Source of the DNA: Antedon mediterranea | Taxonomy: Eukaryota; Echinodermata; Crinoidea; Comatulida; Antedonidae | Length of the DNA: 64,000 bases | Direction: 5' to 3' | Assembly (NCBI RefSeq): GCF_964355755.1 | Contig: NC_092674.1 | Location: 19,680,001-19,744,000 of the forward strand | In this document: positions 1 through 64,000 of the stretch, piece by piece | How positions within the stretch are numbered: position 1 is the stretch's first letter | How the letters are laid out: each line of letters opens with the position of its first letter | Notes under the pieces: model-generated | Told to the model about the DNA's origin: nothing | The model's database searches: none | Seen by the model: only the letters and a program-made list of their open reading frames with translations | Made by a program: the position numbers and the translations under genes

Positions 1-1140
1 TATTCAAGCAATCATATGCATAATTATTAAAATATTATTTTTCTTTCAGATTAACCCTGTATGAAAGTGTAAGTACTAAAATATTATTATTTTATTTCCT
101 TTCAGTTCAATAAAAAATAAGTGATAGAAGAGCCCAAGAAAAACCACAGCTTGAAATTAATAGGCTCCTTAAATAAACACATTGCAATATAAATTAGGAA
201 TGCCAAAATATATACACAATAATAATACATAAACTTTAAAAAAATTAGTTTTAACTTAATAATAATAGTAATAATAATGTTTTCTAGTTACAAAAAAGTA
301 ACTAACCAAATAGCAAACATACTAACAGCAAACAGCACATCCTGCCATACATATTTTAGAAAAAAATAATACCAATAATAATAATAATTGAATATAGTAT
401 TTATAAAAATGTTAATTAATGTTTGCATTTTTTTATTAAATTGTTCTTGCTTCTGTAGTATGTGAAAAGACTGCACATCAACCAAGCATATAAACCTACG
501 TACTGCATAGATCAAGGCAGATGTAGTGAATAGAAATTTAATCACTTAATAAATAATCATAATTTTACCGCATAAGATTTAGTGTAAGTACAACTAAGAT
601 TCTAAGGTTAATATTTTTCTAGAAGGCCTGTTTTAACTTTCCCGAATCATTCTTAAGGGACAACTGTCTAATTCCATTCAATAATAACAAAATAAATAAC
701 TAACCTTGATGAAATATTTATTTTTTTGTGAATAAATTACCTCCATTTTCTTGCTTCAGTAACAGGAAATGTTTTCCACTACTTAGTGACTCTTTTCAAC
801 CATGACTATACTTTATATAATAGATATTTATTAATTGATAACAGTGAATTCAGTGTTTTATAAATAAAATATATTTAACTCAACTAAAATAAATCTTTTG
901 TCATTGTTTAGTTACTATTCAATTATAACATTTATTGGAGATATTGTAATGTTTTTATTTTATTTTTTAATAAACGATGTTACAATACTATTTGTGTAAC
1001 TATTGCAGAATTATAATAAATAACTTTATTTATAATATATAAACACAAGAGGCAAAGAACATTAATTCTAAACCGCCCGGTGATATACTGAAATTTAATT
1101 AATTAATTTGAAACGATAAAGATGAGGAAATCTGTGAGAA
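1..1140. other. AT-rich sequence without a recognisable gene
   Basis: Very AT-rich sequence with short A/T runs and TAA-type simple repeats (for example around 258-280 and 371-390). I see no exon with credible borders on either strand and no terminal inverted repeats. Confidence 0.6.
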
Positions 1141-1151
1141 TGAGAAAAAGT

Positions 1152-1223
1152 CGCCCCAACCGAGACTCGAACTCGGACCGCCTGCTTGATATGCAGATAT
1201 CCTAACCGTTAGCCCACTGGGGC
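1152..1223 (-). tRNA. tRNA-like gene or tRNA-derived repeat
   Basis: On the - strand a 7-bp acceptor stem (GCCCCAG with TTGGGGC, one G-T pair), a perfect T arm (CCGAG-TTCGAGT-CTCGG) and a 5-bp anticodon stem (TCTGC/GCAGG) can be drawn. The loop is ATATCAA, giving anticodon ATC (Asp GAU codons). Variable loop is 4 nt. The D arm (GGCT...GGAT) is weak, with one mismatch, and resembles the D arm of tRNA-Glu. The unusual ATC anticodon and weak D arm suggest a tRNA pseudogene or a tRNA-derived SINE head rather than a working tRNA. Confidence 0.55.
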
Positions 1224-1379
1224 TTTCATGGTATTGTTCGAACTCGATTGGATATGATATATCTACAAATTTATAAAAATACTGTACTATATATTAATAG
1301 TAATTTTCTATTACAGTAGTTGTTTTTATAAATTTAGTATAATCTATTTTATTGAAAATAATTATTATTGTAAAATAGA

Positions 1380-2219
1380 AACATGCGTTAATAAATTGTA
1401 TATTCGCGTGGCCACACGATGACGCCACAATGTCCGGTTAGCCATATTAATACATGATCCGATATCTACAACTCATCAACTTCCAGAAAATGTCATCCAC
1501 AAAAAGTTGACTGTGCAGTTTAGAAATTACGACTGTTTAAAAAAAGGCATAAATTTGACGAATTTTTGAACTTTTTCATCAAAAACGCACCCAAATTGTC
1601 CAATTCGACGTGCTCGTATGACGTAACTTTAAGTCGAAATTGTTTAAAAGTTGGTAAAATTACTAGAAGAGGCTGGAAAAACATAAATCACGCAAAAAAA
1701 TAATGTTTTAAATGCTACGTGCGCACCGCACACGTAAACATTTGCGCACGCGTGGGAATTTTTGACATGCTTAAAATGACATGAAACGCGTAGAAAGTTG
1801 ATTAGAAATTAATTTTGCGCATTTTGAAATTTTAAATGCGCATGCGCGCGTAACTTTGTGTAAAACTCGCAATTTTTTTTCAACAGAAAGTTAGCACATG
1901 ATATAAATTAAACTTTTGCAAAGTTTCACTTTAAAATGTTATTTGGTTTTCGACATATGTTAAATACGAGAAAATCGTTAAATCGCGCGTAAAATCGTTG
2001 CGCAATTGTAGGCCTAAACATCATGAAAAGCTTCGCTTGACGACGTTACATAAATGTCAAAATGTTAACATAGTTAACAAAATGTTATGTTTGCAAGTTT
2101 TAGAGAAAAGCGTTACACAAAAATCTCGTAGGCCTACAATCACAAGAGGTTATCCTGCAACTTCGTTGCGGATAACCAATAAGAAGAAGAAGAAGAAGAA
2201 TAAAGATTTCATACAATAA
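1380..2219. other. Unassigned repeat-like block ending in an AAG microsatellite
   Basis: Sequence with more CG dinucleotides than its surroundings, rich in CGCAC/GCGCG strings, ending in a (AAG)n run at about 2181-2201. The simple-repeat tail suggests the 3' end of a retroposon lying on the + strand. No protein remnant is readable. The single open frame at 1998-2219 has no protein-like composition. Confidence 0.35.
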
Positions 2220-2539
2220 CAATAGGTGATCATTTTATTCTAAATGATCACCTAATAATATGGCCGGTGTAAGATTGAATTGTGTCCAGCATTCAAAAGT
2301 GTCCGGGCGGACACTTTTCAGCATTGGATAGTGTCCAGTTGCCTGTTTCAACGGGTTCGTGGGCGTTTTTCAACAATTTAATGCTGTCCGGCCCGTTTAA
2401 TAATGTCTGACCCATGGATTGAAATGCGTCCACTATTAAATACTGTATCATACGTTTTATGATAGGTGGTTGTTTTTATCACGCCTGCACTTGTTTTTTC
2501 TTCTTTTAATAACCAATAATACTTAGTGATGCCAAACTA

Positions 2540-4555
2540 TTTTTTTTTTCTAATTAAAGATCGCTTTGCCTAAACACCTCCAATTAGGGACCATTATATT
2601 ATTTGGTATGTGAAAAGACAAGAAGAATAAATAATTGTTAAGTATGTGACAAAAACAAGTAAATGAAGTGGTCCTCTTCCAATTAAAAATCACTTTACCT
2701 AAAACACCTCCAATTAGCGACCATTATATTATTTAGTATTAATAAAGCAAGAAGAATATATAGTTATTAATTATGTGACAAAAAACAAGTAATTGTACTG
2801 GTCCTCTTTCAATAAAGAACCACTTTACTTAAAACACCTCCAATTAGCGACCATTTTATTAATTGGTATGAGTAAAGACAATAATAATTAATAGTTTCAA
2901 TTATGTGACAAAATTAAGTAACTGTACTTACTGGTCCGCTTCCAATTAAAGATCACTTTACTTTAAGACACCTCTAATTAGTGACCATTTTTATTAATTG
3001 GTATGAGTAAAGGCAAGAATAATTAATAGTTTAATTATGTGACAAAATTAAGTAAATGTACTGGTCCGCTTCCAATTAAAGGTCACTTTACTTTAAGACA
3101 CCTCTAATTAGCGACCATTTTATTAATTGGTAGGAGTAAATACAAGAAGAATACTTAGTTTTAATTATGATAGTGACAAAATTAAGTAACTGTACTAGTC
3201 CTCTTCCAGTTATAGATCACTTTACTTAAAGAAACCTCCAATTAGCGACCATTATATTATTTAGTATGAATAAAGACAAAAAGAATACATAGTTTTAATT
3301 TTGTGACAAAAACAAGTAATATTGTACTAGTCCTCTTCCATTAAAAACCACTTTAATTATAGACACCTCCAATTAGCGACCATTTTATTAATTGGTATGA
3401 GTAAAGACAATAATAATTAATAGTTTTAATTATGTGACAAAATTAAGTAACTGTACTGGTCCGCTTCCAATTAAAGATCACTTTACTTTAAGACACCTAA
3501 TTAGTGACCATTTTTATTAATTGGTAGGAGTAAATACAAGAAGAATACTAGTTTTAATTATGATAGTGACAAAATTAAGTAACTGTACTAGTCCTCTTCC
3601 AGTTATAGATCACTTTACTTAAAGAAACCTCCAATTAGCGACCATTATATTATTTAGTATGAATAAAGACAAAAAGAATACATAGTTTTAATTTTGTGAC
3701 AAAAACAAGTAATATTGTACTGGTCCTCTTCCATTAAAAACCACTTTAATTATAGACACCTCCAATTGGCGACCATTTTATTAATTGGTATGAGTAAAGA
3801 CAATAATAATTAATAGTTTTAATTATGTGACAAAATTAAGTAACTGTACTGGTCCGCTTCCAATTAAAGATCACTTTACTTTAAGACACCTCTAATTAGT
3901 GACCATTTTTATTAATTGGTATGAGTAAAGGCAAGAATAATTAATAGTTTAATTATGTGACAAAATTAAGTAAATGTACTGGTCCGCTTCCAATTAAAGA
4001 TCACTTCAGTTTAAGACACTTCCAATTAGCGACCGTTATATTATTTTGTATGGATAAAGACAAGAAGAAGAAATAGTTTATAATTATGTGATAAAAAACA
4101 AGTAATTGTACTGGTCCTCTTCCAATTAAAGATCACTTCAATTTAAACACTTCCATTTAGCGACCGTTTTATTATTTTGTACGAGTACAGACAAGAGGAA
4201 TAAATAGTTTATAATCATGTGATAAAAAACAAGTAATTGTACTGGTCCTCTTCCAATTAAAGATCACTTTACTTTAAAACACTTCCAATTAGCGACCGTT
4301 TTATTATTTTGTATGAGCACAGACAAGAGGAATAAATAGTTTATAATCATGTGATAAAAAACAAGTAATTGTACTGGTACGTCCTCTTCCAATTAAAGAT
4401 CACTTTACTTTAAGACACTTCCAATTAGAGACGGTTTTATTATTTTGTATGAGTAAAGACAAGAAGTTTAAATAGTTTATAATCATGGATGTGACAAAAA
4501 ACAAGTAATTGTACTGGTCCTCTTCCAATTAAAGATCCCTTTACTGTAAGACAGA
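2540..4555. repeat. Satellite array, ~130-bp unit, about 15 copies
   Basis: Head-to-tail copies contain the landmarks CCAATTAGCGACCATT, a TATGTGACAAAA motif and ACTGGTCCTCTTCCAATTAA. Starts at 2580, 2710 and 2840 give an exact 130-bp period at the left. Blocks at 3238 and 3631 are nearly identical, giving a higher-order period of ~393 bp (three units). The right-hand copies (from about 4000) form a more homogeneous subgroup. The array is non-coding. Confidence 0.9.
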
Positions 4556-4559
4556 CAGA

Positions 4560-5940
4560 TGACAGTTAACACGACTAAAAGGTGAAATATCTCCCGAGAG
4601 CCGCTGTTTGAGGTTGACCTGACAATTGTGGCCATTACCAATTGGGACATTACCCTTGCTGGACATCTGGTAAAAATAAATACTGATTATGCTGCCACTT
4701 TAGTACAAAAAACGATAAATAAAAAAAAAATAATACAACTTGTAGCATTCCCTTTAAACTTACAGTAGGCCCTGTTCAAAACTGCTAGTGTAGAAAAGTC
4801 AAATCCACCCATGTAATAAAACCTAGAACTAGCTAATGATGTAGAAACACCAACAGCTTATTTATTAAATAAAAATCAACATTATACTAATGTACAACTC
4901 AACATGTAAAGTAGTAACGAAAATTGCCTCACAGCTAATGTAGTTAATATCGCCAGCTAATAAAATATTATATATTTTACAAACCTAAATGTCTAAATCA
5001 TGTGCAAATGTATTTCTCTACTTGCCGTCAGTCTATCCACCTCTCGTAAGTGATCGGCTTTCAAAACGTAGCACTCTGATCGTAATGATTATGATGCGCA
5101 ATTAAGGTGTTTATTTTGCCATATGAAATATAAAAAAAATAAATATTTTTTGGTAATATGCATCAACAATATTTTTCAAATGTATTTTAGATAAATAAAT
5201 AAATAATGTAAAATCTCTAGAAACAAAAAAAATATTGTGACTAACCAATTCAATGTTTTATTAAATAAAACCAAAAATCAGGCATCTGTGAAAAAAAATA
5301 TAATGAAAAGAACTCACTTTAACAATGACGAACTTACTTGTTTAAAGCACTTTTGTTATCAGTTAATATTATTAAATTAGTAACAGTATTATGAATATTA
5401 CAAAATAATATTTTGAGAACTGAAAAATATTTTGAGGGAACAAATATATTTAGGGAGAACAAAATAAGATTTCAAGAACTGAACAATATAAAAAACGAAT
5501 TACTACTTCGAGACAAGGAATGATCGAGAGAACGAAATATTTCGAGGGAAATTATTTCGTTCTCTCGCGAATTAGTAATTCGAATTCCAATGAAATAATA
5601 TTTCGAGAGAACGAAAATAGGTAGGCCCTATGCCTATATGATTTAGTGATATTCATTCCCTAGAAATAATAATACAGTACCGGTAGCCTCAACAGGTTGT
5701 ATATACTCAATCAAAAACAAACAATTTAATTTGATTAGACTATATGTCTCCAGATATAATAATAGTAATATTTATTTCAATCGACTTGATATTTTGTGAT
5801 TCAAGTTGGTATTCTAAGGAATTATAATTACCCTAACGGGAGTTGGTGACCGTCCAGTGCCCTAGTTTTTACGGGGTTAATATGATGTCGATGTCGATGG
5901 TATGGTCCTACTTTTTTATCGATGAAAGCTGCCCGGGTGG
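4560..5940. other. AT-rich filler between satellite and right terminal repeat
   Basis: No exon-like frame is visible. Between 5505 and 5625 several copies of TTCGAGAGAACGAAA-like strings occur in both orientations and could form hairpins. Otherwise I see nothing specific. Confidence 0.4.
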
Positions 5941-6037
5941 TTGCAGCCATTTTCAACAGCTGGTATTACACTATTCAATGCTGAAAATTGTCCAGTGGAC
6001 ACTTTCAAACACCGGACACATTTAAATCTTACACCGG

Positions 6038-8334
6038 CAGCGATTTTTTTTTTTCGTACATAAGTTGGGGACCTCCTCATGAAACGTCACAAAATAAACA
6101 TGAATAATTCATCAGTTAAATTTTCTTGTTCCGTGTGCACCCAAGAAGCGTATAGCAACAAGAAGTGATTACAGTTTACACAAGTGCGGTACGATTCTAG
6201 GCCTATCTCTGCTGTGTGGTTGCCGCGTGCGATTTCATAATAGAATAGCGGCGTTTTGTGTGGATTGTCGAAATAATCAGCCTTTAGTTTATGGTGTTTT
6301 TAATATAATTTATTACTAAAGAATTACGTGTTAAAATTATAGTTTCTATTGATACTATTAGGCCTAATTACTTTAGTCTCTAAACCCATGTCTATTCTAG
6401 TAGTAGCTGTGTTGGTGTGTGTGACGTGTGTGTTAGTTAGGTATGACATAGTCCGAGTAATAAGTCAGCAAAATTAAACAATAAACATTACACAAAAATA
6501 CATTTTTTATTCTCGTTGGTCTAATCTTCCCATCTCATGTGTTCATATACGCGCATTTTTAAAGTTTCTTTGAGTACATGCAAATTGTTTGATAATAAAA
6601 TAGCAGAATAAAAAAATTACAGGTAGGCCTACACACATTATACACATTCTTTATTCTTGTGGGTCTAAGCTTTCTTTGGGCTATGTCCAATTACTACTTA
6701 GTTTAATGTCTTGCCTAGTAGCCTGGGTGCAGTACAAATTTTGCGGGAAAAAGGTATAGGAAAATTTTTTTCTTTTTTTTTCTGATAGAGTATACCATAT
6801 AGAATGTCAGAAAAAAAATCCCCATCCCAGGGTCTTGGGGAAAATTGTTTACGGCACTTTTAAATTTTGGCCTATATAACGCACACAAATGCCTATTAAC
6901 ACACACAAATACCTATATATAGGGGATAGGGAAAACCAATTCACGTTTTTTTTAACTTGGAGTTGTGTTATGATGATTAAAATTAGCTGAGGCTTACTTT
7001 AATAACTACTTCTCATAGTAGTTGATAAATCGAGTCGGTAACAATGACATCATCATGCCAGAATCCAATATGGCGTCCAATTTGGCGGAAAAAACAGGGT
7101 ATTGCTAAACCCCCGCAAACCCCTGGAAACCTCCAAAATAACATAGCAAACCCCCACCGAACCAACATAAAAGTGATTGAATCATGTAGTGTACGACCCA
7201 CTGGGTATATCCATGTAAAAAAAAAAAATTAAATTTCTACTGTTAACTACTTATTTTTGGGGCAAAACATCATTTTTTGGTCAAAAATGATTGCTAAACC
7301 CTGCAAACCTCCAAAAAAACATAGCAAACCCCACCGAACCAACATAATAAAAGTGATTGAATCATGTAGTGTACGACCCACTGGGTATATCCATGTTTAA
7401 AAAAAATAAAATTTCTACTGTTAACTACTTATTTTTGGGGTAAAACATCATTTTTTGGTAAAAAATGATTGCTAATTTTTAACCAAAAAATGACGTTTTA
7501 TCCCAAAAATAAGTAGTTAACAGTAGAAATTTTTTTTTTTTTACATGGACATACCCAGTGGGGCGTACACTCCATGATTCAATCACTTTTATGTCGGTTC
7601 GGTGGGGTTTTCTATGTTTTTTTTGGAGGTTTCCAGGGGTTTGCGGGGGTTTAGCAATACCCTGTTTTTCCCGCCAAATTGGACGCTATATTGGATTCTG
7701 GCATGACGATGTCATCGTATCGACTTGATTCATCAACTACTATGAGAAGTAGTTATTAAAGTAAGCCTCTACTAATTTTAATCATTAAAACACAACTGCA
7801 AGTAACAAAAACTGTTAATTGATTTTCCCTATCCCCTATATATAGGTATTTGTGTATGTTAATAGGAATTTGTGTGTGTTATATAGGCCAAAATTTAAAA
7901 GTGGCATAAAAAATTTTCCCCAAGACCCTGGGATGGAGATTTTTTTTCTGACATTCCATATGGTAGGCCTATACTCTATTAGAAAAACCAAAAAAAAATT
8001 TTCCTATACTTTTTTCCCGCAAATGTGTATAATAATTGTTCTGCACCCAGGCTATAGCTGTCGATTAGCCTCGACACATTTTGCATAGTGGACGTGTGTG
8101 TGTGTGAAGAAGAGTGCGCGAAGGCAATCACGTGAATTGACCTAGAATCCTAGGCCTATTAATTGTAGAAAAAATCGTATCGCAGTTGTGTAATCACTTC
8201 CTGTTGCTATACGACGCTTGGGTGCACACGGAACAACAAATTCCAAATTTAACTGATGAATTATTCATGTTTATTTTGTTGACGTTTCATGAATTGAGGG
8301 GTCCCCAACTTATGTACGAAAAAAAAAATCGCTG
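6038..8334. mobile_element. Large imperfect palindrome (foldback-type element), ~2.3 kb
   Basis: The left end CAGCGATTTTTTTTTTCG at 6038 is mirrored at the right end, finishing in AATCGCTG at 8334. Matching inverted blocks include 6060-6195 with 8170-8320 and 6715-7200 with 7510-8060. The arms meet at about 7470-7495 with a spacer of only a few tens of bases. The left arm is longer because it carries an internal tandem duplication (7105-7288 and 7289-7470) and about 500 bp with no partner (6195-6700). No transposase is seen. Frames at 6715-6906 (-) and 7852-8088 (+) are mirror copies of the same arm sequence, not genes. Confidence 0.8.
7105..7470. repeat. Direct duplication (~183-bp unit) inside the left palindrome arm
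   Basis: Two adjacent copies carry the same sequence of landmarks (TTGCTAAACCC, CCGAACCAACATA, GTGTACGACCCACTGGG, CTGTTAACTACTTA). The right arm of the palindrome has only one copy, so the duplication arose after, or independently of, the inverted duplication. Confidence 0.8.
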
Positions 8335-8429
8335 GCCGGCAGGCAGCAGACGAGACGACGACCGAACATCGAACAACGACCAAATTGCTGTCTGGGATGT
8401 GGCGGAAAGTTTAAAAAAACATGAGGACC

Positions 8430-8770
8430 TTGGCCTAGGTAGACTCGTAGTAGGCATATACTCTAGGGCCTAGGCTAATAAGCTAGTACATATAGTGAGA
8501 GGGCAGGGCAGATAGGCAGCCCTAGGCTAATAAGGGCCTACCTAGGCCTAGATAGAGAGAGGCCTAGCCTCTAGGCATATAGAGGCTATAAGGCCAAGAA
8601 GGGGCCTAGCTAGGCCTAGGCCTGGCCCTAGTAGGCATAGGATAATAGGCGGATGATAGGCTAGGCTAGCCCCTTATTAGCTTAGGCTAGGCCTACTACT
8701 CTCTACTATCACTAAGTAAAATTTAAACATAGATACAGCCTACTGTAAAGGCCTAGCCTAGGCCTAGTGT
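8430..8770. repeat. HFM1: Dense TAGGCCTA/CTAGGC cluster upstream of HFM1
   Basis: More than twenty CTAGGCC, TAGGCCTA or GCCTAGGC strings occur within ~340 bp. Shorter clusters of the same strings lie near 53810-53940 and 56820-56850. The cluster ends about 100 bp before the HFM1 start codon, so it may overlap the promoter or 5' UTR. No TATA box or other core promoter element is evident. Confidence 0.6.
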
Positions 8771-8874
8771 CTTTTTTAATCATTTGAAATTGATCATGGC
8801 ATTGATAATTAATATTAAAATTTGTTGTTAATATTTTGTATTATTTCTTTTTCAAGAAGAGATTAGCAATAAAA

Positions 8875-11800
8875 ATGGCTTCTTGGAATGAATTACCTTC
8901 TGAATACAATGATCCATTTTGTGTAGCAAGCCAGCAGTCTTGTCATTTCTCTTCACCCATCCACTTCAGGTAGGCCATAAAACATGATCATAAACTGACA
9001 ACATTTTTTTATTAATTGTTAATAATGGAGTATTGCAAGGTTGTTAAAAGCTCAAACATTTTTTTTTTATATTCAGTTCTTAATTAGAACCAAACCAGAA
9101 AGATTGTATTCTATAAAGGAAAATGTCACCACACTATCTATGTCATTAGAATGCATATACAGTACACACATTTCATTGGTAAATTGCCATTTAATCATTT
9201 GATTGTTGATCATGTGGCATTTATTGTATAAATGGTCCTCTACATGGCAGTTGCCCTTCAATCTAACGAAGTGTAAGATCATGCATTTTGGTAATAACAA
9301 CCAGAAGTTTAAATATAGTATAGGAGTAGGCGAGCAGAGGACAGAACTGGAAGCTGTAAGTGAGATGACCTAGGCGTTGTAATTGACGATAAGCTGAGTC
9401 TTAGATCTCATGTGTCCCATGTAATTTCTTTTGCTAACAGGAAGTTAGGTATTATATATTGAGCGTTTACATTTTTGGACCCTGAGAGTTTTTTGCTGTT
9501 ATACAAGTCGCTTATACGTCCAACCCTGGAATACTGTAGTAATGTCTGGGTTCCTAAGTTTTTAGCGGATGAGGATAGGTTGGAGAAGCTACAACAAAAG
9601 GCCACCCGATTCATTCCGGAACTAAAGTGTACAGAGTATGTATGTAGGCTAAAAATACTTGATCTTCCTACGTTAGTTTATAAAAGAAAGAGAGCTTCTC
9701 TGATTCAAGTATTTAAAATCCTGAAAGGATTCGATAAATTGGACATTGAAACCTTTTTTAATATGTCAACTATCCATTATACTAGAGGTCATTCTTTCAA
9801 ACTATTAAAGCCGCGGGTCAAAACTAAATGGGGATCAAATAATTTTGGAGCAAGAGTAGTTAACGATTGGAACGCTTTGCCGAGAGTTGTTGTAGAGTCA
9901 AAGTCATTGAATCAGTTTAAGTCTAATTTGAAAGAACACTGGAAAAACCACCACCAGAAGTTTCAGCCGTATGTAAGAGATTTGTAATTCCAGAGAGGCG
10001 AATAAGCAATTTGCTTTAGCCTTAATTTCAAGGTAATTCAAAGGTAAAATTGGTTATTTTGTCCCATTCAATGAATAAACATTATTATAACTTGTTATAA
10101 TAATAATAATAACTTGTTATTATTATAATTGTCTATTGAAACATGCTAATCAACTTCAGGTTTTTGAAACATACTCAGATTTCAAATAATGTCCCCTAAA
10201 ACAGACCTATAAATTGCTCCATCTATAATTGTCATTCATCCAGGTAGATAATCATCATTCGAAGGTTTACTTTTTCAGGTTTTTCATTCATATGGCACAG
10301 AGCTTAGAAAACGCAGACTTACAAATATTTTGGTTTTTTTTTCATTTTTGTAGGCCTAAAGGTGTCTTATCATATTATTATGAATGATAACTGTGGATAT
10401 AACATTGGTGGAAATACCAATGCATGGATTACAAATGCACATTAAAAGGGGAAAAAAATTGGAGTGGGTAAATGTATACCTCAGGGGTACCCCAATGGTC
10501 AGTTTTTGGTGCCCTTTTATATTTCATATAAGTGATATTGTAAATAATATTTCTTCTTTACTGTCCTCATTCTTTCAATGAGTATATTACAATTAGTGAA
10601 AGATGTCCGGGTAGGCTTTTACAATGGAATTTATAAGGCAATACTTTTTATAATTCTATGTTTGTTTCCCTAGACTATGGAAGCAAATACCAATTTCAAT
10701 ATTTAAGGCTTCTGTGTCAAAAACATTTTTTTTTATATTATAATTTTTAAATTTTGTTGTTCTACAGTTTGTTAATTGTATTGTCCTTTTGAGCTTTAGC
10801 CTATTCTCTCTCCTGGTTATTATTTTTTGGTGACCGAATAAATATTATTAATATTAGATAAAATTAAATTAAATCTAAGCAACCAACAGAAACATGAAGA
10901 GATTCATTAAAAAAAACTCCATTCGGCTATAGATTATGACAAACTTTGTCATTGACTTGGGCTCATTTTCAGTATGACATCATGTATTTTAATGTCACAA
11001 TTAAATTAACCTAGTGGTCGAGACTTCAATAAAGTTCTCACTGGAATTATTAAATAATATTGTGTACAGTATTCTGATCTGATCTGATCTTTAAGTGTTA
11101 CACCGATATATTAACACTATATAGGCCTACTTACCCTCCTTTTACAGATCAAGTGTACGTTATGCACCATACACCACATCACTACAAGATATTTGTGGAA
11201 CTGATAATGAAAACATTGATATTACCAATTCACAGCTCATATCTAGATCAAAATTTAAAGCATCAGGTAAACTTTAGGGTCATTGAGAATTGTTGCTACA
11301 GTAATTAATTTTAGCCTTTCCCATTAATGAGTGCATTGGGTCGACAGCATTGCCTTATAGTGAGATAGACCAGCAATTTATGTGATTCATAATCATATAG
11401 GAGTATAAGTACATGAAGAGTGAGGTACCCCTTCGGAAACAGCCTGTAGTGCAATAAAATGTTCAAGTTATAACTAACTAGTGTCTTTGCTTTATTATTT
11501 AAATCGGCAGGCATTGATATTCTGAATACTGAAACGATATATATAAATCAACAGGCACAGAATAAATTCTAAACCGCCTAGTGTATAATATATTTTAATG
11601 AAAATAACTATTTATTGTTGACCTTTGATTTTAACTTTATTTCAAAATTTATTGTTATACGTATACAGTACTACTGTTTTATGTTTGTCCATTAGGCCAA
11701 CTGACATCAAAACTGCTTTCACAATCAAACATATTCAGTCAATCTCAAAAGGGTTTCCAGAATTCAGTGTCGTCTTTAGATAACAGCCAAACACCTAAAA

Positions 11801-13228
11801 CCAATTTAACAGACTTGGACTACAATTTCTGGTCAACTCAAACAAGTAAAAAGTAAGTTTTTTTGCAACAATAGAGAAAGAATCAAATCAAATGTATATA
11901 GTAAATAAAGTGATATAAATAAAGTAAATTGTTACTGTAAATCCCACAAACCCACACAAAAACACCATCATTACGTGTACAGCCCCATTAGAGAATGTGT
12001 TCATTTTTTTCAAAACTTCGGGTAAATGTCACTTAACCTCCTACTGTGACGTGTTTATATAAGTCCAACTTTGATAGGCAGGTCGTTAAGCCTTTTGATC
12101 ATCACTGACCTTGCCTACTCTTGCATACTGAAGAATGTACCTTGTCCTAATCAATCAATTAAAAGAGAGCTAATAAAATCACAGGGGTATAATAGGATTC
12201 AGGTCATTAATCACCTGCTTTAGTTGATTTATCTGATAAGGATTTTGACCAAAAAGTTCTAATGGGGATGTACACCTAATGATTGACGTGTATGTGAAAG
12301 TAAAGCACTTCTGAACTCATAAACTTAATTTTACAATGCAATGCAAAAGAATTATTAGTAATTTTTTGTTGTGGTTTGATTTACTTTAACAACATACAAA
12401 CATCATATGCTAAATATAGGCCTAGCCTGGTGTTATCTAGTTGCTGCATTTATAATTATCTTTCTTTTTTTGACGGTATTTTCGCTAAAGTGACGGTTCT
12501 TCCATTTGTTTTGCCTTAACAACTATCAATCGAAAGTGGGTGTATCACAGAAGCAAAACGAAAATATTAATTTGCGCGCGATGCATGCTGGTATTTATCA
12601 ACTTATTTTTCACATTTTTACCGTTTAAAGATGAAAACAATTATGGCAATATAGTATTTCTTTTTACAAAAAGTGCAGTTAGTGACCTTAAATTAGATCG
12701 AAAAAACATACCGAAAGTGTCTTAAATGACTATTCTAAGAAAAAAAAAACTCCTTTAGTTCTTTGTCCTGGTTGCAGTAAAGACAATTATACTACTCTTT
12801 TTTTTATTTAGAAATGATAAAAGTAAATTGCCTCAAACACAACTATCTATACCAACTCAACACAGAAGTTACACTCCAAAGATTATTACGCATACACCAA
12901 AACCACTCGCATTTGAACGTAAGAATTTTTTAGCTCTTTCAAATAAAGGGTTTGGCAGAGTAAGAAATAGTTATTGAGAAAGTCCTATTTTATTTTATGA
13001 AGCCAATTTTATTACAGAACTGTTGCTATCAAGTCTTCTTCAAATACATGTAATATCTGTAATTTAAATTATATATTTATAAAAGTATATAAAAATTAAT
13101 GTTACAGTTTTATATGAAAGAGATAGAGTGATTGATAATGATTAACAGCTACCTGCATTTTTTTAAAGGCAAATCAGATTTTAATGACTCGGGTTCTCAA
13201 ATGGTCCTGAGACCAGTGGCAGAATTAC
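8875..13228 (+). CDS. HFM1: HFM1 exons 1-5: poorly conserved N-terminal region
   Basis: Five short exons (95, 119, 157, 107 and 60 nt) encode residues 1 to about 179. The segment is rich in Ser, Gln, Asn and Thr, has no recognisable fold and is probably disordered. HFM1 N-termini diverge strongly between animals, so the exons were chosen by AG/GT borders and an uninterrupted frame into the conserved Pro-Glu-Lys-Tyr stretch of exon 6. The last residues before the helicase core (about 172-182, with a Pro-Val-Ala-Glu-Leu-Pro run) resemble the corresponding human segment, which supports exon 5. I may have missed a small in-frame exon here. Confidence 0.72.
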
Positions 13229-16200
13229 GTATCCTTTTATAGTTTACAGTTTGACTTTAATCTGCCAAAAAAAAATGATAACAATACTTTGCCTTCAAAA
13301 CACTCCTTCTTCTTCAAAAGTGTTTTTTTTTTGTAACTGAAACTACTTTGATAAAATCTATCTAGGTAGTTTCACTTTTCAACTTTCTCGCCATTCAGAT
13401 TTAAATGAACGATTTACATGCTACTGTAACAAAAACTATCCTATATTCTATAATCTAATCAAGTTTTCTTAATGTTTCAACCAGCGGAAAAATATAGAAA
13501 CATTTTTCCATTCCCATATTTCAATGCTGTACAGTCTGCAGTTATGAATGATGTAAGTATTTCATTCAAACATACTGTATGCACAATATTACTTTATTAA
13601 TATTCAATTTTTATTTACCAGTAATAGTTTTACCCCCTTATGTTTATTATAGACAATAACAATTACTGTACTATTGGAATACACACCCTGTGGTGGTTAT
13701 TGTTCAGGAGGGTTTTTAGGGAGAAAATATCTTATTGAAAAATGAAAAAGACTAGGAATTATTTGTTTTTTATGATCTTAGCTCAACTTTTCTTAATAAA
13801 AGTGTTAAATAGTATAGTATATATTTTCTGCAAAAAAGATAGATTAAAAGTGTATTGGTACAGTAGGTGTTTTACACTATAAAACAAATAATGAATGTTT
13901 GTATTTATTGAATGGGAAGAATGTTGTCACTCGTTGGAAGCCTGACAATTTGTTAAACTATCCATTAAATTCATACAAAATTATTTTGTTCACACTATTT
14001 AATATAGGCACTGTACACTGATAAGTCTCTTGTTGTATCAGCACCAACTGGATCTGGAAAAACGGCAGTGTTTGAGTTGGCTATTGTACGCCTTCTAAGT
14101 TTTGGAAACATCTCTTCATTCAAGATAGTGTATAGTTAGTATTATGTTTGTGTTCATGTAAAAGATGACATAAATGAATGAATGCAAGAAAACCAATATA
14201 CAATTTTTGAAAACATGGAAATGTTAACCATGGAGACAAGGATAAAGCAAAACAAAGCAATGTAGCTGTCAGGCTTGCTTAAACAGCCTACCCACGCTCA
14301 GCCTACGCCACCTAGAGGTGGGCTTATGACTTCGGTCACCCTCACATGTTGTGGTGATTGCCTTCACTTTGTTCACCTTCACTTTGTTCACCTTGCATAT
14401 TGCAGTTGCCTCTGTCAATTAGTGTATCTGGCATGTTGCGGTTTCCTTTACCACTTGCGTTCTAACAAGCATAATTAAAGAGAATTTTGTCTCAGCCCTT
14501 TAAATTCAATGTGTATTTTTGTTTATTGTTTATAGTGGCTCCAATGAAAGCATTGTGTAGTGAACGTTGTCAAGATTGGCAAGAGAAGTTCAGTGCATTG
14601 AACATCAAATGTTCAGAACTCACTGGAGATACAGAAGAAGAAGAATGCCAACAACTTCACAATTCATCTATCATTCTGACAACACCTGTGAGTTTAGTTT
14701 CAGTTCAAAACGCCTTCAGACTGCCTGAAAATAATAATTATAACCAGTGGCGTATCCAGGATTTTGAAGTTGGGGGGGCCGGGAATTGCCAATTTGCCGA
14801 CAAAATTGGTGTACATACACGACGTCTCTGATCAAGGATTACATAGTCATATTGTCTTATATCCGGGGATAACGATGCAAAATTAAAACCAAACCAATAT
14901 TATCTGTTAGTATGTTGTATTCATATTACAATAAAGAAAGAATTAGGAAAATCTGATTTGTAGTTTTCGAAATATAGGGTCTAAAACATCGCCGAAAATG
15001 ATCGTTTTTAGCCACGAAAGAAGTAAAACAATTTGCGGCCTCAGTCGACAATTCTATTAACTATTTTTTTGGTTAAAATAATTACATATAATTACGTTTT
15101 TTAGTAATTTATTTTATATATCACCATTGGAAATATCAATAAAACATGTTATTAAATGCTTATAAAATATATAAAGTTGTTTACTTAACGGAATTCGGAC
15201 AAATTCATTGCTCTAACTTTGTGTATTAACGATCAGAGAGATTCATGGTACACGCGCGAGAGAAAACATTCCGCTGCGGGTGATTCGCATCCACCAATCA
15301 AATCAGCTAGAATCCTAAATCATTCAACCGTGAGCAATGCCAATCGCGAAAAAGCTCAGCTTTGATTGGCTTACGATGACATCATATCACAAAATGGTGG
15401 TTTTGTAGTTGAGCCTCACGGAATATTCTGTTCCAAAAATGAAATACATGGATATTTTTTATGGTATATGTGCTTTTTCTTTAAAAATTTTGAATAATAA
15501 AGGCCTCATATCGAGAAAAAAAAACGGGTTTTTTGCACTTATAATAAATATATCTTAGACAAAAAAGCACATGGCATGTGGAACTATATAATCTCTTAGC
15601 GTAGGAAGACATACAAATCCCAGGTCATGAGAGGCTCAACTGCATGCAAAAACAAGGTTTTAGGGTAAGGTCAAAGACTTTTGAGTAAACAATCTACCGC
15701 GTACGGCCGTACGTACGTGCTACACATTTTTTACGTGTTTCGTTAGATGTAATGAAAATAAAAAATAGTTGATCTGAAGGGATCAATGATGATATGATAT
15801 GTAAATATTAACAAACAGTCAAAAGAATTATGTTTACAGTTCAATTATTGTCAGAATAAATAGTTTATTTTTTTCCCCGGCACCTTTGTTTGCCGACGGC
15901 CGCGATGATGTGCCGACGGAAACGAAATCAGGGGGGGCCTGGGCCCCCCCGGCCCCCCTACTGGATACGCCACTGATTATAACAATGGACAATCAAACAG
16001 TTGCAACCTGTGATTAAAAATGAACATTGCCATAAGCTTGCTGAATTCTACCAAATTTTACAGGAAAACCGTTATCAGCTTTTATTCAGTAAAATTGGTA
16101 ACTAATTTATTTAATAATACATTTTTTTTCCTTTGCAGGAGAAATGGGACAGCATGTCAAGAAAATGGCGTGACAACAAATCTCTTTTTAAACTTGTTAA

Positions 16201-19200
16201 GCTTTTTCTGATAGATGAGGTCAGATATGAATTTGGGGTTTTGTTTGTTGCATTTTGTATAAATTATGTGTTTGTTTGTACTGCCCCAAAACCAGAAAGC
16301 ATCTCATAACCAACATTGTTATTCTTTATTCTTTTGTAAAATCTGCGATTATTTTGTACAAACCCTAGTTTGATGCACAGCAAAAATGAACAAATTATAC
16401 CACATTGATTGAGTGCATTAGTACAAAGCATGCTCATAAAGATAATGTAAACTTGTATTAGAAGTGAACAATACATTTTTCAGGTACATTCAGTAAATGA
16501 TGACACTCGTGGGCCTACTGTTGAGGCGGTTATAAGTCGAATGAAGACTGTGAAACTTACAACTGGTGTAACATCGGATGAGGACCCAAAACTACGTTTT
16601 GTAGCAGTGTCTGCAACTATGCCCAATATTGAAGATGTAAGTTAAAGCTCAAAGTTCTAAATAACATATAAGTTACATAGATTATGATAATATCACTAAG
16701 TTAGTATAAAAACATAAGGAACAAAAAGTTTAAGGGGAAAAATGATGTGATGGTCAGCTAATAAAAAGTGGTGATGATGATGATGTCGAATATTGGTTGA
16801 TCATTATCATCATCATCATTAACAATGAAGAACGAAAATGGTCTCCAATGTTATTTGTCGCATGCATCCAATCCTTCATAGCTTCCCAATGTTAAACGGT
16901 AACAATTATTACTGATTTTAAAATCACACATAATGAAATTTAAAGTATAATGTGAAATTAAGTAAAAATAAAGTAAAAAGTGTTTTGCCTGGTCTTCTGT
17001 AATATTTCATGTGTTATCATTGTTATATAACATTAATTATTTTCATTATTACAGCTTTCTGAATGGATTGGCGATGCTAAGTCTCCAGCAATTTATCACA
17101 AGTAGGCCTATTACTTTTATTATCAATCAAAATTAATGAAATCATGAATGTTTTGGATATCTTCAAATTAGTTATGTTAAGACATTTATTGTTGTTTGCA
17201 AAACAAACAAAATAATCATTAAATAGTAAGTAAAAAGAGACTTTGGTATGTCACTTCAATTCAGTTTATTATTGAAATATTGAATGCTTAAAACCCTGAG
17301 ACATTTTTCTTAAGACATTATTTTTAAATATCAAAGCATATTTTCGTCTAGAAGATGCCATTGTCCATATTAGATGTAAATAACACATCCCAATGTTGTC
17401 TGATTTGTTTTACAATAAAATAGTCATTTTCATAAACTAGGTTTTTTTTTTTTTTTTTTGTGGATTTTTACTTTTATGTTAAACCAAGACAACGAAAAGG
17501 AATAATATTACCTTCGTGACGTTTCGCCGACAATCTGTCAGCTGCTTCAGACTAATGCCTGGGTTGGAATGGTCTGGTTTTTTGTAAGTGACGCTGAACA
17601 GCGCCACCAGCCGTCTGGTTGGTCTTGACGGTAGAGCGTCTCCGCTGGCCCCCTCCTGCTTCAACTTTTTCCAGCAAACTATCATATGTATGTGGGAGGT
17701 CATACCCACCAATGTCTCTGTTGATATTATGTGGTCTTTTTCTTATGCAGTTAGATTCTTTTATCTTTCTTTTGTCTGTCTGTGCTTCTTTTTCAATAAC
17801 TCTCGCATTCCAATTTGGAATATGGTCATTCCCTATAGCGTGGTCAGTTATGGCTGACTTATGTAAAACCTTGGACGAAGAATTTCTATTTGCACGTGTT
17901 CTAACTACTTGGTTGTGTGTTGATACGTCTTTTTTATGTTCCCCAATTCTTGTATTCAGTGCCCTTCCGGTCTCTCCTATATATACTTTCTCACAGTTTA
18001 GACAGTTCACTTCGTATATAACCCCGCACATGTCTTCCGTTTTTATTCTATCTTTTGGGTGGACCAGTCCATTCTTTAATTTATTACTTGGAATGAAGAA
18101 AGTGTTCACTTTGTGCTTAGCAAAAGTGCGTCGAATCTTTTCAGAAATTCCGTGTATGTATGGGATACCTATGTGAGCTTTCATCTTCTCCATTTCCTTT
18201 CTTTGGCGTTCTTCTGGTTTGTTTTTTGACTTTTGTTCTTTTCTCTTGTTTACGACTCTGTCTACTGACCATTTTGGATAGTTACAAATTTTCAATGCTT
18301 TTTTAATGTGTTCCAACTCATGTTTTTTATCTTTCTCTTCACTAACAATTGTGTCTGCTCTATTCACTAACGTGTTAACCACGTTTAGTTTGTGTTCTAA
18401 GGGATGATTAGAGTGGAAGTCCAAGTATTGGTCGGTGTGAGTTGGTTTTCGGTATACCTTGGTAGCGAGTGTTCCATCTTGTTTAATCGTGATACTCATG
18501 TCCAAGAATGGTATTTGTTTCTCTGACATTATTTCTGTGGTAAACTTGATGTTGCCCGACGGGTCAATGCTATCAAGATGGCGATTGAGGGGGAGAGGTG
18601 CATCTTTATGGACAATGGCAAAAACATCATCAACATACCGTCTCCAAAAACGTGGTTTGATGGTTCTATCTGCGCTCTTAATGGCTTCCTCTTCTAACCA
18701 TTCTAAATAGATATTCGCTATCAGAGGGCTTACCGGAGATCCCATTGCAATACCTTCGTGCTGTTCATAAATCTGTTGTTGAAATGTGAAATATGTCGCA
18801 TTAATTAACTGGTAGATGAGTTCCATGATGTCTTCTACTGTTAATTTCGTTCTCTTATGTAGTGTTGTATCTTTTTCCAAGTATGATCTTACAACCTCCA
18901 AGGCTTGGCCTGTGGGTGTTTTTGTAAACAACGAGATGACGTCAAAAGACACCATCACCTCATTTTCCAGGAGTATCAACTGTTTTAGGTCTTCCGGAGA
19001 CGCTCTACCGTCAATACCAACCAGACGGCTGGTGGCGCTGTTCAGCGTCACTTACAAAAAACCAGACCATTCCAACCCAGGCATTAGTCTGAAGCAGCTG
19101 ACAGATTGTCGGCGAAACGTCACGAAGGTAATATTATTCCTTTTCGTTGTCTTGGTTTAACATAAAAGTAAAAATCCACAAAAATATTATTTGGAACCAG

Positions 19201-22200
19201 ATGAATTTATTCAATATAAACTAGGTTGTTTTATTAGTCTCTAGACCTGTCCTGTATTTAATAATGTAATGTTTTTTTCTCAATAGGTTTGATGATGCAT
19301 ATAGACCTGTACCTCTTAGGAAATATGTACATGGTTTCTATTACAATGAGAAGTCATCACCATACAAGTTTGATCTTTCTCTTAATTACCAATTGAGTAA
19401 AATGATTACAAGGTATTCAAACCAAAAACCAACCTTAGTGGTGAGTATTCATAGTTTTCAAGCACAGGTTCATGCGATGTCCCCCAATTCTCCTTGAATC
19501 TGTAAATAAAGTTGTAAAGATGAGTTCCAGAATAAAATTGTTCACACCTTTTATTGTAGATTTAGTTTCAACTGCAGATTAATTTTTACGTTTAATAGTT
19601 TTTAATGTGTTTGCTTTGAAACCAAATGGATAGAGATTTCCAATTTGTGTCACCATTTATTCATCAGTTATAAAAGAAAGTATATCTAGTAGTATATTAT
19701 TGATTACATAACACTCTTGAGGGTGCAGCACTGTTGCTAAGTAACACTCTTGAGGGTGCAGCACTGTTGCTAAGCATAAATATAAGAATGCTGAAGGTTA
19801 GATCATTAACTTCAATGCATTTGAAGCACAAAACTTGTCCATTTGTGGAGAGCTTCTCTCTATATGTCTGCCGCAAATCGACCAATCAGACACACCAATA
19901 TCACTACGCTGTACATTAATTCTTTTGGGCATCTGGAAGCTAAAGAGCCGAGAAAGAAATTTGTTTCTATGAAGTATTATTTCAATTATTGTCATTCTCA
20001 ATATAGTTAATAGAAAATATATATACGTTCAAACTAACTATTTCTCTTGTTTTTTTTATGGTTCTTTACAAAATAGTATCAATTATTAAGTTCCACCTTC
20101 ACTGCCCCGTATACCTAAGCAACTCAATGTAACCAGGAGAAGAGTGAACCCTGATATAAATACAGAAATTTGTTAATAATTGCATGTTATCTTTATTAGT
20201 TCTGCTCAACCCGTAAAGGAACACAAATTGCAGCAGACGTTTTAGCCAAGGATTCATATCGCTGGAATTTCAAAACTCGCCCCATTCTGCAAACTGAGGC
20301 AACACACTTAAAAGATGCTAAACTTAGAGGTAGTTCTGTTTAGAATTTCTTTTATAAGTTATTTTATTTAACTGATTTTTGTTAACTGATATAATTTGAA
20401 ATATGTAGTCATAAAAGTATAAAATATCAATTTAAAGTGTTTTCTTTATTTTTTATCATTGTGTAGTCTCTTAAATTGGCACATCATTGCAAAGACTTTT
20501 TTGTGTATTTAGACAAATTTAGAAGTAAACTAATTAATATCAGTTTAAATGTAATGATTAGCACCTCAAGTACGTTTTTGGTATTTTAAGGATAAAATAT
20601 ATTTTGAATAATCAATTTTAGATTTAGTATGCAAGGGTGTTGCTTACCATCATGCTGGCATGCATCGTGATGATCGTGACAAGATTCAAAATATGTTTAT
20701 TCAAGGCAACTTACCAGCATTAAGTAAGTTACATAATTATTTTTCAATTTACACACACTAAGAATTTTTAAACTAAACTTAATTACAGATGTCAGTTTTA
20801 ATGATGTCCCTAAGAGCCTAATGTGTGTCATTAGAAAAACATTTTCTTTGTATTTTGTCTAAAGTATCTCTACATAGAGCAAGACCTTTTTATTTATTAT
20901 CATTTAAAAATAAAAGAGCCGTGTATGCTAAATAAAACTATTACCTCAAAATACATTTCATACAAATGAATGTTTGGAAAGATTGACTGTTCTACAGTAT
21001 TTAGTTAAGCCAGTTAGGATTTCAGCTAATTTAAATCAAAGTTAATTGGTTATTCCAAAATTAAATTTTTAATTTATAATGCTTTTTCCCTAACTAGTGG
21101 CAACTAGTACTTTAGCATTTGGAGTGAACCTTCCAGCTCATTTAGTGATTATTAAATCAACACAACACTATGTATCTGGTCAATATAAAGAGTACAGTGA
21201 GTCTCAGGTGATTCAGATGATGGGCAGGGCAGGCAGGCCTCAGTTTGATACCTCAGCTTCGGTAGTCATTATGACTAAAAACCAAACCAAGGTATGTTAT
21301 TCAGCTTTATACCTTTATGTACACTGTATTCGATAGTATATCCCTCTGTAGGTGAAGTGGATCGTCGAACACCTTGGGGGTGATGATCACCACAAATCCA
21401 GTGGTGCAGCAAATGATTCACAACATCGGATGCAGGACATCACATTTGTGCTGTCGTCCGCTGTGTTTATTTAGTTCTGCAGCACAAAGATCCAATGTCC
21501 ACTACCACTTTAAGGTTATATTGTTTATAGTATGGTGTACTCTTTTATGCATTGAGTATATTCTCTAATGGGGTAACCAGAAATCAAATGCTAGTTTTGC
21601 TCACATTACATTAGAATTCTTTGGAATTTGGAATTGTTTTTTTTTTATATTAAATGATCTTAATATTGAAATGTATTTTAATACAATTTCAGGCTAAATA
21701 TGAGAGTTTAACTGCTGGTGAAAAATACCTTGAAAGCAGGTTAGATTTCTTCTTTTTCCTTGTGTATTTCATTATTTTCAACCAGTTGAACAAAAATTAT
21801 CAAGAAGCAAGTCACAATATTATCCTGATCTGACAAAAAAAGTATATTCTTTAGGTTTGTATTGTGAATAAACACTAGTAAAATTTAAGGTGACGTCAAC
21901 TTAGACTAAGCTACTTTAATATAACTCATCTTTACTGGTCTATTCTTCAGAGATTGTTGTGGCATAAACAACCAAAACATCAACACATTCTCCACCATAA
22001 TTTAATTTATTTCCTTTTGGTGTGCTGCAAACCTAACTTTACTAAGTAAAATATCCTAACAAAAAATACAATTGTCGAAATTTGTTTAAAAATAATTTTA
22101 GATCATTAACAATTGTTTTTAACTGACTTTTATTGTTTTTTGTTATACACTACAGTTTGCATACCCGTTTGATTGAGCATCTAAATGCAGAAATTGTTCT

Positions 22201-25200
22201 GCATACAATCAATGATATAAGTATTGCCTTAGAATGGCTTAAGTCAACTCTGCTGTATGTACGTATTCGTAAAAATCCAACTCATTATGGCATTGTTCAA
22301 GCCACTGCTTCCCAAGATGACATTGAAAAACATCTGATGGGTAAGTTACAGTACACTCATTATGGCATTCAAGCCACTGCTTCCCATGATGACATTGAAA
22401 AACATCTGATGGGTAAGTTACAGTACACTACATTCACAATATTCATTCATGTCATGACTTTTGAGCAAAAATGGGAAAATTAAGATAGTCCAATTAAGTT
22501 TTTTACTACAATAGTTGCATTAAATTTCAGGTACAGGCATGAATTTTAAATATAATATCTGGTCAATTGTACATAAATCAAATATTTGTAATAGAAATAC
22601 GAAAAAAGATGAATTTCTCTTAAAATGGTAAAATACAAAATTTGGCAAAATTCTGCTATAAAAACCAGGAAGACTTTATTTCAGTAGTTAAGTAGTTTAA
22701 CCTAATGTAATAACATGTCTGTATGTGAAAAAAGATGGTGGGTATACGGTGGATAATTTTTGATATAGCATGAAAATAAAACTCTCAAACAAGTTGAATA
22801 AAAATACTAGAAACGTAATATTCAAGTTATATTACCTATATTTAGTCATCTGATAACATTTTTTACCACACCGTTTATTTTTCATAGTTTTTTAAAAACT
22901 CCCAAGAATTATGAAACATAGAGGAAATTATAGATTGATAATTATTGGAATGTATGATCAAAATCAGAAATTTTTTGCCCGTGACTGGCCTTTATAAGGG
23001 AGTGTTTCCACATGTGGTTGATCCAAAAAATGACAGGAGTGAAGCACTTAAAAGCTTTATTGTTACAACACACCTAGCAATTTACTCCTTTCTCCCTGTT
23101 TAGTTTTTCTCTTTTTATAAATACAAAATATTTCAGGTATTTGTGTGAGTGACTTGAACAGACTTTCTGGTATTGGAGCAATCAATATGGATGATGAGGG
23201 ATTTGATGTGAAACCCACAGGTAAAGCTATAGTATAACAATAATTATATTCATTTGAGCTTATTTGATGTGAAACCCACAGGTAAAGCTATAGTATAACA
23301 ATAATTATATTCATTTGAGCTTATTTGATGTGAAACCCACAGGGAAAGCTATAGTATAACAATAATTATATTCATTTGAGCTTATTTTATATAATACTGT
23401 AGATATCATTGATTTGTAGTTGTTACTGAATATTGAAATATGTTTTTTTCTTAAGATATTGGTCAGCTGATGGCTAGATATTGTATTTCTTTTGATACAA
23501 TGAAAACATTTTGTAACATTAAAGGAGATGTAGACCTTGAAGAAATGGTAAGTTAATAGCTGTATGCTACAATTACTGTAAATTAAATTTATATATTTTA
23601 TCATTTAACATAAATTAGAAAACATTTTGATTCCTGCCCAATACATTTGATTTTTCTCAGACTTTCTTTAAAGCCCAGGTACAGGCATGAATTTAAAATA
23701 TAATATCTGGTTAATTGTACATAAATCAAATATTTGTAACAGAAATCAAGACGAAAAAACATGAATTTCCCTTAATATGGTCAAATACAAAATTTGGCAA
23801 AATTCTGCCATAAAAACCAGGAAGACTTTTTTTCAGTAGTTAGGTAGTTTAACCTAATATAATAACATGTCTGGTGACTCCCTAGAAGGTGAAAAAAGAT
23901 GGTGGATGTACAGTGGATAATTTTTGCTATAGCATGAAAATAAAAATCTGAAGTTGAATAAAAATACCAGAAATGTAAAATTCAAGTTATATTACCTATA
24001 TTTAGTCATCTGATAATATTTTTTACCACACCGTTTATTTTTCATAGCTTTTTAAAATGCCTCTCTATTTACAAAATTTGTGTACAAAAGAATAGAGATT
24101 TTACTGTGTAATTTGATCTATCCCCCACTGATAAGAAAGTGCTTATTTTCAACAAGCTCGTGTAAAACAAATAAAATCCCAAAGATTTTGAAACATAGGG
24201 GAAACTATAGATCAATAATTATTGGAATGTATGATCAATAGAAATTTTTTGCCCGTGTGGCGACTGAATAAACCACATAGACAAAAATATCTAGGAGAGC
24301 TATTATTTCACTTTTAATTCGAAAAATCCAAACAATTCAGAATTTAAATGACAGTGACAACAGCCCACCTAATATGCCCAACTCGCTGGTTCACTCCTAG
24401 AATGAAACATAGTAAGTTATAGTTATACACAGTATATTAAAGCCCCATTCCCTACGTTTTTTAGATCTAATTTAAGATCACAAACTATATTTAATGTAAA
24501 AATAATACTATATGGTCCTATTGCGATAACTTTTTTCGTCTTTAAACGGTTAAAAATGTGAAAAATAAGTCGATTCTAATAATTATAGCGGCCCGCTATA
24601 AATCCCAAAATGCATTGCGCGCGGATTGATATTTTTGTTTTTCTTCTGTAATTCACCCACTTTTCGATTGATCGTGAGGCCAAAACAAATGGAAGACTCC
24701 TAACTTTTCAGCGAAAATACCGGGTTTTCCCCCAATTTGTATCAACGGAGTCTGGCAAAAATAGAAAGACAATTAATGCAGCAACTATACAACGTCAGGC
24801 TAGGTATATAGCTCGCGTACGATGTTCGTACGTTACCGATGTTTACCAGCTAGGCCTACAAAACTAAGCCTAGCTAGGCTAGGCCTAAGACCGTCCACGA
24901 GAGGTCGATCGCCGCGAGCTACTTAGGTAGTGCATTGTTTCTCACTTTTTATCATAATTTACCATAAAACGTACATTTAAGACAAGGAATGACATGGTTT
25001 AATGTTTTTAAAGTGATATATATGTATTATTTTCCAAAAAACGTCCAAAATTGCAGGGAAGGGGTCTTTAAATGATTTACTCAAAACGCTATGTCGGCAC
25101 ATATAAAGGTAGCTGCTAAATGATTTATATAAAGGTAATCGTACTCTATCCACTAAATTATAACAGTCAGAATTATTACTATCCTTTCAATCAATATCAA

Positions 25201-28200
25201 ACTTTAACACTATAATAGCAATACGTAAACAAAATAACATCGTAAAACTGACGCTTTCAACGGAAACAAGTCTCAACAAGTAAAACCGTTCAAGCGTGAC
25301 AGCAGAGAACACATGGAGTGTGTCCATCTCTTGCACAACGATGCATCTTAACTTATTAACGTTACAGTCCAACCTAAATATCCTCTTATGTCTAAATGCG
25401 CAAGTATAGTATTAACTTCACATAATAATGCCTTGCGTATATCAACAATTGTTACTCTTACATGATGATCGTGAATCGAAACAGTGTTCGCAATTAACAT
25501 AGATAATCTCTTTTCTGTTACCATCGAGTAATAATTATCTATTCATAATATGGCACGCCATTATAGTTCAACGGCTAAACAACGTGGATCATCCACGACC
25601 TAATTTCGAAGGTAGGAGATCTGTACAAATATTAACAATACGTCATTTACTTACAGAAGGTTACAATATAACGTTTATGACTATAAGTAAAGTATAACTA
25701 ACTATCAGTATTTAATAAACAACTATGCAAGTCTGACTCAGCTCAATACTGGTTTACATGTTTTTCTCCGGTCACCCATGTGCGTTCCACTCTCCTCCAC
25801 CTCTAGAGGGCGCTACTCTTAATCTAATATATCACACCCGCACTTGGCCTTTAAGCTCTGTCTACACTATCAAACTAGTTTGACAAAAAAAGTGTGCTGT
25901 GCCCAAATATGGTATTTATATGACATCATCATGTCCATATGTGAACGCATCACATTTTGTTGTCGCATAAAGATGGATAGTATAGCAACAAAGCTTTAGA
26001 ATGTAGAGATAATTGGATAAAAATGTTGCATTCTGTAAGTGGCGGGCTTCCTGCTGTTGGATGTGAATGAATTAAAATATTAAATTAAAATAAAAAACAA
26101 ATTACAATTACATAATATCTTTATCTGAAGGTAAATATTTTATCATCTTGCCATGAGTTTGATGACATTAAACTTCGAATGAATGAGCGACGCCTGCTGA
26201 ACAGTCTCAACAAAGATGCCAATCACATAACCGTACGTTTCCCAATTGCTGGTAAAATTAAATCAACACAACTTAAAGTAAACTGGTAAGCATTTTTACT
26301 CAATTTATTAAAAACCTGTACTATAAGTGTTTAAATGTGCATATTACATTTCTAGAAATATATGACTATGATTAAGATAAAATGATATAAACATTCTATT
26401 TTATAAGTATTTTAAAGCCCCATTCCCTACGTTTTTTAGATCTAATTTAAGATCACAAACTATATTTAATGTAAAAATAATACTATATGGTCCTATTGCG
26501 ATAACTTTTTTCGTCTTTAAACGGTTAAAAATGTGAAAAATAAATCAATTCTAATAATTATAGCGGCCCGCTATAAATCCCAAAATGCATTGCGCGCGGA
26601 TTGATATTTTTGTTTTTCACCTGTAATTCGCCCACTTTTCGATCGATCGTGAAGCCAAAACAAATGGAAGACTCCTAACTTTTCAGCGAAAATACCGGGT
26701 TTTCCCCAATTTGTATCAACGGAGTCTGGTAAAAATAGAAAGACAATTAATGCAGCAACTATGCAACGTCAGGCTAGGTATATAGCTAGCGTACGATGTT
26801 CGTACGTTATCGATGTTTACCAGCTAGGCCTACAAAACTAAGCCTAGCTAGGCTAGGCCTAAGACCGTCCACGAGAAGTCGATCGCCGCGAGCTACTTAA
26901 GTAGTGCTTGTTTCTCACTTTTTATCATAATTTACCATAAAACGTACATTTAAGACAAGGAATGACATGGTTTAATGTTTTTAAAGTGATATATATGTAT
27001 TATTTTCCAAAAAACGTCCAAAATTGCAGGGAAGGGGTCTTTAAAGTAAGTTTTTTCATTTAAGTAGCATAATAAATCAAAATAATACAATAAAAACAAT
27101 ATATTTCTTTGTTTCAGTCTTATCCAGGCAACACTTGGGTGCTTACCTGTTCAAGAATTTGCTTTGCAGCAGGATGTCTTAAAGATTTTCAGAGTCGGGG
27201 CACGTGTCTCCAGGTGTAAGTTAGACCTTTGACAACAGAGTTAACTGTATCTTCAATATATGGGCCGAAATATTCAATACAGCAACCTTTCTATTTTAAA
27301 TTGACAGTGAAAAAAAAAAGTGAAATGGTTGTTTAATATAGATATAAGAAAACCGAAGGCTAGATCATTGACTCTAGTACATGGGAATTTACCAGCTAGG
27401 CCTACAAAACTTTCAGTAGCTAATAGCCTAGAAATGTCTACGAGAGAACTTTCGATGCGAGCTACTTAGGTATAAGTGCATTGTTTTTCGCTTTTTATCA
27501 TAATAACCTTAAAACGCACATTTAAGTCAAGAAATGACCTGGTTTAATGTTTTTAAAGTTATATATATATGCATTATTTTTATAAATCGTAAAACATTGC
27601 AGGTCTAGTGTCTTTAAACATTGCCGAAACAAGCCTGTAGAGAACTTCTCCATAAGATCACCTTCACTGCCACACCTAGCCTTTAGCTTTATATTATCCG
27701 TATGTTGTTGAATAACAGTTTTGTTGTTGTTGTGTCTGTTGCATGTAGGTTTGTATGAGATGATGCAACAAACAGGGAACTACAAGTCATTGCTAAATGC
27801 TGCATTTCTTGCCAAATGTTTCAAGGCTAAGCTATGGGAAAATAGTAGATATGTGAGCCGTCAGATTGAGAGGATAGGACCAACCCTGTCTACAGCATTA
27901 GTCAATGCTAACATTGGTAGCTTCAATAAATTGCTGGACACCAACCCCAGACAAATAGAATTGGTTTGTGATAGTTTAATTGATTTGATGAACCTTTTTT
28001 TATCAAAATAAAAACATATACAATTTAATATTGGAATTGTTTAAAGCAAATTAAATAATAAATTTAGGTGAAATCACTTTTCTCTTCTTTTTGTTACCAC
28101 CCTGAACCACATTCCAAGATATTTCCTATTATGATGTTAAATTTTCCTTTCCTTGTAGTTAATTTAATCTTATTTACATGTGTGTGTCTAGATTGTTAAT

Positions 28201-31200
28201 CGTCATCCTCCTTTTGGAAATCAGATTCATGATGCTGTTTCTCGTCTACCTATATACAAAGTTGAAGTGTCGCAGGTAAGAAATAAGTTTAATAACATTA
28301 TAACATTTTGCCATACCTAAAATCAAATAATGGAGGGTGCATAACGCAATTTAACCGGTTATTTTAAAATAGATTAAAAATAGATAACAATAACAAGACC
28401 GCGTTTCTGCTCAATAGAGAGGTTTCGCAATCTTAAGAATACGATAACGAAAACGGATACGTCACGCACACTTATTCGTTTTCGTAAGCCAGTAAAAATC
28501 TGTTTCGCATGGTATCGAAATATTGAGGGCGCCGTCCAAAATATGACTGCGGTAAATTTGAGCGAAGAGAAGTAAAAGTACGTGTTGCTTGGTGCTTTGC
28601 TGCCTAGGCCTAGCGTAACGTCAAAGCGAGTGAGGACTTTAAAAACTGCTATTTATCTAAATTGACCTGGCATTTTAGTAAATTACTTTAGTAAATTACT
28701 TTCAATAAATCTATAATTATATTATAATCATGAATCATTCCTAATTCAAATGCAAAATGTGCAAACTAGATCAAAATCTATACTCGTTTTGTAGTTACGA
28801 ATATGACTGGTGATATTCGTCAACACGAATACGCTTTACGAATATGAAATGGGGATAAGCTCAAAAGTTTCACAAATGTATGACGTATCCGTTTTCGTTA
28901 TCGTATTCGTAAGGTTGCGAAACCTCCCTATTTTGTGCTCCGAAATAACCGGTTAAATCTATGGGTGGTCGTCGAGTAAAACGTCATCATTACCAAAAAT
29001 GCAATACACTCAGACGGAAGTAGTGAGTTGGCTGTTTGTTTACATCGACGTCAGTACACACGTGTGTGATATCGTCGAACATCTCAAACATGTTAACATA
29101 ATAAAATGTTGTCTCCAGGTCTACAAGTTTTGTTTTTTGTAAAGCCTACTTACCATCACTAATAAAATTAATTCTCATGCCGCCTTCAATAAACATGGGG
29201 AGGGTCGTGCAGCGTCCGATCGCCTAGGATAATTATTATCTAGCCTCATTCCTCAAAAAGGCGATGTCATACGGCCCTCTTCCCACGTTGAACGACTGTT
29301 GTCTTTCGTGAGCGCGGTCCTACTAAACACCAAACGGAAACAAAAACGAGACTCAGAATGTTGCAATACCTACCAAACGAGAGTATATAATTGTTAATTA
29401 ATTATGAAAACCCAACTTTCATAGCAAAAATCGTCCGAATTTATGTTAAAAACGATGAGTTTAGCCGCAAAAACTTAAATCAAACGAGTGTATCCAAGTC
29501 ATAGAATATCGCACGCACATAGTGCCTTTAATAGAATAATGAGTGTTGAACATTAATTCGTATATTTACGTACATACATATGTACTAACATAAATAATAG
29601 CACATTTCTATGCTTAATAAAATCATATTTAATGTATTATCAAAGACTCTGATAACCTTTGTTTTCGGTCGATGTGATGTTTTTATAAAAAATGATGATG
29701 TAAAACGAAAAGTAAGATTGTTCATTGTTCTCCTATTAAATGCACTAGGGCGTGCCATAAATACGTCGCTCGTTTGGTTTCAGTTTTTGTTGCTAAATTC
29801 ATCGTTTTTAACATAAATTCTGACGTTTTTTGCTATAAAATTTGGGTTTTCATAATTAATTAACCATTATCTATTCTCGTTTGGTAGGTATTTGCAACAT
29901 TCTGAGTCCCTTTTGTTTCCGTTTTGGTATTTATAGGACCATAGGCATATCCTTCGCGAGGGGTGTGTTGAAAGCGACGACCTCGAATTGGACGACCTCA
30001 ACGACTCAGGCGACCTCGAATTGGGCGACCTCGAATTGGACGACCCATAACACGAAACCGACGACCCCTTTTGCCTAGCCTAGCCTAGGCCTAGATGTGG
30101 TGTAACATCCCGAAGCCGAACATAGCCGAAGATTAAACCATACCTTATATAATACTCGCAAGCAAGCAATTGATGGAAAAAATACAGAAATATCGCCATT
30201 TGATACTACTGAATGTGTCGACACGAACAAACAAACAGATATGGAACGCCAAGAGTGCATCATTTTAAAACTGCATTCGACATATTAAAAATAAATTAAA
30301 AAGAAATAAATACATTACACGGTTAAACCATGGACGTATAATTATAACAAACACTATAGGCCTACCAAACAGCGTGTTGCGAACATGTGCATGGGGAGGG
30401 CCATAAGAAAGCTTTACATTTCACATGCATTGTATACGGTCAAACCTTACCCGCCGCTGAAAAGGGGGATGTTTTGACCTGGTTTGCCATGTTTATGATA
30501 TTTCGTGTGCTAATCATCGAGTCGAATGCAGTTTTAATGATGCACTCTTGGCGTTCCATATCTGTTCGTTTGTTCGTGTCGACACATTCAGTATCAAATG
30601 GCGATATTTCTATATTTTTTCAATCAATTGCTTGCTTGCAATAAGGTATGGTTTAAAGATCTTTGGCTATGTTCGGCTTCGGGATGTTATACCACACTTA
30701 GGGTATGTTCAGACTCACGGAGTTACGGTGGAGTTATCTACGCAAGGCGTACGGTAATCCGTGGCGTTAAAAGTCAAGGTGTTCAGACACAACGATTAGC
30801 ATTCCAAACGTCTTGCGTTTAAAGCGGAAGTTCCGTCATACCGAAACGGCCGATGGGATACATACACACAATTACAACAACAGAGCTGAGAGTGACACGC
30901 GCGAAAGTTTACAACACTAGCTAGGCCTAGCAATATAATACAATGTTACCTTCAAATGTAATGGTTTTTTTGCCGATTTTTTTGCAAATCCTTACAGAAG
31001 ATAGTCATTTCGAACATAATTATTACACGGACAATGACTTTGCCATTATTTGTATGATTTTAATTAATTTTGTGAAATCATGTCGCCGACGCCAACTTCG
31101 TCAGGAAGAATTTTGCAGTTTAGATGCATTTTCTTTAAAAACAGCCATCTTGTTGCCGGCGCTAGCTTTCCAATTTCTAATTTTTATCTTGTCTATAAAT

Positions 31201-34200
31201 TCAGGGCTGCCCCATAATGAAATCAAATCAGCAACTTCTGTACTTTTCCATGTAACACGTTTCATTTTAATTCGAATGTTGCTGTTGATCTACTAGCTCG
31301 AGGAACAGGCTATATTGTTTTGCTATTAAAAAAAACCTCGCGAATAGACTGCTGCTAATTGCGGTCGTGTCTTTTCATTGGCTGACGTTGACCGGAGGTT
31401 GAAATCACTGATGCATCAATGGATTAGCCTTATGAAATCTACCCTCTCCCGCTGGAGTTATTAACGCCACTGGCGCGGAGTAACAGCTCCCTAACGCTAA
31501 TCCGCGGCATGGTTCAGACACAAAAATATGTACGCCGCGTACATAACTCCACCGTAACTCCGTGAGTCTGCACATACCTTTAGGCCTAGGCTAGGCTAGG
31601 CTAGGGGTCGTCGGTTTCGTGTTATGGGTCGTCCAATTCTAGGTCGTCCAATTCGAGGTCGCCCGGGTCGTTGGGGTCGTCCAATTCGAGGTCGTCGCTT
31701 TCTACACACCCCCTTCGCGAGCGTGTATTAACGCCTCAAATTGTTTAGCTTGGGTAGTCCGGAAACTCCACCCCGAATTCCTCTTTTACTTTCGCAAAAA
31801 TGCTCTTATATATCTGTGAATCTTTTCTATTGCCTGCCATCCTTCCCCGTACTTTCTCTTCCCCACACAACTGAATAACATATCTTGTGATTTCATTCAT
31901 CCACATACATGTTCACTTCTTCGTTCGACTGTCAAAACCACGAGGAAAACACACATGGTACGCGACGGTATCTGACCCGAGGTCACAACTGTCAATCAAA
32001 TAACCGTTATTTCGTGTTGCAGCTAAGAATTGCTCAGCGATAACCGGTTAAACGGCGTTCTAACACCAATTTAAATTGGTGTTTTTGGTGTTTTATTTTG
32101 CGCTGCCTTTTAACCGGTTACCAAAAATGTGTCCTGTTTCTGCTGGCAAGAAAATAGAGTTATTTTATTCACACCGATTTTAATTTATTCACACCGATTT
32201 TAACCGGTTATTTTTATGCAGCAGAAACAGGCCCTAAAGAAAAAATATTAGTATTAAATTGCCTCCTTTAGACATGAGTAGGATATCACAAGCAGACACT
32301 GGTGCTACGTTTAATCTTAAAAAGAAATTATTTACTGGATTTACATGTATATAGCGCCTAATGTTGTGAAATCTTTAAGCGCTGAACATTATTATCCCAG
32401 TCATTTTTTTTTTTTAATCAAACATTGTATGGAAACATACTCCCATAATGCAGCTAGTAATCAACGCAAAGTTGTTTCTTGATCTAACTTGGTTTTCATT
32501 TATACAGCTGGGTGGGGAGAGGCAAACGTAAGTATAAAAGTATCTTGCCTAAGGATACAAACAATGCGGCGACAGTATGATATGAAACTTGTGGTCTTAT
32601 CATTTTTATAGCAGTAAGAGAATTTTGTTCTACTTTTCAGTCTGACAAACATGCAAGTTCCTCAGCTGAAATAACTGTGACCATCTGCCTTGAGAACAGA
32701 GAGACGTTGCAACAAGCATCAAACAGCTATCATTGCTCATTGCTACTCATTGGCAATGCAGATGATGAAATCATCATCAAGAAAAAGATCATGTATGCTA
32801 TTAATTTTCCATTTGTCATAGAAGTATAAGAATCATAGTAGGCTATCACAAAACACTTTTATACTATTGCACACTACTATGGTATATGCGTGTATTTTTA
32901 TCTTTACTCTATTCCATCCATTTTATTCATTGCTATGTTTTAGTATATTCATTATCATATCTGTTGTAATATCTGAAGGGACTCCACATTAATAAACAGC
33001 ATAGTGTGGAGTAGGACATTAACATTACAACGAGCTAAATCTGGTGATGACATTACTATTCATTACATTAGTCAAGAATATGGTGAGTGGCATTTATAAT
33101 CTCAAATATTTTCTACAGCTAAAGAACAGTGGTTGACACAAAGAAAAATCTTGTATTTAAAACAGAAACAAATGTGATATGAACTCCACATTGTCACAAA
33201 TAGAACTTTACTTCATTCTTCATTATCATCATATATGATCAATAATTACCATATATACTAATATATAGATCGGACCCATAACAAGTTCTTGTGCTTTGTC
33301 GGCCCAGCAGCCAACCTGCCTCCTATTGTTTCCCCGACATCTAGGAGAGCAAGACAGGATTTGCAATTCTTGTATAAATGTCTTACTCCTAAGTTTGATT
33401 GTAATCTTGTTTCGTTGTTTTATTTTAATGTTCCTGTTCGTAATCTTTGTAGTAAACCCTTTCTTCGTGTTAAATTTTCTCGTGTCAATATTTGTGAAAA
33501 TGGTATTTTCTGTAGACTCTCGTCTTTGTACAATTCATGTCTTTTAAAAAATAATTCTTTAGATATCTTTAACTGTAATTTCTCTCAATTTAAATGTAGT
33601 AATAATGAAATTATTTAAATAATCTTATTGACATTTTTGTATATATTTATAATGGCTTATATTTATAGTTTAGTTATTTTATTTTCAACCTGTTATTGGT
33701 GTTTTACACTGTTGGCTTGAAATAAAGAATACTTCAATGGTTTTGGACAAATTATACTTACTAGATGGCACGCTCGCTTCGCTCGCGTACCATCTAGGTC
33801 GTGCCCACAGATGGTTCTCGAATACACAGTATTTCCAGCGAGAAAAAAATGGAGATTTCAAATGTACGTACCGAAGGACTATAATACATTGTCGTTTACA
33901 GAAACGAATAAATATACACAATGATTTATGTAGTCAACCAAAATTAGCACCCTGGGAATTACTTCCGAGAGAGAAACAAAATGAGTCAAATTTTTTTATT
34001 TGGACTCGTTTAAACAAACCCAATTTGTGTTTTGTATGTAACATTAAGGGTTGAGGGATGAGGGAAGAAGATAGGTACAAAGAGGAAACATTTTAAAATA
34101 TATTCTTATCCACTCAGTAACGAAATATTGTTTTTAATGTTTTATAGGCCTATAAATAATATACCACTAAATACAGTAAAACATTTACGATTTAATACGG

Positions 34201-37200
34201 TACTTTGTTAAAACTCTCACTGTCATAGTCGATTGAAATAGTAAAGTACATGTAACGATACACCACTACGACGTTTATATATTTTTAAATTATTAATTAA
34301 TACAAACGTTGAGAAGCAACTGTCAGTAATAACGTTTATTTATTTGTATATTATATGTTTATAATCTAACAGTAGGGCCTACCCACACTCACAGTAATAA
34401 AGTTTATTTGTATATATTTTTATATTACATCTAACAGTACCAACACTCACAGTAAGAAATTTGCGATTCAAATTGCGATCAAAAGTGGTTAATACCTTAA
34501 CAGTATTGTACAGCATTGCAATACTATTTATGTTTATTCTCCAAGGGGCCCATAAATCTAAATCTATACCTCTATGGTTAAACCAAATAATTTGGAATGT
34601 TTATTTGTATATTATATGTTTATAATCTAACAGTAGGGCCTACCCACACTCACAGTAATAAAGTTTATTTGTATATATTTTTATATTACATCTAACAGTA
34701 CCAACACTCACAGTAAGAAATTTGCGATTCAAATTGCGATCAAAAGTGGTTAATACCTTAACAGTCTTGTACAGCATTGCAATACTATTTATGTTTATTC
34801 TCCAAGGGGGCCCATAAATCTAAATCTATACCTGTATGGTTAAACCAAATAATTTGGAATGTTCCATTCATCACAAATCAATACATTTGTAAAAACGTAT
34901 ATTAAATGTATCAAAATAGTATTTTTTAAAGAAAATCGGCCTGTCTTCAACATTATGATGCTGTACTCGAACTGTTCAACCAGTTTTCAGCTATTAAAAA
35001 CAATTATCGTAGGAGGAGATAGGAAAATGCGAAGCCTCCTCGCATTTTTGTGGCGGGTATTTTTCAAGATGGACATCCATTAGACAGTGTATACCACGAT
35101 CGGAAAACACCCCTATTTGGGGCAAATCGTTGAACCTAAATTCGTTTTAATCGTCAATAACTAATTATCTAACTTAATTTAATTAGTAAACAGGGTTACA
35201 TCAGGTGGTTAAAATCAGTACCGAAAGTACGAACCAACTTTATATACCATCGAGTAAAAATTCTAGAAGTAAGGCGCGATTTACCGAATTTTGCCCTTAC
35301 GTAAATTTATATATAGATACCATTTTACTAATGTAAATATGTTCAGTATTCTTTTTTTTTTGCCTTAATAGAAAAAATGTAATGTACTGTATAATACATT
35401 TTCAAATAGGATACAGCATTTTTTCAATATGTTCTTATTCACACATATGTATACAAAATATAATGTATAATAAAGTTTCTATATTGTTTTTTATATTTTA
35501 TGTCTATTAAATTAATGTTTTTATTTGGTAGTACAGAATAGTGTTGGATTGTTAACACACAATCTTCATACAGTATAATATGGGATCATAGCTTGCTGTG
35601 CTTATGTGTGAGCAATGAACTCACTTTAGATTAACAGAAGAAATTATGTATATTATTATTATGGATGTAATTTGTGATTGTTATGCTTTTAGTTGGTTTA
35701 GATGTACAGCAAACCCTTACCTTAGAATACTTAAAAACAAGATATTCAACACACTTTACGCAAGGAAGTCAACAACCTACACTTAAAACATTTATGAAAC
35801 AATCAAAGCCAGTGAGGTTTACTGCTGCTACTCCTAAACCCAGAAGTCCAGAGAGTGCAGAAGACATAGAGTGGAGTCCATCAACTCAAGGTAAGATGTG
35901 TCTTTCATATAACAAGCTTCACTGTAAGGTAACTGCTAAGTTGAAAAAGAAACACATTTTGTATTTGTTTGCAATTTTCCTCTTTGGTGTGTAATTTATG
36001 TTACTGAAAAAAATAGATTAAAGAAATAAATGTGTTTATAAATTAAACAGTTTAATTGATTGATTTATTAACAGTTTTGTTACCATGGCTATTTAAAAAA
36101 AAAATTTGAACAGATCAGAAATTATATATTAATATTGTTTTGTTGTTATGAAATTATGAATTTTAATGTTAAAACTTTGGCAGAAGAAAGTGAGAATTGA
36201 CATGCTTTGTACCCGTAACCCAATAGCCAAGTTTCATGGGCACATACCACAGACAAGCAGATATTTTATGTTGTCAATTGCCATCTCATTATCTATTTTA
36301 TTCATATATATTCACATCATATTCAACAAAAACATTTTTTTTTCAGGAACGACACCTGAAGGTCGGAAGGCTTGCAGCCATAAATGTGCAAACAAGGGTT
36401 CTTGTGGTCATTTGTGTTGTAGAATTGGAGTGGCTATTAAACCAGCATCAAGATCAAAAGCAGCAAAAAGGCAGCTGGATATGATGAGTGGAACTACACC
36501 ATTAAAACAGAAAAGCATGACTTTGTTTTTAAATCAGCTTCATGCTAGGGCTAAGTGTATGCCTCAAATTCAGAGGCGACGAGAAACGCAGGACATTCCA
36601 CCTCATACATTTTCGGTAATATATATATATGTATCATCATTTAAGTTCAAAAGTTATTAAAATGTAACAATGAACTGAAATTACCAGGATAAGATAAACA
36701 ATTAGAACATTCATATTATTTGATGAAATTAAGTTTTGGTTTCTTTTGTTACAGATGAATCAAGAACAACTGGATGATACTAGAAAGACTTTGATGAATC
36801 AAGAACAACTGGATGATACTAGAAAGACTTTGATGAATCAAGAACAACTGGATGATACTAGAAAGACTTTGATGAATCAAGAACAACTGGATGATACTCC
36901 AAAGACTTTGAATAAGTTTAGATTTAAATCGAAAAAATGTAAAATGACATCTATATACACTGAACAAATCAACTCGTCAAGTGCTCTTGTATCTGTAGAT
37001 GAAATAATAGACCTTCCACCTAGTGATTGCTGCCAGTCTAGAACACAGTCTTCCTCCAACAGTACTAATAGTTTCAACACAATGCCCAGGTATTCTGCGA
37101 AATCACCAGATAGAGCAACTCCTAGAGATACTGCAGATTTACATACGGCAGAGCAAGGGAATACTCTGGCAAAGAGCAGAGTACAGACCAAGAAGCGAGC

Positions 37201-40200
37201 TAATACAGCAATGTTTGGTACACGTCCAGCAAAGACTCCATCAGCCTGTCCAGCAACCCCAGCAAGAGGATGGGAGCATTTAGATGTGTATCATAAAAAC
37301 CGCAGTAAAATCATTCAAGACCAACACTTTTTGGGTAAATTTATTATATTTATATTATTCATTCATTCATCTTTTATTTCGGAAAAGAAAAAAATTCTCC
37401 ATAGTTCAGTAACAAATTAGTGTACATTATTGTAAATATAACAAATATATATATATATGTAGATATATAAAAAAAAAAAAAAAAACCTACGCCACATAGT
37501 CACGTGGTTAGAACAATAGCTTTATCCATCTACCATGTAGATTGGATGAAGGAAAAGCAAATTCATGAATACATTTTATGACAATATTGTCTGACCTCCC
37601 TAAACCTGCACAACATGGCAAACACCACCTTACGTTGTAGTTCGTAGAACGAGCAGATGTGGTTTTCTACAAACATGGTGCTGGCACTGCATGACCTAGG
37701 TTCATTAAGGAGCAGGCGTAAGGCATTGTTGAAGCACACCTTTAGTGCTTCCATAGATTTTACATTAAAATTTGCCCACAGAGAAGCACAGTATAAGTTA
37801 TTACAATATGTTTTAAACAAAAAACACTTTATGTTTTTAGAGCATTTTGAGAAAGTTCTACATAGTGTAATAGCTCTAATGCACAATGACCTGTACTGTC
37901 GTTTGATATCCGTATCATCTTTCAAATCGGGTGTCAAAGTGTGACCCAAGTAATTAAAAACTCTAACAAAGTCAAGTTCCGTCTCAAATAAGTTTAAAGT
38001 GGGAAGCTTTGACAATTTCCTGACTGTAGGACAGAATATTAAACATACATACAGATTTTTTCTTGTTATACAATATATCATGCGTTAATGAGTATTTTTC
38101 ACACATATGAATTAGATTTTGTAAGGCGGAGGCAGATGGTGCAATAAGTACCATATCATCCGCGTAACTAAGGTTGTTTAGTTTTATACCGTGTAATTCG
38201 CATCCATTGCGAGACATACTGAGATTGACAATTAAATCATCCATATAAATATTAAAAAGTAAAGGAGACATAACTCCACCTTGTCTAACACCATTGGTAA
38301 CTGGGAAGTCTCTAGACAATGACTTTAACTACACATAAGGGGGTTCCCCTATTAATCAGTTTCTTGTACAGTGTCCAATGATTAATACGATCAAATGCTT
38401 TGGAGGCATCTAAAAAAGAGGCATAAATCGGGCTACCATTTCTATTATAAAATTCGATTGTCTGTTTGAGAATAAAAATACATGTTTCAGTTGAATGACC
38501 ATTTTTAAACGCATACTATCGGTCATTATTAATATTATTATAATTGAATGTTGTATGTTGTACTTAATTGTTTTTCATCAAAGTGTTCTGAATATGTTTT
38601 TATTTACTACATACAGTATACTATTTACTTTAATTAAACAGCTTGCTTTTTATCTTCTATGTACTGTACCTTTTGTTGTAACATTCAGAGAACACCTCAA
38701 AATTTAGTTTACTTCATACAGTTTGTTCATTAAAGACCCCTTCCCTGCAATTTTGGACGTTTTTTGGAAAATAATACATATATATCACTTTAAAAACATT
38801 AAACCATGTCATTCCTTGTCTTAAATGTACGTTTTATGGTAAATTATGATAAAAAGTGAGAAACAATGCACTACCTAAGTAGCTCGCGGCGATCGACCTC
38901 TCGTGGACGGTCTTAGGCCTAGCCTGGCTAGGCTTAGTTTTGTAGGCCTAGCTGGTAAACATCGGTAACGTGCGAACATCGTACGCTAGCTATATACCTA
39001 GCCTGACGTTGTATAGTTGCTGCATTAATTGTCTTTCTATTTTTGCCAGACTCCGTTGATACAAATTGGGGGAAAACCCGGTATTTTCGCTGAAAAGTTA
39101 GGAGTCTTCCATTTGTTTTGGCCTCACGATCGATCAAAAAGTGGGCGAATTACAGGTGAAAAACAAAAATATCAATCCGCGCGCAATGCATTTTGGGATT
39201 TATAGCGGGCCGCTATAATTATTAAAATCGACTTATTTTTCACATTTTTAACCGTTTAAAGACGAAAAAAGTTATCGCAATAAGACCATATAGTATTATT
39301 TTTACATTAAATATAGTTTGTGATCTTAAATTAGATCTAAAAAACGTAGGGAATGGGGCTTTAACATATTAACAAGCACCTTCTGATTTCTACTTTTTAA
39401 TTATGTGTTTTATTAAATTGATGCATAGATATTTTTTTTCAGGAGAGAGTTCTGATGATGATCCATTTGTTCTTCCCGAGGTTAATGACATAAATGGTCC
39501 TACCATATTCCCACCAGGTTACAAGCCATTCAATGCACAGACGATCCGACTGGATAGGAAAGAACAGCTGAGCTCAAGTTCAATGCCAGCAGAATATCCA
39601 GATAGTTTCATTGCATCTTCCAGTGGACAACTAGTTCCATGTAGAAAGTTCACCAATATGCCTACATATTCTGATACTTGGCCATTTAACAGACAAGTAG
39701 AGAAAAATCATACTATACCTCAAGAACCCAGCATGCTTAACATGGATATGTCCTTCTCAGAAGAGGAATTTTATCCATCAGAAGGATCTTGTGACATAAA
39801 TGATTTTAAGGAAAATGAAGCCTTGAATGTCAACCAATCAATGGATACAAACAAGCAGAATGCTCCAATAGTATTAATAATAGATAATGATGATGAAGAT
39901 GTTTATTATTTTAAAGAATCTGAGCAAGATGCCCCTATCTGTGAGAAACCAGATGAAAAGTACACCACAGACACAAGATACGGCAATTTTAGGTAATAAA
40001 CACATAGTAATGCACTTGTCAATTGTATGACCCACTATACGACCCCTGGGAGAGGTGCGTCATTTGTCCGATGTGCGTCATACTTTTGAATACCATGACG
40101 CACCCGTGCGTCAAAAAGGTGACTTACCTTTACTGTAGGTGACCATGACGCACCCATTTTGACGCACTGTGACCATGTTGTTTATGATATGGTGGGTGGT

Positions 40201-43200
40201 AAAGTGACGGATTGACACACCTTGTTCATTGATGTGACGTACCATCTAGGTTTTTTGACGCACCCCTGCGTCAGTAATTATTTGTAAATGACGCACCTCT
40301 CCCGGGTGTCGTATAGTTGGTCATACAATTGACAAGTGCATAATGAAGACATGAGGTTGTTAAAATGTGGATATGTGCTATAGTTTTTAATGACAATAGC
40401 ATTTGTGTCCTTGTGACTTTATTAATATTATGATTTATTGTCTACAGTAGTCTACAGCAATTATCAATGTATTATTATTTCTTGATTTGTTAATTTTCTT
40501 GAAGCAATGATGAAGTAGGCATGGTGAATGGTGTTACAAGCTCACAATTATCAGATGATTATGATTTTAACTACCAAGAAAGCAAGGTACTGTAAAATTG
40601 TATATACCATCAAGTAAACATTCTAGAAATAATGTGCGATTTACCAAATTTTGCCCTTGCGTAAATTTATATATAGATTCGACAACTACTGTACCCCTTT
40701 GTGACTTATCTGTATATAGTTACTCTTCCTTTACTCTCCAATGGATTCGACAACTACTGTACCCCTTTGTGACTTATCTGTATATAGTTACTCTTCCTTT
40801 ACTCTCCAATGGATTCGACAACTACTGTACCCCTTTGTGACTTATCTGTATATGGTTACTCTTCCTTTACTCTCCAATGGATTTGACAACTACTGTACCC
40901 CTTTGTGACTTATCTGTATATAGTTACTCTTCCTTTACTCTCCAATGGATTTGACAACTACTGTACCCCTTTGTGACTTATCTGTATATGGTTACTCTTC
41001 CTTTACTCTCCAATGGATTTGACAACTACTGTACCCCTTTGTGACTTATCTGTATATGGTTACTCTTCCTTTACTCTCCAATGGATTTGACAACTACTGT
41101 ACCCCTTTGTGACTTATCTGTATATAGTTACTCTTCCTTTACTCTCCAATGGATTTGACAACTACTGTACCCCTTTGTGACTTATCTGTATATAGTTACT
41201 CTTCCTTTACTCTCCAATGGATTTGACAACTACTGTACCCCTTTGTGACTTATCTGTATATAGTTACTCTTCCTTTACTCTCCAATGGATTTGACAACTA
41301 CTGTACCCCTTTGTGACTTATCTGTAGTTACTCTTCCTTTACTCACCAATGGATTTGACAACTACTGTACCCCTTTGTGACTTATCTGTAGTTACTCTTC
41401 CTTTACTCACCAATGGATTTGACAACTACTGTACCCCTTTGTGACTTATCTGTATACAGTTACTCTTCCTTTACTCACCAATGGATTTGACAACTACTGT
41501 ACCCCTTTTTGACTTATCTGTATATAGTTACTCTTCCTTTACTCTCCAATGGATTTGACAACTACTGTACCCCTTTGTGACTTATCTTTATATAGTTACT
41601 CTTCCTTTACTCACCAATGGATTCGACAACTACTGTACCCCTTTGTGACTTATCTGTATATAGTTACTCTTCCTTTACTCACCAATGGATTTGACAACTA
41701 CTGTACCCCTTTGTGACTTATCTGTATATAGTTACTCTTCCTTTACTCTCCAATGGATTTGACAACTACTGTACCCCTTTGTGACTTATCTGTATATAGT
41801 TACTCTTCCTTTACTCTCCAATGGATTTGACAACTACTGTACCCCTTTGTGACTTATCTGTAGTTACTCTTCCTTTACTCACCAATGGATTTGACAACTA
41901 CTGTACCCCTTTGTGACTTATCTGTAGTTACTCTTCCTTTACTCACCAATGGATTTGACAACTACTGTACCCCTTTGTGACTTATCTGTATATAGTTACT
42001 CTTCCTTTACTCTCCAATGGATTTGACAACTACTGTACCCCTTTGTGACTTATCTTTATATAGTTACTCTTCCTTTACTCACCAATGGATTCGACAACTA
42101 CTGTACCCCTTTGTGACTTATCTGTATATAGTTACTCTTCCTTTACTCACCAATGGATTCGACAACTACTGTACCCCTTTGTGACTTATCTGTATATAGT
42201 TACTCTTCCTTTACTCTCCAATGGATTTGACAACTACTGTACCCCTTTGTGACTTGTATATAGTTAGGCCTACTCTTCCTTTACTCACCAATGGATTCGA
42301 CAACTACTGTACCCCTTTGTGACTTATCTGTATATAGTTACTCTTCCTTTACTCACTAATGGATTTGACAACTACTGTACCCCTTTGTGACTTATCTGTA
42401 TATAGTTACTCTTCCTTTACTCACCAATGGATTTGACAACTACTGTACCCCTTTGTGACTTATCTGTATATAGTTACTCTTCCTTTACTCTCCAATGGAT
42501 TTGACAACTACTGTACCCCTTTGTGACTTATCTGTATATGGTTACTCTTCCTTTACTCACCAATGGATTTGACAACTACTGTACCCCTTTGTGACTTATC
42601 TGTATATAGTTACTCTTTCTTTACTCTCCAATGGATTCGACAACTACTGTACCCCTTTGTGACTTATCTGTATATAGTTACTCTTCCTTTACTCTCCAAT
42701 GGATTCGACAACTACTGTACCCCTTTGTGACTTATCTGTATATGGTTACGCTTCCTTTACTCTCCAATGGATTCGACAACTACTGTACCCCTTTGTGACT
42801 TATCTGTATATGGTTACTCTTCCTTTACTCACCAATGGATTTGACAACTACTGTACCCCTTTGTGACTTATCTGTATATGGTTACTCTTCCTTTACTCAC
42901 CAATGGATTTGACAACTACTGTACCCCTTTGTGACTTATCTGTATATGGTTACTCTTCCTTTACTCACCAATGGATTCGACAACTACTGTACCCCTTTGT
43001 GACTTATCTGTATATAGTTACTCTTCCTTTACTCACCAATGGATTTGACAACTACTGTACCCCTTTGTGACTTATCTGTATATAGTTACTCTTCCTTTAC
43101 TCTCCAATGGATTCGACAACTACTGTACCCCTTTGTGACTTATCTGTATATGGTTACTCTTCCTTTACTCTCCAATGGATTCGACAACTACTGTACCCCT

Positions 43201-44320
43201 TTGTGACTTATCTGTATATAGTTACTCTTCCTTTACTCACCAATGGATTTGACAACTACTGTACCCCTTTGTGACTTATCTGTATATAGTTACTCTTCCT
43301 TTACTCACCAATGGATTCGACAACTACTGTACCCCTTTGTGACTTATCTGTATATAGTTACTCTTCCTTTACTCTCCAATGGATTCGACAACTACTGTAC
43401 CCCTTTGTGACTTATCTGTATATAGTTACTCTTCCTTTACTCTCCAATGGATTCGACAACTACTGTACCCCTTTGTGACTTATCTGTATATGGTTACTCT
43501 TCCTTTACTCTCCAATGGATTCGACAACTACTGTACCCCTTTGTGACTTATCTGTATATAGTTACTCTTCCTTTACTCTCCAATGGATTCGACAACTACT
43601 GTACCCCTTTGTGACTTATCTGTATATAGTTACTCTTCCTTTACTCTCCAATGTTCATAAATTGGTTCATTGGTATATGTTTGTAATATGCTTTTACACA
43701 AAATGCCAGTTTCAAAAGAAACCATTTGTTGACTGCTTGTTTGTAAAATTTAGTTTCTGTACAATTAAACACTTTGGCTTACACTCAAGCTCTCACGCCA
43801 TGCACCAAAAATCTCACGCTTTTTCACCAATTTCATTTTTTCAGGCCATGTAAGTTATGGCTCTAAATATTTTGGCCTAGAGATCTCAAGCCAGCAGCAA
43901 GTTCAAACTTGAAATGTATGATGTACTGCATTTTGCACAATTTGTATACAGTACATTTGGGGCACAAATGTTTTGGAAACAGTCCTTTGTATTACACGTA
44001 TATTGCCCACTGATAAATATACAGTGTTGTTATTTTCATTTAATATTCTCACCCTAAGGTTGTTCAAGAGGTTCCCCAACTTGAAAACTTATCAAACCAA
44101 CACATTCCAAACCAGTCATTTTTTGGAACAAATAATTCAGTGTGAGTACTGTATTTTTTAAATGATTTATATGGTATACTCTAATACATTGGATTTTTGT
44201 TGTTTTGTTATTGTTTTACTGCAATAAGGTGTAAATTGATTGTTTCTGTTGAATTACAGATCAATGAATGATGATGGTACTGATAATATGTTCAACAGTA
44301 TTTTTGATGGTATCTTCTAA
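8875..44320 (+). CDS. HFM1: HFM1/MER3-type meiotic ATP-dependent DNA helicase (32 coding exons)
   Basis: The family is an Ski2-like superfamily 2 DNA helicase that promotes meiotic crossovers in the nucleus. Exons: 8875-8969, 11148-11266, 11696-11852, 12812-12918, 13169-13228, 13485-13552, 14008-14134, 14536-14687, 16139-16219, 16484-16636, 17055-17101, 19287-19440, 20200-20329, 20622-20723, 21098-21291, 21693-21739, 22156-22340, 23137-23220, 23456-23547, 26131-26285, 27118-27215, 27749-27963, 28192-28275, 32641-32792, 33000-33082, 35693-35890, 36347-36615, 36755-37334, 39443-39992, 40505-40586, 44059-44141, 44260-44320. They sum to 4,764 nt (1,587 residues) with the frame kept at every junction and GT-AG borders throughout. 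Human HFM1 has about 1,435 residues. Helicase motifs, the Sec63-like part and the cysteine finger identify it. The ATG at 8875 has A at -3 and G at +4, but nothing excludes an upstream non-coding or coding exon. The helicase exons are secure; the poorly conserved N-terminal and acidic C-terminal exons rest on frame and splice sites only. Confidence 0.93.
9238..9987 (+). pseudogene. 3' part of a LINE reverse transcriptase (CR1/L2-like), broken
   Basis: The 170-codon frame at 9475-9987 encodes the C-terminal part of a non-LTR reverse transcriptase. Recognisable blocks are LIRPTLEYCSNVW, LEKLQQKATRFIP and a late FGARVVNDWNALP. Upstream, a second frame encodes the preceding block (KCKIMHFG... LGVVIDDKLS). 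It is interrupted by a frameshift near 9365-9372 and an in-frame TGA at 9460-9462. The N-terminal half, including the catalytic box, is absent here. It lies in HFM1 intron 1 in the sense orientation and is a dead 5'-truncated copy. Confidence 0.85.
10440..10575 (+). pseudogene. Short remnant of a LINE reverse-transcriptase core
   Basis: Around 10480-10550 the sequence reads SGVPQWSV.GALLYFI followed by a stop. This resembles the SGVPQGSVLGPLLF block of LINE reverse transcriptases with several substitutions. Only ~130 bp is recognisable. It belongs upstream of the block at 9238-9987 in an intact LINE but lies downstream here, so it is a separate or rearranged fragment. Confidence 0.5.
12405..12715 (-). 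mobile_element. Degenerate relic of TTAA-target MITE family 1
   Basis: Matches, with many substitutions and gaps, the inverted form of the complete copies at 24441 and 26416 and the same orientation as the copy at 38734. Shared strings include TAGTTGCTGCATT, TCTTCCATTTGTTTTG and CTTATTTTTCACATTTTTA. It lies in HFM1 intron 3 and is older than the three intact copies. Confidence 0.75.
13485..21291 (+). CDS. HFM1: HFM1 exons 6-15: two RecA-like helicase domains
   Basis: These exons encode residues about 180-582, the ATP-driven motor. Visible motifs in order are: a Q-motif-like FPYFNAVQS (Gln196), Walker A APTGSGKT (214-221), motif Ia YMAPMKAL (244-251), Walker B/motif II DEVH (321-324, split exactly by the intron after DE), motif III SAT (365-367), motif IV FCSTRKG (441-447), motif V ATSTLAFGVNLPA (519-531) and motif VI QMMGRAGR (557-564). 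All catalytic residues expected of an active Ski2-like helicase are present. DEVH rather than DEAH/DEAD is typical for HFM1/MER3. The introns between these exons host the hAT element (14745-15975) and the Penelope-like element (17456-19184). Confidence 0.96.
14745..15975. mobile_element. Non-autonomous hAT-type element with perfect 8-bp target duplication
   Basis: The element starts CAGTGGCGTATCCAGGA and ends in ACTGGATACGCCACTG. It is flanked by the identical 8-mer ATTATAAC at 14737-14744 and 15976-15983. An 8-bp duplication with CAGTGGCG ends is the hAT signature. Runs of seven G or C lie just inside both ends. The 1,231-bp interior has no transposase frame. It sits in HFM1 intron 8. Confidence 0.92.
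17519..17550 (-). ncRNA. Degenerate hammerhead-ribozyme-like motif in the Penelope terminal repeat
   Basis: Read on the - strand, CTGAAGCA is followed by a 6-bp stem (GCTGAC/GTCGGC, loop AGATT) and then GAAAC. This copies the layout of a hammerhead core (CUGANGA, stem II, GAAA). The second core adenine is changed and one extra base is present. The same motif occurs in the other repeat at 19089-19121 (+). Penelope-like elements are known to carry hammerhead motifs in their terminal repeats. Activity of this variant is doubtful. Confidence 0.45.
17552..19051 (-). CDS. Penelope-like reverse transcriptase with GIY-YIG endonuclease, N-terminally truncated
   Basis: An uninterrupted 499-residue frame. 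Reverse-transcriptase landmarks are FDVISLFT (36-43), GSPVSPL (104-110) and the catalytic YVDD (139-142). A GIY-YIG nuclease domain follows, with GVIYEVNC (343-350) and VYIGETGR (356-363), preceded by a basic linker (about 265-295). This pairing defines Penelope-like elements, which nick DNA and prime synthesis at the break. Family proteins are usually considerably longer at the N-terminus; here the frame begins inside the inverted terminal repeat, so the fingers region is missing. The lack of stops or shifts suggests recent insertion. The protein is unlikely to be complete enough to work by itself. Confidence 0.9.
   Translation of the reverse strand: MTLNSATSRLVGIDGRASPEDLKQLILLENEVMVSFDVISLFTKTPTGQALEVVRSYLEKDTTLHKRTKLTVEDIMELIYQLINATYFTFQQQIYEQHEGIAMGSPVSPLIANIYLEWLEEEAIKSADRTIKPRFWRRYVDDVFAIVHKDAPLPLNRHLDSIDPSGNIKFTTEIMSEKQIPFLDMSITIKQDGTLATKVYRKPTHTDQYLDFHSNHPLEHKLNVVNTLVNRADTIVSEEKDKKHELEHIKKALKICNYPKWSVDRVVNKRKEQKSKNKPEERQRKEMEKMKAHIGIPYIHGISEKIRRTFAKHKVNTFFIPSNKLKNGLVHPKDRIKTEDMCGVIYEVNCLNCEKVYIGETGRALNTRIGEHKKDVSTHNQVVRTRANRNSSSKVLHKSAITDHAIGNDHIPNWNARVIEKEAQTDKRKIKESNCIRKRPHNINRDIGGYDLPHTYDSLLEKVEAGGGQRRRSTVKTNQTAGGAVQRHLQKTRPFQPRH
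19708..19775. repeat. Tandem duplication of a ~33-bp unit
   Basis: The unit TAACACTCTTGAGGGTGCAG plus GCACTGTTGCTAAG-type sequence occurs twice head to tail. It lies in HFM1 intron 12 and has no coding relevance. Confidence 0.8.
21693..33082 (+). CDS. HFM1: HFM1 exons 16-25: winged-helix and Sec63-type region
   Basis: Residues about 583-980 follow the helicase core and match the winged-helix and Sec63-like part of Ski2-family helicases. Landmarks include HLNAEIVLHTI, DIGQLMARY, NERRLLNSLNKD, LAKCFKAKLWENS and NRHPPFGNQ, all at the spacing expected for HFM1. Exon 21 must end at 27215 (GTAAGT donor), not at the competing GTGTAA donor after 27213, because only the former keeps the next exon open. 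Exon 23 (ends 28275) joins exon 24 (starts 32641) in phase 0 across an intron of 4.4 kb full of nested transposons. Exons 17 and 18 both end in tandem duplications that copy the 5' splice site. Confidence 0.92.
22280..22426 (+). repeat. HFM1: Tandem duplication of the 3' end of HFM1 exon 17, including its 5' splice site
   Basis: A 75-bp unit (22280-22354) covering the last 61 coding bases and the GTAAGTTACAGTAC donor is repeated at 22355-22426. The second copy lacks three bases (GTT) and has one A-to-T change (Gln to His). Two equally good GTAAGT donors result, at 22341 and 22413. They differ by 72 nt, and the extra segment is open in frame. Confidence 0.93.
22524..22991. mobile_element. TTAA-target MITE family 2, internally deleted copy
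   Basis: Starts after TTAA (22520-22523) with ATTTCAGGTACAGGCATG and ends in TTTTGCCCGTGACTGGCCT. It aligns along its length with the copies at 23672 and 52716 but lacks ~120 bp of the interior. The right-hand TTAA has decayed to TTAT. It lies in HFM1 intron 17. Confidence 0.85.
23201..23382 (+). repeat. HFM1: Three tandem copies of a 61-bp unit spanning the HFM1 exon 18 donor
   Basis: The unit starts ATTTGATGTGAAACCCACAG, contains the last 20 coding bases and the GTAAAG donor, and ends in TTCATTTGAGCTT. Copies start at 23201, 23262 and 23323. In the third the donor GT has become GG. Using the second donor would add 61 nt, shift the frame and introduce a nearby stop. Confidence 0.93.
24256..25836. 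mobile_element. Solo LTR-like insertion (TGTGG...TCACA) with 4-bp target duplication
   Basis: The insertion begins TGTGGCGACTG and ends TATATCACA, with the TG...CA ends of an LTR. It is flanked by CCCG at 24252-24255 and 25837-25840. It interrupts a MITE whose intact sequence is known from another copy in this window, so both borders are exact. Excluding the nested MITE it is ~950 bp. No gag or pol frame is present, consistent with a solo LTR left by recombination. The retrotransposon family is unknown; 4-bp duplications fit several LTR superfamilies. Confidence 0.75.
24441..25067 (+). mobile_element. TTAA-target MITE family 1, copy A
   Basis: A 627-bp copy between TTAA 24437-24440 and TTAA 25068-25071. 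Ends are AGCCCCATTCCCTACG and GCAGGGAAGGGGTCT, short imperfect inverted repeats. A TTAA target is typical of piggyBac-type elements, so this may be a piggyBac-mobilised MITE. It sits inside the solo LTR. Confidence 0.9.
26416..27040 (+). mobile_element. TTAA-target MITE family 1, copy B
   Basis: A 625-bp near-identical copy of 24441-25067 flanked by TTAA at 26412-26415 and 27041-27044, in HFM1 intron 20. Only scattered substitutions separate it from copy A, so both insertions are recent. Confidence 0.92.
27405..27625 (+). mobile_element. Degenerate relic of MITE family 1 (right half)
   Basis: Shares ACCAGCTAGGCCTACAAAAC, CGAGCTACTTAGGTA and TTTAATGTTTTTAAAGT with the intact copies in the same order, with many differences. 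It lies in HFM1 intron 21 about 370 bp after copy B ends. Confidence 0.75.
28417..28928. mobile_element. MITE with ~50-bp terminal inverted repeats and TA target site
   Basis: Starts GAGAGGTTTCGCAATCTTA and ends TAAGGTTGCGAAACCTCCC; the arms continue to match through GATAACGAAAACGGATACG. TA flanks both sides, as for Tc1/mariner-type MITEs. It has split a TAACCGGTTA-bearing repeat. No coding capacity. Confidence 0.82.
29316..29940. mobile_element. Hairpin MITE with ~150-bp terminal inverted repeats
   Basis: The left arm (GGTCCTACTAAACACC..., through ACCAAACGAGA and TTAATTAATTATGAAAACCC) is mirrored at 29770-29940, ending TTTATAGGACC. Arms match along ~150 bp with small gaps. Target duplication is unclear. 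It lies in HFM1 intron 23. Confidence 0.78.
29953..31721. mobile_element. Foldback element with GACGACCTCGAATTGG repeats, split by a nested MITE
   Basis: The left arm (CTTCGCGAGGGGTGTGTTG at 29953, repeated GACGACCTCGAATTGG-type units, then TAGCCTAGGCC, then a block up to 30282) is mirrored by 30519-30700 plus 31583-31721. Removing the element at 30701-31579 restores one continuous right arm. The loop region is 30283-30518. Frames read inside it are shadows of the arms. Confidence 0.8.
30701..31579. mobile_element. PIF/Harbinger-type MITE, copy 1 (TTA target site)
   Basis: Begins GGGTATGTTCAGACTCACGG and ends CCGTGAGTCTGCACATACCT, flanked by TTA at 30698-30700 and 31580-31582. A 3-bp TWA duplication is characteristic of PIF/Harbinger elements. 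The frame at 30943-31296 inside it has no recognisable protein domain. Confidence 0.85.
31730..32500. other. Repeat-derived intron sequence with TAACCGGTTA motifs
   Basis: Contains TAACCGGTTA near 32041, 32111 and 32203, matching the motif at 28352 and 28947 on the other side of the nested elements. A small direct duplication (TTATTTTATTCACACCGATTT-like) occurs near 32160-32200. No exon is recognisable. Confidence 0.5.
33283..33720 (+). pseudogene. 3' terminal fragment of a second LINE reverse transcriptase
   Basis: The frame at 33289-33618 contains RRARQDLQFLYKCL, FNVPVRNL and a late RLSSLYN, the order seen at the C-terminus of many LINE reverse transcriptases. A short 3' untranslated tail follows, ending in TGAAATAAAG near 33725. 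The catalytic part is absent. It lies in HFM1 intron 25, sense to the gene. Confidence 0.6.
33757..33803. repeat. GC-rich perfect-stem hairpin
   Basis: CTAGATGG, a GCTCGC/GCGAGC core and CCATCTAG form an inverted repeat with a loop of about four bases (TTCG) near 33780. It lies directly downstream of the LINE 3' tail in an otherwise AT-rich intron. Function unknown. Confidence 0.6.
34337..34862. repeat. Tandem duplication of a 260-bp unit
   Basis: Blocks from 34343 and 34603 repeat TTTGTATATTATATG, AACAGTAGGGCCTACCCAC, TTGCGATTCAAATTGCG and AACCAAATAATTTGGAATG with few differences. It lies in HFM1 intron 25. Non-coding. Confidence 0.88.
34863..35640. other. Intron sequence with a dispersed repeat
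   Basis: The segment 35240-35335 (TATATACCATCGAGTAAAAA through TTGCCCTTACGTAAATT) recurs at 40598-40680 at the start of the 68-bp satellite. No exon or complete element is recognisable. Confidence 0.5.
35693..36615 (+). CDS. HFM1: HFM1 exons 26-27: C-terminal cysteine-rich finger
   Basis: Exon 26 (198 nt) continues the conserved VGLDVQQTLT stretch that closes the Sec63-like region, then becomes polar and proline-rich. Exon 27 (269 nt) carries a cysteine cluster at Cys1056, Cys1060, Cys1066, Cys1070 and Cys1071, with His1058 and His1068 nearby. The human protein has the same C-x3-C-x5-C-x3-C-C arrangement, a probable zinc-binding motif. The rest of exon 27 is rich in Lys, Arg, Gln and Ser. 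Exon 27 ends in phase 0 directly before the repeat-bearing exon 28. Confidence 0.9.
36755..37334 (+). CDS. HFM1: HFM1 exon 28 with four 13-residue tandem repeats
   Basis: This 580-nt exon opens with four head-to-tail copies of a 39-bp unit (36755-36910) encoding MNQEQLDDTRKTL. The copies are identical except that Arg-Lys becomes Pro-Lys in the last one. The 39-bp period preserves the frame, so copy number could vary without breaking the protein. The remainder (about residues 1189-1329) is Ser/Thr/Pro-rich with basic patches and looks disordered. The acceptor (...gttacag) lies directly before the first Met codon of the repeat. No homology to human HFM1 is visible here; the exon is assigned by continuous frame with the finger exon before it and the acidic exon after it. 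Confidence 0.82.
37420..37495. repeat. AT simple repeat and poly(A) run
   Basis: A (TA)n stretch near 37445-37460 is followed by ~18 A residues at 37470-37487. It precedes the antisense LINE remnant but lies at its 3' side on the - strand. Not otherwise informative. Confidence 0.6.
37563..38520 (-). pseudogene. Antisense LINE reverse transcriptase fragment (third LINE)
   Basis: On the - strand three consecutive blocks appear. The first is FLDASKAFDRINHW near 38370-38420. The second is a frame at 38319-37984 with NGVRQGGVMSPLLFNIYMDD and the catalytic SYADD. The third is a frame at 38081-37563 with FNYLGHTLTPDLKDD. They are in the correct order for a non-LTR reverse transcriptase but are split by frameshifts near 38325 and 38030. 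N-terminal and endonuclease regions are absent. It lies in HFM1 intron 28. It differs clearly in sequence from the CR1/L2-like piece at 9238. Confidence 0.88.
38734..39360 (-). mobile_element. TTAA-target MITE family 1, copy C (inverted)
   Basis: A 627-bp copy in the opposite orientation to 24441 and 26416, starting AGACCCCTTCCCTGC and ending GTAGGGAATGGGGCT. TTAA flanks lie at 38730-38733 and 39361-39364. It ends only 83 bp before HFM1 exon 29. Confidence 0.92.
39443..44320 (+). CDS. HFM1: HFM1 exons 29-32: acidic C-terminal tail and stop
   Basis: Exon 29 (550 nt) is strongly acidic, with runs such as SSDDDPF and DNDDEDVYYF, and contains many Ser and Pro residues. Exons 30-32 (82, 83 and 61 nt) are Asn/Asp/Gln-rich. 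The protein ends with FNSIFDGIF followed by TAA at 44318-44320. Frame is continuous through all junctions (leftover bases 2, 0, 2). The tail has no recognisable fold. Intron 30 (40587-44058) is almost completely filled by a 68-bp satellite. Exons 30-31 are the least certain because they are short and unconserved, although the total coding length is a multiple of three. Confidence 0.78.
40011..40340. mobile_element. 330-bp MITE with long inverted repeats and many TGACGCACC motifs
   Basis: Starts TGCACTTGTCAATTGTATGA and ends TCATACAATTGACAAGTGCA, flanked by TAA on both sides. The inverted arms extend ~55 bp. TGACGCACC or its complement occurs at least seven times inside. It begins only 19 bp after the HFM1 exon 29 donor. 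Confidence 0.87.
40677..43652. repeat. HFM1: 3-kb satellite, 68-bp unit, ~44 copies, filling HFM1 intron 30
   Basis: Unit landmarks are GACAACTACTGTACCCC, GTGACTTATCTGTATATAG and CTCTTCCTTTACTC. Starts at 40744 and 40812 show the 68-bp period. Sequence variants recur in blocks (GATTCG or GATTTG; CTCTCC or CTCACC; ATAGTTAC or ATGGTTAC; short units lacking TATA near 41327 and 41385). This indicates amplification of multi-unit segments. As 68 is not a multiple of 3, apparent long frames here are incidental. Confidence 0.97.
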
Positions 44321-44410
44321 ACATAGTATAAACAGGGAGATGTAAAATAACATCTCCCTGGTATAAAGTTCCAAACCAATTCTTAATTGCTTGATTAAAG
44401 CAACTACAAT

Positions 44411-45385
44411 AATTGTGTTGAAAGAAACAGATTATTTCAACATCCATCGACTAGTGACTGTAACATATCAATTTGTGAAACTACATACGGAACAACTCAA
44501 ATTATCAGAATTGTGTTGAAAGAAACAGATTATTTCAACATCCATCGACTAGTGACTGTAACATATCAACTTGTGAAACTACATACAGAACAACTCAAGT
44601 TATCAGAATTGTGTTGAAAGAAACAGATTATTTCAACATCCATCGACTAGTGACTGTAGCATAGCAACTTGTGAAACTACATACAGAACAACTCAAGTTA
44701 TCAGAATTGTGTTGAAAGAAACAGATTATTTCAACATCCATCGACTAGTGACTGTAGCATAGCAACTTGTGAAACTACATACAGAACAACTCAAATTATC
44801 AGAATTGTGTTGAAAGAAACAGATTATTTCAACATCCATCGACTAGTGACTGTAGCATAGCAACTGTGAAACTACATACAGGACAACTCAAATTATCAGA
44901 ATTGTGTTGAAAAAAACCAGATTATTTTAACATCCATCGACTAGTGACTGTAGCATATCAACTTGTGAAACTACATACAGGACAACTCAAATTATCAGAA
45001 TTGTGTTGAAAAAAACCAGATTATTTTAACATCCATCGACTAGTGACTGCAACATATCAACTTCTGAAACTACATACAGAACAACTCAAATTATCAGAAT
45101 TGTGATGAAAGAAACAGATTATTTCAACACCCATCAACTAGTGACTGTAACATATCAACTTGTGAAACTACATACAGAACAACTCAAATTATCAGAATTG
45201 TGATGAAAGAAACAGATTATTTCAACATCCATCAACTAGTGACTGTAGCATATCAACTTGTGAAACTACATACAGGACAACTCAAATTATCAGAATTGTG
45301 TTGAAAAAACCCAGATTATTTCAACATCCATCAACTAGTGACTGTAACATATCAACTTTTGAAACTACATATGTAATTTAGATAA
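44411..45385 (+). repeat. HFM1: Ten copies of a 98-bp repeat, each with a small hairpin, after the HFM1 stop
   Basis: Copies start at 44411, 44509 and every ~98 bp onward. Each has GTTGAAA, 11-12 nt and TTTCAAC, a 7-bp stem, followed by CATCCATCGACTAGTGACTG and ACTACATACAGAACAACTC. The array starts 90 bp after the stop codon and ends before the AATAAA at 45557, so it probably lies in the 3' UTR. Confidence 0.93.
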
Positions 45386-45556
45386 TTATTACAAATTAAG
45401 TGCAATTAAAAAAAGTGTATTTCTGTAAAGAAAACAATGACATTTTTAACTTAGCTCTAAAATTAAATTAAAGAATGATTAAATAATGCTGATAATTTTG
45501 TTGAGATGTATCTGTACATTACCTTTTACAGTACTGTAGACTACTGTGCTTAATAT

Positions 45557-45562
45557 AATAAA
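45557..45562 (+). terminator. HFM1: Candidate polyadenylation signal of HFM1
   Basis: AATAAA, about 1.2 kb after the stop codon and after the 98-bp array, followed by a T-rich stretch. No transcript evidence is available; an earlier signal is possible. Confidence 0.4.
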
Positions 45563-45639
45563 GTTTAATTTTAATGATTCTGTAAATATTAAAATATGCA
45601 ATGTTTAAAAAAAAATTCAAATGATCATAAATTCTATTG

Positions 45640-46620
45640 TATATAAAATGATGTACAGAACATTAGAAATACTGGCTGAAAATACCAAATGGAAATGTAA
45701 TTTGTTATGTTAATGTGCAATGTTAGTCTAGAAAGTACAAATTTAATTTAATCAATCTGTGTTTAAGATTTTTATTAGTTTCAAATACAAAACAATTTTC
45801 TTGAATGTGATGAGGTGAATTTAGGCACATTTATTTTGAATGCACAAATTCACCAATATGTGTTTGTTTGATTTTTGTATGAAAATACAGTAAAAATGTT
45901 AATCACCAATTTCAATGCATGCAATGATAGTTTAGAAAGTACAAATGTAATGATGATGATGGTATATGCCATTTTTAATTTCAACCTGTTTAAAGGTTTT
46001 TTATTAGTTTCAAATACAAAAAAATGTCTTGAATGTGATGAGATGAATTTAGGCACATTTTTTCTGAATGCACAAACCCACCAATATAGTAGACTACTAT
46101 AGAAAACTATACAAATGTTTGATTTTTGTATGCAAATACAGAAAAATGTTAAATACCAATTTCGTACAAAACCAATCTAACAAAACAATTTTAATAGTGA
46201 TTGTTCCCTAACCTTTTAAAAAAGTAAGGGAACTTGTGAAACTAAAAATTAGATTAACTATTAATTAATGTTGATTAATTTTGTTGAGATAACTATCTGT
46301 CCATACAATACTGTACTGTGCTTATAATAATATGTTTAATTATAATAATTCTGTAAATAATATTGATGCAAATTAGAAAAGAAAAACCAAATAGATGTAC
46401 TGTATTTATGTTAATGTGCAATGTGATATTCTAGAAATTACATTGATTGATTATGATATTAATGCCATTTTTAATCAACCTGTTAAGGTTTTTTATTAGT
46501 TTCAAATACAAATTATCTTCCGTGAATGATTTAGGCACATTTTTTCCTAATGCACAAATATTACAAAACGTTTTTTTTTTTTTTTTATGCAAATACAAAT
46601 GTTAATCACTATAATTTCAA
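45640..46620. repeat. Three degenerate tandem copies of a ~250-450-bp block
   Basis: TTTTATTAGTTTCAAATACA, a TTTAGGCACATTTTTT motif and TGCACAAA recur in order at about 45770, 45998 and 46490. Spacing varies and divergence is considerable. Intergenic, non-coding. Confidence 0.75.
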
Positions 46621-46689
46621 CAAAACAGAAATATATGTTAGCTTTTATTAGTTTACCATTAATCCATGTTAGTACTAATTAGTTACTAA

Positions 46690-47189
46690 GGGTGTTCAGA
46701 CTCACGGCGTTAGGTTTGTTATCTAACGCAAACCGTACGGTAATCAATGGCGTTAAAATTCAAGGTGTTCAGACACAACGATTCTTGGTCTAAGCAGATA
46801 GAACTATGCATACATTTATGACAAACGCATTACAGTTTACATTGTCTTATTCAAAATAATTTCAAACAAAGGTATTACACGAACAATTATCTGATTAATG
46901 TATTTAATTTATGAAAATATCATATCGCTGATGCCAACTGTAGGCGTACTGTTCTTTATTATTGAAAATCTGATAGTTTGATGTTTAGATATCTCGCTGT
47001 ACAGACGTATTCTGTTGGCCTGCTATAACCGTGGTCGTTTATTTTTATTGGTTAAGGTTAAAATCACTGATGCATTACTGGATTTGCGTTATTAAATCTA
47101 CCCTCTCCGCTAATCCGCGGCCTGGTTCAGCAAAAATATGTACGCCGTTTACATAATGCCACCTTAACGCCGTGAGTCTGAACATACCC
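46690..47189. mobile_element. PIF/Harbinger-type MITE, copy 2 (TAA target site)
   Basis: Begins GGGTGTTCAGACTCACGGCG and ends CGCCGTGAGTCTGAACATAC plus CC, flanked by TAA at 46687-46689 and 47190-47192. It shares both termini and several internal strings with the 879-bp copy at 30701 but is shorter (500 bp). Confidence 0.88.
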
Positions 47190-47408
47190 TAAATCAAAGT
47201 TTATTGAACTGTAATCAGGCTACTTTTAATGTTGGATGGTTCAAGATTTGATCAATTAAAGCCTTGTTACGCCAAAATTAATTGTCTTTTGTACTCAATA
47301 ATATTGAAAAATACAAAGGAAGCTCAATAGAAAATGGAAAAGCAAGGTCGCATTTATTGAACCATAACTATATGGTGACAAAATTGAAAAAATTCATCTC
47401 CTTCCCAA

Positions 47409-47491
47409 AATATTTTTGAAATCAAATTTTCGTTTTTCAACGTTTATTTTTCACCTTCTTGAAAAACGAAAATTTGATTTCAAAAATATAT
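47409..47491. repeat. Perfect hairpin, ~33-bp arms
   Basis: AAATATTTTTGAAATCAAAT continuing to TTTTCAA is followed, after an ~18-nt spacer, by its reverse complement. The arms appear perfect. It lies 150 bp upstream of the presumed LIMS1 promoter region. Confidence 0.85.
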
Positions 47492-47629
47492 GGTGACAGT
47501 TATCGGAACCACATCGGAACTATAAATTAGGTCCATGGGGCTATCAGTAATTGTATTCGAAATTAGAAAATTGAATAGTTTGAAATAACATTTTTTTCAA
47601 AATTGTTATTAGGCTAAAGTAGCATAATA

Positions 47630-47826
47630 TCCTGCCAACGCCGTTGTTGTGGTCGTCTCAGCTCATCATCATCAGAGCAGTCGCTAAAAAAGGAAGGCGG
47701 TGTCATTTTACACACACCCTTTTCATCATTCCACCGGTCGTCGGGAGCGCAGAGCAGCTCGGCTCGCCCACTTATTACTAGCTGCTAAGTAAGCACACAG
47801 TTAGTGAACTCTTGAATTTGTTTTCG
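47630..47826 (+). promoter_or_regulatory. LIMS1: Possible promoter and non-coding first exon of LIMS1
   Basis: A locally GC-richer stretch, rare in this window, contains several CG dinucleotides and ends at a good 5' splice site (ttttcg followed by GTAAGG at 47827). The first coding LIMS1 exon begins at an acceptor (56316/56317), so an upstream non-coding exon must exist. This is the most promoter-like segment between the two genes. A second possible donor, GTAAGC, lies near 47788. No TATA box is evident. Placement is inference. Confidence 0.3.
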
Positions 47827-48714
47827 GTAAGGAATTTGTGGTAAGTAGTGTAATGGTAATTCAGTTCAGATACATAATATTTGATTTATAAGTTAGACGA
47901 CAATTACGTTTTAGGCCCTACTAGCCTAGGCCCTTGGCCGGTTTTATCCAATTGCATGTTGCTGCAGACTGTCCGCCATGCGGTATGTCTACTAGAGGGA
48001 GTTTGTGTCCGCCAACCGGTACCTTGTCAAATTGCCCGACGATTCCATTTTACAGTGGGTAATTACTGTAACTAGTACAATAGCCCGGCGATTCCATTTT
48101 ACAGTGGGTAATTATTGTATCTACAGTGTGGTCAATTACTCGTATTGGTATTACTTATACTGGTATTTAATATACTGTGTGTAGTTTTTTGTTCTATTTA
48201 ATTAATAAATGACCTTTTACAATTGTCTATTGTGATTTTTTTAAACATTGACGAATTAGAAAATATTGGCAACAGAGGGCGCTATTTCTACATTTATAAC
48301 AGAGCTATAATGAAAGAGTAAGTATACGACCAAAGATTTTAAAATCTCTCTGGTAGTGGTACAACACTGTTCTACAATTTTAGTATCCCGTAACAGAGTA
48401 AACCCCCTATTGAATTACAACAATAATACGTTGCATGCTCCTACGAAATTTACGCATGTTTTGGGAGATACAGAATATTTTAGCTTAGTTAACATTTTAG
48501 ATATCCCGACAGTTTTGTCTAAGTACTCTCACATAACTCATTATAAGCCTATGATTATTCATTATTATTATTAAATATTGTTATTATTATTATCTTGCAC
48601 CCTATATAGCTCTCCGAATTTTATCTATAATTATAATTATTGTTTAATCTTAAGTTGTTTTAGGCCCATGTGACATTATGTTTAATTGTTTATTATTATT
48701 TTTACAAAGGAAAA

Positions 48715-51200
48715 CGGACTTGGATTGGGAGGGGGGGGGGGGAGGTGAGTTCATGTTTGGTCGATAATATGTTGAACGGAGGGGGTAGGAGGGGGCATGG
48801 TGTCAATGGATATGCCTACATCGTGTGTAACTGTAACAGTGTCCGCCAGAAAGAGCTTTTAAGTGCATCTTTACATTAATTTATATTTACATTTATATGG
48901 ATCAATTACAAATTATAACAGGCAACAGGTACGTTATGATACATAAACATCAGATAAGCCGTTGATTTCATCGCCCAAAAACGTGCCAATATTTGTTATA
49001 ACGTAAAAGATATCCCAACTATCCACTAAAGAGAGAGTTGATTAAATTACAATATTCTGTCACCGAAAAAAATATGATATACATTTAATTTTTTTAATGT
49101 GATAGGCCTACTTCCAGACGGTTAAAAATTATGAGTCTTGACTATACATCGTACCGTTTTTGAATGTCCGTTTAAAAATAGCAGAGAAATGCAGTTTGTT
49201 TTAATATAGGCCTAAAGATATAGGCCTAATATGCAGTTTGTCCACCAGAGAGAGTTTTTGGACGGGCCTAAGTTCTTTTTTAACCAAATAATTTGTCTGG
49301 TTGTGATCGTGTATTTGAGCTTGGATGGGGAGGGGGCGTTAGTTCATGTTTAGTCGATATGTTGAGCGGGGGGCGGGGGTATGGTGTGAAGCCTACACCG
49401 TGTGTAACTGAATTGTCCGCCAGAGAGATTTAAAGGGCATCTTTACATAAATTTGTATTTAGTACATTTATATGGATCAATTACAAATTATAGCAACAGG
49501 TACGTTCTATATAAATATCAGATAAGCCGTTGAATTCATCGCCCAACACGTGCCAATATTTGTTATAACGTAAAAGATAGCCCAACTGTCCACTAGAGAG
49601 AGAGTTTATTGAATAACAATATTCTGTCGAAAAATATATGATATACATTTAATTTTGTTAATGTAATATTTCCAGACGGTGACAAATTTTGTCTTGACTA
49701 TAGGCCTACATATACATTTTTAATGTCCGTCTAAAAATAGCAGAGAAATACAGTTTGTTTTAATATAGATATAGGCCTAATATGCAGTTTGTCCACCAGA
49801 GGGAGTTTTTGGACCTAAGTTCTTTTTTAACTAAATAATTTGTCTGGGTGTGATCGTGTATTTGAGCAAAGGGGGAGGGAGTTCATGTTTGGTCGATATG
49901 TTGAACGGGGGGGGGGGGGGGGGTGATGTATGGTGTGTAGGGATAGGCCTACACCGTGTGTAACCGAATTGTCCGCCAGAGAGAGTTTAAGGGCATCTTT
50001 ACATAAATTTGTATTTTGTACATTATTATGAATCAATTACAAATTATAGCAACAGGTACGTTCTATATAAACATCAGATAAGCCGTTGATTTCATCTCCC
50101 AACAACGTGCCATTATTTGGAATGGAGGGGGCTGGGGGAGGTATAGTGTGAAGGGATAGGCTTACATTTGGCGATATTCTGTCACCGAAAAAAATATGAT
50201 ATAAATTTAATTTTTAAATGTGATACTTCTAGACTGAGACAAGTCTTGACTATACACATACACATCGTACCGTATTTGAATGTCCGTTTAAAAATAGCAG
50301 AGAAATGCAGTTTGTTTTAATATAGATATAGGCCTATGCAGTTTGTCCACCAGGGGGAGTTTTTGGACCTACGTTCTTTTTTAACTAAATAATTTGTCTA
50401 GGTGTGATCGTGTATTTGAGCTTGGATGGGGAGGGGGGGGGGGGGTTCATGTTTGGTCGATAATTGTTGAACGGAGGGGGTGGAAGGGGGTATGGTGTGT
50501 AGAGATAGGCCTACACCGTGTGTAACTTAAGTCTCCGCCAGAGAGAGTTTAAGGGCATCTTTACATTAATGTGTATTTAGTACATTATGGATCAATTACA
50601 AATTATAGCAACAGGTACGTTCTATATAAACATCAGATAAGCCGTTGATTTCATCGCCCAGAAACGTTCCAATATTTGTTATAACGGTAAAGATAGCCAA
50701 ACTGTCCACTAGAGAGAGAGTTTATTGAATTACGATATTTTGAAAAAAATTTGATTTACATTTAATTTTTTAAATGTGATACTTCCAGACTGAGATAAAT
50801 TATGAGTCTTGACTATACATCGTACCGTTTTTTTAATGTCCGTTTAAAAAAGCAGAGAAATACAGTTTGTTTTAATATAGATATAGGCCTAATATGCAGT
50901 TTGTCTACCAGAGTGAGTTTTTGGACCTACGTTCTTAATAATTTGTCTGGGTGTGATCGTGTATTTGAGCATGGATGGGGAGGGGGAGAGAGTTGGTCAA
51001 TATGTTGAACGGAGGGGGAGTGGGATGGTGTGGACGTGAAGGGATAAGCCTACACCTTGTGTAACCGAATTGTCCGCCAGAGAGTGTTTAAGGGCATCTT
51101 TACATACATTTTTATTTTGTACATTTATATGAATCAATTACAAATTATAGCAACAGGTACGTTCTATATAAACATCAGATAAGCCGTTGATGTCATCGCC
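48715..51200. repeat. ~560-bp tandem repeat, 4-5 copies, with long G runs
   Basis: The block with GTCCGCCAGAGAGAGTTTAA, CAGATAAGCCGTTGATTTCA, AATGTCCGTTTAAAAATAGC and GATCGTGTATTTGAGC recurs with starts near 48840, 49419, 49970, 50533 and 51071. Each copy ends in a G-rich tract, including uninterrupted G runs of 12 or more at about 48730, 49907 and 50430. The array would lie in LIMS1 intron 1. Confidence 0.93.
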
Positions 51201-51214
51201 TAACCGTTTACGTT

Positions 51215-51745
51215 TATTTATCAATTTAATTTAACGTTGAAATCCAGTCGAATTTGGTTAAAAGGATATGTTTTCAATGTTGAAAAAAGATTGAAAGAGG
51301 TAGTTATAAATTATGCTTTCATGTTTTAACCCCTTTACAGTATTACGTTTCTTTAGCAATCTCTTTTCAACGTTAATTTAACGTTAAAATCGAGTTGGCA
51401 TTTTTGGTTAAAATGACAACATGTTTTCATCATTGAATAAAGGTTGAAATTATGTTTTCATGTTTTAACTCCATTACAGTATTACGTTTCTATATCAATC
51501 TCATTTCAACGATAATTTAACGTTATAATCGAGCTGGCTTTTGGTTAAAATGGCAACATGATTTGAATTGAACATTGTGTTACATTTATAACACAATATA
51601 ATGTTAACGTTAATTCAACGTTAAAATCCATTTGGCATTTTTGGTTAAAATGACAAAAATTTTTCAACATTGAATAAAGGTTGAAATTACATTGTGTTAA
51701 CGCCATTATTACGTTTGTTTTTCAATATTATTTCAACGTTAAGAT
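51215..51745. repeat. Degenerate tandem repeat with AACGTT motifs (~120-bp period)
   Basis: TTTCAACGTTAATTTAACG, TTGGCATTTTTGGTTAAAAT, ATGTTTTCA and ATTACGTTTCT recur in order about four times with much divergence. Non-coding. Confidence 0.8.
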
Positions 51746-52711
51746 GTATTGTCCCTTTGACTAATTCAACAAAATAAATTTATTTAAAAAAATTAATATT
51801 TCGAAAAAAAGTTGGTCATTTTGAAGTATCATAATAGTTATTAACTTTCACCAAAAATTAGTCGAAAAAAGTTGATTTAAAATTAAAACAAAACAGTAGA
51901 CACATTATGAATATTTTCATAACCCAAAGTTATCCATTTTTAAACTTAACCTTATTTTTGCATGCAGATGTCATTTGTCCATTCGTCTACAAGCCTTTCG
52001 TTTTACTATTACAAATGTCTTAATTAAATGCACTGTGTTGAAGGGTGCAGTATGTTTGAATTTACAGTTTGTCTGTAATATTTCTGCTACAGTATTCTGT
52101 AGTATTTTGAAAGATATGCTACTTAAATTAGGTTGTATTTAAAACAATAATCATAATAAAGGTTACATTGGTTAAACATTAAATTATTACCCGAACCTTA
52201 CTTTCTTTAAAAAAAATACAAATAATAAGTCAATCTATCAATATTCATTATAGTTTGCTCCTATGGAATTTATAAATTATATCTTATGTTTATGAAGTCT
52301 TTTTTATGTTTTACATTGTAATGTTTAATGTCTTTTGGAAACTCACCAGACCAAAAATCCTTTTTTTTAGATTCCACACATCATTTTTAACAAGGCTTTT
52401 TCTTGTAATTTGTTTTATAAAATTGTATGTACTGTGAAACAATAAAAATGATATGAAAAATTAATATGATTTTGAAATTATGAAGAATCAGATATACAGT
52501 AATTCGGTAAATAATGGCCAATGTAGTACACAGTAGTATAACAATAACAGTATAATAATGCTGCGCAGGATAAAGCTATGCTAGTTAATAATACTAGTAT
52601 TATATGCAAAGGATGGCCACCGGCGACGGTTTTCAGCCGTTCCTACAATACGGACAATGCAGTTATTTTTTAGGCCTACGTTGTGTGATGTCTAGCATTA
52701 ATTTGTTTGTT
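51746..52711. other. AT-rich stretch without a recognisable feature
   Basis: No exon, inverted terminal repeat or conserved block is visible on either strand. Confidence 0.5.
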
Positions 52712-52715
52712 TTAA

Positions 52716-53308
52716 AGCTCAGGTACAGGCATGAATTTTAAATAAAATATTTGGTTAATTGTACATAAATCAAATATTTGTAACAGAAATCAAGATGAAA
52801 AAACATGAATTTCCCTTAATATGGTCAAATACAAAATTTTGTAAAATTCTTCTATAAAAACCAAAAAGACTTTTTTCAGTAGTTAGGTAGTTAACCTAAT
52901 GTAATAACATGTCTGGTGACTCCCTAGAAGGTGAAAAACGGTGGTGGATATACGGTGGATAATTTTTGCTATAGCATGAAAATAAAAATCTGAAGTTGAA
53001 TAAAAATACCAGAAATGTAATATTCAAGTTATATTACCTATATTTAGTCATCTGATAACATTTTTTACCACACCGTTTATTTTTCATAGCTTTTTAAAAT
53101 GCCTCTCTATTTACAAAATTTGTGTACAAAAGAATAGAGATTTTACTGTGTAATTTGAACTATCCCCCCACTGATAAGAAAGTGCTTATTTTCAACAAGC
53201 TCGTGTAACACAAATAAAATCCCAAAAATTATGAAACATAGGGGAAACTATAGATCGATAATTATTGGAATGTATGATCAATAGAAATTTTTTGCCCGCA
53301 CCTGGCCT
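52716..53308. mobile_element. TTAA-target MITE family 2, complete copy
   Basis: 593 bp between TTAA 52712-52715 and TTAA 53309-53312. Ends are AGCTCAGGTACAGGCATG and TTGCCCGCACCTGGCCT. It is the only uninterrupted full-length copy of this family here and defines the borders of the copies at 22524 and 23672. Confidence 0.92.
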
Positions 53309-53554
53309 TTAAGGTTGTTATAGTTTTGATGTTATTTTTTAATGTATTCATCATGTGGAGATCTAAGATGGGATAAACGACCTGCAAGAAACAGGTTAGA
53401 TTCACAGAATATTCTACTGATAAAAATATTGTATATAAAAACCGAACAGAAAAAATTCGATATACAAAACACCTCGGATTATGGTCTATCAAACTGCCAT
53501 TTGGATATGTCGACGCAACTCTAGGAAAAGTGACGCTTTAGTAACGCAATTTAC

Positions 53555-53740
53555 TTACAGAAACAAAGTACATATAATTTTTCCCTCTAAAAAAATGGTA
53601 TCGTCAGGAATATGTTCCCCCTGGCAGACATTACAGAAACAAAGTACAGATATTTTCCCTTTTAAAAAAATGGTATCGTCGAGAATATGTTCCCCTGGCG
53701 GACATACCGCCTGGCAGACATACCGCATGGCGGACAGTCT
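53555..53740. repeat. Short direct repeats (AAACAAAGTACA.. / CTGGCGGACATACCG..)
   Basis: A ~75-bp block with GAAACAAAGTACA, TTTTCCCT, AAAAAAATGGTATCGTC and GAATATGTTCCCC occurs twice (53559 and 53636). CTGGC(A/G)GACATACCGC then occurs twice. Non-coding. Confidence 0.75.
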
Positions 53741-53809
53741 GCAGCAGGATCTCTATCGTTTTATCGAACTTGAAAACTAACCAAAATATTCAGTCCCCAC
53801 ACCATTGAC

Positions 53810-54640
53810 ACGGCAAGGCCTAGGTTTACTCTTGGCCTAGGCTATAGGCCTAGTGGATATAGGTAGGCATCCTACTAGGCTAGGCCTACTAACCATAAAG
53901 ATATTCTCTATGTACTCACTAGCCTAAGCAAGGTAGGTTAATAAAGATATCACCTCGGTCACGTTTCATTTTTGATGAAATGGGGAACGTCCCTCAGGCT
54001 AATTAATAATAATAAATATTAGTTACTACGGAAATTTTCTGTCTCTGAGATGGCCAATTTTATTTATTGTTTTTATTGATTTTTCTTTTGATTCTAATTA
54101 TTTTTGTCATATATATTTTATTTTGTTAATTTTTATAAATTCTATTTAAATTGTCAAATTATATTTTTTGTTAAGGTCCCAAATGATCATCTGCTGGGCT
54201 GGATGATGGACCACCAGCCCTCATATTCATTAATATTTTGAAATATAATAAAACAAACCAACAAAATCCCTGCTTTCCATGTTTCTCTGATCTTGTGAAC
54301 ATCAAAATACAGCGTGGAACGTGGCCTTTCGTTTTCATTCAAATTGTATTATGCTATTAGTAGTATGCTATTAGTATGCTCAGAACATGCACCTGGCTAT
54401 ACAGAATGTTTTTTACATCAGGTGTAAAAAACTACTGGCATTTTCTATTTCTTATGGAAGTTTTTTGTCAGGACTACTGAAATAATTAACAACACTCTAG
54501 CATTGTCATCTCGACTATAAGTAATACAATAATTTGTATATGCTCAATAAACATACATGCCTATAACCTCTAGGCCTATTGAGTAAAAACTTCATTCAAC
54601 CACATACTGGTTATGCGCAAATTGAGTTACCGTAGTGTTT
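53810..54640. other. Unassigned sequence with a TAGGCCTA cluster at the left
   Basis: CTAGGCCTA-type strings are dense at 53815-53940. The rest is AT-rich with no recognisable exon or element borders. Confidence 0.45.
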
Positions 54641-54649
54641 ACCAGATTT

Positions 54650-55835
54650 CGATCCAAGTCGGCCCTAAACCGTCTCGGCCAAAGTCAAGTCGGCCCCAAG
54701 TCAAGTCGGCCCCAAGTCAAGTCGGCCCCAAGTCAACTGGGCCTCAAGTCAACTCGGCCTCAAGTCAACTCGGCCTCAAGTCAACTCGGCCTCAAGTCAA
54801 CTCGGCCTCAAGTCAACTCGGCCTCAAGTCAACTCGGCCCTCAAGTCAACTCGGCCCTCAAGTCAACTCGGCCCTCAAGTCAACTCGGCCCTCAAGTCAA
54901 CTCGGCCCTCAAGTCAACTCGGCCCTCAAGTCAACTCGGCCCTCAAGTCAACTCGGCCCTCAAGTCAACTCGGCCCTCAAGTCAACTCGGCCCTCAAGTC
55001 AACTCGGCCCTCAAGTCAACTCGGCCCTCAAGTCAACTCGCCCTCAAGTCAACTCGCCCTCAAGTCAAATCGGCCTCAAGTCAAATCGGCCTCAAGTCAA
55101 ATCGGCCTCACGTCAACTCGGCCAAAAAATAATCGATCAACTCGGCCCCGTTAAAGTATGGAACGCAAAAAGTGCAAATGAAGAGGATTGATAAAATAAT
55201 ATTTCTTCACAATTTTTTAACTATGAATAATTCTGACTTTTAATGAATATTAATATTTAGACAATAATATATTTAGCAAAAAAAATAGGAATGATTTCAC
55301 CAACTTTCCTTTATTTACGTTTAATAAAATTTCAAATTGCACAATTGAAAACAATTCGGAGCTGCGCCTCCCTGCGCGTTTGGCAGCTTTTTCGATATCT
55401 ACAACTGCTACGTGTTTTCGCTGACCGGGGGATTCCCCTTTTTTAAAAACACAAATAATGGACAAAAAGATGTACGATCATTTTTTCTACGGCCAAGTGG
55501 TGGAACGTAGGCCTCCGTCTTCGATTTACTAAAATGCGGTACCTGCACGTGTTTTTGTAACACGCGCGGGTACTTCTATTCATATCGGCAATGAGTTCAT
55601 TTTTTTTATATGATATTATTTAATTATATTATATTTTTTATTTCTTCATTTTTTTAAAAGTGTGGATAGTAAGAATCATAATATTAAGCACTTTCTGCGT
55701 TCCATACTTTATTGTGACCGAGTTGACCGATTAGTTTTTGGCCGAGTTGACTTGAGGCCGAGTTGACTTGGGGCCAACTTGACGTGGGCCCGACTTGACG
55801 TGGGGCCGCGACGGTTTGGGGCCGACTTGACCTGC
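54650..55835. mobile_element. Foldback element whose left arm has expanded into a 17-bp minisatellite
   Basis: The left arm (AGTCGGCCCTAAACCGTC near 54657 through ACTCGGCC and GGAACGCAAAAAGTGC near 55160-55176) is mirrored at 55690-55835 (GCACTTTCTGCGTTCC ... CGACGGTTTGGGGCCGACTT). The loop is ~510 bp. The right arm has only a few GACTTGGGGCCG-type units, whereas the left arm has more than twenty. Confidence 0.82.
54690..55125 (+). repeat. Minisatellite CAAGTCAACTCGGCCCT, 16-17-bp unit, ~25 copies
   Basis: Units of CAAGTCAACTCGGCCT (16 bp) dominate at 54735-54835 and units of CAAGTCAACTCGGCCCT (17 bp) at 54836-55040, with AAATCGG variants at the right. Long open frames across it (54613-55191 and 54635-55132) result from the repeat and are not taken as genes. 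Confidence 0.95.
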
Positions 55836-56310
55836 ACCCGTTTACCAACCGACTGACCAACCGACCGACATACACTAAGCCCCTTTCTCACATATGTGTA
55901 TTATGCTGGCGTCGTGCCGGTATCGTTACCGGCATATACCCATTCTCATCGGACTATCGTGCCAGAAATATAACCGGTATATACCGGCTTTCTGTGAGGA
56001 AGGAGTTGGGCATATTCGGCCAATAAAAAGTCTCTAATTATTGAGGGCGTCCTTTATTTTTTTTGTCTAGCGATATTTGATATGCCTGCACTTATGATTC
56101 TGCGCTTCTTCATGGGAATACAATTTTTCATCATAATCTTGAATACTAGTATTAAAATAAAAGACTGTTTAGTATTCCCTTTTTGTTTTCTTCTATTCAA
56201 ATAAATAACAAAATAATAATTCATTTTAATAATTATTCCATTTTGTCCTGTAAAAGAGTTAGTTATTATTCTATTAGTATGCATCTGTGCAGTAATAATT
56301 GTTTTTGTTT
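55836..56310. other. Sequence immediately upstream of the first LIMS1 coding exon
   Basis: Contains a small cluster of ACCGGTATA/TACCGGCAT palindromic strings at 55915-55990 and otherwise AT-rich intron sequence with a good polypyrimidine tract before the acceptor at 56316. No other feature is visible. Confidence 0.5.
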
Positions 56311-56328
56311 TTTCAGGAGCTGTAAGAT

Positions 56329-59300
56329 ATGAATCTTGCAATTTGTTCTCGGTGCCAAGAGGGCTTCCAACAGGATGAGAGAATAGTGAACTCGCATGGC
56401 CAAGTCTGGCATGAAGCATGTTTTGTGTGAGTATATTATTACCATCCTATTTTCTATTGAAATTATTTTCTTTATTATATCTTTATTATGGTAAAAAGTA
56501 ATGTTTTTAAATAAAAATTACTACCGTATATTTCGGTGTATAAGTCGCACTTTTGACACGCAAATTTGACCTCAAAATTAAGGGTGCGTCTTATACACTG
56601 AACATTATGCCTCACACCACACAGATTGTAGCCTACATATCGTCACCTCGTTGGCTAGGCCTAGGCTAGCTACAGTGTACTAACGTAACGGCAACCTGCT
56701 TCTGCCTAGTTTTCAAGGAATTTTATTTTTAGCGTGATGTTATACTAAATATGATGAAAAGATTTGTTCATTATGGAGCTGTTTTAGGTGCTCCGATAAA
56801 ATTTCATTTGTAAACGTTTACGATTTGAATAGGCCTAGCCTACTAGGCCTAGTATTTATTTATAGTTATACGCACGATCGCCGACCGCCGTACCCCCAGC
56901 GCAAGCCCTTCTTGGCGGCCACATAGTAGGTATTGATTATAGCATGGACCTAGCGTATACACTTCTCGGATACATAGATACTAATCGAATACAATTGTCC
57001 GTGAAAACGTGCGCCCTCTCGAAATGATTGAGCGAGGCTAGCCCACACACGTGCGCGTTACACACACGGTCATGCGCTCGATGTTGCGGCGAAACTCATG
57101 AATAACAAGTTAGAAAGAACTTGTTGAGGCTGGGCGCGGCCGAGCCTACTGTAGGTAAGAAAAACCCTAAATTAAGGACTCCGTTGTAGATATAACAATA
57201 TATTATTACAATAATATTGATTACAATTTTTAAAAAAAACATTGTTTTGATGAAATATAAAGTGCGTCTTATACATCGACGATATAAAAAATACCGATAT
57301 TTTACTCTCAGTTAGGGGGTGCGTCTTATACACAGGTGCGACTTATACACCGTTTCAGTACATCCAAAATTCAATACGTATACAGTTTAAATGCTGAAGT
57401 ACAACTTAGGTGTACATTTTTTTTTAAAATCTATTCTCCCAGATCTTATTAATGTAAGTTTTGTTTACTCTAATGAACTCCTTAATAAATATTATTTATT
57501 TTGTTGAAAACCCTTATCCACAAGTACAAAGGTGAAAATATTATCATTTTATTTTTTTCAATTTTAAATATCGGCACAGTACAGTCAGTACAGTAGGAGT
57601 TATTTTTAGCAAGACTATACATGTATGTGTAATGCAAGATCGGCTATTAAAACAATCTTACCGACCGACTTTGTTGCTTGTTTTAATTTTGTGGGAAAGA
57701 ATTTTGATAGTGTTTTGTTTAAACCCATATTGATATAACCGACACCATACTTTAAACAAAATCGTTCATGCCCACAAACAGTACATTTACACCATCGGAG
57801 TTGATTTTATGCATGAAGCTGATTAAAAATGTTAATAATTATTGTGTTGTTTTTTTCAGTTGTGCTCAGTGTTTTATGCCCTTTCCTGATGGTGTTTTCT
57901 TTGAGGTTTGTACTTTTTTGGTTTTGTTTTGTTAATTTTATTTTAAATATGTTTACTGTAGAATTAGTTACCACCCTTTATCTACAACAACTGTGGCTTG
58001 GTTGGGTTTTTTTTTGTTTAGAGAGCTTCAAATATAAATGAATAAAAATTATACAAAAATGTGTAATTATGGAATTTGAAAACATATAAAGAAATAATAG
58101 ATTTCACTAAATAAAATATCAAATAGGACAAAATATATAATAAGTTTATTTTTCTACGATTAGACCTGACTAAAACTTTAAAAAGCAAATTCAAATAAAA
58201 GTGATGTTCAGAATATACAGACTGAAATTTTTCAAATATTGGTTAGTATAATCAGAGGTCATAATACTAATCTCTTTTAACTTTTTAAGTCTGTATATAT
58301 TGCTTTCAGTTTGAGGGGCGCAAGTATTGTGAACATGACTTCCAGATGCTATTTGCTCCATGCTGTGGTAAATGCAGTAAGTACAAAGGTTGAAGTGCAA
58401 ATTAATATCTTAAGGCTTTTATGCACATGGATGATAAACATTCATTTTCATATACAGGCCTATACACATCTACAAGAAAAAAGAAGAGTTTAATCTGTTT
58501 CATTTTTCATTTTCAATTATATTAATGAATTTAACAATATGCCAGTTGTTGTGTACCTTTTCCTTGAGAACATAACCAAATTTTTATTTTTTGTAGGTGA
58601 ATTTGTTATAGGGCGTGTCATTAAGGCTATGAACAACAACTGGCATGTTAAGTGCTTTATGTGTGCTACATGTGATGTTGAGTTGGCTGATCTTGGCTTT
58701 GTTAAGAACAAGGGCAGGTAAGAATTCTAGCTCTTGTGCATTATACTAGAAGATCCACTGAATAAGTGTAACTCAAAGGAGACAAAACACATTTTGGGAA
58801 TTCAATTTTAAGAATCCATACAACATACTGTATATACAAAAGTGTCGCAAAAAGCAGGAAATTAATTCAAATATCAAATAGATTGAAACGAAAAAATGTG
58901 TTTTGTCTCTTTATTTGGAGTTTACATAATAAATAATAAAAAAAAAAAACAATGATGTTTTGCACTGTTTCCATGGCAGAGAAACACTAAGTTTTGCAGC
59001 AATGTAATTTCTTAAGGTCTGATATGTAGGTACTGTAACCTTTATGTAAGAGGTCAACTTGTCTCAGAAATTCATCTATTGAATTATAAATAGGAATTCC
59101 AATTTTCTTAGGTTATGTTTATTGACTAAAAAAAGTGTATTGATATTTATTACAGAGCTCTATGCAAACCATGTCACTTGAAGGAAAAGGCTGCCAGTAA
59201 GTTTGTCTTACCAATTTTACAGTACCTTGCTGATATTATATCAGTCACACCGGCATATAACCTATCTTTTCTATAAAGCTGCCATGGTGTATTTTAATCC

Positions 59301-62300
59301 ACCAATGATTGTAATAATCAATATTGCTATAATTAAGTATATCTATATTTATGTTTACTAAGTATACACACCTGCCTTTACTTAACCCAATTCCATGTTT
59401 ACATTTCGACCTTTTTATTTTTCGATAAACCTGGTTACTATAGCATATATGACATGCACTGAACCCATTATTCGACTCTGCGTATTATACTATTAAGTAA
59501 CCATTTATGTCAAAAAATAAAATGGTCGATAATTGGCCATTTTTCGATAAAACATAAACTAAACTTACGTTACACACACACTATTTAAACACTAATTTTT
59601 CCAAGCTTCTGAACTGAGACTTGTAAAAGGAAAAACAGTTTTATGTGTATTTATTTAGAATAAAAGTCTATACTGCCTGAAGCTATTCATGTTCTCAACA
59701 CTTTTAAAAGTTGATTACTAAAAAATAGATTGTTAAATGTTACATTTTCAATTAAATGAACAAAAGAATTGATAATAATTTTATTTTTATAGGTAGCGGA
59801 AAACATATCTGCTTCAAATGCCAGTAAGTATTGTTACAAATATTATTTTGAATTTTACATTGATATACATGTTCAATATTTGTATATCATTTCTTTTATA
59901 TATATTGAAACTTTCATTTTATTTATAGTTCCATCATTGAAGATGGCCCAATCAAGTTTAAAATGGAATATTATCATCCATACCATTTTAATTGTACAAA
60001 CTGTGGGTAAGTAGATACTGAAAATAACTGACAATTTTCCTTTAGTGTTTGTGTGTAGATACTGTGAATGTCCAGGTTGTAAAAGACTGTTTCTTTTATA
60101 CTTTGTATAAATAAGAAGAGAAATCAGTTGTCATCATTTTCTAGAAAATTGTTTTTACTTTTTGTTGTTATTATTTAAATAAAGGGAGGAGTTGACAGCA
60201 AGTGCGCGTGAGTTGCGAGGTGAACTTTACTGCTTACCATGTCATGACAAGATGGGAATTCCAATCTGTAGTGCTTGCCATCGTCCAATTGAGGAACGTA
60301 TTGTCACTGCTCTCGGAAAACAGTGGCATGTTGAGGTCAGTTTTACCTTAAATTTTGTCCCAACTGACATGTTGTGAGTATTGGTATATTTTCAACCATT
60401 TTCCATGCAACAATCTTTTTTTATAGAGGGTACATATCTGAAATAATGTTGACATTTATTTTTTATGTCGATCACCATACATCATCATACTTTGTATTAT
60501 TTGTTAATAGATTATAACCAAAGTCAGTAATCTATAGATAGTCACAAAGGGCCCATATTACATGCGTATGATGGTTGATATCAATTGCTTGTAAAACTTT
60601 ACGCCTGGCTGGACAAGGACACTGCTCGCTCGAAACTCGAGCACTTGATCACTCGACAGACACGATAAAAGCAGCAGAGTTTCGCGTGTGGGAATGTGTA
60701 GCTTGTTGGATTTCTGGTTGCAGACCTCCGTGTAAAGCGCTACCAATGGCTGTGGTATATTAACTGCAAATTAATTGGATTGATCCCAATACATTTTTAT
60801 ATACACTATGTCAATTGTACACTATTGTTTTTTCATCATTATCATTCTTAATTCCCATCATTGTCTTTGGTATTCTTTATATTTTATTACTTTTGTTGCT
60901 ATCATCACCAGCTTTATTAACATTTGTAATCCCATTTATTGTTGTTCTTTTTTAGCATTTTGTATGCGCTATATGTGAGAAACCTTTCTTAGGTCACAAA
61001 CATTACGAACGCAAGGGCAAAGCGTATTGTGAAACTCACTTTAACACTCTATTTGGCAACATTTGTTTCCACTGCAACAAAGCTATTACAGGAGAAGGTT
61101 AGTAGAGATTTGTTCAATTTAATTTATTTTGGATTGCACAATATAAACAATAATAAAAAAGAAAGAAAGCAACACATTTTCATATAACAATGATAACCAT
61201 TATTGATTTGATTGCCTTATTTGAGTAGGCATAAATGAATAATTAGTCAGTTAAGATATTTCAATCTTTTCATTTTCTATTCAACATTGTACAAATGATG
61301 GTTGAAGTTAAATCAAAACTATCAATTCTTTTGTTACTTTTTAAAATATATTATTATTATTATTATTATTATTCCAGTAATTTACTTTTATGCTTACTTC
61401 GTAAAATGGAGAAAAATTATTTACATTCATATTCGCCATTTTCCCCTAAATTTTGATATTAAAGTGCTCCCCATATTCTGCTTTCAATTAAGTATAATAA
61501 TGAAATATGTACTTTTTCTTGATATTTGTTTGATTTCTGTGTTTTGTTTTAAAGTAATGTGTACAATGAACAAGTCGTGGTGTGAAGAACATTTCTTCTG
61601 CAGTTGCTGTGAAACATTAATGAATGCAAGGTATGATTATTCTGTTATATATATAGGGCCAAACTTGATCATACTTGTTTGACATTAGAACCTTTGTTTT
61701 ACGTACCCTGATTTTACGTTCCCTTGATTTTACGTACGCTTAAAATTACCGACATAATTTTCTTACATTGAGGCCGCAATTGAACAACAACAAAGCACAA
61801 AGCCATGGCTGTGTGAGGAACTCATGTGCATTCCTCCACAGCAGCGACTGTTTTTATTGATAGAAAATCGAACATTGATATTTTTTATGACACTTTATAT
61901 AAACATCGCACAGCCTGTATATATACTGTACATTCTAGTTAGGCCTCACATCTTGCTAGGCCGCTAGCCTGGCCTAGATTAGTCTAGGAAAGGCCTAGCT
62001 AATTTAGTGACCTGCATGCTGTACAAAGTAGGCAAACATGGCAGCTTTTTTAGCTACGATCTACATATTTTGGGGTCAATTTAAGGTCAACCTAGATTTT
62101 ACGAATCCCATGTATTACGCATGCCTTTCGGTCCCATACCGTATGTAAATGAAGTTTCTACTGTACTTAACATTCTTGGAACAGAAGGTATTTCATTATT
62201 CAAGGCACTATAATACTGATTTTCAAATCTTTGTATTGAATTGCATTACTATATATTTGTTTTAATTATCGGATGGTTGCTTCTGCGAGCTAATCAATTT

Positions 62301-62690
62301 ATGTAAAAAAGTGCCATTTGTATTTTTGTGTTATATTGTCAAATTTGAAATGTTTCTAATAAAAAAACTAATATTATTGATGACATCACAATGATGTGTC
62401 AGGACTTACAAAAGTTGGATAGCTCTCAAAAAGCAGATTTTATATAATTTACTGATATAAACTACTTTAAAAATTGTAAAACAATCACCGTTTACTCAAA
62501 ATGTATAATAATATGAATCTACAGTATTGATAAATGTTCTTTTTGTTATGTTTATCATTTCAGATCCAAATTCATTGAGTTTGACTTAAAACCAGTCTGC
62601 AAAAAGTGCTATGATAAATTTCCCAATGAACTGAAACGAAGACAGAAAAAGATAGAAGAACACAGCAAGAAGTTTGGAAAAGAAAAATAA
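56329..62690 (+). CDS. LIMS1: PINCH/LIMS1 adaptor with five LIM domains (11 coding exons)
   Basis: PINCH joins integrin-linked kinase (through LIM1) to parvin at focal adhesions, linking integrins to actin. Coding exons: 56329-56426, 57860-57905, 58310-58376, 58597-58717, 59156-59196, 59793-59823, 59929-60006, 60185-60335, 60956-61097, 61555-61630, 62564-62690. They sum to 978 nt (325 residues), the same length as vertebrate PINCH1. Five LIM domains start at Cys6, Cys67, Cys131, Cys189 and Cys248. The blocks [28 protein letters not shown] and [13 protein letters not shown] are near-identical to the family. A basic C-terminal tail ends at the TAA at 62688. An in-frame TAA six bases before the ATG fixes the start; the exon begins at 56317, so 12 nt of 5' UTR precede it. 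Every junction has GT-AG borders. Confidence 0.97.
56522..57362. mobile_element. MITE-like element with GGTGTATAAGTCGCAC terminal inverted repeats
   Basis: GGTGTATAAGTCGCAC near 56535 is exactly mirrored by GTGCGACTTATACACC near 57337-57352. Additional GTGCGTCTTATACA strings lie inside each end. The interior is CG-richer than the flanks and has TAGGCCTA clusters. Exact borders and target duplication are not clear. It lies in the first LIMS1 intron after the start codon. Confidence 0.7.
61344..61373. repeat. (ATT)n microsatellite
   Basis: About ten ATT units in LIMS1 intron 9 (between the exons at 60956 and 61555). Confidence 0.9.
61684..62164. mobile_element. Probable degenerate MITE in the last LIMS1 intron
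   Basis: The left end (GAACCTTTGTTTTACGTACC) and the reverse complement of the right end (GTAGAAACTTCATTTACATA) match imperfectly. GATTTTACG strings recur inside both ends, and a TAGGCCT-rich core lies between. Borders are approximate. Confidence 0.4.
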
Positions 62691-64000
62691 CAAAATGTAA
62701 TAACATTTTATGCAAAACAAAAACTACTTAAATGATAGCACTACATAATGCTTGATAAACTGCATTTAAAGTGCCTTATTTTCCATACAGTTAATATTCC
62801 TTTATTGTAAATACAGCCAATACTATTGCCATAAAAAAACTATATAAAAGCTATAAAAATCCAACTAAAGTTTTAAAACAATTTTGGTCACAGCCTTTTA
62901 GGTTGAATACCTTTTATTATGTTCTATTGTTTAGTATTAATCATAATTTGCCCTTTTTTGCATCTATACAAACCAACTTATAAACATTATAAGATCTTAT
63001 AAACCAAAGGCTATATATTTATTTAGCTTATCTAGGATTGTAGCTGAAGAGGTGTACCATCCAATATCATTATATGCCAACAACTGAATGTTGGTCAATT
63101 TGAAGCCACTTACCTTCCATACTTGTGCATGCTCCATACATGTGTCAAGAATGTTTGACCAGAGTGGCAACATTATGTGGGTCGCCTCTCTGTTGCATAG
63201 CTTGATACATAAATTTTGATTTAGATTGACCAACTAGTATTATACATAAATAATTTTGCATATTTTGACCAAAAATGCATCAAAATTTTTCTAGATTAGT
63301 TTAGATAAGGAGTAAAGACTTTGAATGAAGTGTACAAAGTAGACAAACTTTTATACAGTATGTTATTTATTAGTGCTTAAAATGAATTAATTAGATACAA
63401 TATTAAATAATAGTATTTAGCTTAATTTTCTAGTGATGTACATTTATGTTGTTTTCCATTTGTTTAACTACATATCCAACGTGTGTGTGTTTGCATTAAA
63501 ATATAGAAATATTTATGAATTATTTAACCACGTCTTCCTGTGTATAAGATCAGTAATCAAAGATAATTTTGATAGAATTGACATTGTGTATATTTAAACT
63601 TGTTTGTAGGTGCTATATGAATTTAAAAAAATGTCCTGTCATTAACTTTCACACCCTTGGTGACAAAGAACTTTGAACCCCTTAATGATTTAATGTAATG
63701 ATATTAATGCATCTTATTATTTCACTGGCTGTCAGTGGTATTGGATGCCATGATTTTTTTCATTCACTACCCATCAACGGTATAAATTGCATTTTTTTTA
63801 AAGCTATCTATCTGAATGGTGCTTTAAATATATTTATGACAAAAATGTGTGTTTTTTAGCTATATAAATGTTTACACTGCTTCTAGATAGTTTCACTGCT
63901 ATTTTTATTTGTTTATGCAGTTTCTAAATCTAAACTGCAAGTACCAACAACTTTTAGATTAATTTCCATTTGTAGTGAAGTATTAAATCAGTTTATTACA
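62691..64000 (+). other. LIMS1: Presumed LIMS1 3' UTR and downstream sequence
   Basis: AT-rich sequence after the stop at 62690. No canonical AATAAA is obvious soon after the stop; ATTAAA variants near 63495 and 63981 are possible polyadenylation signals. No further exon is recognisable up to the window end. Confidence 0.4.

Follow-up and report, generated by a model that had tools for sequence, protein, structure and literature searches.

Two in-frame candidate 5' splice sites created by a tandemly duplicated exon end in a predicted Ski2-like helicase gene of Antedon mediterranea

Duplications over splice boundaries are already known, as the accounts that describe them indicate (PMC4974935, PMC9035003, PMC2891723). 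A potato RdRp gene is reported to have gained an intron by tandem duplication across an intron-exon boundary, which 106 RNA reads confirm (PMC4974935), and the human ATP11A variant c.3322_3327+2dup, associated with hearing loss, was found in a minigene to extend an exon by 8 bp (PMC9035003). Among Drosophila near intron pairs <32 nt apart, sliding was the assigned cause of 9 of 31 and duplication of AG/GY proto-splice sites inside the reading frame that of another 5, and according to the same study, duplications in multiples of three permit alternative patterns (PMC2891723). The competition between equal donors has been described in a designed human-sequence library, in which the first of two equal 5' sites predominates, a result that by its authors' account resolves earlier conflicting evidence; exceptions to this rule were traced mainly to sequence farther from the site (PMC6783452).

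Here we describe a duplicated exon end in a 64-kb window spanning 19680001-19744000 of contig C5, the whole stretch of 64,000 nucleotides that was analyzed, and compare it with these systems as they are reported. As in the potato gene, an apparently recent tandem duplication over a splice boundary has copied a real splice signal; the potato duplication affected the acceptor side and gave rise to a new intron, whereas the present one affects the donor side and is not a plausible source of one (PMC4974935). Like the ATP11A variant, in which an exon end was duplicated together with the start of its donor, the change would extend the exon, but it measures 72 bp rather than 8 bp, keeps the frame rather than shifting it, and leaves a whole GTAAGT at both donors (PMC9035003). 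The Drosophila boundaries were relocated via sliding or local duplication, as the boundary may have been here, although proto-splice sites were copied in those cases and an existing exon end with its donor in this one (PMC2891723). The library constructs likewise set equal-strength donors, spaced 2-77 nt apart, in competition for one acceptor; they are synthetic, however, with variable regions of 147-162 nt in human contexts, while the present case is natural, has a 185-nt exon and a 796-nt intron, and carries a much longer duplicated stretch around each donor (PMC6783452).

The duplicated exon end and its host gene

Direct reading and repeat finders agree on a 75-nt copy 1 followed in tandem by a 72-nt near copy (TRF score 269; Table 1). 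Copy 1 holds 61 exonic nt and copy 2 holds 58, each followed by 14 intronic nt and each including TGG/GTAAGT, and what separates them is a 3-nt indel (GTT) plus a single substitution that changes CAA to CAT and hence Gln to His. The original prediction had described a duplication of the last 61 coding bases plus GTAAGT, which proved exact to the base, and had noted the one-codon and Gln-to-His differences, which we also see. Three nucleotides (ACT) are common to the junction. A whole-assembly DNA search with the repeat returned one match, its own locus, which together with the TRF score rules out a chance repeat.

Table 1. Window positions of the duplicated exon end, its donors and the adjoining exons
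Feature	Position	Strand	Basis
Exon, donor-1 form, 185 nt, ends in phase 1, most of winged-helix domain	22156..22340	+	In-frame chain, PF23445
Tandem copy 1 (last 61 exonic nt plus 14 intronic nt)	22280..22354	+	Repeat finders, direct reading
Donor 1, TGG/GTAAGT	22341..22346	+	Direct reading, exon chaining
Candidate optional exon extension, 72 nt, 24 open codons	22341..22412	+	Exon chaining
Tandem copy 2 (3 nt shorter, one substitution)	22355..22426	+	Repeat finders, copy alignment
Donor 2, TGG/GTAAGT	22413..22418	+	Context comparison with donor 1
Next exon, 84 nt	23137..23220	+	Exon chaining
Tandem array, 61 nt x 3.1, over next exon's end and donor	23201..23387	+	Repeat finders, exon chaining
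Following exon, in frame with donor 23221	23456..23547	+	Exon chaining

Donors 22341 and 22413 share the same 25 nt upstream and the same 17 nt downstream, so any local scoring of donor sites must be equal for both. They share the acceptor at 23136/23137 across an intron of 796 nt, and joining either to 23137 leaves 0 stops across eight chained exons (19287-23547), the donor-2 form being the donor-1 form plus 24 codons. The two donor positions, the 72-nt spacing with 24 open codons and the kept frame thus stand as first proposed, and the sequence contains a candidate alternative 5' splice-site pair, two donors with intact signals and one acceptor, from which two in-frame protein lengths could in principle be made. 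A new intron between the copies is implausible, since the AG sites before donor 2 would give introns from donor 1 of only 5, 11 and 33 nt; the donor and acceptor at splicing distance that intron gain by tandem duplication would leave between the copies are not present. Folding calculations predict little difference in accessibility, with 0.16-0.23 for donor 1 and 0.18-0.31 for donor 2, the latter being higher in all four window sizes. No processed copy recording a splice form was found among the 16 matches listed, which are the best candidates scored.

We placed 11 exons of the host gene between 14536 and 23547, and the 5' exons were not located; the exon numbers 17 and 18 follow the count of the original prediction. 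Eight successive exons (19287-23547) share one frame with no stop, and three upstream exons (14536-16636) chain stop-free among themselves. Because the phases of the two groups do not join, one or more exons between 16636 and 19287 must have gone undetected. A second RecA domain and a winged-helix domain, as in Ski2-like helicases, were both recovered (PF23445, 53.3 bits; cut-off, 27), and PDB matches were led by SLH1, ASCC3 and Brr2 (best E, 2.7e-57), while PF00271 scored 21.3 bits on the gene fragment, under its cut-off of 23.5. By these matches the gene is a Ski2-like helicase.

HFM1/Mer3, a meiotic helicase, differs from Brr2 and ASCC3 in having just one helicase cassette and one Sec63 domain. 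One Sec63 match was found on this contig (C5; window 26074-26283), with 2 TAA codons inside the matched stretch, and a weak match to the start of Sec63, under threshold, comes from the exon at 23456 (17.6 bits; cut-off, 25). Meanwhile, loci on contigs C7 and C8 carry two Sec63 sets each and appear to be dual-cassette relatives elsewhere in the genome. Given one match here against two sets at each of those loci, HFM1/Mer3 is the likely name of the gene, reached by elimination; none of the searches gave that label directly. The region of the Sec63 match is flanked by related stretches (24431-25072 and 26406-27045) that are 96-100% identical and lie ~1.97 kb apart. Farther downstream, an open frame at 36754-36911 contains 4.1 copies of a 39-nt unit (98%), read as MNQEQLDDTRKTL repeats, and this repeat may be coding sequence from the C-terminal part of the helicase gene.

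The winged-helix domain and the letters of the two copies

The duplicated exon holds most of the winged-helix domain PF23445, which follows the second RecA domain. The profile match reaches position 80 in the donor-1 form and ends at position 68 when the 24 residues are inserted, while the scores are 49.1 bits for the donor-1 form and 50.5 for the donor-2 form (53.3 and 54.5 in a second run). The donor-1 product had been called ancestral, and this sequence comparison supports it as the family-like form by coverage but not by score: the long form is marked as non-ancestral by profile coverage only, and bits are not lost. In alignments to PDB matches, the insert falls after DDIEKHLM, opposite HLSDHL in human Brr2 and SVNKFL in ASCC3, a region that we take to be the last helix of the winged-helix domain. 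Because the duplication carries the loop together with the start of the helix, the long form keeps one uninterrupted helix sequence and may fold around it. Structure prediction of the contiguous long exon alone, from a single sequence, gave a mean pLDDT of 59.6, with 40-48 by blocks over the repeat, and was set aside as too poor.

We then compared the letters of the two copies with the family. With copy-2 letters the exon end scores 59.3 bits against PF23445, compared to 53.3 with copy 1, and the two differences contribute separately (+3.6 bits for the codon alone, +2.5 for His alone). Scores of all 19 PDB matches of the Brr2/ASCC3/SLH1 type rise by 1.1 to 7.7 bits with copy-2 letters, although many of these 19 are the same human Brr2, so that the independent cases are far fewer; the other 5 of the 24 listed PDB matches are unrelated and change by <=0.6 bits. 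As a control, 20 random codon-deletion and substitution variants of copy 1 gave 46.0 to 59.1 bits, all being in-frame deletions by design, which leaves the control silent on frame. None of the 20 reached 59.3 bits and 7 exceeded 53.3, showing that the score often benefits when this loop loses one codon; the variant at 59.1 bits combines the same Gln-to-His change with deletion of a neighboring codon. These comparisons give a weak hint that copy 2 is retained sequence that is, or was, coding.

One possible explanation is that splicing now relies chiefly or solely on donor 2, so that the exon boundary lies 72 nt downstream, the winged-helix domain of the protein has gained 24 residues, copy 2 supplies the working helix and copy 1 is a drifting loop. 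That copy 2 is nearer the family at both differing sites, that every Brr2-type PDB match rises and that no random variant scores as high all speak for it. However, the copies differ at those two sites only, a random variant with the same Gln-to-His change comes close, over a third of the variants (7 of 20) improve on copy 1, and the profile describes the whole Brr2-like class rather than HFM1. The first-donor rule, as reported for the designed library, predicts the opposite (PMC6783452). We consider a takeover by donor 2 less likely than not, though with a real chance of being right.

The next exon and the background of tandem arrays

The next exon ends in a tandem array of its own (23201-23387), overlooked in the original prediction, with donors at 23221 (GT), 23282 (GT) and 23343 (GG, dead). 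The first two units match at all 61 nt, and the single substitution among the three units is the GT-to-GG change in the third donor; a random substitution would strike one of those two bases of a unit with a chance of ~2 in 61. Use of donor 23282 would lead to a premature stop at the sixth codon. Four nucleotides (ATTT) are common to the junction, and a whole-assembly DNA search with this array returned one match, its own locus. Neither array showed a sign of belonging to a dispersed repeat, each matching itself alone, and no other genomic copies of either were matched in a search that passes over very common words and scores only the best candidates. One reading of the units has the donor lost from an initial downstream copy before the sequence was duplicated again; the alternative is chance.

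This exon bears on donor choice in more than one direction. Loss of its most downstream donor is as expected were downstream donors used, and its second donor is predicted to be more open than the first in all four window sizes (0.58-0.64 against 0.16-0.42), which goes against an easy first-donor reading there; both points favor a takeover by donor 2 at the preceding exon. Conversely, the intact donor at 23282 would be tolerable only if downstream donors are largely ignored, and the predominance of the first equal donor in the library constructs would account for its tolerance (PMC6783452). Since equal donors resolve toward the first in those constructs, donor 2 at the preceding exon may itself be mostly silent (PMC6783452). 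Were it wholly silent, copy 2 would be a leftover of a recent duplication lying in the intron, with no effect on the protein; yet deviant letters would then be expected in copy 2 and are found in copy 1, and the sole indel between the copies keeps the frame. We find this explanation unlikely.

It is also conceivable that two alleles or reads were joined into a false tandem, and small differences between copies are what alleles might show. We judge such an assembly artefact highly improbable, given a unit of just 72-75 nt, three copies in the adjoining array, and similar arrays both in the window and in half of the other pieces of the genome that we surveyed. These were 14 pieces (123 kb in total), 11 taken at a fixed place on each large contig and 3 at two paralogue loci. 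With a period of >=30 and a match of >=85%, the 64-kb window holds 12 tandem arrays and the 14 pieces hold 16, with at least one in 7 pieces and none in the other 7, a density of about one per 5-8 kb; 5 of the 16 lie in one piece (L011), where four have a 98-nt period and so may not be independent. Two of the three arrays between 14.5 and 23.5 kb span a donor, for which random placement gives P ~0.008 in a region chosen for one of them; given that one, our rough estimate is 0.1. Elsewhere in the window, 40676-43653 is a large minisatellite (68-nt unit x 44, 96%), and an open stretch of 174 codons at 9463-9984 resembles what is presumably the end of a mobile-element reverse transcriptase. The intron after the duplicated exon end (22490-22961) and a downstream intron (23638-24238) share a dispersed repeat in several stretches, 82-95% identical and ~1.15-1.28 kb apart.

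We also simulated duplications, taking as input the sequence as it now stands, which already includes the duplication. Among 42,066 duplications of 40-120 nt at 11 donors, 17% were in frame and open, rising to 32% at donor 22341; among 34,109 of 40-260 nt, the values were 12% and 27%. Frame keeping is therefore weak as a sign of selection. Because arrays are common here and an in-frame, open outcome is reached in 27-32% of simulated cases at this donor, the duplication event belongs to an ordinary mutation class in a repeat-rich genome. The suggestion that a protein-length polymorphism or the origin of alternative splicing was being seen in the act applies solely to the DNA change, which is itself one of many short tandem arrays here.

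A two-isoform account and its meaning

The short tandem duplication took in the donor of the winged-helix exon along with the exon's end, in a Ski2-like helicase gene that is most likely HFM1/Mer3. As a result, one acceptor faces two 5' splice sites that lie 72 nt apart and are locally identical. We propose that the pre-mRNA is spliced mostly at donor 1 and to some extent at donor 2. As 72 nt is a whole number of codons, the longer product would be tolerated and selection would not have removed donor 2. In the long product, the extra copy would serve as a longer loop, and the native helix sequence would be formed by copy 2 joined to the next exon. The array at 23201-23387 would be an event of the same type, but out of frame.

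We put the whole account, a recent, short, tandem duplication with both donors used and donor 1 in the lead, at a probability of roughly 0.55. It is consistent with the intact repeat and donors, the two open frames, a PF23445 match that extends to position 80 only without the insert, junction homologies of 3 nt (ACT) and 4 nt (ATTT), the abundance of arrays and the first-donor preference reported for the designed library. Against it, the more family-like letters of copy 2 hint that donor 2 may be the main one, and the long form keeps its profile bits in both runs. The library's variable regions are also far shorter than this exon and intron, and exceptions there followed mainly from distant sequence (PMC6783452). 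Altogether, most weight falls on two isoforms with donor 1 ahead, with takeover by donor 2 as the chief alternative. A more specific and rather doubtful version of the latter is a one-step move of the boundary by 72 nt, adding 24 residues and making copy 2 the native helix, while the out-of-frame neighbor lost an extra donor. If that were true, the two exons would form a matched pair illustrating that the survival of a duplicated donor depends on reading frame.

If both donors are used, this exon would be a natural version of the equal-donor competition known from synthetic constructs, and it would offer a route by which a conserved helicase domain may gain residues with its helix unbroken. 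Adjacent exons of one gene would set frame-keeping against frame-breaking donors, with gene, expression and cell type common to both, which makes the twin-donor exon a useful natural test of an ordinary class of mutation.
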